IMG/VR virus record: IMGVR_UViG_3300010400_000026
Location: 1-50,145 of that record
Length of the DNA: 50,145 bases
From: a virus
Direction: 5' to 3' (one strand)
Shown piece by piece: positions 1 to 50,145 of this stretch. How positions within the stretch are numbered: the stretch's first letter is position 1; every line of letters begins with the position of its first letter. The translations under genes were made by a program, and so were the position numbers. A model generated the notes under the pieces. It was given only the letters and a program-made list of their open reading frames with translations, made no database searches and was not told the origin of the DNA.

Positions 1-2
1 AA

Positions 3-149
3 TCCGAGCACAAAGATGCCATGAAGGGCACGCCCAGCTCGGATAGCCTGCTCCTTAGCTGCCTGATGGGCAACACCCCGGAAGTGGATCTATCGGCCAC
101 CGGTGCGAGCGGCGCGGTCACTGGAACGGCCATTGTGGCCGGGCATTGA
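3..149 (+). CDS. C-terminal fragment of an unrecognised phage protein
   Basis: The frame is open from the first complete codon and ends with TGA at 147-149, leaving 48 residues rich in Gly, Ser, Ala and Thr. The start lies outside the window. Its position just before the fibre-like and ejection-protein genes suggests a virion protein, but nothing in the fragment identifies a family. It does not continue in frame from the gene cut at the right end of the window, so the two ends are not shown to be one gene. Confidence 0.55.
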   Translation, partial: SEHKDAMKGTPSSDSLLLSCLMGNTPEVDLSATGASGAVTGTAIVAGH

Positions 150-164
150 AAGGAGTAAGGAACG

Positions 165-929
165 ATGACATCCGCTAAGACTCTTCACCTGTTCGGGGGC
201 CTGGCAGTGGCGTTTTTGCTGCTGGGTGCGCCGGTGCGTACCGGCAACGTGCGCTACAGCGACATCCGCCTGGAGGACCGGCAGGGCGACGGCACGAAGA
301 TCCAGACCGCCGGCACTAACTCGGGCACTCCAGGAGCCACGCTGTGCAATGACGCAACGGGCGCGGCGACGACGGTTGGCTGCTCAGTCGCAATTGGAGG
401 AACGGGTCTGGTTCTTCTAGAGACGCACACGGCTTCCGCGTCGGCATCCCTTGCTTTCACATCCTGCCTCAGTAGCAGTTACGACGCTTATCTTGTCACT
501 GTGGAAAAGATTGTCCCGAGCGCCGCGGGACTGTCGGTAACCCTGGTATTTTCGACCGATGGCGGCTCTAGTTATGACACTGGCTCTAATTACTACACCT
601 CCCAACTTTCATGGTCAACAGGAGGTGTCGGAGCTGGCGGGCCTGGAACCAGTACCGCTATTTTGCTTTTTCCTTTTACAGGCCGAACGATCAGCACCAC
701 GGCAAGCACAAGTACGACGGGGTGGTTTTACATCTATGGTCCATCGGGTTCGGGCTTCAAAAATGTCGATGGAGAATTTCAGTCTCCTGATAGCACCACA
801 AGCAACCCCCAGGCGCTGCAATTTCGTGGACGTTACAACATCACAACCGCGGTGAATGCGTTCAAAATCGGCGTTGCATCTAACAATATGACTTCTGGCA
901 GCATTCACTGCTATGGACTAGTCAAGTGA
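165..929 (+). CDS. Exported tail-fibre-tip-like protein
   Basis: 254 residues. Residues 1-27 form a typical signal peptide: a Lys near the start, a hydrophobic core (LAVAFLLLG), then a polar end. A low-complexity linker follows. From about residue 85 to the end the pattern LLETHTASASASLAFTSC ... STDGGSSYDTGSNYY ... IHCYGLVK matches the beta-sandwich found at the ends of many phage tail fibres, as I know that family. The ATG has an AAGGAG site nine bases upstream. Fibre proteins assemble in the cytoplasm, so a Sec signal on this fold is odd. It may be a surface-displayed decoy or adhesin, or the hydrophobic end may serve in virion attachment. Confidence 0.65.
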   Translation: MTSAKTLHLFGGLAVAFLLLGAPVRTGNVRYSDIRLEDRQGDGTKIQTAGTNSGTPGATLCNDATGAATTVGCSVAIGGTGLVLLETHTASASASLAFTSCLSSSYDAYLVTVEKIVPSAAGLSVTLVFSTDGGSSYDTGSNYYTSQLSWSTGGVGAGGPGTSTAILLFPFTGRTISTTASTSTTGWFYIYGPSGSGFKNVDGEFQSPDSTTSNPQALQFRGRYNITTAVNAFKIGVASNNMTSGSIHCYGLVK

Positions 930-980
930 CATCATTTCCGGATTCGCCTCGTGTCGATGAGCATCACATCGCCATAGGCG

Positions 981-1568
981 TTGAAACGGCAACACACTAA
1001 CGTGGAGATCCGCGTATCACGCCCGTTCCCCCTGCACACCGTTCCTCGGGTCTGGATGTGGCTGCAAGAGTTCCGCTGGCGCGTAGCCGACGACTTCTCA
1101 CCACAAACGCTGGACGCCTTTGTGGAGGATTGGATCGAGCGCGCCGAGCTGGGCCGGGAAACCTGGGGCGTGTGGCGCGATGGCGAGCTCGGCGGCGTCG
1201 TGTGCGTCGATAAGGTTTCCCCGATCGTGGCGAGCTCGCACTTTTTGTTCAAGAAGAGTTTCTGGGGCTCGGAAACGACCGTAGCGGCAGTGGAGCAGGT
1301 CTTCCAGGAAGTGTTCGACACCGGCATCGAGCGGATCGTCTCGGTGGTCTTCCGCGATAACGCCAACGTGCTGGGCTTCGCGCGCCGGCTGGGCTTTGTA
1401 ACTGAAGGCACGCTTCGAAAAAACACCATGCGCCAGGGCAAGCTCGTGGACATGGTGGCGCTGGGGCTGCTGAAAGCGGACTTTGCGAAAGCGTACGCCG
1501 CGCGGCATCCGCAAGCACCAGTGATCGCAATACCCGTTCCTGAAACAGCCGTGGAGGTGGCCAGCTAA
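981..1568 (+). CDS. GNAT-fold N-acetyltransferase
   Basis: 195 residues. The body has the GNAT pattern: an N-terminal beta-alpha part with WGVWRDGELGGVVCVD (strand/turn/strand), then NANVLGFARRLGFVTEGTLRK, the usual C-terminal motif in which an aromatic helix precedes the GF turn. GNAT enzymes transfer acetyl from acetyl-CoA to an amine; the substrate is unknown. Similar genes occur next to podovirus ejection proteins. The start used is TTG at 981; a GTG at 1002 is a possible alternative, and neither has a strong ribosome site. The stop overlaps the next start as TAATG. Confidence 0.72.
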   Translation: MKRQHTNVEIRVSRPFPLHTVPRVWMWLQEFRWRVADDFSPQTLDAFVEDWIERAELGRETWGVWRDGELGGVVCVDKVSPIVASSHFLFKKSFWGSETTVAAVEQVFQEVFDTGIERIVSVVFRDNANVLGFARRLGFVTEGTLRKNTMRQGKLVDMVALGLLKADFAKAYAARHPQAPVIAIPVPETAVEVAS

Positions 1569-2218
1569 TGCCGCTCGGAACACTCGCGCAGCTCGCGTTC
1601 ATGGGTGGCAGCGCATTGGGTGGATGGCTGGGTAACCGGAAAGGCGCGCGCACCGGCACGCAATCGTCCACTGACAGCGGCTCGACGCGGCGCATTTTGA
1701 CGCCCTACCAGGAGAACATTCAATCGCCGCTGTTCGGCCTGGTCGACAAGCTGCTGAAGAATCCCAAGGGCTATCTAGAACCGTTCCGCCAGAGTTCACT
1801 CACGCGGGTGAATGACATGTACGCCAACGTCCCGCAGATTCTACGCAACCGGTTTCTGTCGTCGGGCGGCGGCGCCAGCGGCAAGTTTGGTACCGCCACG
1901 CGCATGGCGGAAATGTCGCGCCTGGGGGATCTCTCGCGCGTGAATCAAGGATTCGCGGAGCGCGAAGCCAGCCTGCCGCTCGAAGCGTCGAGCCTGGCGC
2001 AACAGTTACTCGGCATGAACTTCGGCAGCGAGTACAGCGGCAGCCGCGAAGGTCAATATACGCAGCCGGGCAGTGCAGCGGCGAGCGGCATCGGCAGCGG
2101 TCTGAGCACTCTGCTATCGCTGTTGGGGATCAACGCGGGCCTGGGCCGCGGCGACGTCGGGATCGGCGGCATATTGAGCCGCGGCGGAGCCGGTGGCTCG
2201 TTAGGAAAGGGAACATAG
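1568..2218 (+). CDS. Probable internal virion (DNA-ejection) protein, small
   Basis: 216 residues. It opens with a hydrophobic Gly/Ala stretch (LAQLAFMGGSALGGWLG), has a central Arg/Ser-rich helical part with LTPYQENIQSPLFGLVD, and ends in a Gly/Ser-rich hydrophobic tail. That composition and its place as the first of three tandem genes before two long helical proteins match the small ejection proteins of T7-like and P22-like phages (gp14- or gp7-like role), which form part of the channel through the host envelope. The assignment rests on context and composition; no catalytic motif is expected. Confidence 0.55.
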   Translation: MPLGTLAQLAFMGGSALGGWLGNRKGARTGTQSSTDSGSTRRILTPYQENIQSPLFGLVDKLLKNPKGYLEPFRQSSLTRVNDMYANVPQILRNRFLSSGGGASGKFGTATRMAEMSRLGDLSRVNQGFAEREASLPLEASSLAQQLLGMNFGSEYSGSREGQYTQPGSAAASGIGSGLSTLLSLLGINAGLGRGDVGIGGILSRGGAGGSLGKGT

Positions 2219-2221
2219 CCG

Positions 2222-3703
2222 ATGCCAATCGACATCTTCAATCCGGTCGCGGACGGCATGGCGCAAGGCGTGGCGATCGGCAACCTGCTGCGAAACTCGG
2301 CGCTTCAACAGAAACAACTCGAGCTGCAACAACAGTCCGAGGAACGCGTTCGGCAACACCAGGAAGCCACGCAGAAACGCGAAACCGCTGAACTGGAGGA
2401 ACATTTCGCCACCAATCCGGCTCTGCGGCGCCCGACGCTGAACGAACGCGCAGCGGCGACTACGGGCTTTGACTTCCAGCCGACCGGGTTCGGCGTGATT
2501 CCCGTCCCAAGCGACGCGCGCGACCGGATCGTCAAAACGCCTGGAGGCCGCGAGTACATCGCTAAAAGCCAGGAAGAGCAGCTGGCCGAACGAATCCAGC
2601 AGGCGCAGGCCCTGCAAGAGTCGCAGATTTCAGCCATGCAGCATATCCGTGAATTGCGCGGCGTGCCGCTCAACCCGGAAGTAGCGACAGAGTTGGGTCT
2701 GCCACCGGGGTTCAAAATCCTGCCGGAAGAAGCCCAGCATTTCGCTTCAACAATTGGCACGCTACAGGGACGCAAGACCGCAGCCCAGCAACATGCGGAA
2801 GAGCAAAAACAGCAGTTGAATTTCCGCGAGCGCCAGTTCGGAGAGACAGTACGTCACAACAGAGTGGAGGAAGCTCTGAAAGCACGGGAAGCCGATCCAT
2901 TAGGAATGCTCGGTTCAGGCGGCGCCCGAGGCAATGCCATGCCAGGTGGCGCAGACCTTCATGGTGATGAGTTCCTGAAAACCATTCCTGCGCAGATCGG
3001 CCGCCAGGTGAAGGCGCTTGCCGAGGGCCGTCAACAGTTCCCTGCCTCCTTCGCGCTCAAATCTCGGTATTGGCAGCAGATGATCGGCCTTGTCAGCCAG
3101 TACGATCCGTCCTTTGACGCTGTGAATTACAACGCGCGCTCGAAGACGCGCAATGCTTTCACTGCCGGCGCCGAATCGAAACAGGTGAACGCGCTCAATA
3201 CGGTCATCGGCCACCTGCAGGAGATGAGCAGCGCAGTCGACAAGCTGGACAATACGCGCTGGAAGCCGGTGAACACGCTAAAGAACTTCATCTCTGAACA
3301 AACCGGCGATCCAAATATCACGAATTTTAAAGCCATCCGCAATTCCGTTGTCGATGAGCTCGTGCGCGTCTGGCGGCAGTCGGGTGGCAGCGAACAGGAT
3401 ATCCAGGCTCGTCTGAAGGATCTGGACACAGCCAGCTCGCCCAAGCAGTTGCACGGTGTGATTTCAAAGCTCGTGGACCTGCTGCAAAGCAAACTGGAGG
3501 CTTTCGATACCCAGTACCAGACCGGCATGGGAACGACGGCACAGGGCTTCAGCACACTGACTCCAAAAAACCGGCGCATTGTGGAAAAGCTGAAAATCAA
3601 AGCCGGCGAACGCGTGGAAGGGCAAGAGGCATTACCAACTACGTCGCCCAAGGTAGTGCGTTGGACCCGTGACGCTCAGGGCAATCCTGTACCGGAAAAC
3701 TAA
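2222..3703 (+). CDS. Probable internal virion / DNA-ejection protein
   Basis: 493 residues, mostly helical. Residues about 20-60 are Gln/Glu-rich and look coiled-coil (LQQQSEERVRQHQEATQKRE). Around residue 293 the string YDPSFDAVNYNARSKTR followed by ALNTVIGHL recalls a domain I have seen repeatedly in podovirus genes sited between tail and ejection functions; I cannot name a database family for it. The gene starts three bases after its upstream neighbour ends and shares an A with the next (TAATG), so the three ejection-type proteins are probably translated together. No enzyme motif is visible. Confidence 0.6.
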   Translation: MPIDIFNPVADGMAQGVAIGNLLRNSALQQKQLELQQQSEERVRQHQEATQKRETAELEEHFATNPALRRPTLNERAAATTGFDFQPTGFGVIPVPSDARDRIVKTPGGREYIAKSQEEQLAERIQQAQALQESQISAMQHIRELRGVPLNPEVATELGLPPGFKILPEEAQHFASTIGTLQGRKTAAQQHAEEQKQQLNFRERQFGETVRHNRVEEALKAREADPLGMLGSGGARGNAMPGGADLHGDEFLKTIPAQIGRQVKALAEGRQQFPASFALKSRYWQQMIGLVSQYDPSFDAVNYNARSKTRNAFTAGAESKQVNALNTVIGHLQEMSSAVDKLDNTRWKPVNTLKNFISEQTGDPNITNFKAIRNSVVDELVRVWRQSGGSEQDIQARLKDLDTASSPKQLHGVISKLVDLLQSKLEAFDTQYQTGMGTTAQGFSTLTPKNRRIVEKLKIKAGERVEGQEALPTTSPKVVRWTRDAQGNPVPEN

Positions 3704-5646
3704 TGCCGCAACAGATCCAATTCGAGGGGAACACCCACGAATTCCCGGATGATTTCTCGCAAGCGGATATCAGCAAAGCGCTGGTGTCTCTGCATCCGGC
3801 CGAGACTGGGCAGGCGAAAGTTCCAGATCAGACCGTCGGGCACTTCCTGAATCGTGCGGTGCTCGGCACGGCTTCCGGTCTCCTCAGCACCGCCAAGCGT
3901 GCCATGACACAGCCGGAAACTCCCGGCGATATTGCTGCCGCCGCGGCCATGGGGCCACTCGGACCGCTGGTCAAAGATGTCGTCGGATCGCACGTTGAAA
4001 CAGCCAAGAAAGCCCGCAACGCCTTCCGGGAGGGCCGTTATAGTGAAGCTGCTGGTTATGCGGGAGCGACGGCGCTGCCGATGGTGGGACCGTGGGCGGC
4101 TGGAATCGGCGAGACGATCGGCGAGGGCGATATCGCCGGCGGGTTGGGTGACCTGGCGGGTGGCCTGGCGCTGCCGGAAGTCGTCAAGCGATTGCCGGCG
4201 ATTCCGATCAAGCCGCGTATCAAGGGCTCGCTCAATCCGGTAGAAACCGCAGCCGTCGATTTCGCGGAGCGCAAAGACATCCCAATCTCAGCCGGCGCGA
4301 AGACGCAAAACACTGCCATCAAAGGTGTGCAAGCACTCGCGGAGCATCAGCCACTAGGGGCCTTTGTCGCCCGGCGAGCCAAGAGAGCAACCGAGGAAGG
4401 GCTGACGCGTGTTAGTGGAGAACTGGCGAATGAAGCGCATCCGGCGCCGATGATGCCGGAAGGCGCCGCCGAATCTGTAAAGGGCGGGCTGCAAGCGCGG
4501 ATTTCCGGCTTCAGCAAAGAAGCGGACACTGCGTATTCGAAGCTGCGCGAGATCGAGAGCGATCCCGCGAACCTGCGGCCAGTCGGCAAAGAGAAACAGA
4601 TTCCGGTAAAAGACTCGACCGGTACCGTCGTCGCGGATCAGAATGGCGTGCCGCTGATGCGCACGGTTCGCGAGCAAGTAGCGCTGCCCGTTGACATGCG
4701 CAACGTGAAAACGGCGTTGCGGCCGATCGAAAAGGAAATGTTCGAACGCATGCCGCCGGCGCAGCGGCTGGCGGATCCCGCACTGAACGCGGTCAGCCGG
4801 ATTCTCGATCGCCCGAACTATCTATCGGCATCGGCTGCGGAAGCGGACCTCGGCTACCTCAAATCAATTCTGCGCAAAAATGTTTCGGCCACCAGCAAGC
4901 ACATCGCGCGCGAGGCTATCGACGAGCTGGACAGCCAGGTGCAGAATGCCGTCTCGCAGGGCGGGCAGGAAGCGCTGAAGGCGCTGCAACAGGGGCGGGC
5001 GGCCACCAAAGCCAAATACGTCACGAAAGAAGTCCTCGACGACCTGCGGGCCGAGCCGGTGCAGGCGTTCAATCAGATGCTGTGGCGAGAAGACACCGGT
5101 ATCGATATGCTGCGCCGCGTGGCGAAGGAAGTGCCGAGCGAGATGCCGAAGGTCGGACGCGCCTACATCCAGGAACTATTCGACACATCCAAGCAGGAGG
5201 GCGGATTCAATCGCTCGCAGGCTGCCCTGCGGAGCTGGCAGAACCTGGGGCCGGAAACGAAAAAGATCCTGTATCCCAATCCGTTCCTGCGGCGCGAGAT
5301 GGACAATTTCTTCAATCTGGCGGCCAAAGTTGCGGAGAATCCGAATCCCAGCGGATCAGCCGTGATCGGTTCGCATGTCGCTGGGGGCGCCCTGATACTC
5401 CACAACCCACTTTCCGGCGGCGCGTGGCTGTTATCCGGGTACGGAGCCGCGAAACTGTTTTTCACGCCGGGCGGCGTGCGGCTGTTGACGCAGGCCATCA
5501 AGATTCAGCCGAGCCGCGCGGCCGGGGCGTTGCGTGTGGGTCAGATTTTGCGGTTGGTCGGGAAGGATGCGAAGCCGGTCGAGCTGCCGCTGGCGGCTAC
5601 GTCCACTTCCCCGTCACAACAAACCGAAGAAGCCAGCCTACGCTGA
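3703..5646 (+). CDS. Large probable ejection / internal virion protein
   Basis: 647 residues. The N-terminus (MPQQIQFEGNTHEFPDDFSQ) is a short EFPDD-type module common at the start of phage internal proteins. Long Ala/Gly-rich hydrophobic stretches lie at about 80-100, 120-155 and 550-590, separated by charged helical regions. This alternation fits a protein that leaves the capsid and inserts into the host envelope with the genome. It is the third of a tandem set and the largest, as in other short-tailed phages. No lytic transglycosylase motif is seen. The stop TGA overlaps a following ATG (TGATG at 5644-5648). Confidence 0.58.
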   Translation: MPQQIQFEGNTHEFPDDFSQADISKALVSLHPAETGQAKVPDQTVGHFLNRAVLGTASGLLSTAKRAMTQPETPGDIAAAAAMGPLGPLVKDVVGSHVETAKKARNAFREGRYSEAAGYAGATALPMVGPWAAGIGETIGEGDIAGGLGDLAGGLALPEVVKRLPAIPIKPRIKGSLNPVETAAVDFAERKDIPISAGAKTQNTAIKGVQALAEHQPLGAFVARRAKRATEEGLTRVSGELANEAHPAPMMPEGAAESVKGGLQARISGFSKEADTAYSKLREIESDPANLRPVGKEKQIPVKDSTGTVVADQNGVPLMRTVREQVALPVDMRNVKTALRPIEKEMFERMPPAQRLADPALNAVSRILDRPNYLSASAAEADLGYLKSILRKNVSATSKHIAREAIDELDSQVQNAVSQGGQEALKALQQGRAATKAKYVTKEVLDDLRAEPVQAFNQMLWREDTGIDMLRRVAKEVPSEMPKVGRAYIQELFDTSKQEGGFNRSQAALRSWQNLGPETKKILYPNPFLRREMDNFFNLAAKVAENPNPSGSAVIGSHVAGGALILHNPLSGGAWLLSGYGAAKLFFTPGGVRLLTQAIKIQPSRAAGALRVGQILRLVGKDAKPVELPLAATSTSPSQQTEEASLR

Positions 5647-5767
5647 TGGGCAAGGTGAGCAGCATCGTTTGTTCGAAGGTCATGGTTTGGGTGCCGGTGC
5701 TCTGGATGGCAATGACGCCTATCCCCATCCAGAGGGCAGAGAAGACCAGCCAGGCACGGCGTAGCAC
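5597..5767 (-). CDS. Possible small two-helix membrane protein (alternative to + strand reading)
   Basis: Reading leftward from a GTG at 5767 (the frame is open to a TTG at 5818), this gives about 56 residues with two hydrophobic helices (RRAWLVFSALWMGIGVIAIQ and LLTLPISVGWLLRFVV). The Trp/Phe spacing looks like a natural small membrane protein. Against it: no ribosome site is visible, and it runs antisense to the end of the ejection gene and to two short + strand frames with start-stop overlaps. The two readings are alternatives; I cannot decide between them by eye. Confidence 0.35.
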   Translation of the reverse strand: MLRRAWLVFSALWMGIGVIAIQSTGTQTMTFEQTMLLTLPISVGWLLRFVVTGKWT

Positions 5768-5774
5768 GGCATGA
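5646..5774 (+). CDS. Possible 42-residue membrane peptide
   Basis: ATG at 5646 overlaps the stop of the upstream ejection gene (TGATG), and its own TGA overlaps the next ATG (ATGA at 5771-5774). The 42 residues contain one hydrophobic run (VMVWVPVLWMAMTPIPI) and a basic tail. The coupling pattern is the one used throughout this genome, which is the main support. It is antisense to a better-looking minus-strand membrane frame, so it may be a shadow. Confidence 0.35.
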   Translation: MGKVSSIVCSKVMVWVPVLWMAMTPIPIQRAEKTSQARRSTA

Positions 5775-5908
5775 ATGTTATCACAACAAGGCGAAGAGTG
5801 ACACCCCGGCGACGGCAATTAACATACAGTTCGCTGCCACCGCAGCCCAAGGAGAAACGCGACGTGCTGATGCCCAAGGTTCGGGAGTTGCTGCGGGCGG
5901 ATCCGTGA
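5771..5908 (+). CDS. Possible 45-residue basic protein
   Basis: ATG at 5771 sits in an ATGA overlap with the preceding short frame, and TGA at 5906-5908 overlaps a following GTG (GTGA). The product is very basic at its N-terminus (TTRRRVTPRRRQ) and ends with a short helix (VRELLRADP). No family is recognised. The two perfect overlaps make chance less likely, but the gene is short and partly antisense to the alternative minus-strand frame. Confidence 0.38.
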   Translation: MNVITTRRRVTPRRRQLTYSSLPPQPKEKRDVLMPKVRELLRADP

Positions 5909-6243
5909 GCGCCATGATCCGGTTTCTCGGCTCGATTGTCTCGCTGGTTTGGCTCTGGGGTTCGTTCTTTGTTGCCGGCCAGATGCAGGTCAATCAATCG
6001 CGTACCGTGCAGGAGCGCTTTTACGAACATCTGCGGACTTCCGATGTGGAATCGGAAAAGCTCGCCCAGCTTCAGCGCCAGGTGCAGGGTTTCGATGCGA
6101 TGCGGCTGGATTCGCGGCTGACGGTGCTGGAGACGCGTGCAGCCGTTCTGCAGTGGCTGGTGACCGGGCTATTCTTTCCGGTGAGCATCAGTGCGGTGGA
6201 AGCGCTGTTGCGGATGTGGGACAAGAAACGCCACCAGCCGTAG
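5905..6243 (+). CDS. Small two-helix membrane protein with coiled coil (holin/lysis candidate)
   Basis: 112 residues from GTG at 5905, with an in-frame ATG at 5914 as an alternative. A hydrophobic helix at about 4-24 (MIRFLGSIVSLVWLWGSFFV) and a second at about 80-97 (VLQWLVTGLFFPVSISAV) flank a charged stretch predicted as coiled coil (SEKLAQLQRQVQGFDAMRLD). Two helices with a helical loop fit a holin, a spanin-like protein or a virion membrane protein. The endolysin lies elsewhere (45.3 kb), so location gives no proof of a lysis role. Confidence 0.6.
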   Translation: MSAMIRFLGSIVSLVWLWGSFFVAGQMQVNQSRTVQERFYEHLRTSDVESEKLAQLQRQVQGFDAMRLDSRLTVLETRAAVLQWLVTGLFFPVSISAVEALLRMWDKKRHQP

Positions 6244-6266
6244 GCCGCTGCTACAGTAAGAATTCC

Positions 6267-6539
6267 ATGTCAGACGCAGAAGTTTTGGAAGAGTTGATTG
6301 AGCGGGCGCGGAACGTGAAGGCGCGGTTGGTGAGGCTCTCCGATGCGGCCCTGGTCTATTCCGAGCGGTTCCTGGAGCTCGGGCGGGCGCTCAAAGCGGA
6401 AGGCGGTCTGCGTGCCGGTTTCCCGTTTGAGGACTGCGACGTGGCCGAAGTGAAACGCATTTTAGAGGAGTTGCCGGAGCTGCGATCGGAACTGAGCAAC
6501 CTGGAACACCGGATCAAGCGGAGAACGGCACTCGAATAG
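6267..6539 (+). CDS. Small helical hypothetical protein
   Basis: 90 residues from ATG at 6267; the same frame is open further upstream, but the natural start is this MSDAEVLEEL. It is almost all charged helix, with heptad-like Leu spacing in the second half (VKRILEELPELRSELSNLEHRI), so a coiled coil is likely. It ends three bases before the next gene. No family is recognised. Confidence 0.6.
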   Translation: MSDAEVLEELIERARNVKARLVRLSDAALVYSERFLELGRALKAEGGLRAGFPFEDCDVAEVKRILEELPELRSELSNLEHRIKRRTALE

Positions 6540-6542
6540 CCT

Positions 6543-6908
6543 ATGGAATACTTTTGCATGGACGTGGCCAACGCCAGAATCGCTTCCGAAGCTGCGCCGC
6601 GTATTCACGCATTGCTGCTGAAGGTGCTGGGCCCGGCGAAAGCGAGACCGACGATGACGATGAACCGCGAGTGGCTGGTGGATTTCAAGGAACTCTCGCA
6701 GCTGAGCATTCCGTGCACAAAATGCAAAACGCGCGTGCTGCTGGACGCAACCGATCAGGATGCGCGGATACCGGATGAATGCCCGGCGTGCGGTGCCGAA
6801 TATGGCGAGGTCTTCCGGAGCACGCTGAAGCTGTACCGGGATGTCTACCGCAGATTGGCGGACCCGGGCGGCCACGCGGTGCAGGTGCGGATCGCGTCGG
6901 CAGACTAA
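6543..6908 (+). CDS. Zinc-ribbon hypothetical protein
   Basis: 121 residues. The central part holds two Cys pairs, IPCTKCKTRVLL and DECPACGAEYG, about 20 residues apart, the spacing of a structural zinc ribbon. The rest is helical and basic. Such small zinc proteins are common in phage accessory regions, and several others occur in this window. It is the last + strand gene before the minus-strand regulatory cluster, whose nearest stop is ten bases away, so the two units converge here. I see no hairpin with a T-run between them. Confidence 0.6.
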   Translation: MEYFCMDVANARIASEAAPRIHALLLKVLGPAKARPTMTMNREWLVDFKELSQLSIPCTKCKTRVLLDATDQDARIPDECPACGAEYGEVFRSTLKLYRDVYRRLADPGGHAVQVRIASAD

Positions 6909-6917
6909 GCTAAGCGT

Positions 6918-7424
6918 TTACTTCGCAGCAGTCGGTTTGACTTCGATCTGTGCCGGCGCCGACCGCTGCGGAAGGTTTAATAACCCGTCTCTTAACGCAG
7001 CCGCGCCGGAGTTCTTCGCGATCAGATACAAACCATCCAGATAATCAACAAGCGTCACCTTCCCGGGTTTGAACGCTTCGAGTAAGCCGACGATTGCCAC
7101 CCGATAGTCATCAAAATCCGGCCGCCGAGAGCGTAGAACTTGAATCGCCTGGCTGAAAGCAGGCTCACCAATATCGAATGGAAGCGCGGCCTCCGGAATT
7201 TGGCGCTGATGCAATTCTCGAAGTGCGGCAGTCTCGGCAGCCGCCAATTGTTCCTCCCGCCGTGCGCGCGCTCGTAAGAATTCGGCCTCTGCTTGCGCCC
7301 TTTGTGCCCGTGCACCTGCTTCCAGTCCACGCCCGAGAGCCTCGGCTGGGTTGAAAACCTGAACCTGTGCAACGGCACAAGGAAACAGCTGTGTCGCAAA
7401 ACCCAAAATCACCAATACTTTCAT
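6918..7424 (-). CDS. Exported helical protein in the lysogeny-side operon
   Basis: 168 residues starting at ATG 7424, chosen because a perfect AGGAGG lies seven bases upstream and the N-terminus is a textbook signal peptide (MKVLVILGFATQLFPCAVAQ, cut expected after AVA). The mature part has a strongly charged Ala/Arg/Glu helix (RAQRAQAEAEFLRARARREE) and a C-terminal helical domain. The frame is open upstream to ATG 7610, which would give a 230-residue membrane-anchored form overlapping the RHH gene. It lies downstream of that regulator on the same strand, so it may be expressed from the prophage and act in the periplasm. Function unknown. Confidence 0.62.
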   Translation of the reverse strand: MKVLVILGFATQLFPCAVAQVQVFNPAEALGRGLEAGARAQRAQAEAEFLRARARREEQLAAAETAALRELHQRQIPEAALPFDIGEPAFSQAIQVLRSRRPDFDDYRVAIVGLLEAFKPGKVTLVDYLDGLYLIAKNSGAAALRDGLLNLPQRSAPAQIEVKPTAAK

Positions 7425-7539
7425 GGCTTGTCCTCCTACCGTTCGCTCAATGAGTTCTTCCATTTCTGTCCGGTATAGCTGAAGTAGTTCCTCCGCGTGG
7501 CGTAGCAACTGCACTAGGCTTCGCATCCGCGCCAGCATT

Positions 7540-7920
7540 TCATCCGCGGCCTCCCGCCCGTTTTTTCTTCGTTTTGACAGCAGGATGAGATTGCTGGTGT
7601 TGGCTGCCATGCCCCCTGACCTGAACGTACTCCTGAAAGACCTCCAGGCTCTGAGTCACCATGCTGATCGCGCGATCGTTGCCGCTTCGCAATACTTCGT
7701 CGAGCATTTCGAACAGCTTACGGTGCTGAGGAGGATATTGTGCCCCAACGGTGGCCGCAGGCTCAATCAGGGGTTTCCCTCCCCCTTTGTGTAGGTACTC
7801 CTCGACGGCTTTCTGTGTGACGGCCCACAGAGGCAGTTCCTCATCGAGCGCGCGCTTTTTCAGTTCCTTATGGAGCGTTTCCAGCATCTCCATCCCGAAC
7901 TTTTTTCGCTTCTGTTCCAT
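7540..7920 (-). CDS. Ribbon-helix-helix-type regulator (leftward)
   Basis: 126 residues. The first 45 look like an RHH DNA-binding fold: a short basic strand (KRKKFGMEML), a helix with KELKKRALDEE, then a second helix (LWAVTQKAVEEYLHKG). RHH proteins bind DNA as dimers through the strand. A linker and a C-terminal helical part (QHRKLFEMLDEVLRSGNDRA) may oligomerise. The start codon is eight bases from a 14-bp palindrome shared with the divergent RHH gene, so mutual or self repression is likely. No ribosome site precedes the ATG. A plasmid-partition or antitoxin-like role is an alternative. Confidence 0.6.
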   Translation of the reverse strand: MEQKRKKFGMEMLETLHKELKKRALDEELPLWAVTQKAVEEYLHKGGGKPLIEPAATVGAQYPPQHRKLFEMLDEVLRSGNDRAISMVTQSLEVFQEYVQVRGHGSQHQQSHPAVKTKKKRAGGRG

Positions 7921-7928
7921 CGGTTTAC

Positions 7929-7942
7929 GTGCACGAGTGCAC
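7929..7942. promoter_or_regulatory. Operator palindrome O1
   Basis: GTGCACGAGTGCAC: two GTGCAC half-sites, each itself palindromic, separated by GA. An almost identical site lies exactly 30 bp to the right, about three helical turns, so dimers bound at both would face the same side. It ends eight bases before the leftward RHH start codon. Confidence 0.72.
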
Positions 7943-7950
7943 TTTTGGTA

Positions 7951-7978
7951 TTGACTTAGTGCACCAGTGCACTATACT
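7951..7978 (+). promoter_or_regulatory. Sigma-70-type promoter for the rightward RHH gene
   Basis: TTGACT at 7951-7956 and TATACT at 7973-7978, separated by 16 bases, closely match the -35 and -10 consensus. The expected start of transcription is around 7984-7986, only two to four bases before the ATG at 7988, so the transcript should be leaderless or nearly so. The spacer is almost entirely filled by operator O2. Confidence 0.75.
7959..7972. promoter_or_regulatory. Operator palindrome O2, inside the promoter
   Basis: GTGCACCAGTGCAC, the second copy of the GTGCAC-NN-GTGCAC site. It lies between the -35 and -10 boxes, so a bound repressor would block RNA polymerase. Its centre is 30 bp from that of O1. 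Confidence 0.75.
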
Positions 7979-7987
7979 GCTCATGTA

Positions 7988-8158
7988 ATGCAACCGAACA
8001 CAGTAACACAGCCAGACGAGGCAAACACCACGATCGGAACTATGCGGTGGCCCACTGAGTTGTGGAGAGCGATCAGGAAGCTCGGCATAGACCGCGGCAA
8101 GTCTGGACAACAGATCGTTATCGAAGTCATGGAGCAGTGGCTGAAAGACCAACGCTGA
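7988..8158 (+). CDS. Small ribbon-helix-helix repressor (rightward)
   Basis: 56 residues, the size of Arc-type repressors. After a short polar arm comes a strand/turn (TIGTMRWPTELWRAIRKLG) and a second helix (GKSGQQIVIEVMEQWL), the usual RHH order. The start is ATG 7988; a GTG at 7967 in the same frame is rejected because it lies inside the promoter. With transcription starting two to four bases upstream there is no room for a ribosome site, so translation should be of the leaderless type. It is the likely owner of operators O1 and O2, repressing itself and perhaps the divergent gene. Confidence 0.72.
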   Translation: MQPNTVTQPDEANTTIGTMRWPTELWRAIRKLGIDRGKSGQQIVIEVMEQWLKDQR

Positions 8159-8171
8159 AAGGAACGCATCC

Positions 8172-8525
8172 ATGGCGATCACGCCCACGCAGGAACACGA
8201 TTCGGAAACCGGCAGGATGTCCAGCATCCCCCCGGCGAACGAACGCGCACAGGGCACGGCAAGCGCAATTTCCGAGAGTAGCGACGTTGCACGTGGAACG
8301 GGTGAGGCCGCCGTACAAGGCCGTCCAAAGGCGAGGCGTGTGGCGAACCGTGATCGCGGATTCACAGCGGCGGAACTTTCACCGCGCTTCCGCGCACGCA
8401 TCTTTCTGGAGTTTGTAGAGAACCCCTCGACGGACCGGATCGCGGACCGATTTCACGTGCCGCGCATGACGGTGATTGAAGCAGTGCTGTATGAGCAAGT
8501 GCGCCGAGATCGACGCTCGGCCTGA
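8172..8525 (+). CDS. Small helix-turn-helix-like protein
   Basis: 117 residues with AAAGGA eight to nine bases before the ATG. The first 50 residues are polar and low in complexity, followed by a basic linker (GRPKARRVANRDRG). The last 45 residues look like a helix-turn-helix (STDRIADRFHVPRMTVIEAVLYEQVRR), where the turn and following helix resemble a DNA recognition unit. It may be an early regulator next to the RHH switch. No named family is recognised. Confidence 0.55.
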   Translation: MAITPTQEHDSETGRMSSIPPANERAQGTASAISESSDVARGTGEAAVQGRPKARRVANRDRGFTAAELSPRFRARIFLEFVENPSTDRIADRFHVPRMTVIEAVLYEQVRRDRRSA

Positions 8526-8535
8526 AAGGAGACGT

Positions 8536-9099
8536 ATGAACTTTTTTTCCAGTCGCCGGCGAGGCGACGAAGTAATGGCGGGGCTCGAAAGAGTCCACGT
8601 CGGTTTCTTACCCCACACGCAGTTGCGCAGCGTGAACAACCCGGCTTTTAACGAAGCCGTGCAGATAGCCATCGGGCGATCGCGCGCCACACCGACCGGC
8701 AAGCACATTACCGCTCTCTGCGATCACATCGAACACCTGGAAGCACAGAATAACGTTCTGCTCGACGAAGTGGCTTCGCTGCGTGCGCGGGATCTGCGGC
8801 TGCAGAAGCAGGCCGCGGATATGTTCCAGCACATGACCGCAACACTGCGAGCCGCCAACAAAAATCACAAGCCAGACGAAGGCAATGTGAATAAGGGGCG
8901 CGGAGATTCGGATGGGCCGATCCCAGATTCCGACGCGCCCCGCCGGTATCCCGAGAACGTCCTAAAAGCTCCGGACCTGGTTGGGATTCGGGCGCGCGGC
9001 CAGCATGACCGCAGATGGCTCGCGGCGCTCGCGGTGGCGTTCCTGACGTTCGCGGTGATTTTTATCATCATTTTCGTCGATGTCTGGGGCGGGAGGTGA
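8536..9099 (+). CDS. Tail-anchored coiled-coil membrane protein
   Basis: 187 residues from ATG 8536, chosen for the AAAGGAG site before it. An N-terminal soluble part is followed by a coiled coil (IEHLEAQNNVLLDEVASLRA), a polar linker, and a C-terminal membrane helix (LAALAVAFLTFAVIFIIIFV) with a very short tail. This topology places the bulk in the cytoplasm, attached to the inner membrane. Function unknown. A strong GGAGGTGA at its 3' end serves the next gene. Confidence 0.62.
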   Translation: MNFFSSRRRGDEVMAGLERVHVGFLPHTQLRSVNNPAFNEAVQIAIGRSRATPTGKHITALCDHIEHLEAQNNVLLDEVASLRARDLRLQKQAADMFQHMTATLRAANKNHKPDEGNVNKGRGDSDGPIPDSDAPRRYPENVLKAPDLVGIRARGQHDRRWLAALAVAFLTFAVIFIIIFVDVWGGR

Positions 9100-9103
9100 C
9101 GCC

Positions 9104-10396
9104 ATGGACAACGAAACTCAGGTGGTCCGCTACACCCCGGGCGAAGTAGCAGCTGCCGACTGGATGCCCGTTTTTGACATCGGGCTCGCATTACAGCGCC
9201 GCACGGCCATGGTGGATTTTGTCAAACAGATCCTGGTCGAAGGCACGGATTACGGCAAAGTGCCGGGCTCGGATCGGGATTGCCTGCTGAAACCAGGCGC
9301 CGAAAAGCTGGCAACGTTTTTCGGCCTGGTGGTGGAGTTCCAGCTCGAGAGTTCGGTCGAGGACTGGACCGGGAAAGATCACGGCGACGAGCCGTTTTTC
9401 TATTACCGCTACAAGTGCCGCCTGCTGAAGAATGGGCGCTCAATTGGCGAAGGCGTTGGCTCCTCGAACTCGTGGGAGAGCAAGTACCGGTATCGCTGGG
9501 TGCAGGAATCAGCGTTGCCGGCGGAATGGAGTCAGGAACAGGTCGACGCCCTGGTGAAGCGCGGCGGCACGATCTTCGAATTCGATTTCGCCATCGATAA
9601 AGCCGAGACGACTGGAAGATACGGCAAGCCGGCCGATTATTGGCAGCGATTCAAGAACGCAATCGCGGACGGCACCGCGCGCAGCGAAAAGCGCGACACG
9701 AAGAACGGCCAGCGGCCGGGCAAGGTGATTGACTCAACGCTCTACCGCGTGCCGAATCCGGACGTGTGCGATCAAGTCAACACGCTCCAGAAAATGGCTC
9801 AGAAGCGCGCGCAGATCGCGGCGGTGCTGGTGGGCGTCAACGCCTCGGAATACTTCACGCAAGACCTGGAAGACACGCACAGTGAAACGCCCGAGCAGGT
9901 AGCGGAGCGGCGCATTGCGGAGGAACAAAGCAAGATCGACGCGGCGAAACAGACCGCGCAAAGCCCTCAGCCTGGCGCGGCTGAGACTGGCCCACATGCA
10001 GCCAGAGCCACTGCATCGGGTCACAAGGCGGGGAACGGGCATTCGTCTCCTTGTCCCGTTCCCTCCTCCTCACCGGAAATTCCGGCTGCCGTGCAGGTCA
10101 TCTGGGCCCGCATGAGCTCGATCAAAGGCGTCTGCACCGAGCTGGAATCGCTCAAAAAGTCGCTGGTCGAAGTCTGCGGCCAGGAAGTGGGCGAAGGGAT
10201 CTATTACCGAATTCTCGAGAAGAGCGGCGTCGAGCATGCCAACCAGTTCAAGAGCTCGCAACCGGCGCGCCTGTGTGCGCAGCAGCTGTACAAGGCGCTC
10301 CAGGGCGAGCTGGAGATGCAAAAGCCGCACGGTGATTTTCAGGCTACGGATGCGGATCTCCCCGCTGAGTTGTTAGACACGAAAGGAGTTGCGTGA
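9104..10396 (+). CDS. Probable single-strand annealing / recombination protein
   Basis: 430 residues from ATG 9104, behind GGAGGTGA. Conserved-looking strings are KPGAEKLATFFGL (63-75), FFYYRYKCRLLKNGRSIGEG (about 98-117), a WESKYRYRW block (about 124-132) and, near 220-245, YRVPNPDVCDQVNTLQKMAQ with KRAQIAAVL. I know this arrangement from uncharacterised phage and bacterial proteins with ERF/Rad52-like features, and the Gp157-family gene soon after supports it, since such genes often sit next to annealing proteins. If correct, it would pair complementary single strands during phage recombination. The C-terminal third is variable linker plus a small helical domain. Confidence 0.5.
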   Translation: MDNETQVVRYTPGEVAAADWMPVFDIGLALQRRTAMVDFVKQILVEGTDYGKVPGSDRDCLLKPGAEKLATFFGLVVEFQLESSVEDWTGKDHGDEPFFYYRYKCRLLKNGRSIGEGVGSSNSWESKYRYRWVQESALPAEWSQEQVDALVKRGGTIFEFDFAIDKAETTGRYGKPADYWQRFKNAIADGTARSEKRDTKNGQRPGKVIDSTLYRVPNPDVCDQVNTLQKMAQKRAQIAAVLVGVNASEYFTQDLEDTHSETPEQVAERRIAEEQSKIDAAKQTAQSPQPGAAETGPHAARATASGHKAGNGHSSPCPVPSSSPEIPAAVQVIWARMSSIKGVCTELESLKKSLVEVCGQEVGEGIYYRILEKSGVEHANQFKSSQPARLCAQQLYKALQGELEMQKPHGDFQATDADLPAELLDTKGVA

Positions 10397-10701
10397 TGCC
10401 AACGCACGCGTCCCATTACGTGCATTTTCAGCTCCTCAAACCCATAGAGCCGTTGCGCGTCACGGTTGATGTTGTGTCATCCGGCTCCGGCTCCGGAACG
10501 GTGCACATCTCATTGGATGCTGGCCTTGATGACCACCACCTGTTCATGACGCGGGCTCAGCTCGAGGCCTTAGGGGAAGCGATCCAACGCGAGATTCAGC
10601 GGGATGGCGCAGTGGTAGCGCGCGAGGCTCATAACCTCGAGGCCGTGGGTTCGAGTCCCACTCCCGCAACCAATTCAGCAGAGAAAGCCGAGGTGGCGTG
10701 A
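10396..10701 (+). CDS. Small hypothetical protein whose frame runs through a tRNA gene
   Basis: 101 residues from ATG 10396, which shares a base with the upstream stop (GTGATG context) and follows an AAAGGAG. The first 70 residues form a believable small beta-rich domain (LRVTVDVVSSGSGSGTVHIS, then FMTRAQLEALGEAIQREI). The last 35 are encoded by the tRNA-Met gene at 10598-10672 and its flank, and look like tRNA read as protein. The stop nonetheless overlaps the next start as TGATG. The original protein may have ended near 10600 before a tRNA was acquired. Confidence 0.5.
   Translation: MPTHASHYVHFQLLKPIEPLRVTVDVVSSGSGSGTVHISLDAGLDDHHLFMTRAQLEALGEAIQREIQRDGAVVAREAHNLEAVGSSPTPATNSAEKAEVA
10598..10672 (+). 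tRNA. tRNA-Met (anticodon CAT), CCA encoded
   Basis: A full cloverleaf of 75 bases: acceptor AGCGGGA / TCCCGCA (10598-10604, 10662-10668), D stem GCGC/GCGC, anticodon stem CGAGG/CCTCG around loop CTCATAA (CAT at 10630-10632), variable AGGCC, T stem GTGGG/CCCAC around TTCGAGT, then A and CCA. Six of seven acceptor pairs form; the first, A1-A72, is mismatched. A 1-72 mismatch marks initiator tRNAs, but the anticodon stem has A29-T41 instead of the third G-C pair, so initiator, elongator or Ile(CAT) identity is open. Confidence 0.88.
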
Positions 10702-10859
10702 TGCGGTTCATTGTTTCGCTCGGTGACGTGCGGGATCGTGACGGCAACCTCGTCGCGCCCGTTCAACATGTGGATTACGGCGATTGGCTTGATGGCTCTG
10801 AGAAGCCAGAACCCATTTCAGATCAGGAGGAACGCGAACATGGCGACCATGACCGCTAA
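10701..10859 (+). CDS. 52-residue acidic hypothetical protein
   Basis: ATG 10701 overlaps the preceding stop (TGATG). The product begins MRFIVSLGDVRDRDGN, a compact start, and ends in a very acidic and His-rich tail. Its 3' end overlaps the next gene by 20 bases and carries that gene's strong AGGAGG ribosome site. No family is recognised. Confidence 0.5.
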   Translation: MRFIVSLGDVRDRDGNLVAPVQHVDYGDWLDGSEKPEPISDQEEREHGDHDR

Positions 10860-11511
10860 CCAGCCAGCGCTGGTACGCACACAAAGCCTGTGGGACATCG
10901 ACGAGCAGTTGCAGCTGCTGATGGAACAGGCGCAGTGGGAGGAATCGGAAGCCGGCGCGGTGACGCCGGAAACCATGGAAGCGCTCAAAACCTATTTCGC
11001 GGCGGCGGTCCAGAAGGTAGATCGCATTGCGGAGTTCCTGAAAGCTCAGGAAGCGCTGGACCGGATGCGCAAGGACGAGAGAAAACGCCTCGACGAGCGC
11101 GGCAAGATCGAGCAGTCGAAATACACGCGGTGCCTGGCCATGCTCCAGGGGTTCCTGGAAGCCCGCGGTATCACCCAGATCAAAGGCAAACTGAACACTA
11201 TTTCGCTCTGCAACAATGCACAGCCATCGCTCAAGATCACCGACGACAAGCAGGTGCCGGAAGAGTTCCAGCGAGTGTGCATCACGGTGAAGCGGGACTG
11301 GTGGGATAAGTGGGTCCAGGCGCAAGAGCTGGGCCATGACTTCGTGGAATTCGACACGCTGCAGCGGACGCTTGCGGTTGATCTCGCGAAATCCATGACG
11401 GATGTTTCCGATCCGTTCATCGACGAGGCGGCAGTCAAAGAGCGACTGATCGAGGGAACGCTGGTGCCGGGCGCGGACCTGATCCTCGGCAAGCACGTGC
11501 GGGTGCGCTGA
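10840..11511 (+). CDS. Siphovirus Gp157-family protein
   Basis: 223 residues from ATG 10840, set by AGGAGGAA just upstream. It has the Gp157 layout: an N-terminal Gln/Glu-rich helix (LWDIDEQLQLLMEQA), a long central coiled coil with Lys/Arg-rich repeats (RMRKDERKRLDERGKIEQSK), then a short beta part (ARGITQIKGKLNTISLCNN and a PSLKITDDKQVPEEF turn). The founding members came from Streptococcus thermophilus phages and were linked to phage resistance; the family is often found beside recombination genes, as here. The C-terminal 70 residues extend beyond the usual family end. Confidence 0.7.
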   Translation: MATMTANQPALVRTQSLWDIDEQLQLLMEQAQWEESEAGAVTPETMEALKTYFAAAVQKVDRIAEFLKAQEALDRMRKDERKRLDERGKIEQSKYTRCLAMLQGFLEARGITQIKGKLNTISLCNNAQPSLKITDDKQVPEEFQRVCITVKRDWWDKWVQAQELGHDFVEFDTLQRTLAVDLAKSMTDVSDPFIDEAAVKERLIEGTLVPGADLILGKHVRVR

Positions 11512-11765
11512 TGATCATCGGTCTGCTGCTGCGCATTCTATCGACCTTGCAAACCATGCTGGCGCGTCAAGCGGAAAACCACAAAGCGGTAATGAGCCGG
11601 CTGGCGGCGATCGACTTCACCATTGTGTTGCACGGGGAAAAGCTGGCGGCGATTTTGAACGCGCTCACTTCAACGACGGACATCGTACTCACCGAGCAGG
11701 AAATTAGCGATCTTCGCGAGAAGGTCAGGCGAATCCGGCAATCGATCGGATCATTCAATCCATAA
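11511..11765 (+). CDS. Small helical hypothetical protein
   Basis: 84 residues; ATG 11511 overlaps the Gp157 stop (TGATG). The N-terminus is mildly hydrophobic (MIIGLLLRILSTLQTML), followed by helices that could form a coiled coil (EQEISDLREKVRRIRQSIG). It could be peripherally membrane-bound. No family is recognised; the tight coupling suggests that it works with the Gp157-like protein. Confidence 0.58.
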   Translation: MIIGLLLRILSTLQTMLARQAENHKAVMSRLAAIDFTIVLHGEKLAAILNALTSTTDIVLTEQEISDLREKVRRIRQSIGSFNP

Positions 11766-11785
11766 AACAGGAGAACAAAAACGAA

Positions 11786-12016
11786 ATGGGCGACCAACCC
11801 CCTCAACCAACACTGACGGCGTTCGAACAGTTGAACGCAGACCTGGACGATCTGGGAGCCGACTTGACGGCGAAGTTTGCCGAAATAAGCGCCGAAATCA
11901 CGACGCTGAAAGAACAGGCCGCTGCTGGCGACCGCATCACGGTGGAGCAGCTGAATTCGCTGCACGCCAAGGTGCAGGGCCTCGACGATTCCGTCACCAG
12001 CTTCATGACGACGTAA
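11786..12016 (+). CDS. Small coiled-coil hypothetical protein
   Basis: 76 residues, ATG 11786, with CAGGAG about 12 bases upstream. Nearly the whole chain has heptad-like spacing (FEQLNADLDDLGADLTAKFA and EQLNSLHAKVQGLDDSV), so a coiled-coil oligomer is expected. No Cys and few aromatics. Function unknown. Confidence 0.58.
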   Translation: MGDQPPQPTLTAFEQLNADLDDLGADLTAKFAEISAEITTLKEQAAAGDRITVEQLNSLHAKVQGLDDSVTSFMTT

Positions 12017-12083
12017 GTTTCCCGCGCGGTGCGGGTAGAGCCGAGCGCTGGCGGCTGGCCAGTGCAGCTTGATTGAAACTACC

Positions 12084-12118
12084 AGGCCGTTCTGCTTCAG
12101 AAGGGGGCAGAGCGGCCT
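12084..12118 (+). other. 12-bp inverted repeat in a 201-base gap
   Basis: AGGCCGTTCTGC at 12084-12095 pairs with GCAGAGCGGCCT at 12107-12118 (one G-T pair), with an 11-base loop. No run of T follows, so a standard terminator is not supported. The surrounding gap (12017-12217) shows no gene I can support. The hairpin may be an RNA structure or a protein-binding site between the Gp157 operon and the integrase operon. Confidence 0.45.
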
Positions 12119-12217
12119 CGAATGAGCTTCAGCACTTCCGAGAGACGCACTTGGAAGGTGAGTCGAACTCGGAGCCGTGCTTGGCGGTGCTGGGGCTCAT
12201 TGGAGAGAACGGGATCC

Positions 12218-12412
12218 ATGGCAATGACGATCACCAAAGCAAAGACCGCTGGCTCGGGACGTATTGAGAAAAACCTGGAGATGGCAAAGCAGACCGTCTC
12301 GACCGCGCGGTTGATCGCAGAAGCGCCATCAGGTCTGGAATTCTCCGAGCGCAAGAAGGCTGTTTCGCCTTACGACAGCGTTTCGAAAGCCATGGGAGCG
12401 ATGCAGAAATGA
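12218..12412 (+). CDS. 64-residue hypothetical protein
   Basis: Starts at ATG 12218 (MAMTITKAKTAGSG) with GGAGAG about ten bases before it; an upstream ATG at 12122 in the same frame would add an unlikely Arg/Ser-rich stretch. The body is helical and polar, ending in SPYDSVSKAMGAMQK. It overlaps the next gene as ATGA. Unrecognised. Confidence 0.5.
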   Translation: MAMTITKAKTAGSGRIEKNLEMAKQTVSTARLIAEAPSGLEFSERKKAVSPYDSVSKAMGAMQK

Positions 12413-12777
12413 TGGCCTGGTACTCCATTCTGCGCCGCACGCGCGTAAAACCACGTCGCGCGAAACCGCGCAAGGGCCGCGTCTACGACCAGAACTATCT
12501 GGACTGGATCCACACGCAGCCGTCGATTGTTCCGACGCATGCCCCTGAATGTTGGCGAACAGTATGCTCGATGACTGCCCACCATGTGCGGGAATACGGA
12601 TCGCCGAAGGATGACACCGCGACCGTACCGTTGTTCGCCTGCCACCACATGCACGCTTTCGGACACGCCACCATGGAGCACGGCAAGCGGGCCTTTGAGG
12701 AGCGCCACAACCTCAGCCTGGAAGCGGAGATCGCGCGGCTGCGCGCGCTGTATCTGGCCACGGAGCAGGCTCAATGA
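12409..12777 (+). CDS. HNH/Ref-like putative nuclease (DUF968-type)
   Basis: 122 residues. A basic N-terminus (KPRRAKPRKGR) is followed by a Cys (PECWRTVC), then MTAHHVREYGSPKDD, then VPLFACHHMHAFGHATMEHG. The pattern of AHHV, a DD-acidic turn, CHH, and HG in a short helix resembles the His-Me finger fold of small phage HNH proteins such as P1 Ref and DUF968 members, which nick or cut DNA, some with RecA. The HH of AHHV would be the catalytic/metal pair. It starts in an ATGA overlap and ends in another with the integrase frame. Nuclease activity is inferred from motif only. Confidence 0.55.
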   Translation: MMAWYSILRRTRVKPRRAKPRKGRVYDQNYLDWIHTQPSIVPTHAPECWRTVCSMTAHHVREYGSPKDDTATVPLFACHHMHAFGHATMEHGKRAFEERHNLSLEAEIARLRALYLATEQAQ

Positions 12778-12824
12778 GAACCGAATTCGATATGCTTTGC
12801 CTGTCGCAAGGAGACGACGATGCT

Positions 12825-14093
12825 ATGGCAAGGCGAAGACTGCAACTCAAAGGGCATTTGTACCGGGATGGCCGCTGGTGGCGGCTCCGGTGGCGGGAAG
12901 ACGTCATCGGGGAAGACGGAAAAATCACGCGCTCTCGACCGACGGCGGTGATTGCGGCGTGTAAGGGACGGGGCTCGTTCACGCGCAAGAAAGCTGAACG
13001 GCTGGCATGGGACGCGATCCTCTCGAAACTCGATCAAGCGCAGATGTGCCCGCAATCCATCATGACGCTCGGTGATTTCGTAGAGCGGCATTTCATTCCG
13101 GAGCACGTACAGTTGAAGAAACTCGCGGGCAGGCGGCATTACGCCACGATCCTCAAGCACGTGATCGTTGCGCTGGGTTCGAAGACGCTGCGGGATATCG
13201 GCCTGGGTGACGTGCAGCGCCTGGTGGCCGGCATGGTGGGCCGCGAGTACCGCTACGCGGTGGGCAAGGGCAAGAACAAAAAGATCCGTACGGGCAGCTA
13301 CAGCGTGCAGACGGCGGTTCATGTGCGCAACGCCATCAGCGCGATCTTTCGGCACGCGAAACAGAACCGGATGTATGCGGGGGATAATCCCGCCGAGCTG
13401 GTGCGGCTGCCGGAAATGCAACGTCGTGAATCGCACGCGCTCAGTGCCGAGCAGATGACCGAGCTGCTGGAAGTGCTGGAATCGCCGACGCGCGAGCTGG
13501 CGCTGTTTGCCACGCTGACATCGATGAACATCGCCGAGCTGTGCGGCCTGGTGTGGCGGCGGGTGAATCTCGCGGACACCTGGTTGACGGTCGACGGGGA
13601 AGTGCTGCCGCCCATGACGCTCGCGGTTCGGCAGCAGTGGTATCGCGGGGCGTACGGCACGGTCAAAGCGCGCAGTCGCAGGCGCAACCTGCCGATTTCG
13701 CAGGATATGGCTGCCGAACTTGCAGCGATTCGATGCAGATCCAAGTTTATCGGCCCCGACGATCCAGTCTTTGCGGCGAGCACGGGCCGACCGGTCGATG
13801 AGCATAACCTGGCCAAGCGGAAACTGAAGCCCGCAGGCGTAAAGCTCGGTATGCCGTGGCTCTCCTGGCACGCGTTTCGACGGACACATACAACGCTGGC
13901 GGATCAACTCGAAATGACGGCAGGCGACCGGGTAGCCATGATGGGGCACGCCGATTTCCGGATGACCTCGCATTACACGGTGGTGGATCTGGACCGGCGG
14001 CGCGCGGTGATCGAGCGCATGGGCGAAGTATTAAAGAAACCGGCTCACCGCGAGTCGGGTGAGTTGGTGTTGGTGCGCGCGAAGGCGAAATGA
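12825..14093 (+). CDS. int: Tyrosine recombinase / phage integrase
   Basis: 422 residues from ATG 12825 (MARRRLQLKG, the usual N-terminus of this group, with AAGGAG 11 bases upstream); an ATG at 12774 overlaps the preceding stop and would add 17 residues. An N-terminal arm-binding part, a core-binding helical domain (about 80-185) and a catalytic domain (205-400) follow. Catalytic residues seen: K281, H349-x-x-R352, H375 and Y384. The usual first Arg of box I is replaced by Asn235 (TSMNIAELCG). It should join the phage to the host chromosome; the tRNA-Val fragment 1.1 kb downstream is the probable attP. Confidence 0.88.
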   Translation: MARRRLQLKGHLYRDGRWWRLRWREDVIGEDGKITRSRPTAVIAACKGRGSFTRKKAERLAWDAILSKLDQAQMCPQSIMTLGDFVERHFIPEHVQLKKLAGRRHYATILKHVIVALGSKTLRDIGLGDVQRLVAGMVGREYRYAVGKGKNKKIRTGSYSVQTAVHVRNAISAIFRHAKQNRMYAGDNPAELVRLPEMQRRESHALSAEQMTELLEVLESPTRELALFATLTSMNIAELCGLVWRRVNLADTWLTVDGEVLPPMTLAVRQQWYRGAYGTVKARSRRRNLPISQDMAAELAAIRCRSKFIGPDDPVFAASTGRPVDEHNLAKRKLKPAGVKLGMPWLSWHAFRRTHTTLADQLEMTAGDRVAMMGHADFRMTSHYTVVDLDRRRAVIERMGEVLKKPAHRESGELVLVRAKAK

Positions 14094-14096
14094 AAT

Positions 14097-14546
14097 ATGG
14101 CCCATAGCTGTCCGGACTGTTCCCAGGCCTGCTACTGCAACGGCGACATCGACGACTGCCTGCTCGATGACGATGATGCAATCAACGCGTGCACGCATTG
14201 CGACGACGAAGGCGATTTCTTCGAGGAATCGGATGAACGACATCTGGGTAGCGCTGATTATCGCTCTGCTGTTGACCTGGCGCTACCACGCGAGGCGGCG
14301 ACGGTGATGCGCAATCACAAAATAGAGACGCGGGACATAAACGGCAAGCAACGGGAGTGCGCCGTCTATGCGTTCAAATGCGAGGGCTGCGGTGCCGAGG
14401 GCGAGATCGCCGTGCCGCTTGTCGAGTTTGGCCCGTTCGGGTGTCCGGAGGGATGCGGAGCAACATATATCCAGTGGAGGCCACCCGCAGGCGGGTACGC
14501 GCTCCAATGTGTCGTTTGCCCGGTTTTCGAAGAGCCCGAAGAATGA
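14097..14546 (+). CDS. Cys-rich zinc-binding protein, possibly two genes in one frame
   Basis: 149 residues, two parts. Residues 1-50 are Cys/Asp-rich (SCPDCSQACYCNGDIDDC then CTHCDDEGDFFEE), a common small phage zinc protein. Residues about 71-149, beginning at an internal ATG 14307, form a second Cys cluster (FKCEGCGAEGEIAV, GCPEGCGATY, CVVC). Between them lies a stretch that reads better in another frame as a 24-residue membrane peptide whose stop overlaps ATG 14307. The ORF may therefore be a fusion, or three small genes. The final stop overlaps the next ATG. Confidence 0.55.
   Translation: MAHSCPDCSQACYCNGDIDDCLLDDDDAINACTHCDDEGDFFEESDERHLGSADYRSAVDLALPREAATVMRNHKIETRDINGKQRECAVYAFKCEGCGAEGEIAVPLVEFGPFGCPEGCGATYIQWRPPAGGYALQCVVCPVFEEPEE
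14233..14307 (+). CDS. Possible nested 24-residue membrane peptide
   Basis: In a different frame inside the larger Cys-rich ORF, ATG 14233 follows GAGGAA and encodes MNDIWVALIIALLLTWRYHA plus four Arg: one membrane helix with a positive end. Its TGA overlaps an ATG of the second zinc module (TGATG at 14305-14309). The ribosome site, topology and overlap together support it, though it is very short. Confidence 0.35.
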   Translation: MNDIWVALIIALLLTWRYHARRRR

Positions 14547-14788
14547 CAGACATCGTTGAATCGCTGGCCAGCAAGGAATTCGAACGCCTGGGCCAGAACA
14601 TTCTGCGGTTACTGGCCAACGTGGGCGAGCTGGGCCACTGCAAGGGCTGTGGTGCGGTCGTCTACTGGGTGACGCACCGCAGCGGCAAAAAGGCACCGTA
14701 TACCCAGGACGCGACAATTCATTTTGCGAACTGCCCGCAGGCGGCGCGGTTCAGAAAACGGAGGGATGGGGATGATCGAGAAGACTGA
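14543..14788 (+). CDS. Small zinc-finger-like hypothetical protein
   Basis: 81 residues from ATG 14543 in an ATGA overlap. Helical N-terminus, then CKGCGAVVYWVTHRSGKKAP and, near the end, HFANCPQAARFRK. The CxxC plus H-x3-C set is typical of small phage zinc proteins, often encoded near integrase or replication genes. Function unknown. Confidence 0.6.
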   Translation: MTDIVESLASKEFERLGQNILRLLANVGELGHCKGCGAVVYWVTHRSGKKAPYTQDATIHFANCPQAARFRKRRDGDDRED

Positions 14789-15146
14789 CGATGTGCGGAG
14801 AATAATTGGCACGCCGCTGCCGGAGAAATATATACTCGGCGTCGACCCAGCCACCGGCAGGGATGTCAGTCGCGAAGCGCCGCGCCGCAGGAACGAGTTC
14901 ATCGAAGAGCTGGTGAAGTTCCGCGGCAGCGAAATCACCGTCACCACAGCACGGGGCAAGGTCTACGAAGGCGTTTGCAGCGCTGTGAGCCACTCCGATA
15001 TGTGGGTGGTGCTGCGAACGCCGAGGGAAAAGATTGTGATCCGTGACGTGGTGGAGATTCGGCGCAAGCGCACACACCCTTTCGCTGGCGGCCTGGCGAA
15101 GGACGAAAAACCGAACGATTCTGGACCGCTAGAGGACAAAAACTGA
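14772..15146 (+). CDS. LSm/Sm-like small protein with terminase-like peptide
   Basis: 124 residues from ATG 14772 (MIEKTDDV), chosen because GGAGGG lies six bases upstream; ATG 14766 is too close to it. Residues about 50-100 (FRGSEITVTTARGKVYEGVC, HSDMWVVLR, KIVIRDVVEIRR) follow the strand order of the Sm/LSm/Hfq barrel. Before that, KYILGVDPATGRDVSREA closely matches a motif of this phage's own terminase nuclease (YVLGVDTATGKDVSDEA). The fold call is inference. The gene ends just before the tRNA-Val fragment. Confidence 0.5.
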   Translation: MIEKTDDVRRIIGTPLPEKYILGVDPATGRDVSREAPRRRNEFIEELVKFRGSEITVTTARGKVYEGVCSAVSHSDMWVVLRTPREKIVIRDVVEIRRKRTHPFAGGLAKDEKPNDSGPLEDKN

Positions 15147-15181
15147 TGCAAGTGATTGACGGCACAGGGTCGAGCGTCGGC

Positions 15182-15226
15182 CTTACAAGCAGGAGGGCAC
15201 TGGTTCAAGTCCAGTACCGCCCACCA
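15182..15226 (+). other. Probable attP core: 3' half of a tRNA-Val (UAC)
   Basis: From the anticodon loop CTTACAA (15182-15188) through stem GCAGG, variable AGGGC, T arm ACTGG-TTCAAGT-CCAGT, acceptor strand ACCGCCC, A and CCA (to 15226), this is the 3' half of a tRNA-Val. The matching acceptor GGGCGGT is absent upstream, and the 5' anticodon stem (TCGGC) pairs poorly, so it is not a working tRNA. Tyrosine integrases commonly use such identity blocks: on insertion the phage copy restores the host tRNA gene. Weak similarity extends left to GAGCG (15172-15176). Confidence 0.75.
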
Positions 15227-15344
15227 CAAACCCCTGTAGTTCCAACAAACGATTCGGACGCAGGTGTCCGCAATTCCCCCGCTGAACCCCTAACAAGTGA
15301 CGATTCTGGGCAGGTACTGGCCAGAAATCCGAAGGGACGCTCAT

Positions 15345-15584
15345 ATGCCCTGTAACCACGTTGAGCTTCCCAATGGCGGGCACGCGATCATCTGCAGCCG
15401 CGGCGGGCAGAAGCGGTGTCACTACTGCGGAAGACCTGCTCCGGTTCTTTGCGATTACCCGGTCGCCACTCACAAGAGTGGCACCTGTGACCGACCGTGT
15501 TGCCGCGCTCACGCTGTGAACGTAGGTGCGGATCGCGACTATTGCCTGACGCACTCGAATGTGGCGGAACCAGTAAAACCATGA
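15345..15584 (+). CDS. Cys/His-rich zinc protein A
   Basis: 79 residues from ATG 15345 after AAGGGA. Motifs in order: CHYCGRPAPVLCDYPV, then CDRPCCRAHAVNVGADRDYC, then LTH. The layout (CxxC, a CD-aromatic-PV turn, CxxxCC-x2-H, DYC-x2-H) suggests two zinc sites. The following gene has the same layout split by an insertion, so the two are tandem relatives. The 118 bases between attP and this start hold no other gene I can support. Confidence 0.62.
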   Translation: MPCNHVELPNGGHAIICSRGGQKRCHYCGRPAPVLCDYPVATHKSGTCDRPCCRAHAVNVGADRDYCLTHSNVAEPVKP

Positions 15585-15949
15585 GCCGCGCGTCCCATCC
15601 GCCACCGTGCGCCACCTGTGGCGACAAAAAACCGGAAGCCGTCTGCGACTGGCCCGTCGACGGCGTTCTGAAAATCAAACCTCTAGCGTTGCGGGTTGGC
15701 GACGTCATGGAATACGGCGATCTGAAACTCGAAGTGCTCGGCATCAAGCTGCGCGCGCATCGCGTGGGCGTGTACTTCAGGCGACCTGACGGATACACAT
15801 TTCTGACGCACATCCGCGCTTCGCAGTGGCTGAAGGTGGAGCGCAGCGGGAAGTGCGGCCAGGCCTGCTGCTTCCGGCATCGCCGGCACGTGGATGATAA
15901 ACGCGACTACTGCGAGGAGCACTGGAACGCTTGGCAGCAAGTCGCATGA
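15581..15949 (+). CDS. Cys/His-rich zinc protein B with inserted domain
   Basis: 122 residues from ATG 15581 in an ATGA overlap. It shares with its neighbour CATCGDKKPEAVCDWPV at the start and CGQACCFRHRRHVDDKRDYC at the end, but about 60 residues (VGDVMEYGDLKLEVLGIKL, VGVYFRRPDGYTFLTH) are inserted between, predicted to be beta-rich. Duplication followed by insertion, or loss in the neighbour, would explain the pair. Function unknown; DNA or RNA binding is possible. Confidence 0.62.
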   Translation: MSRASHPPPCATCGDKKPEAVCDWPVDGVLKIKPLALRVGDVMEYGDLKLEVLGIKLRAHRVGVYFRRPDGYTFLTHIRASQWLKVERSGKCGQACCFRHRRHVDDKRDYCEEHWNAWQQVA

Positions 15950-15965
15950 ATCCGAAAGGAGCACG

Positions 15966-16517
15966 ATGTCTCAACTAACGTTCCGCGGGGCCTTCCTGCG
16001 GTTTGCGGATCTGCGCCACAAAAAAGAGGCGGGCGTGTTCGCGCGCCTGCATTTCACCGCGGATCTGACCAAGCCGGTGATGGAGGCCATGGAGTGGGCT
16101 GAAATCCCGGATTGCATGAACAGCGCCAAGCTGTGCGGTCTGCTGACGGCGCGCAACCTGGTGCTGACGCCCAACCAGAAGGAGCTGCGGAAAAGCGAAA
16201 TCCAGCTCGATTGCAACGAAGTGGGCGACTTCCAACTGTTCCGTGTCCAGGACAAAGACGACAAAGACAGCACACGGACCGAGCTGCGCTTTGTAGCCCG
16301 TGTGGTGGCGCGCGGCGCGATCGCGGTGTGCGAGGAATACTTGCGCACGGTCGGCACGTCTCAGGGCGCGCTGAAGATCGCCTACGAAGACCAGGGCGAG
16401 CTGGCAATCGAAGAAAAGCCCGCCGGGAAAACGAAAACCAATGGCACCGCGCAGCTCGACATGAAGCAGCGCCAGGCCGGAGAAAAGGAGTCCAGTGTTG
16501 CCAACTACCCAGACTGA
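15966..16517 (+). CDS. Hypothetical early protein
   Basis: 183 residues from ATG 15966 behind AAAGGAG. It opens with a beta-rich stretch (MSQLTFRGAFLRFADL, ARLHFTADL) and has a central part ending in ELRFVARVVARGAIAVCEEY, then a polar disordered tail. Proteins of this look occur beside phage recombination or replication genes, but I cannot name the family. Its tail overlaps the start of the ParB-like gene by 23 bases and supplies that gene's ribosome site. Confidence 0.6.
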   Translation: MSQLTFRGAFLRFADLRHKKEAGVFARLHFTADLTKPVMEAMEWAEIPDCMNSAKLCGLLTARNLVLTPNQKELRKSEIQLDCNEVGDFQLFRVQDKDDKDSTRTELRFVARVVARGAIAVCEEYLRTVGTSQGALKIAYEDQGELAIEEKPAGKTKTNGTAQLDMKQRQAGEKESSVANYPD

Positions 16518-18117
16518 ACCGGGCGCGCCGGCCATCATGAACTTCAGCCGGATCCCGCTCAAGAGCCTGATCGAATCGAAGACTAACCCGCGGCGCACGT
16601 TCAACCCCGCGCAGCTCGACGAGCTGACCCGGAGCGTCAAGGAAAAGGGCGTGCTGGTGCCGCTATTGGTGCGGGCGCTGCCCAACGGCAATGCCCCGAG
16701 TTTTCTGTACGAAGTCGTAGCGGGCGCACGGCGCTTTCGCGCAGCCAAAGCCGCAGGGCTCGTGGAGGTGCCGTGCGAGATCAAAACCCTGAACGACAAG
16801 GAAGTACTCGAGATCCAGTTGATCGAGAACTCGCAGCGGGCCGATGTGCATCCGCTCGAAGAAGCGCAGGCCTACCGGCAACTGCTCGAGAAGCACGGCT
16901 ATGACGTACAGGCGCTGGCGATCCGCGTGGGGAAATCGGAAAGTTACGTCTACGCGCGGCTGAAACTGAGCGATCTGAACAAGCGCGCGGCCGATGCGTT
17001 TCTGGCGGAAAAGATCACAGCCACCCATGCGCTGCTGATCGCGCGGCTGCAACCCAAAGACCAGGTGCAAGCCATCGAGTATTGCTTGGGCCAGAGCGGC
17101 GTAGGCTACCACGAAGATGTGGCGACAGCAGTCGAGCTGCGGTTGTGGATCGAGCGCAACATTCTGCTGGATCTGCACGCGGCGCCGTTCAAGAAAGACG
17201 ACGCGACACTCGTTCCGGAAGCCGGGGCCTGCACCACATGCCCGAAGCGCACCGGATTCACACCACAGTTATTTGCTGACATCAAGGCGAAGGACACCTG
17301 CACGGATCCGGCGTGCTTCAACGGCAAGGTGGACGCGTTCATTCAGATCCAGCTGACCGAGTGCAAGGAGCTGGTGCAGCTGTCGAGCGAGTACTCCGGG
17401 TACGGTTCCACGATCCCCAAGGGTGTGCTCTCGCGGAACGATTACCGGCCCATCGAGAAGGACAAAGACGCTTGCGCGAACACGGAGCCGGGCATCCTCG
17501 TGCACGGGCAAAATCGCGGCAAGCGCATCCGTTTCTGTCGGGCGAAGGACTGCAAAACACACAAGTCCTCGTCATCAGCTTACCGGCGCACCCCGCAGGA
17601 GATCGCGGCCGATAAGCAGCGGCGGGCCAAACAGCAGCAGCACGAGAGAACGCGGCTCGCAATCGCGAATGCCGTATTGGAGAAGGCCGATAAACATGAA
17701 ACGCATGTGGCGGAGTTCATCGTTCGCAGTATGTTCCAGGCATCCCATTACGACCGGCAGGCGTGGCTGGCAAAGCGGTGGAACCCGGGCCACAAGGGAC
17801 GATTTGACTTCAGTCAGATCACACAAGCTCTGAACGTGCGTCTTGCGAAGCTGGGCGGTGGCACGGCGCTCTACCAGGTGGCGCTCGAAATCGCCGTTGC
17901 GCGGGAGTGTGACCGCGGCGGGCCGAACGCGTACGGATACAAGGCCTCGGAAGATCCGATGCTCGTGCTGGCGAAGCACGCCGGCGTCAACGTGAAGGCC
18001 ATCGAAACGGCCATCGAAACGGCTGTGGCCGCCAAGTTCGCTAAGCAAGCACCGAAGTCGCCGGACAAAAAGCCTGCGACTCCCAAGAAACCGAAGCCGG
18101 CCAAACGGAAGAAATGA
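16495..18117 (+). CDS. ParB/RepB/Spo0J-family DNA-binding protein
   Basis: 540 residues from GTG 16495 (AAAAGGAG upstream; TTG 16498 is possible). The N-terminal ParB domain shows the CTP-binding boxes GARRFRAAK (77-85) and ENSQRADVHPLEEA (111-124), followed by a helix-turn-helix (ALAIRVGKSESYVYARLKL, about 140-158). A central Cys set (CTTCPKR ... CTDPACFNGK) may bind zinc, then a long helical region and a Lys/Pro-rich tail. No ParA is present in the window. A lone ParB may serve plasmid-like maintenance or act as a regulator or nuclease-type ParB. Confidence 0.85.
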   Translation: MLPTTQTEPGAPAIMNFSRIPLKSLIESKTNPRRTFNPAQLDELTRSVKEKGVLVPLLVRALPNGNAPSFLYEVVAGARRFRAAKAAGLVEVPCEIKTLNDKEVLEIQLIENSQRADVHPLEEAQAYRQLLEKHGYDVQALAIRVGKSESYVYARLKLSDLNKRAADAFLAEKITATHALLIARLQPKDQVQAIEYCLGQSGVGYHEDVATAVELRLWIERNILLDLHAAPFKKDDATLVPEAGACTTCPKRTGFTPQLFADIKAKDTCTDPACFNGKVDAFIQIQLTECKELVQLSSEYSGYGSTIPKGVLSRNDYRPIEKDKDACANTEPGILVHGQNRGKRIRFCRAKDCKTHKSSSSAYRRTPQEIAADKQRRAKQQQHERTRLAIANAVLEKADKHETHVAEFIVRSMFQASHYDRQAWLAKRWNPGHKGRFDFSQITQALNVRLAKLGGGTALYQVALEIAVARECDRGGPNAYGYKASEDPMLVLAKHAGVNVKAIETAIETAVAAKFAKQAPKSPDKKPATPKKPKPAKRKK

Positions 18118-18530
18118 TCGAACTCGAAGACGGCGCGATCCGGTTGGAGCTGCGCGGCCACATCCCAGCCAAAGCCAACCGCTACCGAATCGGTTGGCGC
18201 GGCGGCAAAGCCGGGCTCAGGTTGGACGATGGCGTCAACCGGGAGCTGGCAGGCCTGGGATTCCAGATCAATGCGCAGTGGGCCGGAAAACCGCCGCTAT
18301 CGCATCCAGAAGTGCGGATCTGTTTTCACCTGGCCAGCTCGGGCCGCGATCGCGACAACGCGCTCAAGAGCCTGTTGGATCTGTTGCAGCAATGCGGAGT
18401 GATCCGAAACGACAACGTAGCAAACTTCAACGGCCGGGTGATCCTCGAGCCCGCTGTGATCTCATCGGAGGAAATGACCATTGTCGAACTGCGTGACACG
18501 TTTGCCACGAGCTCTTCCAGCAACGATTAA
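18114..18530 (+). CDS. rusA: RusA-family Holliday-junction resolvase
   Basis: 138 residues, ATGA overlap with the ParB-like gene. The RusA signature is clear: GRDRDNALKSLLDLLQQCGV followed by IRNDN. D79, D81 and D100 keep the spacing of the E. coli RusA catalytic Asp residues (70, 72, 91), and K85 matches its Lys76. The dimeric enzyme would cut four-way junctions formed during phage recombination or replication before packaging. An N-terminal strand set (LELRGHIPAKANRYRI) matches the family's fold. Confidence 0.88.
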   Translation: MIELEDGAIRLELRGHIPAKANRYRIGWRGGKAGLRLDDGVNRELAGLGFQINAQWAGKPPLSHPEVRICFHLASSGRDRDNALKSLLDLLQQCGVIRNDNVANFNGRVILEPAVISSEEMTIVELRDTFATSSSSND

Positions 18531-19467
18531 GGTTTCCCGGGGCGCGAGGTCCTTGTGGGCCATCCTGCGCGATTACACAGGCTCCAAACCCGAATGCTGG
18601 CCAACGCGTGAGCGTCTGGCGGTGGATCTACAAGTCAGCAAGACCAGCGTCAGTGTGTGGCTATCGGAATTGTGCCGGGCCGGCGTCCTCGAGCGACAGA
18701 TCCGCGGCGGGCATCTTTCGACCGTCTACCGGCTCAAACTCCCGGAGGCTACCGGTCAATTGGCTTTGGATTTTTCTGTGGAAAAGCTCGCGGATATTCC
18801 TGAGAATGAGAACCCTGCTGTAAGTCTAGACTTACAGAATCTGGAACCCAGGGTTACAACCTCCTTATATCCAAGTGAACCTAAAAACAAAAACCAAGAG
18901 CAAGATCCTGAGACTGTACGGTTGTCCTCAACAGGGGAGGATTTCCACAACCCTGCCGAGCTTCGCGATCTTGCGCGCGGAATTTGGACCCAAACCGAAT
19001 CAGTAGCCGTGCGGCGTTCACTCAACGAATTCCCAGCGGTTCGAGAGCAACAAATCCCGCTGGCGACCGTGGAAGAACTGGTGAGATCCAGATCAAAATC
19101 TCTCAATCTCAGCGGGTTCGAAACGGCTGCATATCTCGCCAGGGCGGCGAAGGAAACGTGTCCATGCAGCAACTGCCAGCCGCGAGCGCCCGGATGGTTC
19201 GCTGTGGTGCTGGCGGATCGCGTCGAGCGCCACGCGAGCGGCAAAGAGCAATTCTTTCAGCCGGCGAAGCACAAACGCGAGCCAGTAGAACAGAAACCAG
19301 AAACCGCGAGCTCGCCGGCATACTTCCCACGGCCTGACGACCTGGTGGCCGCGGGCATCAACATCGCAGCACTGGCACAACTGAAGCGGCTACCCGACCT
19401 ACGCAGTGCCCGAGCGAAAACGCAGATTTTCGACGGGCATCACCAACCGGAGGAACAATTCGCATGA
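18481..19467 (+). CDS. Helix-turn-helix replication-type protein
   Basis: 328 residues from TTG 18481, chosen because GGAGG lies nine bases upstream inside the RusA gene; later GTG/TTG starts are possible but lack such a site. Residues about 20-80 form a winged helix-turn-helix (PTRERLAVDLQVSKTSVSVW, LCRAGVLERQIRGG, LSTVYRL) like those of phage replication initiators and O-like proteins. The middle is polar linker and the C-terminal part helical, with CPCSNCQ, a possible metal site. It probably binds the phage origin or recruits host helicase; no origin repeats were seen. Confidence 0.6.
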   Translation: MSNCVTRLPRALPATIKVSRGARSLWAILRDYTGSKPECWPTRERLAVDLQVSKTSVSVWLSELCRAGVLERQIRGGHLSTVYRLKLPEATGQLALDFSVEKLADIPENENPAVSLDLQNLEPRVTTSLYPSEPKNKNQEQDPETVRLSSTGEDFHNPAELRDLARGIWTQTESVAVRRSLNEFPAVREQQIPLATVEELVRSRSKSLNLSGFETAAYLARAAKETCPCSNCQPRAPGWFAVVLADRVERHASGKEQFFQPAKHKREPVEQKPETASSPAYFPRPDDLVAAGINIAALAQLKRLPDLRSARAKTQIFDGHHQPEEQFA

Positions 19468-19751
19468 GAGGCCTGAGAGGCAACGGCGCGGTGATCGAGA
19501 TCCCGCGCGCTCCAAGGCCAGGTGAGCAGTTGCGAGCCGAGCGGTTGCTGCAGGTGGCGAAAACACCAGAGGCGGCCAAGATTCCGGAATGGCTGGATCT
19601 ACTGATGCGTCTCTATCGCCTGCGGCAGCGGCTCGGACAGCAGCGCATCTACGCTGACGCCGGGCACATTCGCATCGGCGGGCGCTATTTAACCCAGCCA
19701 ATCTTACGCGAGCTGGTGACGCGGCTGGAAGTTGAGGAACAGAATGCCTGA
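19464..19751 (+). CDS. Small basic helical protein
   Basis: 95 residues, ATGA overlap. Arg-rich helices (LLMRLYRLRQRLGQQR) surround a short beta hairpin (YADAGHIRIGGRYL). Basic charge suggests nucleic-acid contact. No family recognised. It overlaps the next gene by eight bases. Confidence 0.55.
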   Translation: MRGLRGNGAVIEIPRAPRPGEQLRAERLLQVAKTPEAAKIPEWLDLLMRLYRLRQRLGQQRIYADAGHIRIGGRYLTQPILRELVTRLEVEEQNA

Positions 19752-20022
19752 CATACCCACCACGCAGCCGGATCTGAGCGATAAGGGGCTGAAGCACGCT
19801 GCGTGGGAGACAAAGCGTGACCCTGATTCACTGTTCGCCTGGGTCCGCTCCGTCCGCGACCAAGCTCGTGCGGCAGAGCGGAAGCGGACGCTGCTGTGGG
19901 CGGCGGATTACTTGGATTCGTGCGCGAAAACAGCGATTGAATATAACGAGAAATACGTTTCGTCACACTTGGAGGTAATTGCAACAGGGTTGCGCCGCGC
20001 CGTCGAGGAGGGAGGCAGATGA
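19744..20022 (+). CDS. Hypothetical early protein
   Basis: 92 residues from ATG 19744 with GAGGAA just upstream; a TTG at 19732 would add four residues. Polar and helical, with WAADYLDSCAKTAIEYNEKY. Ends in an ATGA overlap with the next gene. Unrecognised. Confidence 0.55.
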   Translation: MPDIPTTQPDLSDKGLKHAAWETKRDPDSLFAWVRSVRDQARAAERKRTLLWAADYLDSCAKTAIEYNEKYVSSHLEVIATGLRRAVEEGGR

Positions 20023-20339
20023 CCTTTGAGAAAGAACTAGCGCACCTTCTGAATAAGTACAGCCAGGAGAACGGTGCGGACACGCCTGATTTCATTCTGG
20101 CTCATTATCTAGCCGACTGCTTAAGGGCGTGGGATAGGTCGATGGCCGCGAGGGAGAAATGGTATGGAAGGTCTCCTACGATCCACTTTCAAGATACGGA
20201 ATTATTCAAAGAATGGCTGAAGCGCAAGGGGTACGACTGGTCCAAGATGAATCTGTCGGAGCAGGATCGGGTTCGAGCGGAAAATATACGGGAGATGTGC
20301 GACCTAGTGATCAATCAGCCGACGCGAAGCGAGGAGTAA
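20019..20339 (+). CDS. Conserved small phage protein
   Basis: 106 residues; ATGA overlap, with GGAGG before the start. The N-terminus (MTFEKELAHLLNKYSQENGA followed by DTPDFILAHYLADCL) is one I associate with a widespread small phage/prophage protein of unknown function that usually lies among early genes. The second half is helical and charged. This gene and the next few use more A and T than those before them, as judged by eye. Confidence 0.58.
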   Translation: MTFEKELAHLLNKYSQENGADTPDFILAHYLADCLRAWDRSMAAREKWYGRSPTIHFQDTELFKEWLKRKGYDWSKMNLSEQDRVRAENIREMCDLVINQPTRSEE

Positions 20340-20345
20340 GGCAAA

Positions 20346-20693
20346 ATGTCTGAAAACCGGTTTGACTATCTGGTACCAGCCATTGGTCCGGTGTTCGAAG
20401 GACTTGAGGATCACGAAAAAATATACGCCCTAGAGCAAATGGCCGATTACGTGCCGCTCCGCACATTACCAGGAGAGAACGGCAAGAGCGCTATATACCG
20501 AATTGAACTAACCGTGGAGCAGAGAAGTATGATTGCGGCTGGAGGCGACATCCTCGTTGAGATTCTCCACCTTGGAGGCCCGCTCGCGCCAAGCCGCGTG
20601 ATGATTCTCAACCAACAGGATGTACCAGAGAACGAGCGGCATAACTTTAAACGCTGGTTTGCCGCTCAAACCAAAGGCCCTTATAGGGCCTAG
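20346..20693 (+). CDS. Hypothetical protein
   Basis: 115 residues with a mixed alpha/beta look (SAIYRIELTVEQRSMIAAGG, DILVEILHLGGPLAPSRVMI). No catalytic motif, membrane helix or metal site stands out. Ribosome site GGAGT/AAGG lies 6-12 bases before the ATG. Unrecognised. Confidence 0.55.
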   Translation: MSENRFDYLVPAIGPVFEGLEDHEKIYALEQMADYVPLRTLPGENGKSAIYRIELTVEQRSMIAAGGDILVEILHLGGPLAPSRVMILNQQDVPENERHNFKRWFAAQTKGPYRA

Positions 20694-20706
20694 GAGGGAG
20701 GCAAAG

Positions 20707-20883
20707 ATGCCTGAGCATGTAGGTTGTCAGCATTGCGGTTGCCGCCTGCTGGAATTGGATGAAGAAGACTTGCGTATCATTTGTCCACGATGCAACCGTG
20801 AACGATCAGATCTTATGGCCAAGCTGAAACGTAAGCGCGGTGGACTGCGGGCCTTCTTTCGGTGGGCGCTCAATCATGCCTAA
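20707..20883 (+). CDS. 58-residue zinc-ribbon protein
   Basis: Starts at ATG 20707 behind a GGAGGGAGG, one of the strongest ribosome sites in the window. CQHCGCRLLELDEEDLRIIC with PRC after it makes two CxxC pairs, a minimal zinc ribbon, followed by a basic amphipathic helix (KLKRKRGGLRAFFRW). May bind RNA or DNA. Overlaps the next gene by eight bases. Confidence 0.62.
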   Translation: MPEHVGCQHCGCRLLELDEEDLRIICPRCNRERSDLMAKLKRKRGGLRAFFRWALNHA

Positions 20884-21139
20884 CCCACTAACCGCCGAGA
20901 GAGTGCGGAATAGAATGAAAAAGGGTGACAGCCTAATCTTGACCGAGGAAGGGATGCGGAAGTTTCCAGGAGAGCCGATGGGAACGCTCATGGGGACTCC
21001 GCGCGATCCGCAATACCTGACCGTTCGGCGGGATGGACAGAAATCATTGTCACGATTTCACGCGTCTTTTTGGCGAAAGTTAAGAAAATCTGACCGCGAA
21101 CGGCTGCTCAAGATTGCCAGAAAGAACGCCGCATGGTGA
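20876..21139 (+). CDS. Hypothetical protein
   Basis: 87 residues from ATG 20876. Basic; contains a short strand-rich portion (GDSLILTEEGMRKFPGEPMG, then YLTVRRDGQKSLSRF) and a C-terminal helix rich in Lys/Arg. The layout of a DNA- or RNA-binding accessory protein is possible. Overlaps both neighbours. Unrecognised. Confidence 0.52.
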   Translation: MPNPLTAERVRNRMKKGDSLILTEEGMRKFPGEPMGTLMGTPRDPQYLTVRRDGQKSLSRFHASFWRKLRKSDRERLLKIARKNAAW

Positions 21140-21477
21140 CCGCCGGGAGAGCGCGGGAGATCGCGTTAACCGTCGAATTGGAGCACGAATTCATCAAGGG
21201 CACCTGTATTCATTGTGGACTACGCTATCGAGACGTAGTACGCCCGCAACTTGAGCAGCCATGCCCTACACGATTTGGGCGTATCCTCATCGACACCGCC
21301 ATCGAGACGCTGGAGGCGTGGCGCACCGAACACCGAAGTATACGTACTCACTGGATGGAATACGGCAAATCAGATGACTGCCATGAATGCGTGGCAATGC
21401 AGCGTCAACTCACCCGCCTGCGCGCGGAGCGGGAGCAATTAGAAAGTCGGGCCATCGCGCCCGTGAAAGGAAGTTAA
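21133..21477 (+). CDS. Small zinc-binding-type hypothetical protein
   Basis: 114 residues. Near the start HEFIKGTCIHCGLRYRDV gives a CxxC pair and later DDCHECV another; a coiled-coil-like end (MQRQLTRLRAEREQLESR) follows. Overlaps the preceding gene by seven bases. Unrecognised beyond the metal-site pattern. Confidence 0.52.
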   Translation: MVTAGRAREIALTVELEHEFIKGTCIHCGLRYRDVVRPQLEQPCPTRFGRILIDTAIETLEAWRTEHRSIRTHWMEYGKSDDCHECVAMQRQLTRLRAEREQLESRAIAPVKGS

Positions 21478-21479
21478 CG

Positions 21480-21905
21480 ATGAAGCTAAAGCTGCTTGGG
21501 ATGTTGCTATTTCTGGGGACGTTCTTCACAACGTTCGGTGTACGGCTCTATGCTTGCTGTACCGTCAGTCAGCCGTACGCGACTTACTTTTCGTGCAATG
21601 AAGTAATCACCGTTGCATGTCAACCGACACAGTTCATGCGCTGCCGAGTGGTGGGCTGTGATCGCCGTTATAAGATAACCATTAACGGAGACTGTGTGAC
21701 TGGTGCGGTGACGTTTAATTCACGCGCAGGAGCGGTCAGTTACTGTGATTCCTCTGGGTTTCCAGATGGGCTGTGTATCGCACAGTGCAAGAACTCGATC
21801 ACGGTTGTGACCGAGAACCCTCTGGTCACCAAAAAGGAGCAATGCTTGGGGATTGGTAGCTGTTCTCCTGCGCCGACTAGCGTCTGCGCCTTTCCTGGTC
21901 CATGA
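21480..21905 (+). CDS. Exported Cys-rich protein (moron candidate)
   Basis: 141 residues from ATG 21480 with GAAAGGAA upstream. A clear signal peptide (basic start, core MLLFLGTFFTTFGV) ends near LYA|CC. The mature part of about 115 residues has 13 Cys, consistent with several disulfides in the periplasm or outside. The L-Y-A-C end is close to, but not, a good lipobox. Its base composition looks less GC-rich than the flanks. With the next gene it forms an exported pair unrelated to replication, so it may change the lysogen's surface or block other phages. No family recognised. Confidence 0.6.
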   Translation: MKLKLLGMLLFLGTFFTTFGVRLYACCTVSQPYATYFSCNEVITVACQPTQFMRCRVVGCDRRYKITINGDCVTGAVTFNSRAGAVSYCDSSGFPDGLCIAQCKNSITVVTENPLVTKKEQCLGIGSCSPAPTSVCAFPGP

Positions 21906-21920
21906 AAAAGAGAGAAAAAA

Positions 21921-22691
21921 ATGAATAAAAAACAACTACTGTACGCCGCCGCGATTGTCGTCACAGCTATGGGAGCTGGCCTGGTCCTCGCCCCCAAGTC
22001 TGTGCCTATTATTCACCAGCTCCAGGCGCAAGCGCAGAAAAGCACCACTTACACGATCAAGTACAAGCAGATTAGTTCTGACCCGGCTAGTCGTTTCGTC
22101 GGCACTGATCTATTTTTGCAGGGTAAGCGGGCCAATGGTGACGTGCTGTATAAAAACCTTGCCCCGCACGAGCTCGTAGCTGACGGAGTTAGGAAAACCT
22201 TATCGGACAATCGACGCTCCATCGACTATGGCGCTCACCGGCTTTGGAGGGGGTACGATCCAGACAGAAAGATCAAGATGACTACCGGAGACGGGTCGCC
22301 CATTGAGGCCGAAGCGTACTACACCGGAAACAAGTGCGATGTTTACAAAAAGACCGGCAAGTCCGGGAAAATACTCGGCTTCGATGTCGTTGAAGTCCAA
22401 CAGTATCAGGGTAACTTGGATGTCGTCGTCTGGATGGCTCCGGATCTAGCCTGCGCTCCACTAAAGAAAATCGTAAAGAAGTTTTCCGACGACGCCGGCC
22501 ACGAAGGTGAGCCAGACGGAGCAACAATCACAGAGGCTTTCGAGGCCTCAACCGAACCGCCGCCGGATAGTGAGTTTGAGATACCGGCCGACGCTCAGGA
22601 GGTTAATCAGAGCGAGTGGTTTAAACAAGCGCTGCCTGAACTGGACGCGAAGTATACCGCGGACAAAAAGTCGAGGGAGGCTGGAAAATAG
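21921..22691 (+). CDS. Exported or membrane-anchored protein (moron candidate)
   Basis: 256 residues. Lys-rich start, hydrophobic helix (LLYAAAIVVTAMGAGLVLA), then a Gln/Ala stretch and a globular domain rich in short strands (TTYTIKYKQISSDPASRF, LGFDVVEVQQYQGNLDVVVW, MAPDLACAPLKKI). It may be cleaved or stay anchored. I recall similar secreted proteins of unknown role in Acidobacteriota chromosomes, which would fit a gene picked up from the host. The C-terminal 60 residues are acidic and probably disordered. An A-rich GAGAG site precedes the ATG. Confidence 0.58.
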   Translation: MNKKQLLYAAAIVVTAMGAGLVLAPKSVPIIHQLQAQAQKSTTYTIKYKQISSDPASRFVGTDLFLQGKRANGDVLYKNLAPHELVADGVRKTLSDNRRSIDYGAHRLWRGYDPDRKIKMTTGDGSPIEAEAYYTGNKCDVYKKTGKSGKILGFDVVEVQQYQGNLDVVVWMAPDLACAPLKKIVKKFSDDAGHEGEPDGATITEAFEASTEPPPDSEFEIPADAQEVNQSEWFKQALPELDAKYTADKKSREAGK

Positions 22692-22755
22692 GCGCGACGT
22701 GAGCTGAACTGGAAGCTGGAGCAGTCGCAATAACCGCAACGGACAATAACGGACA

Positions 22756-23166
22756 ATGCCGGCCAAGGGTAAATCAAGACTCAGCGATCGCCAGAAGCAG
22801 CGCATCGCGGCCGGCAAAGCACTCGGTCGGCGCCACCGGGATATCGCCGCCGATACACGTTTGGCAAAAACCACGGTCGATCATGCGGTGCTGAAGCCGG
22901 AAACTAAAGCTCTGATCCAGCAGTTCAAAGATGAGAACCAGGAGCAACTGAGCCGCATGTACAAGAAAGCGCTGGGCACTCTCGATGCCGATCTGGACCG
23001 GAAAGCCTTCGACGCGCGGATTCGATCACGGGCTCAGCTGATGGGGATCATCCAGGCGGGCGACGAGCGGATCGCGATCGGGGATCTGGGCGCCGGCGAG
23101 GACGGCGGGAAGTACTCACTCGAAGAGCTGCTGGTGGAGCACGTTAAACTGGTGCGAAGGAAATGA
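22756..23166 (+). CDS. Helix-turn-helix protein, candidate small terminase subunit
   Basis: 136 residues. N-terminal basic helix-turn-helix (SDRQKQRIAAGKALGRRHRD, DIAADTRLAKTTVDHAVLK), then a long helical part (FKDENQEQLSRMYKKALGTL) and an acidic tail. Small terminase subunits have this order: DNA-binding HTH, helical oligomerisation core, tail contacting the large subunit. It lies two genes upstream of the large terminase, which fits, but a plain transcription regulator cannot be excluded. Confidence 0.55.
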   Translation: MPAKGKSRLSDRQKQRIAAGKALGRRHRDIAADTRLAKTTVDHAVLKPETKALIQQFKDENQEQLSRMYKKALGTLDADLDRKAFDARIRSRAQLMGIIQAGDERIAIGDLGAGEDGGKYSLEELLVEHVKLVRRK

Positions 23167-23182
23167 ACCACGCGAAGGAGAC

Positions 23183-23734
23183 GTGACACGATCCCAGCGG
23201 CAGACACTGTTCGATGCACACCTGAAATGGGCCGAAGCCATCGCGCGTTCGGTCAAACGCACGCTGCCGCCATCGTTCGAAGTCGCCGATCTCGAACAAG
23301 AGGCGCGGCACGAAATGTGGAAAGCCACGCGCGACTACAACCAGGCCGATCCGCGCGGTGCGTCATTCCCCACGTTCGCCTATCAGCGGGTCCGGGGCGC
23401 GTGCCTGATGAGCGTGCGCCGGCGCGCGTACCGGGAAGCCACACACGGCCCGCTCTACGATTCAGCGGCTATCGATCACAGCTCGGGCCAGGATGCGCAC
23501 CAGGACAAACTGCGAGCGGTGCTGCTCGATGCGATCGGCCGGCTGCCCAGCTGGCTCGACCGGGAACGGCGCGTGCTGCGATTACACTACATGGCAGGTA
23601 TGCCGTTGAGCGACGTGGCGGTGAAGCTGAAGACCACCGACAGCCAGGCGCGGGAGATGCACGAGCGTGGCCTCGTAGCGTTGCGGCGGTATCTGGCAAC
23701 GCAGGGAATGCGGCCTCGGCATCTGGAGTGGTGA
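23183..23734 (+). CDS. Sigma-70-family RNA polymerase sigma factor
   Basis: 183 residues from GTG 23183 behind GAAGGAG. Region 2 is seen at about 13-85 (EVADLEQEARHEMWKATRDY, FPTFAYQRVRGACLMSVRRR: the core-binding and -10 recognising helices) and region 4 at about 115-170 (PLSDVAVKLKTTDSQAREMH, the -35 helix-turn-helix). Region 3 is nearly absent, as in short ECF/FliA-like factors. It should bind host core polymerase; lying just upstream of terminase, portal and all late genes, it may drive their transcription. Host origin is also possible. Confidence 0.78.
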   Translation: MTRSQRQTLFDAHLKWAEAIARSVKRTLPPSFEVADLEQEARHEMWKATRDYNQADPRGASFPTFAYQRVRGACLMSVRRRAYREATHGPLYDSAAIDHSSGQDAHQDKLRAVLLDAIGRLPSWLDRERRVLRLHYMAGMPLSDVAVKLKTTDSQAREMHERGLVALRRYLATQGMRPRHLEW

Positions 23735-23752
23735 GACGGCAATAGAGTTCTT

Positions 23753-23947
23753 ATGGAAAACCAGACACCGATTCCGCAGGATGATCCGATCTCAAACGCC
23801 ATCGGCGTGTTAGCCTTTCTCCGCAGTGTCATCCGTTGCGGTGAGGATCTATCCGAGCAAGAGTACGAAGTGGTTCAGAAGACCATCGATGCTCTGAAAC
23901 AAATCCAACCCAACAAGCAAGTACTCCCGACGGCAATAAACCCCTGA
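23753..23947 (+). CDS. 64-residue hypothetical protein
   Basis: Short, acidic and helical (DPISNAIGVLAFLRSVIRCG, LSEQEYEVVQKTIDALKQIQ). It fills the gap between the sigma factor and the terminase and ends directly before the terminase GTG. No ribosome site of note. Unrecognised. Confidence 0.48.
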   Translation: MENQTPIPQDDPISNAIGVLAFLRSVIRCGEDLSEQEYEVVQKTIDALKQIQPNKQVLPTAINP

Positions 23948-25717
23948 GTGTCGAGAGCCCAAGCTCTATCCGAGCAGGAACGCGTCCGAATTCTATCCGC
24001 GTTCGCGGATCATCCGCAATTCTGTCGTAGCTCGCTTCGCATTGCGAACAAGATGGGCCAGACCGTGCCCATCGAACTCAGCCCCATGCAACTCAAGGTG
24101 GACGCGGTGAAGCGCACGCAGCGCGCCGCCGGCAAGCCCGTGCGCGTGGTGATCCTCAAGCCGCGCCAGGTGTTCACGAGTGTCGGTGTCGCGACCGAAA
24201 TCTACAAAGATGTGGCCTTTCTGCCGGGCCAGCACGCGATGGCATTCGCTGACAGCGACAAGACCGTCCGCAACCTGTGGAGCTATTACGAACAGCTGCA
24301 ACGGCAGTACATCCCGTTTGAAGGCATCAAGCAACTGAAGCCGCTCAAGCCGCGATTCGGTGACGAGGTGCGATGGGATCGCGATTCCTGGGTGCAGACG
24401 GCGACCGCCAAGACTGCCACCTCGGGAAAATCCTACTCGATCCGGCATCTCCAGCTCGACGAATACGCCTACTACGGGGACTCGGCGGCGCTGATGACCA
24501 ACGTGCTGAACTCCGTGCCCGATGACGTGTTCACCAGCATCTACGTGCTCTCGACAGCCAACGGGCTCGGTGGTCCGTTCTACGAGCTGTGTCAGCGCGC
24601 GATGGACCCGGCCAGGCGTGGGGAATGGATCTTCCTGTTCTTTGCCTGGTTCGAGCATCCCGAGTACACACGCCCGCTCTCAGCAGACGGGTTCGATGCC
24701 CGGCGCTTCCAGGATTCGCTCGACAAGCAAGAACTCCACTTGATGGAGCGCGATGGTGTGTCACTCCCGCAGCTCAACTGGCGACGTTGGGCCGTTATGA
24801 ACAAGTGCGAAGGCTCGATCGATCGCTTCAACCAGGAGTACCCGAGCAGTCCCGAGCTGGCGTTTCTCACGTCAGGCCGTCCAGTCTATGACAGCCGCGC
24901 GCTCTCAATGATGCCCATCGTCCGCGAGCCCATGATCGGTGGACTCCAGGAAGTCGATATCGGCACGCGCCGGCTGGTGCAGTTCATTCCCCGCGACAAT
25001 GGCGAGCTGCGCGTATGGAAGCGGCCGCAGGAAGGGCGAGCCTACGTGCTGGGTGTGGACACTGCCACCGGCAAAGACGTCAGCGACGAAGCCGGTACCT
25101 CGCTCGCAACGTCTGATCCGGATTTCAGCGTCGCGCAAGTGCTCGATCGCGATACCGGCGAGCAAGTAGCCTGCCTGCGTGGGCGCATCGAACCGGATCC
25201 GTTTGCGGAATACACTTGGGCCCTGGCCGCCTGGTACAACTGGGCCTTCATCGTTCCGGAAAAGAATTTCGGCTCCGGCATCGCGTTCATCGAGGGTCTG
25301 TTACGCCGGCAATACCCGATCGGTCTGATCTATCAGCGCAAGCGCAACGCAGATGACCGGCGCAGCCCCAGCCTCCAGGAGCTGGGCTTCGACACCAACC
25401 AGGTGACCAAGCCCCAGCTGATCTCGATCGCCGCGCGCGCCATCCGCGAAATGTCCGTGCTGATTCACGATCCCATCACGCTCCAGGAACATCGCACGTT
25501 CGTGTACAAAGCCAACGGACGCATGGAAGGGATGCGCGGCTGCCATGACGATTGCGTGATCGGTTTCGCGCTGGGGGTTGTGGGAATCGGTGCTGCCCCG
25601 CGCGAGGTTCGGCGCATGGAACACCAGCTCGTAGGGACCAGGCCGCCAATGGGCCAGACCGGGCCAGTTCCGTACGGCCGCCGGCGCCGGCTCGATGAAT
25701 TTGCCGAGGTGAGGTGA
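23948..25717 (+). CDS. terL: Terminase large subunit
   Basis: 589 residues, a normal length. ATPase part: Walker-A-like KPRQVFTSVG (71-80) in the variant form without GKT, and Walker B LQLDEY (168-173). Nuclease part: YVLGVDTATGKDVSDEAG (Asp371) and, near the end, CHDDCVIGFALG, giving the RNase-H-like acidic residues. The enzyme packages DNA into the prohead and cuts it. GTG 23948 follows the preceding stop directly and has no clear ribosome site, so a somewhat later start is possible. The stop overlaps the portal start. Confidence 0.93.
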   Translation: MSRAQALSEQERVRILSAFADHPQFCRSSLRIANKMGQTVPIELSPMQLKVDAVKRTQRAAGKPVRVVILKPRQVFTSVGVATEIYKDVAFLPGQHAMAFADSDKTVRNLWSYYEQLQRQYIPFEGIKQLKPLKPRFGDEVRWDRDSWVQTATAKTATSGKSYSIRHLQLDEYAYYGDSAALMTNVLNSVPDDVFTSIYVLSTANGLGGPFYELCQRAMDPARRGEWIFLFFAWFEHPEYTRPLSADGFDARRFQDSLDKQELHLMERDGVSLPQLNWRRWAVMNKCEGSIDRFNQEYPSSPELAFLTSGRPVYDSRALSMMPIVREPMIGGLQEVDIGTRRLVQFIPRDNGELRVWKRPQEGRAYVLGVDTATGKDVSDEAGTSLATSDPDFSVAQVLDRDTGEQVACLRGRIEPDPFAEYTWALAAWYNWAFIVPEKNFGSGIAFIEGLLRRQYPIGLIYQRKRNADDRRSPSLQELGFDTNQVTKPQLISIAARAIREMSVLIHDPITLQEHRTFVYKANGRMEGMRGCHDDCVIGFALGVVGIGAAPREVRRMEHQLVGTRPPMGQTGPVPYGRRRRLDEFAEVR

Positions 25718-27921
25718 TGCCAGAAAACTTTCAGCTTGTGCTGCCAGACCGCGAACTGCGCCGGCTCGGCGTTCGCGTCCAGGACGATTACCAGGGCGCG
25801 CTGATGGACCACAGCACGCGCATGAAACGTTTCCGGCGCTACTACCAGAAGTTTCGGAATCGCGTCGATCCGCCGGCCATGGGCGACGAGGATGAGTCTA
25901 ACTTCTCGGTTCCCATGGTGCAGTGGAACGTCTACGCGAAATGGGCGCAGAATCTTCAGGCGCTGCTCGGTGACGACGCGGAAATCGTTGCCGCGGCGGT
26001 GGGCCCGAGCGACGAAAAGATCGTGCGCAAAATCGGCCGCTATATGACCTGGCGGCTGTTCCAATCGATGGGCATCACCAACAAACTCAGCCTGTTCGAG
26101 TTCCGAAAGATCCTCTTCGGCAAGACCATCGCCTACTGCCCTTGGGTCACGGATCGCTACTGGGTGAAGACCGGACGCAGCTCGACACCAAAGCAGGAAG
26201 TCTGGTACGACGGGCCCGGCTTCTTTCCGCAGTGGCCGGATGACATTCTCGTGCCAGCGGAAGACGCGGACACCATCCAGGACTTTTCGTTCGTGATGCG
26301 CAAATACCGCGCGACGCCGCAGCAGCTACTGGATGGCGAGCGCGAGGGCCGGTATTTCGGCATCAAAGACTCGCTGAATGACATCGTGGCGTATTCGCAG
26401 CAACAGCGCGAGCGCGATACCGAAGGCGAGGAAATCAAGCTCGAAAAGGATGAAGCCGAGGGGGTGACGTATGAAGGCTCAACCGCTGTGCGGCACTCGC
26501 TCATCGTGCACGAATGGTACGGCCGCTGGAGATTACCCAAGGGAAAACGCGATTCGAAAGAAGACAACCTGACCTATCGCGAAGTCGATCAGTCCGAACT
26601 CGTGGTGCGCTACCTGCCCGACATGCAGCAAGTGATCGGGGTGCAGGATCTGATGGATCTCTACCCGCGCATGCGATTCCGCAGGCCGTTTGTGGAAGCC
26701 AGCCTGGTCAAAGACGGATCTTACTGGTCCCCGGGATTCGGCGAGCTACTCGAGTCCATCGAAGACGAGGAATCCGCGAACCACAACCTATTCACCACCG
26801 CGGGCGAGCTGAGTGTCGGGCCGGTGATCTTCTACAAGCCCGGCTCGGGCTTCGATGGTGCGCGCTTCCGCTACCAGCCCTACATGGCGTATCCGACCGA
26901 CGACCCGGCCAGCGTGAACTCGCTGAACATGAAAGCGGATCTGAATTACTGCGTGCTGAAGAGCCAGGCCAACCAGGCCATCCAGGAGAAAGTGACCGGG
27001 ATCACGGATCAGACGCTGGGCCGCGCGATCGAGCGGCCGAACGCTCCGCGTACCGCGCGTGGTCAGCTGGCACTGATCGAGCAGGGCAATATCCGCGCGT
27101 CACTCGACACCACGCACATGCGCGAAGATATGCGCGGCCTGGTGCAGCACATCTGGCTGCTCGATTCCGAATTCGCGGATAAGGAAGTATTCTTCCGCGT
27201 GACCGAGGAAGACGCCGGCGGCCTGTTCGACACGGTAAAGGGCGGCAGCACGATGACCGCCCAGGAGCGAGGGGGCCGGTTTGATTTTGATATCAAGTTC
27301 GCTACCTCGGTCTGGTCGCGCGAGGCCAAAAAGCAGGAACAGCTACAAGTCTTCTCGCTCGATCTACAGAACCCGCTGATTATGACCAACCCACGGGCTC
27401 TGTGGGTAGTGACGGACCGGCTGCACCGCGCGTTTGGTGACGATGCCTTTGCCGAGGTATGCCCGCGACCGCCGGATCTCGATCAGCCGAAACCGCCGGC
27501 CGAGGAATGGGCGCTGATGCAACGCGGCGATGATGTAGAAGTCAACCCGATGGACAACGACGACCTGCACCTGGTCGATCACCTGCGACGCCTCGAAGGC
27601 GCGCGGAAAGAGAAATCCTTCAATCGCGACCCAGACGCTGAAGCGCGGATGCTCGGCCACATCCTCGGGCATCAGGAACAGAAGCGCCAAAAGATGGTCA
27701 TGCAAGCGATGGCGCAACACCTGGTCCAGCAGATTCAGGCGAACAACCAGAATCCGGAGCAAGGCGGATTGAACACCACGGGCGGCGTTCCCATGCCTCT
27801 CGCGGCTGCGCATTCGGCGTTGGGCGAGCTGATCGGGCAGGGCCAGGAGCCACCCGGCCAAGGCGGGCCTGCCGGGCCAGCCAAGCCACCGAACGGAGCA
27901 CCGAGCCCGATGGGGCAATAA
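25717..27921 (+). CDS. Portal protein
   Basis: 734 residues from ATG 25717 (a GTG three bases earlier shares the terminase stop; GAGGTGAGG is the ribosome site). Directly after the large terminase, and with the portal pattern: N-terminal RMKRFRRYYQKFRNRVDPPA, VPMVQWNVYAKWAQNL, a middle with YSPGFGELLE-like wing/stem residues (SYWSPGFGELLESIEDEESA), and a Gln/Pro/Gly-rich C-terminal tail. Twelve copies would form the vertex through which DNA is packed and to which the tail binds. The length matches podovirus-type portals. Confidence 0.9.
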   Translation: MPENFQLVLPDRELRRLGVRVQDDYQGALMDHSTRMKRFRRYYQKFRNRVDPPAMGDEDESNFSVPMVQWNVYAKWAQNLQALLGDDAEIVAAAVGPSDEKIVRKIGRYMTWRLFQSMGITNKLSLFEFRKILFGKTIAYCPWVTDRYWVKTGRSSTPKQEVWYDGPGFFPQWPDDILVPAEDADTIQDFSFVMRKYRATPQQLLDGEREGRYFGIKDSLNDIVAYSQQQRERDTEGEEIKLEKDEAEGVTYEGSTAVRHSLIVHEWYGRWRLPKGKRDSKEDNLTYREVDQSELVVRYLPDMQQVIGVQDLMDLYPRMRFRRPFVEASLVKDGSYWSPGFGELLESIEDEESANHNLFTTAGELSVGPVIFYKPGSGFDGARFRYQPYMAYPTDDPASVNSLNMKADLNYCVLKSQANQAIQEKVTGITDQTLGRAIERPNAPRTARGQLALIEQGNIRASLDTTHMREDMRGLVQHIWLLDSEFADKEVFFRVTEEDAGGLFDTVKGGSTMTAQERGGRFDFDIKFATSVWSREAKKQEQLQVFSLDLQNPLIMTNPRALWVVTDRLHRAFGDDAFAEVCPRPPDLDQPKPPAEEWALMQRGDDVEVNPMDNDDLHLVDHLRRLEGARKEKSFNRDPDAEARMLGHILGHQEQKRQKMVMQAMAQHLVQQIQANNQNPEQGGLNTTGGVPMPLAAAHSALGELIGQGQEPPGQGGPAGPAKPPNGAPSPMGQ

Positions 27922-27927
27922 AGAATC

Positions 27928-28692
27928 ATGAAGCTGGCGCTGGTCCTACTCGCCTGTTCCCTGCACGCTCAGGACTTGACCCAGGAAGAGCAATGGGCCA
28001 CGGTTGTGGCACTGCATCTCTCGGGGGAAGTGTGGACCGATAAAGCGCCGACGGAGGCAGAGCTGGACGCTCCCGCACCTGCTGTGTTCCGGCTGGTTGA
28101 GTCCGACAGGCCGTTGCGTGTCCACACCGCCGCTTGGCAATTGCCAGTTGTATCTCCCAGCGTCACCGTGTCCTTTTCCGGCCAAGGTGCCGAGGCATTG
28201 CGCGCGCTAACCGGCAAGCGCATTCCCGGCATCCAGATGGTGCAAGGCACGGTGTGCTCGCATGGCACCGGTAGCGTATCGGTTGGCGCCGTCATCCAGG
28301 AGGCGCACCGCCAGAGGTTTCAGACGCTGCTGCCGTCGGTCGGCACGGCGATCGTGCAACGCACGGTGAACCTGAATTGGCGCAACATCACCATGAACGT
28401 CTTTCGCATAGCCACTGGGACCGCGTTGATGATTTTTACCGGGGGCACGGTTACCGCCAGTGCCGCGGTCACGAGTGGCGTGGCCTACGCACACGGGTTC
28501 TCTGATACCCTGCCGCTGCTTTTTACCGGAGTACCGAAACCCGACCCGTACCTGAATTCTGTGGCCGATTTCAACTCCAAACTGGAGCTCTCAGGCACGC
28601 CTGAAATGGAAGATTGCCGGTCGATTCTGTTCACCGCGGTCTACGGAAAGAGCACGCCGGTTCTGGCTGGCCCGGTGCAGTTGGTGCCCTGA
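27928..28692 (+). CDS. Exported protein of unknown function
   Basis: 254 residues with a short signal peptide (MKLALVLLACSLHAQ, cut expected after LHA, leaving Gln first). The mature chain has mixed strands and a hydrophobic patch near 165-185 (GTALMIFTGGTVTASAAVTS) that could be a membrane segment. No catalytic motif. It starts six bases after the portal stop, an unusual place for an exported protein, and opens a 9-kb block of genes that is not a normal head module. Confidence 0.58.
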   Translation: MKLALVLLACSLHAQDLTQEEQWATVVALHLSGEVWTDKAPTEAELDAPAPAVFRLVESDRPLRVHTAAWQLPVVSPSVTVSFSGQGAEALRALTGKRIPGIQMVQGTVCSHGTGSVSVGAVIQEAHRQRFQTLLPSVGTAIVQRTVNLNWRNITMNVFRIATGTALMIFTGGTVTASAAVTSGVAYAHGFSDTLPLLFTGVPKPDPYLNSVADFNSKLELSGTPEMEDCRSILFTAVYGKSTPVLAGPVQLVP

Positions 28693-28699
28693 CAAAAGA

Positions 28700-29089
28700 A
28701 TGCCACTGCAAAGATACGTAAACGGGGTCGCGGCGCCAGTCAGTATTCCAGCCGCTTTCTGGGATCTCATCAGCGGCTGGAAATCCATCACCGTGGGCGC
28801 GGTGGAAATCGCCAAGCTCTGGTATGTGGCCATCGAAGGGCATCCGTGGCCGAATGAGATTGATGTTGCGATAAACGGAACTCTGATTACATTCGGCGTC
28901 CTAGCGTTACGCGACACGGTGAAAACCGCGATCGAAAGATCGACCGCCAAACTCGCCAGCGCTGTCGTGAACCCGGCGAGCCCAGAAGCGCAAGCAACGG
29001 CCGCCGAGGTGCCGACCGCGCCAGTCGCTCTAACGCTTGACGAACAGGCCCAGCTTTTCAAGCTGATCCAAAAGGTAGGGGGCAAATGA
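28700..29089 (+). CDS. Small protein with one hydrophobic segment
   Basis: 129 residues. Hydrophobic N-terminal half (ITVGAVEIAKLWYVAIEG, AINGTLITFGVLALRD) and a polar Ala/Pro-rich tail ending in LDEQAQLFKLIQKVGG. It could be holin-like or a virion accessory protein; evidence is thin. ATGA overlap with the next gene. Confidence 0.5.
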   Translation: MPLQRYVNGVAAPVSIPAAFWDLISGWKSITVGAVEIAKLWYVAIEGHPWPNEIDVAINGTLITFGVLALRDTVKTAIERSTAKLASAVVNPASPEAQATAAEVPTAPVALTLDEQAQLFKLIQKVGGK

Positions 29090-29250
29090 CCCGCCAGTGC
29101 CTGCGCCGTGAAGGCTTCAAGATCGCGTTCGCCGAGTTGTCGGCTCGCTATCCCGGTGAGGACCGCAAGCGACGCCGAGCCATGGCGCGGGATCTTTCAA
29201 AGCGCACGCTGCGCGAGATGCGGAGGAAACTCAATGCCCTGGCAAGCTAA
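29086..29250 (+). CDS. 54-residue basic hypothetical protein
   Basis: ATG 29086 in an ATGA overlap; the product is Arg/Lys-rich throughout (LRREGFKIAFAELSARYPGE, RKRRRAMARDLSKRTLREMR) and probably helical. Could bind nucleic acid. Overlaps the next start by 17 bases. Unrecognised. Confidence 0.5.
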   Translation: MTRQCLRREGFKIAFAELSARYPGEDRKRRRAMARDLSKRTLREMRRKLNALAS

Positions 29251-29401
29251 GGATTCTAGTCGGTTCACCCGCAAGGCCAACACGCCGAAGAAGAAGCGCC
29301 AGTGGGCCACCCTGGCGGATCGCCTGCTCGCCTCCGGCAAGTCCGAAGGTGACTCGATCCGCATTGCCAATGGCGTCATCAAAAAGCGAGGTTCGAAGTG
29401 A
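29234..29401 (+). CDS. Conserved small phage protein (MPW-type)
   Basis: 55 residues from ATG 29234. MPWQAKDSSRFTRKANTPKK followed by RQWATLADRLLASGKSEGDS and RIANGVI is a pattern I know from many short phage proteins of unknown role (typical form MPWSAKDAKRFTKKA...). They often lie near portal or head genes. Stop overlaps the next start as GTGA. Confidence 0.68.
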   Translation: MPWQAKDSSRFTRKANTPKKKRQWATLADRLLASGKSEGDSIRIANGVIKKRGSK

Positions 29402-29826
29402 TACAGCCCACCGATCAGCAGCTCGCCGAGCTCGCCAAATACATCGATGCCCAGATCGCCAAGCTGATTCCGAAATGGCAGGCGGCTGTTGGCGTTTCAC
29501 AGGGGCCATTCGGATATCTGCCCACCAACGCTGCACAGCTTGGCCTGGTGCGCGCGCAGATCGAAATGCTGCAAGCCACCAAAGGCAGCCTGGCCGATTA
29601 CCGGCTGGCGGTGAGCAATTGGCGATTGAACGATCCGCAGTACGTGCGGTTGGGGTTATTGCGTCCAGGCTTCCCGCCCATGTCTCCCGCGATCGAGGAC
29701 GCCATGACGGAGCTCGGCGGCAAAACTGCGCTCGCCAAGGAGATCACAGACGCCGCGGTCGCCGCGGGGATCCCACCGGAGCAGACCGCGGCGCTGTTAA
29801 AAGCCCTCGGCGATAAGGTCGCGTAA
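29398..29826 (+). CDS. Hypothetical protein
   Basis: 142 residues from GTG 29398. A helical N-terminus (QLAELAKYIDAQIAKLIPKW), a Gly/Pro turn region, and a C-terminal helical pair (TALAKEITDAAVAAGIPPEQ). No known family. TAAGGAG near its end is the ribosome site of the next gene. Confidence 0.52.
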   Translation: MIQPTDQQLAELAKYIDAQIAKLIPKWQAAVGVSQGPFGYLPTNAAQLGLVRAQIEMLQATKGSLADYRLAVSNWRLNDPQYVRLGLLRPGFPPMSPAIEDAMTELGGKTALAKEITDAAVAAGIPPEQTAALLKALGDKVA

Positions 29827-29836
29827 GGAGCACACT

Positions 29837-30118
29837 ATGGTCAAAACTCTCGCCGATGTGACGTTGACGGGCAGCGCCCAGCAGCTGACGGCAACTCCAA
29901 CGAAAGCCGCTTGGGTGCAGGTGCAGGGCATCGGCTCAAACGCCGCGTTCCGGATTGGCGACGCCAGCGTCGGCGCGGCTCGCGGGGTTGTGGTGCCAGC
30001 TTCCGGCGGCGGGCAGTTCTTCCCTCCGATCGGCGAGTCACGGTCATACGACTTGTCGCAAATCTACGTCAAGGGCACCCTGAACGACACGATTGCAGTC
30101 ATGTACGGGACGAGATAA
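29837..30118 (+). CDS. Small beta-rich structural-type protein
   Basis: 93 residues behind TAAGGAG. Nearly all strands (VTLTGSAQQLTATPTKAAWV, FRIGDASVGAARGVVVPASG, GTLNDTIAVMYGTR). This resembles small phage decoration or fibre-associated beta domains, which often carry the AAWVQVQ and DTIAVMYG edges. No signal peptide. Role unproven. Confidence 0.55.
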   Translation: MVKTLADVTLTGSAQQLTATPTKAAWVQVQGIGSNAAFRIGDASVGAARGVVVPASGGGQFFPPIGESRSYDLSQIYVKGTLNDTIAVMYGTR

Positions 30119-30122
30119 ACAG

Positions 30123-30866
30123 ATGAAGATATTCAGACTCTTTGTCGTTTGCGTGCTGGTGGTGGCCATCTGCTTTACGCAGACCATCCCACCTCCAGGC
30201 GGCGGGGGCGGGAGTGGGACGGTAACGAGCGTCGGGTTCACGGGTGGCTTGATCTCTGTTGCCACGGCGACGACTACACCGGCGCTGACGGTGGCGGGCA
30301 CGTCGGGAGGGGTCCCGTATTTCTCTTCGACATCCACATGGGCATCGAGTGGATTGCTGGCACAGTACGGCGTCATGATCGGCGGCGGCGCGGCGGCTAC
30401 CCCGGCAACCATCTCCGCTTCGACTACCACCACACACGCGCTATTCGCGACTGCCACGGCGCCGGCATTCCGGGCGCTCGCCCTGGGAGACTTGCCCACC
30501 ACGGTCAAGGCGCGCCCGCTCAGCTTCACGTTTTCCGGCAACGGCTCGGCTCTGACCACTGGCCTGGTGGCTTATGACGTTGACGCCACATCGCCGTGCA
30601 CGATTTCCGGTTATGCGATTGGAGCGGATCAAGGCACCGTCACCGTCAAATTCTGGAAAGTGGCCGGGGGAACTGCTCTGCCTACCGTCGCTAATGTCAT
30701 TTCGACGAGCGGGGTATCGCTGTCCTCCGGGACGCGCGTTCGATCGACCACCGTAAGCGACTTTACCGACACCACTGTCGCTGCACAGGATCAGGTAGCT
30801 GCCACCATCACGGCGGTGGCCGGCGGCGCGACGTGGGTGCAGGCAAAGCTGGAGTGTAGCCAGTGA
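30123..30866 (+). CDS. Exported tail-fibre-like protein
   Basis: 247 residues. A strong signal peptide (FRLFVVCVLVVAICF) is followed by a PPPGGGGG linker and tail-fibre sequence: SGTVTSVGFTGGLIS, then TSGGVPYFS (60-68) and MIGGGAAATPATI (85-97), then PAFRALALGDLP. These repeats are normal in phage fibres. The second half is a separate beta domain (RPLSFTFSGNGSALTTGLVA). The same two modules occur in the exported protein at 40.7 kb. A Sec signal on a fibre is the odd point. Confidence 0.65.
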   Translation: MKIFRLFVVCVLVVAICFTQTIPPPGGGGGSGTVTSVGFTGGLISVATATTTPALTVAGTSGGVPYFSSTSTWASSGLLAQYGVMIGGGAAATPATISASTTTTHALFATATAPAFRALALGDLPTTVKARPLSFTFSGNGSALTTGLVAYDVDATSPCTISGYAIGADQGTVTVKFWKVAGGTALPTVANVISTSGVSLSSGTRVRSTTVSDFTDTTVAAQDQVAATITAVAGGATWVQAKLECSQ

Positions 30867-32332
30867 AAAAAGTTCTTATTTTTGTGCTGATCTATTTCCT
30901 GATTTGCCCCACACCGGTTATCTTCGCCGCGATCACGGCCACAACCGCGTGGGAGGTGCGTTCTGGCAGCGCGGCGACAAACGGGGGCGGATTTGATATA
31001 GCCACCGCGGGTACCAACATGGCGATCTTCGACAACAAGAACGCCGCAGGCTGCTCCAGCTGCCAATCGGCCAGCGTCAACATCTCCACAACAGATGCAG
31101 TTACGAACGGCACCACGACCATAACCTCAGCGACTGCGAACTTCTCATCTGCGATTGTGGGAAATGTCATCTACGTCACCGGAGGAACTGGTTCCATCAC
31201 TGCCGCATGGTATCAGGTCGCCACGTTTACTAACTCTACGACCATCGTGGTTGACCGGTCGACTGGGTTGACCACTGGCACGGGCGCGACTATGAACATC
31301 GGCGGCGCGCTTGACCTTCCCACCACTGCGAACTCCGTTCCCGTGGTTGCGGGCAATACGATCTGGGTCAAGGGTGCATCCTACACCGTCGCCAATGCCA
31401 CTTACGCCAACGGCACCGTTTCAGCGCCCATCTGGTGGGTGGGCTTCACATCAACTCACGGCGACGGCGGCAAGGCGACGCTCGTCGCCTCGGGCTCCAG
31501 CGGGCAGATGATTACCAGCGGAAACTACAATCGCTGGAACAATTGGACATGGGACGCAAACGGTGCCACCACGGCTGCCGAGGGGTGCTTCACTGCCGCG
31601 CAAGGCACTACAGCCGACAACATTGAATGCAAAAACTATGAGGCCGCCACTGGTATCAGTGGAGCCGCCCTAGGGACATTCACGAATTTGTACAGTCACG
31701 ATGGAAGATCCGGATGTACCCAGGCCGTTTCGAACCCGGCCCGCCTATCCAAATTTGTCATTGACACCCAGCCGTGCATCGGCATCGCTTTCACTTCTGG
31801 CTCTTGTACCAATGCCTGCAACTTGACAGTCGAAAATGGAATCATACGAAATGGGACTGGCGCTACCGGGCACGGGATCTCATCGACCGTCACATCGGGC
31901 GGCGTCATCATCGAGCGTGTAACCATCGACACCATGGCCGGCGACGCCATTCTGTGCAGCGGCGCAGATGTCTGTGTGAACACGGTTGGTCGCAACCTGA
32001 TTCTTTCGAACATTACGGGCACCGCACTCAACTCCAGCACCACGGACTACACGGCGGCCCAGTACACCGCGTTTGGATTTGACTACATCGGTTTCTACAA
32101 CAATGGCACCAACCGCACCCGCATTCCGGCTGGCGCGCACGATGTGACGATCTCCGCGCAGCCCTACATCGCCGCCGGCACGAACTATGGACTGAATAGC
32201 ATCGGGGGCGCGCAAGTGCGAGGACTCGGGTGGCCCGGCACTTTCCAGGGCCTGACCAGCACCGTCGATTACGGCGACTTGGGCGCGGCGCAGGCGCAGT
32301 CTGTTGCAAGCACTCGCGGCTACGCCCAGTAA
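30863..32332 (+). CDS. Exported beta-helix-type protein
   Basis: 489 residues from GTG 30863 (GTGA overlap). Signal peptide (KKVLIFVLIYFLICPTPVIF), then AWEVRSGSAATNGGGFDIA, a start typical of phage/host surface beta-helix proteins. The rest is rich in Thr, Ser, Asn and Gly with repeated short strands (NGIIRNGTGATGHGISSTVT, GVIIERVTIDTMAGDAILCS), as in right-handed parallel beta-helices used for binding or cutting polysaccharides. Several Cys pairs would suit an oxidising compartment. No catalytic residues can be assigned by eye. Confidence 0.62.
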   Translation: MKKVLIFVLIYFLICPTPVIFAAITATTAWEVRSGSAATNGGGFDIATAGTNMAIFDNKNAAGCSSCQSASVNISTTDAVTNGTTTITSATANFSSAIVGNVIYVTGGTGSITAAWYQVATFTNSTTIVVDRSTGLTTGTGATMNIGGALDLPTTANSVPVVAGNTIWVKGASYTVANATYANGTVSAPIWWVGFTSTHGDGGKATLVASGSSGQMITSGNYNRWNNWTWDANGATTAAEGCFTAAQGTTADNIECKNYEAATGISGAALGTFTNLYSHDGRSGCTQAVSNPARLSKFVIDTQPCIGIAFTSGSCTNACNLTVENGIIRNGTGATGHGISSTVTSGGVIIERVTIDTMAGDAILCSGADVCVNTVGRNLILSNITGTALNSSTTDYTAAQYTAFGFDYIGFYNNGTNRTRIPAGAHDVTISAQPYIAAGTNYGLNSIGGAQVRGLGWPGTFQGLTSTVDYGDLGAAQAQSVASTRGYAQ

Positions 32333-32335
32333 ATC

Positions 32336-35300
32336 ATGCGGCGCTGTCTCCTATTTCTCCTGCTCGGCGGGCTCCACTGTTTCGGCCAGAACATCCAGAC
32401 CGTCTTCGAAGTGGATTCGCTGGGCGCGCAAACCAACCGTCCGATCACTTTCGGTCGCATCTTCGTCAAAGGCGAGATCACCGCCGGCAACTGCCCGCAA
32501 GTGCTGGTTGGTGGTACGGCCCCAACCCAGTGGCAGGCGGATGTGAAGAACTGGTGGGATGACGGCAGTGTCAAGTTCTCTGTCATCAGCTACGTCAAAA
32601 CCCTGGCCTCTGGCGGCTCGCACGCGATCACGTACACAAGCGGCGCGGCCTGCAACTCAGGCGGCGCTTTCGCCAACGGGATGACGCAAGCCCAGATGCT
32701 GGCTTTCAATTCCGGCGGTTCGGGATGGGGGGCGGAGCTGAACGTCAACGCGATCCCAAACTCGTTTTTCTCCACCGGCTTTGAAAACGGGACGATCCAG
32801 GACTATTGCGCGCCTGGCACCTTCAACGCCGGCGCTCAGGAATTCTGCTCGGGAAACAATGGCGGCAACGTCGAGATCACCGGAGTGGGCAGCACCACGG
32901 TCGTCGCGAGCCCGACGCATGCCGGCACGAAGGCGCTCAAGCTACAGGTTTCAACTCCCAACACTCCGACCAGCGGCGTACGCATGTTCCGCTGGCTCGA
33001 TCCACGGAACTCGCAAGCGAATTACTACTCGGTGTGGATGAACATCCCACAGCGCTACACCCTGACGGGCAACCCGGCCACCGGGCACTATGTCAATCTG
33101 TTTCAGTTCAAAAGCGCGAACGGCGCCGGTCGCATCGATCCGATCTGGGCGTTTCACATCAACGATGACGACCCCAGCCACTGGTATCTGCAAGCGGTCT
33201 GGGGCGACGGAGGCTTCACCGCAGCTGGGCCGCAGTCGGGCGATAACGTCAGCCGTAAGGTCTACACGCAGACGACCAAAGAGCTGCCCGTCAACCGGTG
33301 GGTGCACCTCGAGGCGTATCTCGAGCAGTCGAACGCTTTCGGCGGCCGGCTCACGATGTGGCAGGACGGCGTGCAGATTTTCGACTTCACGAACGTCCGG
33401 ACGAGCTACACCAACTGCGCGTATAACGCCTGGTGCGCCGATGACGAATGGTCGGTGAACCTCTACACGGACGGGTTGACCCCGAATCCGGCATATCTCT
33501 ACATCGACGACGTGTCGATTTACAACGCGCGCGCGAACGCAAAAGACATGCTCAGCGCGTTGCCGGATCCGTCGGGCTCTCCGGAGTGCGGCCCGGAGTA
33601 TTGGTTGAAAGGCCCAGTCGTCACGCAACTCAAGCTCCATGACTGCACCTCGGCGGCAACTTACGATTTCGGGTTCAAAGACAAGCGGTTGACCGTACTC
33701 TCCGCAGCCATCACCGCAGCCGCGACCAGCATCAATCTGCTCTATCCGGGTGACGTTTGCAGGCTCGCTTTACCCACGGTCATCGACATTGAGCTCGAGA
33801 AGCTGAATGTGACCGCATGCACCGCCGGTGGGAATCCCTTGACCGTAACGCGCGGGTTCGGCGGCACCACAGCGGCCAGCCATGCGGCAGCGAAACACGT
33901 GGTTTCGGAATCCCAGGCCAGTCAACTGGCCGCGGCCCCGTCTTCAGGAGTAGTGGCACCACACACCTACAAAAGCCTGCATCCGATCTTCACGCTCTCG
34001 TTTTATCCCGGCCCGAATTACGCCTCTTCCACGTGTTCGGGAAGCGATCCCTATTGCTCGGTGAAGGTCGATTTCATCCTGGAAAACATCAAGAACACGA
34101 GCGTACAAGACCAGGTGTACAGCTTTGTGCTGAAGACCGGCCTGGGCCTGGCCACCGTGCACAGCCGCCCGAGCTTCACCCATGCGGCTTACGCGAGGTG
34201 GCGGGAAACCTTCTGGAGTGGGACTGGCCCCGGAGCGGTGCGCATTGATCCGAACTTCGCCTATCTGAAATCCACAAAAGTGCTGCCCAACTACGATCCA
34301 GCGGTTACTGTGAACCCAGCTGCGGACTATGGCACTTTCATCAACGCCGCGGTGAGTGATGGGGGTATCGTGGGCGGAAAATGCTGGCAATCGGCCAGCA
34401 CGAGTTGCGCCGGCCTACTGGTCAAGTCGATGAGCAGCAACAGTGAAGGTGCACCGATCCAGCGCGAAGAATTGGACTACCTGTATAACTCCAGCTCCTG
34501 CGGCTCACCGAACAGCGATTGCGCCAAAGCGCTTTACATGCTCACCGGGGAGAAGGGCGCTATTGATACGTTGCTGCCCGCAAGCCTCTGTACTGCGCAG
34601 CCTGGCTGCCGGTACGGTGGCACCTGGGATGCTCTTCAGTCGGCCCCGTATCACATCCGGGAAGGTCGATTCGGAGCCAGTGCTCCCAACGCATTCTATT
34701 CGTCTGCGCGTGCCTCGAAGGATGCAGGCGCGAATACCGCGGCGACGGCTGCCGTTGCAGGAAACCTGGTGATCGGGCGCCCGCAGTCCCGGCACGCATT
34801 TTCTGAGCAGTACGGCAACAGCACCTTGAGCCCCGCCGCCGGCTGCCGGGCACCGGGAGCGCTCGTACCCGTGAACTGCGCAACCACGAACGGCTGGAGT
34901 GTGGGTTTCAATGACATTCCGAATCATCTGGTCGATTACTATTTCCTGCCCTACATCCTCACCGGGGATGCGTTCTATCTGGAAGGCGAATATTTCGCGG
35001 CTTCTGTCAGTTTGTTGACGATCAATCCAGGTACCGGGATGTTTCAGTCGAATGGTTTTTTCGGCTACATTTCGCCGTCCGACGTCCCGCGCAACTTTGC
35101 CTGGGGGATGCAGGCCGTCTCCCGCGCTGCTTTCCTGGCGCCTGATGGATCCAAGGAAAGCGACTATTACGCGTCGATGCTCAACTCGGGCATCGAAGTA
35201 CAGGAAGGCTTCGCAAATCTCACGGGCACCAGCCTGACGCCTTCCGATACGGCGTGTGCAGCGTACAACGCCGCCACCGCGAATCGCTGGTGCTGGGGCA

Positions 35301-36025
35301 GAAAGACCGTGGCTCAGGACGCGATCGTAAAGAACCGTGCGCCGAACGTCGGCGCTTGCATGTCGTCGTCGAGTGACATCGATATCACCAAAAGCAATCA
35401 GGCCACGGGCGGCTATCTGGCTAACTTCCTCGTGCTCGCGGTCAATCAGATTTCGGAGCTCGGGTTCACACAGGCGAACGCCATCCGGGATGAGTACAAC
35501 AAGCGCATCACCGAAATGGTGATGGATGCGACGTTCAACCCGTACCTGGTGGCGGCCGTGCGCACTCCGGTCAAAGATGCTTCCGCAACGTGCCCGGCAT
35601 CTCCCATGCTCGCGAACCTGGCAGCCGTGAAAGACGCTTTCGTACCTACCGTCCAGGTGATAAACAACTTCTGCAGCGGAGGCCAGACGTGCAACGGCAT
35701 GACCAACCCCGCGGCACTGTGGGGCTTCAAATGCACGGATCACGACTATCCTCTGATCGCACGAGCCACGGCGGCTTACGCTGCGCAGAACTCGACCAGC
35801 ATCACGAACGCGAATTGCCCAGGTGGCATCTGCCTGGGTATCGCTGCGTTTGCGTGGCTCGACGCCGAAGTGCCCTACTTTTCAAAAAACAGCACCGTCA
35901 GCGGAACCTGCGGGACTTCGGATGTGCAGATCAAGTTCGCTTTGCAGCCGCGCACCGCCATCGTGGGCGGTAATTCGACGGCCATCAAAGGCGTCACCAT
36001 CACGGGAAAGGCAGCTATCCGATGA
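32336..36025 (+). CDS. Large exported polysaccharide-lyase-like protein
   Basis: 1229 residues. Signal peptide (RCLLFLLLGGLHCFG), then an N-terminal domain with FGRIFVKGEITAGNCPQVLV and WWDDGSVKFSVISYV, like exported rhamnogalacturonan-lyase-type (YetA/PcRGLX) proteins. Residues about 140-400 form an inserted jelly-roll (SFFSTGFENGTIQDYC, DDPSHWYLQAVWGDGG, VNRWVHLEAYLEQSN, LYIDDVSIYNAR), as in polysaccharide lyases. A short phage-type beta module (VTRGFGGTTAASHAA) comes next, and the C-terminal half is helical, toroid-like (DYYFLPYILTGDAFYLEGEY). It probably degrades capsule or slime; the enzyme class is inferred. Confidence 0.62.
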   Translation: MRRCLLFLLLGGLHCFGQNIQTVFEVDSLGAQTNRPITFGRIFVKGEITAGNCPQVLVGGTAPTQWQADVKNWWDDGSVKFSVISYVKTLASGGSHAITYTSGAACNSGGAFANGMTQAQMLAFNSGGSGWGAELNVNAIPNSFFSTGFENGTIQDYCAPGTFNAGAQEFCSGNNGGNVEITGVGSTTVVASPTHAGTKALKLQVSTPNTPTSGVRMFRWLDPRNSQANYYSVWMNIPQRYTLTGNPATGHYVNLFQFKSANGAGRIDPIWAFHINDDDPSHWYLQAVWGDGGFTAAGPQSGDNVSRKVYTQTTKELPVNRWVHLEAYLEQSNAFGGRLTMWQDGVQIFDFTNVRTSYTNCAYNAWCADDEWSVNLYTDGLTPNPAYLYIDDVSIYNARANAKDMLSALPDPSGSPECGPEYWLKGPVVTQLKLHDCTSAATYDFGFKDKRLTVLSAAITAAATSINLLYPGDVCRLALPTVIDIELEKLNVTACTAGGNPLTVTRGFGGTTAASHAAAKHVVSESQASQLAAAPSSGVVAPHTYKSLHPIFTLSFYPGPNYASSTCSGSDPYCSVKVDFILENIKNTSVQDQVYSFVLKTGLGLATVHSRPSFTHAAYARWRETFWSGTGPGAVRIDPNFAYLKSTKVLPNYDPAVTVNPAADYGTFINAAVSDGGIVGGKCWQSASTSCAGLLVKSMSSNSEGAPIQREELDYLYNSSSCGSPNSDCAKALYMLTGEKGAIDTLLPASLCTAQPGCRYGGTWDALQSAPYHIREGRFGASAPNAFYSSARASKDAGANTAATAAVAGNLVIGRPQSRHAFSEQYGNSTLSPAAGCRAPGALVPVNCATTNGWSVGFNDIPNHLVDYYFLPYILTGDAFYLEGEYFAASVSLLTINPGTGMFQSNGFFGYISPSDVPRNFAWGMQAVSRAAFLAPDGSKESDYYASMLNSGIEVQEGFANLTGTSLTPSDTACAAYNAATANRWCWGRKTVAQDAIVKNRAPNVGACMSSSSDIDITKSNQATGGYLANFLVLAVNQISELGFTQANAIRDEYNKRITEMVMDATFNPYLVAAVRTPVKDASATCPASPMLANLAAVKDAFVPTVQVINNFCSGGQTCNGMTNPAALWGFKCTDHDYPLIARATAAYAAQNSTSITNANCPGGICLGIAAFAWLDAEVPYFSKNSTVSGTCGTSDVQIKFALQPRTAIVGGNSTAIKGVTITGKAAIR

Positions 36026-36369
36026 AACAACGACTCGCAGTTGTGTTTGCACTCCTAGGGCTGCTCGCGCTCGCGCAGACCGGCGGTGTCACCGTCTCCG
36101 GCACCTCGACCGGCACAGGCCAGAACATCACGGGATCGATCACCCTCCCTTTCGCGCCAAGCGCGATCGCATTCAGTTGCTCTTCGCCGGCGATCGCCAA
36201 GGGCCAAACCGTGAGCTGCACCGCAACGCTCGACGCACCGGTACCGGCGGGCATGACGGCGACCATTACGCTCACCACCAGCCCGGCAACCGGGTTTACG
36301 GTGGCCACAGGCACTCCGACGATCGCGGCGGGCGCCAGCTCGGCCACGTTCGCCATCACACGTCAATGA
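36022..36369 (+). CDS. Exported single Ig-like domain
   Basis: 115 residues. Signal peptide ending LLALAQ (cut after ALA leaves Gln first). The mature part is an Ig/BIG-like sandwich with alternating strands (KGQTVSCTATLDAPVPAGMT, ATITLTTSPATGFTVA, SSATFAITRQ). Such domains bind sugars or proteins on surfaces. ATG 36022 overlaps the stop of the lyase-like gene, so the two are probably translated together. Confidence 0.65.
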   Translation: MKQRLAVVFALLGLLALAQTGGVTVSGTSTGTGQNITGSITLPFAPSAIAFSCSSPAIAKGQTVSCTATLDAPVPAGMTATITLTTSPATGFTVATGTPTIAAGASSATFAITRQ

Positions 36370-36617
36370 GCGCGCGGAAACTCCAGGACGATTCGCTCGA
36401 TTGCGAGCTGGTGGAACAGTGCACCAAGACGCGCGGCTATCAGCTCATCAGCCTGCGCCTGAGCCACATGCTGGAGACGAAACTGCGCGACCTCCGCGGA
36501 TCGCTCGACCAGGCCGGAACCGAACGGGCTCGCGGGTACCTGGACGCGATCGAGCGGTGTCTCGAACTTCCGGAAATTCTGATGAAAGAGTTCCGGGAAA
36601 AACCCAAGAAGCGATGA
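36366..36617 (+). CDS. Small helical hypothetical protein
   Basis: 83 residues, ATGA overlaps at both ends. Charged and helical (LRLSHMLETKLRDLRGSLDQ, ERARGYLDAIERCLELPEIL). No signal peptide, unlike its upstream neighbours, so this is where the exported block ends. Unrecognised. Confidence 0.55.
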   Translation: MSARKLQDDSLDCELVEQCTKTRGYQLISLRLSHMLETKLRDLRGSLDQAGTERARGYLDAIERCLELPEILMKEFREKPKKR

Positions 36618-36964
36618 CCGCGCCCGCCTACCTCGCGACGATCCGCTGCCACTACTGCCAGCGCTTTCACCAGCACCGCGAAATCCTGCGGCTGACGGGC
36701 GGGCCGGTCATGTGCTGGAAGTGCTGGCAATGGCACGAGCACGCGCTCAAGCTACTCTCAGGCGCGATCCCGCCAGGCTGCCAGGTCTGTGGCTTGACGT
36801 TCGCCGATCTGGAGGCACGCTCGGCTGACGGCAATACACGGATGTACGTTCACATGAAAGACGGACTCTACCAGGTGCTTTGTCGTATGTGCAGCGATGC
36901 CTACACCGTGAAACGGCGCGACCTTTACGGCGCGACCGAATTCGGGCACCGGTTGAAATTGTGA
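36614..36964 (+). CDS. Zinc-finger-like hypothetical protein
   Basis: 116 residues. Three Cys pairs: RCHYCQRFHQH, MCWKCWQWHEH, and GCQVCGLTFADL with a later LCRMC. Spacing suggests two zinc sites in a small compact protein. It sits directly before the scaffold gene. Function unknown. Confidence 0.58.
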   Translation: MTAPAYLATIRCHYCQRFHQHREILRLTGGPVMCWKCWQWHEHALKLLSGAIPPGCQVCGLTFADLEARSADGNTRMYVHMKDGLYQVLCRMCSDAYTVKRRDLYGATEFGHRLKL

Positions 36965-36975
36965 GGAGCAAGTAA

Positions 36976-37860
36976 TTGCCGAAAACAGCTGGCGTAGCCG
37001 ATGACGAGCAGGTTGTCGACTCCCGACATCCCGACGATCCGGATGCCCCGAAAGCGGGCGATGGTGCGGACAAAGGCAAGCCCAAGGAAGAACCGACTGT
37101 ATCGAAAAAGGAATACGACGCGCTCAAGAAACAGAACGAGGAGCTGGCCGAATCGGAGCGCTACTGGGCCGGCCAGGCCAAGGCCCGACCGAAGCCCGAA
37201 ACGGACGATACCGACGACGAGCCGGACCAGCAGGACGATGCTGCCGGTAAGCCCGATATCACCGATGACGACACGCCGGAGAAGTTCACCGACGAGCTGT
37301 CGACCAAGGGCATGCAAGCGCTCATCAAACGCGGTGTGCTCACGCGCAAAGAGGCCGAGTCACTATTCCGCAAGGTCGCGGCTGAGGAAGCCGAAAAAGT
37401 GGTGGGCCGCGCGGTCAGGCACCTCTCGACCGATGCCCAGATGGTGCGGGAATATCCCGACCTGAACGACGCCAAATCTCCGCTATTCAAGAAAACCGGC
37501 GAAGTCTTCCAGGAGATGGTTGCCGAAGATCCCGCGCTCAAGAAATCACCAGCCGCGCTGAAGCTGGCCGCCCGCACCGCCAAGCTCCAACTCGATCTGG
37601 AATCCCGGCAAAACGGGCACGAGACGCGAGATCGGGACACCGACGACGACCGCGAGCAGTCGCGCGACCGGCAGCGGCGCATTGACGCGCAGAATGGCGA
37701 CCGCGGCCGCGGCGCACGCTCCGACATCGAGGACGAAGACCCTGGCCTGTCACCCATGCAACGCAAGTTCCTGGGCCAGATGAAGGTTTCGGAAGAAGAC
37801 TTCTCCAAATCGAAGAAGGAGCTGGGGGTCCAGACGAACGGAAACGGGAGGCGCCGGTGA
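36976..37860 (+). CDS. Capsid scaffolding protein
   Basis: 294 residues from TTG 36976 behind AGGAGC. Highly charged and low in complexity, with acidic linkers (DDTDDEPDQQDDAAGKPDI), a coiled-coil part near the N-terminus (SKKEYDALKKQNEELAESER), a central helical domain and a basic C-terminus (KSKKELGVQTNGNGRRR), the end that usually contacts the capsid. That and its place upstream of the decoration and capsid genes are typical of scaffolds, which shape the prohead and leave. No protease motif is seen. Confidence 0.72.
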   Translation: MPKTAGVADDEQVVDSRHPDDPDAPKAGDGADKGKPKEEPTVSKKEYDALKKQNEELAESERYWAGQAKARPKPETDDTDDEPDQQDDAAGKPDITDDDTPEKFTDELSTKGMQALIKRGVLTRKEAESLFRKVAAEEAEKVVGRAVRHLSTDAQMVREYPDLNDAKSPLFKKTGEVFQEMVAEDPALKKSPAALKLAARTAKLQLDLESRQNGHETRDRDTDDDREQSRDRQRRIDAQNGDRGRGARSDIEDEDPGLSPMQRKFLGQMKVSEEDFSKSKKELGVQTNGNGRRR

Positions 37861-38522
37861 GCAAGAAGCGCATTGTGCAGGGCATCGGTGAGTCCAAGGC
37901 CTTCAACGATCTGAACGCGCCCGAAGTCGACCCGCGCCTCAAGCACTGCCACGTGGGCGGAATGCCCGTCGAGAACCTACCCGACGATGTGAAGGTCCGG
38001 CTGTTTTATCGCCAGACCGACGAAGGTATCGCCGAAGCGAACGAGGGCAAGGCCGACAGCGCCGCGCGTGTCAGCCAGGATCAGCTGGGCAAGCAGATCC
38101 AGGAGCGCCGCGATTTCCTGGAGAATAACATTCCGATGGAGCCGTGGGAGGCTCCTGATCCGCTCAAAGCCGTGGCTGACGCGCACGCGAAGCCCGGTAT
38201 GCGGCCAAAGTTTCTGAGTGAACGCCGGCTGAACAAAGAAGGCAATTTCACTCGTGGTTTCGAAGTCTGCATGGATGCCAGTGGCGATCCGGTGAAGATG
38301 GGCACGCTGGTGCTGGCCCACATGCCGGAAGAGATGGCCGAACGCCGGAACGAAACCTATCGGCGCAAGAGCGACGCTCATCTTGCAGAGGTCTATCAGA
38401 ATGCTCAGGGCGCCGGTGTGCGTCCCGAGGAACAATTGGAGAAGCAGGGGCAGACAAGGCGTGGCCGCGAGGCTCCCGAAATGTCCGAGGAATCGTACTT
38501 CCCGGTCGATTCCGCCAGATAG
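37857..38522 (+). CDS. Head-module hypothetical protein
   Basis: 221 residues, GTG 37857 in a GTGA overlap. Mostly polar and helical (LRLFYRQTDE-type segments such as VKVRLFYRQTDEGIAEANEG, SQDQLGKQIQERRDFLENN), with a short beta part (GFEVCMDASGDPVKMGTLVL). Lies between scaffold and decoration genes, so it is likely a head-assembly protein. No family recognised. Confidence 0.55.
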   Translation: MSKKRIVQGIGESKAFNDLNAPEVDPRLKHCHVGGMPVENLPDDVKVRLFYRQTDEGIAEANEGKADSAARVSQDQLGKQIQERRDFLENNIPMEPWEAPDPLKAVADAHAKPGMRPKFLSERRLNKEGNFTRGFEVCMDASGDPVKMGTLVLAHMPEEMAERRNETYRRKSDAHLAEVYQNAQGAGVRPEEQLEKQGQTRRGREAPEMSEESYFPVDSAR

Positions 38523-38571
38523 TCTTCAGCGCAGTTCCGGGTAATTCAAAACCGAAAGTGAGGGCCGATCC

Positions 38572-39096
38572 ATGGCTAACGTGGATAACCCGCATGGACT
38601 GCGACCGTTGATGCGCACGCTGAGTGGTGGTGTGCCGCATGTCCAACTATTCAAAAAAGTAGTGGGATATGGAACTGCGCTTTTCATGTGGGACGCCGTC
38701 TTCCGAGTGGCTGACGGCTCAGTCGATAAATCAGGCACGCCCGGAACGACGCTTTACAGCGGCGTGAATCTGAATCATGGCGCGGCTTCGAAGGCCACCG
38801 AGCACCTGGTCATCGTTGCCCCTGACGCCGTTTTTGAGTGTCAGGACAACGCCGACACCGATGGCTTCGCCGAAGCCGACATGGGGTTGAACGTCAACCT
38901 CGAACTGAACGCCGGCAGCGCAACGTTGCTCACCAGCGGACACGAACTCGATGAGTCCACCGTCGATGTGACGAACTCACTCGACGTGCACATGCTCCAG
39001 AAATTGGATGTGCCGGATAACGATTATGGCGCTCATCTGCGCGTCGAAATCGTATTCAACAAGCACCGCATGGGGCTTGTGGCGGTGGGGGTCTAA
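38572..39096 (+). CDS. Capsid decoration / head-associated protein
   Basis: 174 residues. ANVDNPHGLRPLMRTLSGGV at the start and DAVFRVADGSVDKSGTPGTT, with ADMGLNVNLELNAGSATLLT later, match a protein commonly encoded just upstream of the major capsid protein in podo- and siphoviruses (the MANxxNPxGLRP type), probably a capsid decoration or stabilising protein. GAGGG lies about ten bases before the ATG. Two bases separate it from the capsid gene. Confidence 0.72.
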   Translation: MANVDNPHGLRPLMRTLSGGVPHVQLFKKVVGYGTALFMWDAVFRVADGSVDKSGTPGTTLYSGVNLNHGAASKATEHLVIVAPDAVFECQDNADTDGFAEADMGLNVNLELNAGSATLLTSGHELDESTVDVTNSLDVHMLQKLDVPDNDYGAHLRVEIVFNKHRMGLVAVGV

Positions 39097-39098
39097 CC

Positions 39099-40022
39099 AT
39101 GGAAATTCGTGGAAATTTCTCCGACTTCTTCTTCGAGACGATGTTGCCCGCTCTCAACAGCGTGGTCTGGCAGAACTACAAAGCCAAGACCAAGATGGTG
39201 CCGCGTCTCTTCCAGATCGAGGGCTCCGAGCGCTCGATCGAGCAGTTCAGCCAAGTCTCCGGCGTGGGTTTGTTGGCTGAGATCCCGGAAACGGGCGAGG
39301 TCCGCACCGACCAAATGATGCAGGGATTCGACAGCTTGTTTAAACACAAGCGGTTCGGCCTCGGCATTGAAACCTCGCGCGATCTGGTCGAAGACGACAA
39401 GATCGGGCTGGTACGCCGCGGTGCGAGCGAACTCGGGCTCTCCGCGACGGAGACCCAGGAGATCGACGGCGCGAGTACGTTCAATAACGCGTTTTCCGGT
39501 TCGTTCGTCGGGCCGGATGCCGTTGCGTTGTGCTCGGCTTCGCATCCGCTGTTCAAGGTTGGGGGCGTGCAATCCAACACGCTCTCGGTTGCGGCCGATC
39601 TGGATGTCACTTCGCTCGAGCTGGCGCTCACCGATTGGGAGACGCAGCGCAAGGCGAATGGTCATCAGATCAGCCTGCCGACGCCGCGCCTGCTGGCAGC
39701 GCCGGCCAATCGCTGGAATGCTCACGAGATCCTGAAGGGCTCGTGGCGCTCCGATACCGCCAACCGCACGGTGAATGCTTTCCAGTACGGAGAGCATGGC
39801 CCGGTCGATGACATCCTGATCTGGCCGAAGCTGACCGATCCGGACGCCTGGTTTCTGGTGGCGCCGCCGGATTCGACCGGCTTGATTTGGTTCTGGCGCG
39901 TGAAGACCTATACCCGTGGTTTCTTCGATGACCGCACGGAACGCGGCGGCACCATCGTTCGCTACAAGAAGTCGCACGGGTGGTACGACTACCTGGGCGT
40001 GTACGGTTCACCCGGAGCGTAG
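39099..40022 (+). CDS. Major capsid protein
   Basis: 307 residues. Features: an N-terminal helix (MEIRGNFSDFFFETMLPALN), then a region with GFDSLFKHKRFGLGIETSRD, LFKVGGVQSNTLSVAADLDV, LLAAPANRWNAHEILKGSWR, and a C-terminal WFLVAPPDSTGLIWFWRVKT followed by GFFDDRTERGGTIVRYKKSH. These match the Mu-gpT-like / HK97-fold capsid group as I know it. The gene position (after scaffold and decoration) agrees. Hundreds of copies would form the shell. The next 79 bases hold only a ribosome site and no clear terminator. Confidence 0.85.
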   Translation: MEIRGNFSDFFFETMLPALNSVVWQNYKAKTKMVPRLFQIEGSERSIEQFSQVSGVGLLAEIPETGEVRTDQMMQGFDSLFKHKRFGLGIETSRDLVEDDKIGLVRRGASELGLSATETQEIDGASTFNNAFSGSFVGPDAVALCSASHPLFKVGGVQSNTLSVAADLDVTSLELALTDWETQRKANGHQISLPTPRLLAAPANRWNAHEILKGSWRSDTANRTVNAFQYGEHGPVDDILIWPKLTDPDAWFLVAPPDSTGLIWFWRVKTYTRGFFDDRTERGGTIVRYKKSHGWYDYLGVYGSPGA

Positions 40023-40101
40023 GCGCACATCGTCAACTTCGGGGATTGGGGCCGCTTCTCCCTCCCAGATGGCCGCCCCGCCTTAAAGGAGAACTAAAAC
40101 C

Positions 40102-40656
40102 ATGTCGGCAAGAGCAACGAAATTCAAAAACGTAAAGATCACCGGTGACCTGGTGGTCGATGGAAACTCGACGGTTGGCGGCGCCGGAGTTGTCTCGGGC
40201 GAGATGGATGCCAACCTGACGCTGGCGGCCACACGGACGCTGGCTGTGACCACTGCCGACAAACTGACGGTAGGCGGTAAGATCGTTCCCCAAACCTTTC
40301 TCATCACACGCAGCATCTTCGACGGCGCGACAACCGCGGCTTTCGATGGCGTGATTCCGATCCCGGTAGCCTCGAAGATCGTCAGTGTCAAGATTCGCTG
40401 GCAGACGGCTTCGGGTGCGTCGGAAACCCTGATGGTCAAGAAGGTTCCCAGCGGGACGGCCAAAGCGTCGGGCACCGATTGTCTGGCCGCGGGGATCGAC
40501 CTGACGGCGACAGCCGACACCAACGTCTCACCGGCCCTGCACGCGACTGCTGCGAACTACACATTCGCGGCGGGCGATGGGCTGGGATTCGTGGCTTCTG
40601 GCGCGCCGACGTCTCTCGATGGCGTGGGCATCACGGTCGAATTCCAGAGGGTCTAA
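40102..40656 (+). CDS. Structural beta-rich protein
   Basis: 184 residues behind AAAGGAG. Beta-rich (FKNVKITGDLVVDGNSTVGG, GEMDANLTLAATRTLAVTTA, ISISQ-like turns absent). The middle shows KIVSVKIRWQTASGASETLM. This is like phage virion proteins such as head fibres or tail accessory subunits. No signal peptide. Its stop shares a base with the next start (TAATG). Confidence 0.55.
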   Translation: MSARATKFKNVKITGDLVVDGNSTVGGAGVVSGEMDANLTLAATRTLAVTTADKLTVGGKIVPQTFLITRSIFDGATTAAFDGVIPIPVASKIVSVKIRWQTASGASETLMVKKVPSGTAKASGTDCLAAGIDLTATADTNVSPALHATAANYTFAAGDGLGFVASGAPTSLDGVGITVEFQRV

Positions 40657-41927
40657 TGCGCGGCGTAACGCTCGCGCTGGTCCTCTTTGCGGCAGGGCTC
40701 GGCCTGTCCGCCCAAACGGTGTTCAAAGGCGGGAGCACTCCCTCTGCCAGCAAATCCATTTCCATCAGCCAGGTCACTGGCCTGACCACCGAGCTCAACA
40801 AGCGGCCCGTTAAAGGCGCCGGCTATACGGCAGGCACCGCGGCGCGCATTAACTCGCTCGGCCAGATCGATTCCATCACGGGCGCGACAACCAATTGCGT
40901 GCTGGAGGACGGCACCAGCGTCGTCTGCCCTTCCGGTGGCGGCGGTTCCTCCTCTCCTTTTGTGTTCGTCGGAGTGCTGGCCAGCCTGCCAGGGACCTGC
41001 AACCAGAGCGACCTGAGTTTTGTCACCAATGCGACGCCCGGCCAACAAATCTACGAATGCAGCGCGACCAACACCTGGACCCAGCAACTGAATAGCGGCG
41101 TGGCCGGGGCCAGCATGGCGCTCGACAATTTGTCGAGCGTTTCCATTAACACGCATCTGCTCCCCGGTACCGCCTCAATCGACGTTGGGGCGTCCGGAAA
41201 TACCTTTCGTGCCGGCTACTTCAGCGGGACGGTAACGGCCACCACGTTTTCGGGCAATGCGACGACTGCCACCGCGCTCGCGGCGAATGGAACGAACTGC
41301 GCCGGCGGCACGAGCTTTGCCTTGGGCACGGACGCAACTGGAGCGGCGGAATGCGGCACGGTCCAGACCATGGTGGCCTCGGGCGCCAGCCACAAAGGCG
41401 GGCTGGTTCCTGATCCCGGTGTCACCTCCGGTACGAGTAAATTCCTACGGGAAGACGGCACATGGACCACACCAACGGGCGGCGGCTCAGTGACCAGTGT
41501 CGCTCTCGCAGTTTCGAGCGCTCCGTTCTGCATTACCGGCTCGCCCATCACCGCTTCCGGCACTCTCACGTTTGCGCCTTGTGGAACCAGCGGCGGCGTA
41601 CCGTATTTCTCGGCCTCGAACGCCATGCTGAGCACGCCGGTCCTCGCGGCGAATGGGGCTATGGTGGGCGGTGGCGCTGGCGGTGCGCCGCGCACCACAC
41701 CTGCTACGATCGATCCCTCGAGCGGCGATGTCGTCACACCTGGAACGGTCACCACGGCTACTGTCGTCGCCACGGGCGGCGCTTCGCGGCTCTATCTGGC
41801 GGCCGGCACGGCCCCAACAAACACGATCTTGAACGGTGTCACCTACGACGCCGTGATTTATTTCGACTCCGCCGACGCCAAACTGAAGATCCGCAAGCTG
41901 GCGGGCACGGTGGTCATACTCGAATGA
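40656..41927 (+). CDS. Exported long tail-fibre-like protein
   Basis: 423 residues. Signal peptide (MRGVTLALVLFAAGLGLSAQ, cut after LSA), then fibre-type sequence throughout: SISISQVTGLTTELNKR, YTAGTAARINSLGQID, a Gly/Ser linker, GGSVTSVALAV, TSGGVPYFS (311-319) and MVGGGAGGAPRTTPATI (336-352), then a tip module (YDAVIYFDSADAKLKIRKLA) typical of fibre ends. It shares modules with the exported protein at 30.1 kb. Four Cys in the first half suit an oxidising site. Lies between capsid and adaptor genes. Confidence 0.65.
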   Translation: MRGVTLALVLFAAGLGLSAQTVFKGGSTPSASKSISISQVTGLTTELNKRPVKGAGYTAGTAARINSLGQIDSITGATTNCVLEDGTSVVCPSGGGGSSSPFVFVGVLASLPGTCNQSDLSFVTNATPGQQIYECSATNTWTQQLNSGVAGASMALDNLSSVSINTHLLPGTASIDVGASGNTFRAGYFSGTVTATTFSGNATTATALAANGTNCAGGTSFALGTDATGAAECGTVQTMVASGASHKGGLVPDPGVTSGTSKFLREDGTWTTPTGGGSVTSVALAVSSAPFCITGSPITASGTLTFAPCGTSGGVPYFSASNAMLSTPVLAANGAMVGGGAGGAPRTTPATIDPSSGDVVTPGTVTTATVVATGGASRLYLAAGTAPTNTILNGVTYDAVIYFDSADAKLKIRKLAGTVVILE

Positions 41928-42820
41928 CCTACGGCGAGATTCGTCTCCGCCTGACCCAGTTGTGGCCTGGGGTTTCTTTGGACCTCATCGATGGCTGGAT
42001 ACTCGACCGCTACCAGTCGATTCTGGATAAGCTCACCTGGCAGCGGCTCCAGGTCGAGCAGGTCATCACCACCAAGGACGAATACAACACCGGCACCGTC
42101 GCGGTCACGAAGGGCTCGGCAGTGCTGACGGGGACCGATACCGTCTGGGCCGAGGAGATGACCGGACGCATCATCCGGGTAGCGGTGGCGACTTCAGAGG
42201 GCATCCAATCGGTTGGGCCCACGTACTACGAATTCACATGGTCAGGCTCCGATCCGACGCTGGGCTCGCTCGATCGTGGCTGGGAAGACGAGGATGCTAC
42301 CGGGCTTTCGTATCGCATCAACCAGAACATCTATCCGCTGCCCGCCGGCACGCGGCTGATCCATGACATCCGCAACCCGCGCACGAATCTACCGCTCAAA
42401 CGCTTGTCGCTCGCGCAACTGAATGAGCTGGCCGCCGGGCGCACGGCTTACGGAGATCCGGAGCACTGGTGCCTCTACATGGATCAGAACAGCGATCCGC
42501 CCGTGCCACAGGTGGAGTTTTACCCGATTCCCACGCGCTTGCAGGGACTGATCGGCACGTTGATTTTCGAGGAAATGCCGGATGGGACCGACACCGCGGT
42601 TTCGCTGCTGCCCTGGGTTCGGCCGGCCGCGCTGATTGCCGGCGTCCAGATGGATATTGCCCGACATCTGAAGGAATGGAACTCGCTCCAGAGCCTGACG
42701 GTGCAGTACATCGAATATCTGAGCGACATGGTGCGTATGGAAGCGCAGCGCATCGGGCCCTCCAAGATGCGCCTCGAGGACCGGTTCACCCGGCATCGGC
42801 GCCGGCGATACACACGGTGA
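41924..42820 (+). CDS. Head-tail adaptor / connector protein
   Basis: 298 residues from ATG 41924 in an ATGA overlap; the frame is open far upstream but only the part from this start is sensible. Contains MTYGEIRLRLTQLWPGVSLD, VAVTKGSAVLTGTDTVWAEE (a turn common in tail/connector proteins), FEWSGSDPTLGS-like strands, and a C-terminal helix followed by RRRRYTR. Its order after the capsid and before two more adaptor-type genes fits a connector in a short-tailed phage. Specific role not provable. Confidence 0.6.
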   Translation: MTYGEIRLRLTQLWPGVSLDLIDGWILDRYQSILDKLTWQRLQVEQVITTKDEYNTGTVAVTKGSAVLTGTDTVWAEEMTGRIIRVAVATSEGIQSVGPTYYEFTWSGSDPTLGSLDRGWEDEDATGLSYRINQNIYPLPAGTRLIHDIRNPRTNLPLKRLSLAQLNELAAGRTAYGDPEHWCLYMDQNSDPPVPQVEFYPIPTRLQGLIGTLIFEEMPDGTDTAVSLLPWVRPAALIAGVQMDIARHLKEWNSLQSLTVQYIEYLSDMVRMEAQRIGPSKMRLEDRFTRHRRRRYTR

Positions 42821-42823
42821 GCC

Positions 42824-43567
42824 ATGGACCTCCAGACTCTTCAGACCCACACACTGGAACGGCTCGGGGAAACCGGAACATCCGGCTACTACACCGGCGC
42901 TGAAGCGATTGGCGCGCTGAATGCCGCGCAGCGGATATTCGTTCTGCTGACGCTCGCCCTCGAAAAGACCACGGTCTTTCCGCTTGCGCCGAACACGGTC
43001 TTTTACCATCTGCTCGACTCGCTGCCCGATTTCCTGTTGCCGTTGCGCATCCGCGTGACTGGCGGGGCACGCGTGAAGCCCGGACGCTTGCAGGACTTCG
43101 ATGCCCTCAATCCCACCTGGCAGCTCGCCGCGGGCAATCCGGAGCGCTATGCCTGCCTGGGCTTCGACTTCCTGGTGCTATACAAAACACCACCCGACAG
43201 CACCGTGAGCCTCGATCTCACCCATGCGTATTCACCCGCCCTGATGACGTCACTTTCAGTCACGCCGCAGATCCCCGAGGAGTATCACGCGGCGCTGATC
43301 GACTTCGCTGTGCCCTATCTGCGGATGAAAGAGGGCGCGAGCGAGTTCACGAAATCACTGTTCATGATGGATCGGTTTCTGACGGCCGCCCAAAAGATGG
43401 CGAATTTCGTGCGGGCCCGCAACCTGGCGCAGCGCTACGACCGGATGCCGTTCGCGCTGGACCGGTTCGATCGCTCGAAGCTGTTGAAGCTGGCAATTAA
43501 ACAGCAGAAGCCTGCCATGCTCGCAATCCCGCAGGCTGAAGGAAAACTGGTGCCGACCAATGGCTGA
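42824..43567 (+). CDS. Probable head-tail adaptor protein
   Basis: 247 residues. Helical start (MDLQTLQTHTLERLGETGTS, GALNAAQRIFVLLTLALEKT) as in gp6/gp11-like adaptors that bind the portal ring, then beta parts and a C-terminal helical part with LRMKEGASEFTKSLFMMD. Overlaps the next gene by eight bases. Confidence 0.6.
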   Translation: MDLQTLQTHTLERLGETGTSGYYTGAEAIGALNAAQRIFVLLTLALEKTTVFPLAPNTVFYHLLDSLPDFLLPLRIRVTGGARVKPGRLQDFDALNPTWQLAAGNPERYACLGFDFLVLYKTPPDSTVSLDLTHAYSPALMTSLSVTPQIPEEYHAALIDFAVPYLRMKEGASEFTKSLFMMDRFLTAAQKMANFVRARNLAQRYDRMPFALDRFDRSKLLKLAIKQQKPAMLAIPQAEGKLVPTNG

Positions 43568-44648
43568 CAACGTAGCGTATACCCCGGGAAGTGGCGCGCA
43601 AATCGCGACCGATGGGATTGACGCTGATGGCTCGCACGCGCAGCTGGTCAAGCTCGCCATCTCGACGGACGGCTCCCGTACGCTGATTCCGGCTGAAGCA
43701 ACCAACGGCCTCGACGTTGACGTTACCCGCGTGCAGGGCGTGGTGCACGTCGATGACAATTCTGGCTCCCTCACCGTGGATGGCACGGTGGTTGTTACCT
43801 CGATCACCAATCCCGTCACCGTTGCGGATGGCGGCGGTGCAATCAGTGTGGACGATGGCGCCGGCTCGCTGACGGTCGACGGCACGGTCACCGCAAACCA
43901 GGGCGCCGGCGCGGCTGCATCCGGCTCGTGGCCGGTAAAAATCTCGGATGGCACCGACACGGTTGGCATCTCCACCGTCAGCGCGACGAAAGCGCTCAAA
44001 GTTGACGTGGTGCAGCAAACGGGTGGCGGCGCACAGGCCGACAAGAGCGCATTTGTCGAAGGCACGGGCGTAGTTGCTGTGGCTGGCGGTGTGGTCAACG
44101 ATACCATAGGCGCCGATCCAGCCGAAGATCAGGCGGCTGCCCTCCGGCTGAACCCGAAGCGCGGGCTGCACGTCAATATCCGCAAGTTGGATGGCACCGA
44201 GCTGGGCATCTCCACGGCTCCGCTCCGCGTCGATCCGACCGACACCACGGCCCAGACCGTCAAGCTGAAGGACTCGAGCGGCACGGCATTTTCGCGCAGT
44301 AATCCGCTGCCTGTCGAGATCGCACCATCAACCGGCACGGTCTGGCGCACACACAACGCCTACAGTGCCAGTCAAACCGATCAGACGATAAAAACGCCCA
44401 CGAGCGGCAAAAAGCTGTACATCCAGGGCATCATCATCACGCCCACCGCAGCAGGCATCGTCAAGATCACGGACGGCGCCGATGCAAGTACGACGTATCT
44501 GTACTTTGGAACGACGCCTGCATCGTGCCCGCCGATTGTCATCATCTTCGCGCAGCCGACGCCACTCGGCGCGGTCGACAACATTTTGCGTTACACCACA
44601 GGATCTGGTGCGACTGGCGACATCATTGCGTGGGGCAATGAAATCTAG
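43560..44648 (+). CDS. Beta-repeat structural protein
   Basis: 362 residues, beta-rich with internal repeats: GSLTVDGTV occurs twice (near residues 68 and 101), along with ITNPVTVADGGGAISVDDGA. Later parts carry ISTAPLRVDPTDTTAQTVKL and a C-terminal VVIIFAQPTPLGAV-like sandwich (PIVIIFAQPTPLGAVDNIL). Such VDG repeats are common in phage tail or head-fibre proteins. No signal peptide. Probably a virion surface protein. Confidence 0.6.
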   Translation: MADNVAYTPGSGAQIATDGIDADGSHAQLVKLAISTDGSRTLIPAEATNGLDVDVTRVQGVVHVDDNSGSLTVDGTVVVTSITNPVTVADGGGAISVDDGAGSLTVDGTVTANQGAGAAASGSWPVKISDGTDTVGISTVSATKALKVDVVQQTGGGAQADKSAFVEGTGVVAVAGGVVNDTIGADPAEDQAAALRLNPKRGLHVNIRKLDGTELGISTAPLRVDPTDTTAQTVKLKDSSGTAFSRSNPLPVEIAPSTGTVWRTHNAYSASQTDQTIKTPTSGKKLYIQGIIITPTAAGIVKITDGADASTTYLYFGTTPASCPPIVIIFAQPTPLGAVDNILRYTTGSGATGDIIAWGNEI

Positions 44649-44651
44649 CCC

Positions 44652-45299
44652 ATGCCGCTCCTGCTCATCTCAGGCGCGCCGGCCCCGCCTGGCGTCGATA
44701 TCCGGGACACCATCGGCGATGCCCTGCCAGCGCTCAACGCGGGCGCAGAAGCTGATCTGATCTTCTGGACTTTCTCGGAACTCTACGAATGGTCGGACGA
44801 AGCTGCGAAACGTCTCGCACGTAACACAGGAGGTTTCGTTGACCGGGATGCCACCACCACGCTGAGCGATAGCGTTCCGGTCTACGCGATGCCTGCGCGC
44901 CACGTCTCGACGATCCACGTTTCGGCTGGATCCACGGCGCTCAAAGAAAGCACGGTCGACGAGCTGGAAGCGCTGGATAACGACTGGCCCTCAACCGCCG
45001 CCGACAACCCGAAACGGTTCCTGCAGGATGGCGACGAGCTGCGCGTCTATCCGCAGCCGAACGGTGCCACCGCCGGCAACCTCGGCCATGTGTTTCACCG
45101 GTTCCCGGTGACGATCACCTCGGACGCCAGCATCGCAAAAGTGCCGGTGGCGCTCCGGGATTACTTCACGTTCTACGCGCTCGCGGAAGCGCGCGGCAAA
45201 GAATCGAAGGGCGCCATGCCCGAAGTCGCGCAGTACGCGCGTGGCATGGTCGAACTGCTGGAACAGGTAGCACGGGAGTTCTGGGGAGGCGCGCAGTGA
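44652..45299 (+). CDS. Head-tail adaptor / tail component
   Basis: 215 residues. PPGVDIRDTIGDALPALNAG, AEADLIFWTFSELYEWSDEA and, later, RFLQDGDELRVYPQPNGATA, a pattern I know from phage adaptor-type proteins (the GDxLRVYPxPxxA motif). The C-terminus is helical. Overlaps the endolysin gene as GTGA. Confidence 0.65.
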   Translation: MPLLLISGAPAPPGVDIRDTIGDALPALNAGAEADLIFWTFSELYEWSDEAAKRLARNTGGFVDRDATTTLSDSVPVYAMPARHVSTIHVSAGSTALKESTVDELEALDNDWPSTAADNPKRFLQDGDELRVYPQPNGATAGNLGHVFHRFPVTITSDASIAKVPVALRDYFTFYALAEARGKESKGAMPEVAQYARGMVELLEQVAREFWGGAQ

Positions 45300-45658
45300 C
45301 GCTCGGCGAACAGCAGCGCCTTTTCGCGCGTCTGGTTGGAAGCCTGATCATGCGCATCTACGACCAGGGCGACGAATGCACGCTCGACTGGGCCTACCGC
45401 CCTCCGGAAGTGGCAGCGTACTACGCCTCGATTGGCCGCGGAATCCGCTCTAGTTTGCATGCATCGCACTTGGCGATTGACCTGAACCTGTTCAAGGTCG
45501 GCATCTACCAGACGGATTCCGAAGCCCACCGGCCGTACGGCGAGTGGTGGGAACAACAGCATCCCCTGTGCCGATGGGGTGGCCGATTCCTCGGCGAGGG
45601 CGGAAAGCCAAAGCCTGATGGGAATCACTATTCCATGGAGTTCCAAGGCAGAAAGTAG
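45296..45658 (+). CDS. M15-type peptidase endolysin
   Basis: 120 residues from GTG 45296. The M15 zinc motif is complete: S53-L-H55-A-S-H-L-A-I-D62, with the third ligand His111 in DGNHYSMEFQGRK. CRWGGRFLGEGG before it is typical of this small phage group (Ala-Glu or D-Ala-D-Ala type peptidases). It would cleave peptide cross-links in peptidoglycan at lysis, after a holin opens the membrane; it has no signal peptide. No holin is adjacent. Confidence 0.85.
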   Translation: MTLGEQQRLFARLVGSLIMRIYDQGDECTLDWAYRPPEVAAYYASIGRGIRSSLHASHLAIDLNLFKVGIYQTDSEAHRPYGEWWEQQHPLCRWGGRFLGEGGKPKPDGNHYSMEFQGRK

Positions 45659-48600
45659 ATGGCTTCCGGCAAACAATCCGAACGCGTATTATCCGGTGGC
45701 CTGAATTTCCTCGCGCCCACCAACAAGCTCAACGAAGGCCAAGCGCTCGCATTGACCAACTGCCGGGTGGACGAAAGTGGACAGTTAGTGTCGCGCAAGG
45801 GCTCAGACGAACTGTTCAGCGGTTCATTCGGGCCTGGCCACACGCTGTTCCGCACGGGTATCGTTCGCTTCGGTGGATTCGGTGTGGACCTGCGCGGCGG
45901 CAGCCTTTTCGAGTATCTGATCGCATCAGGTTTCGATGGCCAACCGCTTGGCATCGTCAGCTATCAGAACTGGGTCTGGATCATGAACCAGGCCAAACAG
46001 GGCAAGCTGCCGGCATTCCCGGTGACTCCGGATAGCGTGCTTTCGGAGTGGGTGCCGGCCGCGCCGACGGCCGCGCCGTTAGCCTTCGGCACAGATGGCG
46101 GCACGTGGAGTGGGGATTTTGAGTTTTTCTACACGTTTGATACTCCCTTCGGCCATGAGTCCGGGCCTTCCCCGATCAGCACAGAGAATCCGGGTTCGCT
46201 TGGTGGACCGGCGCATCTGTTTCAACAGTGGCCAACGCTGCAGAACATCGCAGCATCGCCCGATCCGCAAGTGGACCGCCGGCAGATTTATGCGGTAGGT
46301 GGACCCCTCACGACTCCGCTACGGATTGGCACGGTTTGGGGAAATGTGCTCGTCGATGGATTTTTCGTCCCATCATTTGTTGCGCGCATCTCCATTGATA
46401 ACGTCATCGCGCAGAACATCCCGATCCCAGGCGCGAACGATCCGCCGCCGCCGGCGCTGGGCCTGGTGGGTCCGTATTTCGGCAAGCTGATCGCATTCAA
46501 CTCTGCGGATCATCCCGCGCGCTACTGGTGGACGCCGACCGCGCAGCCGTGGGCTTGGCCGGGTGCGCATGACGATTTCGAAGGCCAATGGGAAGATACC
46601 GGCGATTCCGGAGATCCGCTGCTTGCGGTGACCAATCACGTCCGCGTGCTCATCATCTACAAGCGGAACAGCGTCTGGCGGCTCTCGGGCGATCCCGACA
46701 CCAGCGACCCGGAACAGGTGAACGTCAAGCTGGGCACCGTTGGACCGAAATCGGTAGCATACGCCGGACCCTACGATTTCACAGTCTACAAAGAGGGCAT
46801 CTACCGCTTCAACGGCGATTTTGAAGAGAAGATTTCCCAGGCCATCGATCCGCTGTTCAAAAACGATTGGGTCGAGTTGGCCGACTTCCACGTCTCGGGC
46901 GCCGCCACGCTGGGCCGGTATTACGCGCTGTGGATCAACCTCGAATTCATCCACACGTGCATTCTGCACTTTTCGAATGGGCGCCTCTACTTCAGTTATC
47001 CGGAGATCGGGCATTCCACACCCAGCGCCACGCTGGTCTATGACACCGAAACCCGGACTTGGTCCGGCATGGCCTTCGATAGCCGCGTGGGCTCGAGCGG
47101 ATTCACCGCGCTCTATGACGAGGGCCAGGGCGGCAACTTCCTGGGCGTCATCAACCGGGATGCGCTGACTTCGATTCGTATTCTCGAAAACGATAACACC
47201 ACCGACAGCGGCAATCCCATCCCGTTCATCTATCAGTCCCGCTACATGGATCAGGGCTTGCCGGATAACGACAAGGTGTACTCGGACGTGGTGATCGAGT
47301 ACCGCTGCTCGGACGGCGACCAGAACGTCACCAGCTCCGTGCTGACCGTGAAAGCGCTCTACGACAACGGGGAAGTGGAGCTGCTGGGCCAGCTCAATTC
47401 CGCGAGCTGGGCGACGGCTGTTTATGCTCTGCGCCCGCCGCCGAGTGAAGGCCGCGTTGCCCGCCGGTTTGCTATCCGCATCGAAGGCCGGGTGATGAGC
47501 ACGGTGCACATCCGCTATGTGCATCTGTACTGGTATCCGCTCGCGCGCAAGGGCCGCACGTTCGACACCGGCGTCATCGATTGCGGCACACGCCAGGCCA
47601 AGCAGGTGGACCGGATCGAGCTAGAACTGACGGCGAGCAGAGATGGCTCATGGCTGCTCGAGAGCGATCTGCCCGGTGGTGTGGTGCAATTCCGCCGCGG
47701 TTCTCTCTTTTCAGCCGCCACGCGGCGTACAGTGTTGCCGATCACGCTTGTTGATCCGCTCGACGCTCACAAGCCCATTGAAGGGCGCGTGCTGCGTCTA
47801 TTGGTAGGCACGGTGACGCCACCGGAGCCCGCCGCAGCTCCGGAGCCTGAAGGCGATCCGAGCTCGATCACGCTGACGATCTGGTCGAGCTTCAGTGGCA
47901 CGCTCGGGACACCGAAGGCCCCGCTATCGATCGGAGGCTTCGCCAATCTGGCAGTTGCCGCCGGGCTCGGCTCAGCCACCACGGCGATCAATCCCGCGAC
48001 GAACATGACCACGTTCGATCTGGGCTTTTTCATCGACTATTCGGGCGGCACGGTTCACATGGACCCTCCTGGCGAGGTGCTATCGATCTGGGATGCGTAC
48101 ATCGATGCCGTCTACTCGAATGGCACGTTCCGCTTCCGGCCTGTCTTGGCAATCCCGGATAATGCCGGTTTCTCCAGCGGCTGGGTCGAAAATGACCAGC
48201 TGGCCATCGATGTGGACTCGAACCCGCCGACCAGCCACGCGATGGTCGAACGCTGGCATTTCTCCAACCTATCCGTGCCGGCGGGCCTGACCTTGCGGAA
48301 CTTTACGACCGACGTCAATGCGAACCCTGGCGGGCCCGGCGGAACACCGTCGGGCGACCTGATCGCCGGCGATCTGCAAATGCACCGGGCTCGGATTCGG
48401 ATGCGCGTGCTGGGTGAGTACTTCGACGGCGCACGTGGGGAATTCTTCGAGAGCTCGGAGATTGGCGGCACGGCGCTGCAACGCATCGATCAGTTCAAAG
48501 ACCTGCTGCTCGATTACGATCTGGCGGCAGCTGGATCGCTGCAACTCTACACGGACCTGCCCGGAAACGCGGTAGCGCTTCAGCGCACCATGACCGTGCC

Positions 48601-49198
48601 GGCCAGCAGTTCGCGGCGCACGTGGCCCGCGGCGCTCGATACCACGGCATTCCTCGAGGGCAGCCTGTTCAAGTTCCGGCTGGTGAGTGCCGGGATCGGA
48701 AGAATCTATGGAGCCACTCTGCGGCGGCGCAAAATCGGTGTGTACATGGAGCTCAGCCTCGGAGAAATCTGGGAGCCTCAGCCGATCTATTCCGAGCACC
48801 CGATGTTGTACCGCGAGATCGAATTCAACCTGCAATCGACGGGCAGCGTCACTGCGCAGATTTTCACCGAGATGCCGGGCAACCAGTTGGCCGAACGGCT
48901 CAGCTATCCCATCGATCCATCCGCAGCCGTCGAGCGCATTCCGCATAACCGGCGCCTGCCAGGAACGACGAAAGGGCGATTATTCCAGGTGAAGCTGGCG
49001 GGCTCTGGTTCGATTGTGCGCCTGTTCAGCGCGCGTGTGCTGGCGCGACCGTTGGCTGGACCCGGTAGCCATGACTGGCAGTGGATCCCGCTTTTTGCCG
49101 AAGCCACGCCAGACGCGTGGGAAACGGTTGAGATCCCGATGAAGCAGACGGCGCCCGATTACACCTGGTTCGAGCTGCCGGTCGATCCGATCACCTGA
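45659..49198 (+). CDS. Large tail protein (tail tube/nozzle, T7 gp12-like)
   Basis: 1179 residues. The start (GGLNFLAPTNKLNEGQALAL, TNCRVDESGQLVSRKGSDEL) is the hallmark of tail tubular protein B-like proteins in podoviruses, then a beta-propeller-like body (VLIIYKRNSVWRLSGDPDTS, SVAYAGPYDFTVYKEGIYRF, TRTWSGMAFDSRVGSSG) and several repeated jelly-roll-type modules further on (GTLGTPKAPLSIGG, LEFNLQSTGSVTAQIF-like). A hexamer would form the DNA exit tube. It is longer than T7 gp12 (about 790), owing to extra C-terminal domains that may bind the host. Confidence 0.72.
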   Translation: MASGKQSERVLSGGLNFLAPTNKLNEGQALALTNCRVDESGQLVSRKGSDELFSGSFGPGHTLFRTGIVRFGGFGVDLRGGSLFEYLIASGFDGQPLGIVSYQNWVWIMNQAKQGKLPAFPVTPDSVLSEWVPAAPTAAPLAFGTDGGTWSGDFEFFYTFDTPFGHESGPSPISTENPGSLGGPAHLFQQWPTLQNIAASPDPQVDRRQIYAVGGPLTTPLRIGTVWGNVLVDGFFVPSFVARISIDNVIAQNIPIPGANDPPPPALGLVGPYFGKLIAFNSADHPARYWWTPTAQPWAWPGAHDDFEGQWEDTGDSGDPLLAVTNHVRVLIIYKRNSVWRLSGDPDTSDPEQVNVKLGTVGPKSVAYAGPYDFTVYKEGIYRFNGDFEEKISQAIDPLFKNDWVELADFHVSGAATLGRYYALWINLEFIHTCILHFSNGRLYFSYPEIGHSTPSATLVYDTETRTWSGMAFDSRVGSSGFTALYDEGQGGNFLGVINRDALTSIRILENDNTTDSGNPIPFIYQSRYMDQGLPDNDKVYSDVVIEYRCSDGDQNVTSSVLTVKALYDNGEVELLGQLNSASWATAVYALRPPPSEGRVARRFAIRIEGRVMSTVHIRYVHLYWYPLARKGRTFDTGVIDCGTRQAKQVDRIELELTASRDGSWLLESDLPGGVVQFRRGSLFSAATRRTVLPITLVDPLDAHKPIEGRVLRLLVGTVTPPEPAAAPEPEGDPSSITLTIWSSFSGTLGTPKAPLSIGGFANLAVAAGLGSATTAINPATNMTTFDLGFFIDYSGGTVHMDPPGEVLSIWDAYIDAVYSNGTFRFRPVLAIPDNAGFSSGWVENDQLAIDVDSNPPTSHAMVERWHFSNLSVPAGLTLRNFTTDVNANPGGPGGTPSGDLIAGDLQMHRARIRMRVLGEYFDGARGEFFESSEIGGTALQRIDQFKDLLLDYDLAAAGSLQLYTDLPGNAVALQRTMTVPASSSRRTWPAALDTTAFLEGSLFKFRLVSAGIGRIYGATLRRRKIGVYMELSLGEIWEPQPIYSEHPMLYREIEFNLQSTGSVTAQIFTEMPGNQLAERLSYPIDPSAAVERIPHNRRLPGTTKGRLFQVKLAGSGSIVRLFSARVLARPLAGPGSHDWQWIPLFAEATPDAWETVEIPMKQTAPDYTWFELPVDPIT

Positions 49199-49200
49199 CC

Positions 49201-50145
49201 ATGGCCAACCCGTCGCGTGCCAATCTCCGCAAAAAGCTGGCGCTCGAGCTGCCACCCAACGCAGCGGTGACGCCGGAGATCCTCATTCGCACGCTGAACG
49301 ATCGCTTTCGCCGGATCGAAGATCACGTCGGCGTGGCCAGCATCACCACGATCATTAACGAGGGCAGCGCCCCGCCTCCGACTCCGGCGCCGCAGACCAT
49401 CGATGTGATCCGAGAAGTGCCGGCGGGTGTCAAGGACGGCGTAAACCGGATTTTTACCCTCTCGTTTCAGCCCGATCCGCAGTGGTCCTTGATCCTGGTA
49501 CGGAACAACCTGGTGCAGAACCCGTACGTTCCGCCCAACTTTGTGCTGGACGGCGCGACCATCACGTACGCGGTGGCCATGGAAGCGATTGACGAACACG
49601 TAGCGTGGTACATCAAGGGGGCAGCCGCGCCAGACACGGAGCCGCACGTCGCGGGGCAAGCGCGCCAGTTTGCCGGCGGCACCGACAAGATCGACTGGGG
49701 CAATTCCTCGGTGTTCAATCTGCACGGGGATATGTCTTTCGGAGCCTGGGTCAAACTGCCGTCGAACACCATGGGCGCCATCGTTTCCCGCGGCTTCAGC
49801 CAGACCACACAAGACACCAACGATGCGTTCAAGCTCGGCGTGTTTGGCAATGCGATCCCTGGTCGCTGGGATTTCGTCTATGGGCACGATTACGGCGTCG
49901 GCGGCCTATTCGAGTTCTACCAGTTCGCGGTCGGAGTGCCGAGTGAAACCTGGCTCTACGTGGGTTTTTCGCGAGATGCAGCGGCAAAGACCGTCTCGGT
50001 TTTTATTGGCGACGGGGACATCATCCAGACCATTGCTGTCTGGGCTTACACGAACGCTCCAGACGGCGGAACCAGCGGCAGCTGCAAGCTCCAGATCGGG
50101 AACTATGCCGGGGGCGCAGCGCCACAAACCTGGTCGCAACCGCTC
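49201..50145 (+). CDS. Tail protein with LamG/ConA-like lectin domain (cut by window end)
   Basis: 315 residues are visible. Residues 1-150: helical start (RANLRKKLALELPPNAAVTP), an ILIRTLNDRFRRIEDHV coiled part, and a beta module (GVKDGVNRIFTLSFQPDPQW). From about 150: GQARQFAGGTDKIDWGNSSV, MSFGAWVKLPSNTMGAIVSR and ETWLYVGFSRDAAAKTVSVF, the strand set of a LamG jelly-roll, which binds sugars. It is probably a tail fibre or spike. The frame is open at the right edge. Confidence 0.7.
   Translation, partial: MANPSRANLRKKLALELPPNAAVTPEILIRTLNDRFRRIEDHVGVASITTIINEGSAPPPTPAPQTIDVIREVPAGVKDGVNRIFTLSFQPDPQWSLILVRNNLVQNPYVPPNFVLDGATITYAVAMEAIDEHVAWYIKGAAAPDTEPHVAGQARQFAGGTDKIDWGNSSVFNLHGDMSFGAWVKLPSNTMGAIVSRGFSQTTQDTNDAFKLGVFGNAIPGRWDFVYGHDYGVGGLFEFYQFAVGVPSETWLYVGFSRDAAAKTVSVFIGDGDIIQTIAVWAYTNAPDGGTSGSCKLQIGNYAGGAAPQTWSQPL

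Follow-up and report, generated by a model that had tools for sequence, protein, structure and literature searches.

The 3' half of a tRNA-Val(UAC) as the likely attP core of a probably unintegrated Acidobacteriota phage genome

The stretch of DNA analysed here, referred to as the window, is IMG/VR record IMGVR_UViG_3300010400_000026 over positions 1-50,145, and all coordinates are given on it unless otherwise stated. At 15182-15226 (+) the window carries the 3' half of a tRNA-Val(UAC), CTTACAAGCAGGAGGGCACTGGTTCAAGTCCAGTACCGCCCACCA, containing the anticodon loop CTTACAA (15182-15188, with the anticodon TAC at 15184-15186), the 3' strand of the anticodon stem, the variable loop, the whole T-arm, the acceptor 3' strand and the terminal CCA. 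The acceptor and T stems of this half are intact, and agreement with the tRNA consensus begins at 15180, with the GC of the anticodon stem, giving a half tRNA-Val block of 47 bases. The 45-mer is present as a single copy in the window and appeared in none of 100 shuffles, even when three mismatches were allowed. On both strands of the window no Val 5' half was found, the best match having 13 of 32 positions mismatched, which is the level of shuffled sequence; ARAGORN and Rfam reported a tRNA-Met alone, with no tRNA-Val and no match to an intron family. This tRNA-Met (CAT) gene (10598-10672, +) is complete and overlaps ORF 10393-10701. Joining of the block in silico to the Val 5' half of the Bryobacterales genome G612 or of L034 gave a called tRNA-Val(tac) with full acceptor pairing, for which the phage half requires a host gene starting with GGGCGGT, and no tRNA was called from the block preceded by its real upstream sequence. 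Complete tRNA-Val(UAC) genes match the 45 bases at 43 or 42 positions, and the original prediction that this sequence is tRNA from the anticodon loop to the CCA, and that its 5' half is missing, is confirmed by these analyses.

A tyrosine integrase of 439 aa (12774-14093, +; PF00589 above the cut-off, PHROG integrase at 5e-44) ends 1,088 bp before the half tRNA, in line with the 1.1 kb first noted. The window thereby holds two elements of a tRNA-directed attP in the sense of Islander, a tDNA end fragment able to restore a tRNA and a tyrosine integrase within the element; flanking of the integrated element by a tRNA and a fragment in the same orientation is seen in the G612 prophage and in the integrase relative G426, both described below. 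As had been claimed, phage genes lie on both sides. Those left of the integrase (1-12777, +) include a Gp157/Gam-like gene (10711-11511), and those right of attP (15894-49198, +), whose collinear orthologs follow attL in the G612 prophage, comprise ParB-like, replication O-like and RusA-like genes, the terminase large subunit (23948-25717, +), the next large gene in a portal-like position (25714-27921, +) and a tail region reaching up to a fibre-like gene (45659-49198, +). The ParB-like protein (16495-18117; ParB_N and HTH_ParB) could be relevant to a plasmid-like stage, and a 1229-aa protein of the structural region (32336-36025) carries a polysaccharide-lyase domain (PF14099) and is possibly a tailspike depolymerase. 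Directly before attP, 14724-15146 encodes a small protein with an Sm/ataxin-2-like domain (PF14438, 4e-7). The small ORF 14357-14788, conserved in its C-terminal part (also L158:6668-6850 and L133:11821-11982), has moved across att, being located on the integrase side in the window but, in G612, at the attL end of the prophage, immediately within it; in G420 it lies upstream of the integrase.

The genome G612 contains, on contig C57, a related and collinear prophage of 44.5 kb (35303-79910). One end of this prophage is a complete tRNA-Val(UAC) (tac, 35303-35379) and the far end is a Val(UAC) 3' half on the same strand without a 5' half (79866-79910), beyond which aminotransferase class IV and pyruvate:ferredoxin oxidoreductase genes represent host DNA. 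Orthologs of 12 window ORFs (starting at 15894, 23948, 25714, 36401, 37857, 38572, 39099, 41462, 42824, 43560, 44652 and 45659) are found in the same order, followed by the integrase (match at 78127-79317, 41% identical to that of the window). The window gene order opened at 15182 reproduces this arrangement, and therefore the block 15182-15226 is read as attP and the record as the unintegrated form. The tRNA-Val(UAC) target, the layout and the gene collinearity are common to both phages, whereas their proteins are only ~29-48% identical overall (44% for the terminase and for the next gene, 25714) and the integrase lies ~0.55 kb from the half in G612 and 1.09 kb from it in the window. The prophage thus occupies the position foreseen for the window phage, a host tRNA-Val with anticodon UAC, and its layout, together with the tRNA-adjoining habit of the integrase family, upholds the assignment of the block as an attP formed from the tRNA 3' half. 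No terminal repeats were found in the record; an ortholog of 1568-2218 is located beyond the fibre gene in the G505 and G494 prophage regions (28-32% identity), so that the two ends of the record are, judged from gene order, probably neighbours. The record is most likely an unintegrated genome.

The likely crossover zone is formed by the anticodon arm and the start of the variable loop (15180-15197, +; GCCTTACAAGCAGGAGGG); its extent is extrapolated from G612 and its last base is unlike that of the hosts. The exact attL/attR repeat of G612 is only 24 bp long (CTGCCTTACAAGCAGGAGGTCCGC, same tRNA positions), so that the exchange would occur within the anticodon arm or variable loop; the idea of a crossover at the anticodon is retained in this wider form, since ~24 bp do not resolve the 7-base loop CTTACAA alone. 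In G612 the T-arm of the rebuilt tRNA (GCAGTTCAAGTCTGC) and that of the displaced copy (GCGGTTCGAGCCCGC) are separated by four transitions that leave pairing intact in both stems. Most simply, these two sequences would mean that the G612 phage brings a functional 3' half of its own; alternatively, either copy may have drifted later, in which case the displaced copy would be expected to lose pairing. A phage-supplied T-arm unlike the displaced host copy explains the absence of an exact host match for the window 45-mer. A wider proposal, which we advance tentatively and hold to be somewhat less probable than its opposite, is that lysogeny gives the host tRNA-Val(UAC) a diverged, phage-evolved T-arm and acceptor 3' strand in place of its own, that the hybrid tRNA would serve translation in the lysogen, and that attP and host would need to match over the ~20-bp anticodon arm only. 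The swap pattern is visible in G612, where attL and the displaced half differ by a compensated change in the T stem, and for the window it is suggested by the absent exact host match.

The exact 45-mer or 43-mer was absent from the genome and viral contig collections searched, and a degenerate tRNA pattern had no match among the viral contigs. A slightly degenerate pattern of the half tRNA-Val recovered 79 loci in genome contigs, and nearly all of the best 40 are complete tRNA-Val(UAC) genes. Among these best 40, two loci (Planctomycetota L016 and Latescibacterota L062) match at 43/45 with two mismatches and ten at 42/45 with three mismatches, nine of the ten being from Terriglobia/Bryobacterales or Acidobacteria. 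Because the tRNA-Val(UAC) of many genomes is a near-match, the tRNA half by itself does not identify the host. The anticodon arm CTTACAAGCAGG is identical in many hosts, and the tRNA-Val(UAC) of the actual host would be expected to start with GGGCGGT and to contain CTGCCTTACAAGCAGGAGG. The comparison of the 45 bases with Acidobacteriota that had been proposed as a check gave no exact match, which is understandable if phage and host halves may diverge in the T-arm; tRNA-Val(UAC) genes match at 42/45, and a related prophage with a second 3' half is present in G612. Of the outcome named as damaging, that no bacterial tRNA-Val has such a 3' half, one part was found, the absence of an exact copy in the genomes searched, against which stand complete genes at 42-43/45. 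A tRNA-Val(UAC) 3' half without a 5' half, broken at the anticodon loop, is also present in a Bacteroidales contig (JAFZOU010000096.1; L015:5536-5576) and is probably an independent integration scar.

Among 396 sampled Acidobacteriota genomes, the integrase has its best relatives at 54, 39, 38 and 38% identity, and the window integrase is 38-54% identical to tRNA-adjoining integrases of Bryobacterales. The order of the best relative includes Bryobacterales contigs, and a search of 257 genomes of the order for integrase and TerL found relatives of both, including the best terminase match (1e-149). Planctomycetota, to which L016 with one of the two nearest tRNA halves belongs, was taken as a control; in a 246-genome sample of this phylum there was no integrase at 1e-20 and the terminase matched only to 2e-31. 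Against the phage collection, integrase and terminase had remote matches only (~23-29% identity in the best rows); in viral contigs, a single-sequence integrase query found remote relatives only, and an alignment-based scan was more successful. The phage host is most likely a member of Acidobacteriota, order Bryobacterales, and the earlier proposal of an Acidobacteriota host is supported by the Bryobacterales prophage of G612. No chromosome bearing the window phage itself turned up among the genomes searched.

Many of the closest integrases lie no more than a few hundred bases from a tRNA gene or 3' half, with Val-GAC, Val-CAC, Arg, Pro and Thr represented; near some others, such as those of G182, G639 and G652, no tRNA gene or half was found. 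Integrases facing the CCA end of a complete tRNA occur in G198 (Val-GAC), G426, G158 and G048 (Val-CAC) and G475 (Arg), and integrases that, like that of the window, run into a solitary 3' half in the same direction occur in G612 (Val-UAC), G442, G449 and G420 (Arg) and G505 (Thr). The IMG/VR contigs L202, L204, L205 and L208 also have a co-oriented 3' half, Arg or Lys, after the integrase. The gap between integrase and half is ~50-650 bp in relatives versus 1.09 kb in the window, and the integrase is on the anticodon side in the window and on the CCA side in the very closest relatives G198 and G426. In G426 the tRNA-Val and its duplicate lie 44.3 kb apart with 51 identical bp that begin in the 5' strand of the anticodon stem and end shortly beyond the CCA; a phage-type att motif after the second copy (C43 near 66733; L139) suggests that another element is inserted in tandem at this tRNA-Val. 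The integrase-only relatives (G426, G198, G442 and others) contain no other window gene, except for one small ORF in G420, and were consequently used for att habits only. Across this Bryobacterales integrase family, tRNA genes of several isotypes (Val, Arg, Lys, Thr and Pro) are in use, and the family offers candidate binding sites.

One candidate integrase or accessory binding site is GCAAGTGATTGA (15148-15159, +), which matches [GC]YAAGYNNTTGA and precedes the anticodon loop by 34 bp, an offset also seen in G442; the inverted motif is found at +49 in G442, G612, G198 and G426. There is one copy in the window, one in a 90-kb stretch of G612 and two in 94 kb of G426, all of them at the offsets named; several other relatives lack the motif there. 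The consensus was drawn from these att sites and does not change when the window is left out. A 10-bp direct repeat, ACGATTCTGG, stands on both sides of the half tRNA, at -67 (15115-15124, +) and +118 (15300-15309, +), and its copies may be arm-type sites; similar repeats, TTCTGGCCACCA and TTTTGGCCACCA, flank the G612 att sites.

Taking together the identity of the block, its missing 5' half, the integrase and the layout of the related prophage, we propose with high confidence that 15182-15226 is the attP core of a temperate tailed phage of soil Acidobacteriota, that the integrase encoded at 12774-14093 acts at tRNA-Val(UAC), and that the window is the unintegrated form. In the proposed mechanism the integrase would recombine attP with the host tRNA-Val(UAC) inside the common anticodon-arm region, the host 5' half and the phage 3' half would rebuild a working tRNA at attL, and the original host 3' half would be displaced to the integrase end as attR. 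The predicted prophage would run from the complete tRNA through replication genes, terminase, tail genes and fibre to the integrase, the 3' half and host genes, and the window form would correspond to circular, replicating or virion DNA.

The claim that the window is the excised form stands as far as the unintegrated layout is supported by G612; the junction of two tandem prophages at one tRNA-Val, a double lysogen, would have a middle att site identical in look, and the two cannot be told apart because the record is without terminal repeats. The possible tandem in G426, with phage-like sequence also after the second tRNA copy, is a precedent for the latter, but the 15 kb on the left and 35 kb on the right make up a single non-redundant phage gene set, as in one permuted genome, and we consider a double lysogen improbable. 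The distance of the half from the integrase, larger than in relatives, would fit a captured tRNA piece or inert relic in place of a working attP; nevertheless both the acceptor stem and the T stem are preserved, exactly this tRNA position and layout are used by the G612 prophage, and the att-associated motif occurs only once in 50 kb, at 34 bp from the half and offset as in G442, which makes a relic very unlikely.

Two readings take the block as part of a larger gene. A small protein gene, ORF 15146-15355, might span attP and change its C-terminus upon integration, since its ATG is coupled to the preceding stop and its frame is open through the tRNA half, with the same frame in G442, G612, G449 and G505. 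However, the MQVxD start common to G442 turned out to be a DNA motif, GCAAGTGNTTGA, found on either strand at fixed offsets, and for that reason this candidate was dropped; moreover the upstream parts have only 4-12 codons and are otherwise dissimilar, and in G420 a stop follows soon after entry into the half, so that we judge such a gene to be highly improbable. The existence of a CCA-ended half with intact stems could finally indicate an unusual tRNA that is nonetheless complete, being split, permuted or intron-containing, an objection raised with the original prediction as unusual 5' pairing. This has an almost negligible probability, given that no 5' half above chance and no tRNA or intron family match were found in the window and that the 3' half is an integration scar in relatives.

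With the attP assignment, both the lysogeny site and the host range of an uncultured Acidobacteriota phage become testable, and such att/int pairs could serve as integration tools in a phylum where these are scarce. The divergence of the phage half is also a warning that exact att-to-tRNA matching can overlook true hosts.

Among known systems, the tRNA-dependent lysogeny of mycobacteriophages also involves a tyrosine integrase and an attB in a tRNA gene, but in that system a core of ~10 bp leaves the tRNA unrestored, and a full tRNA of the same isotype is encoded by the phage (PMC10865867). The window phage has instead a full 3' half of 45-47 bp, which with a host 5' half is called as tRNA-Val, and its only tRNA is Met, no complete tRNA of the disrupted isotype being present in the window; this system was accordingly rejected as a model. 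The Francisella prophage FhaGI-1 and phage KIRK (PMC7924643) show the same layout, with tRNA-Val at attL and the integrase at the far end beside an attR consisting of a tRNA-Val 3' end, although in an unrelated host phylum. Such 3' tDNA fragments centred on the anticodon are widespread: among the islands listed by Islander (PMC4383910), 2,083 have anticodon-centred sites and 3,760 have 3' fragments. Its class 'A' corresponds to the present case in having a 3' tDNA fragment in attP, a rebuilt tRNA and a displaced fragment flanking the element, and a crossover region at the anticodon arm. The present case differs in concerning an uncultured Acidobacteriota phage without an exact host, whose relative in G612 has a phage-supplied half with another T-arm. 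The mechanism itself is ordinary and well known, and it is confirmed here by a related prophage inserted where the prediction placed it.
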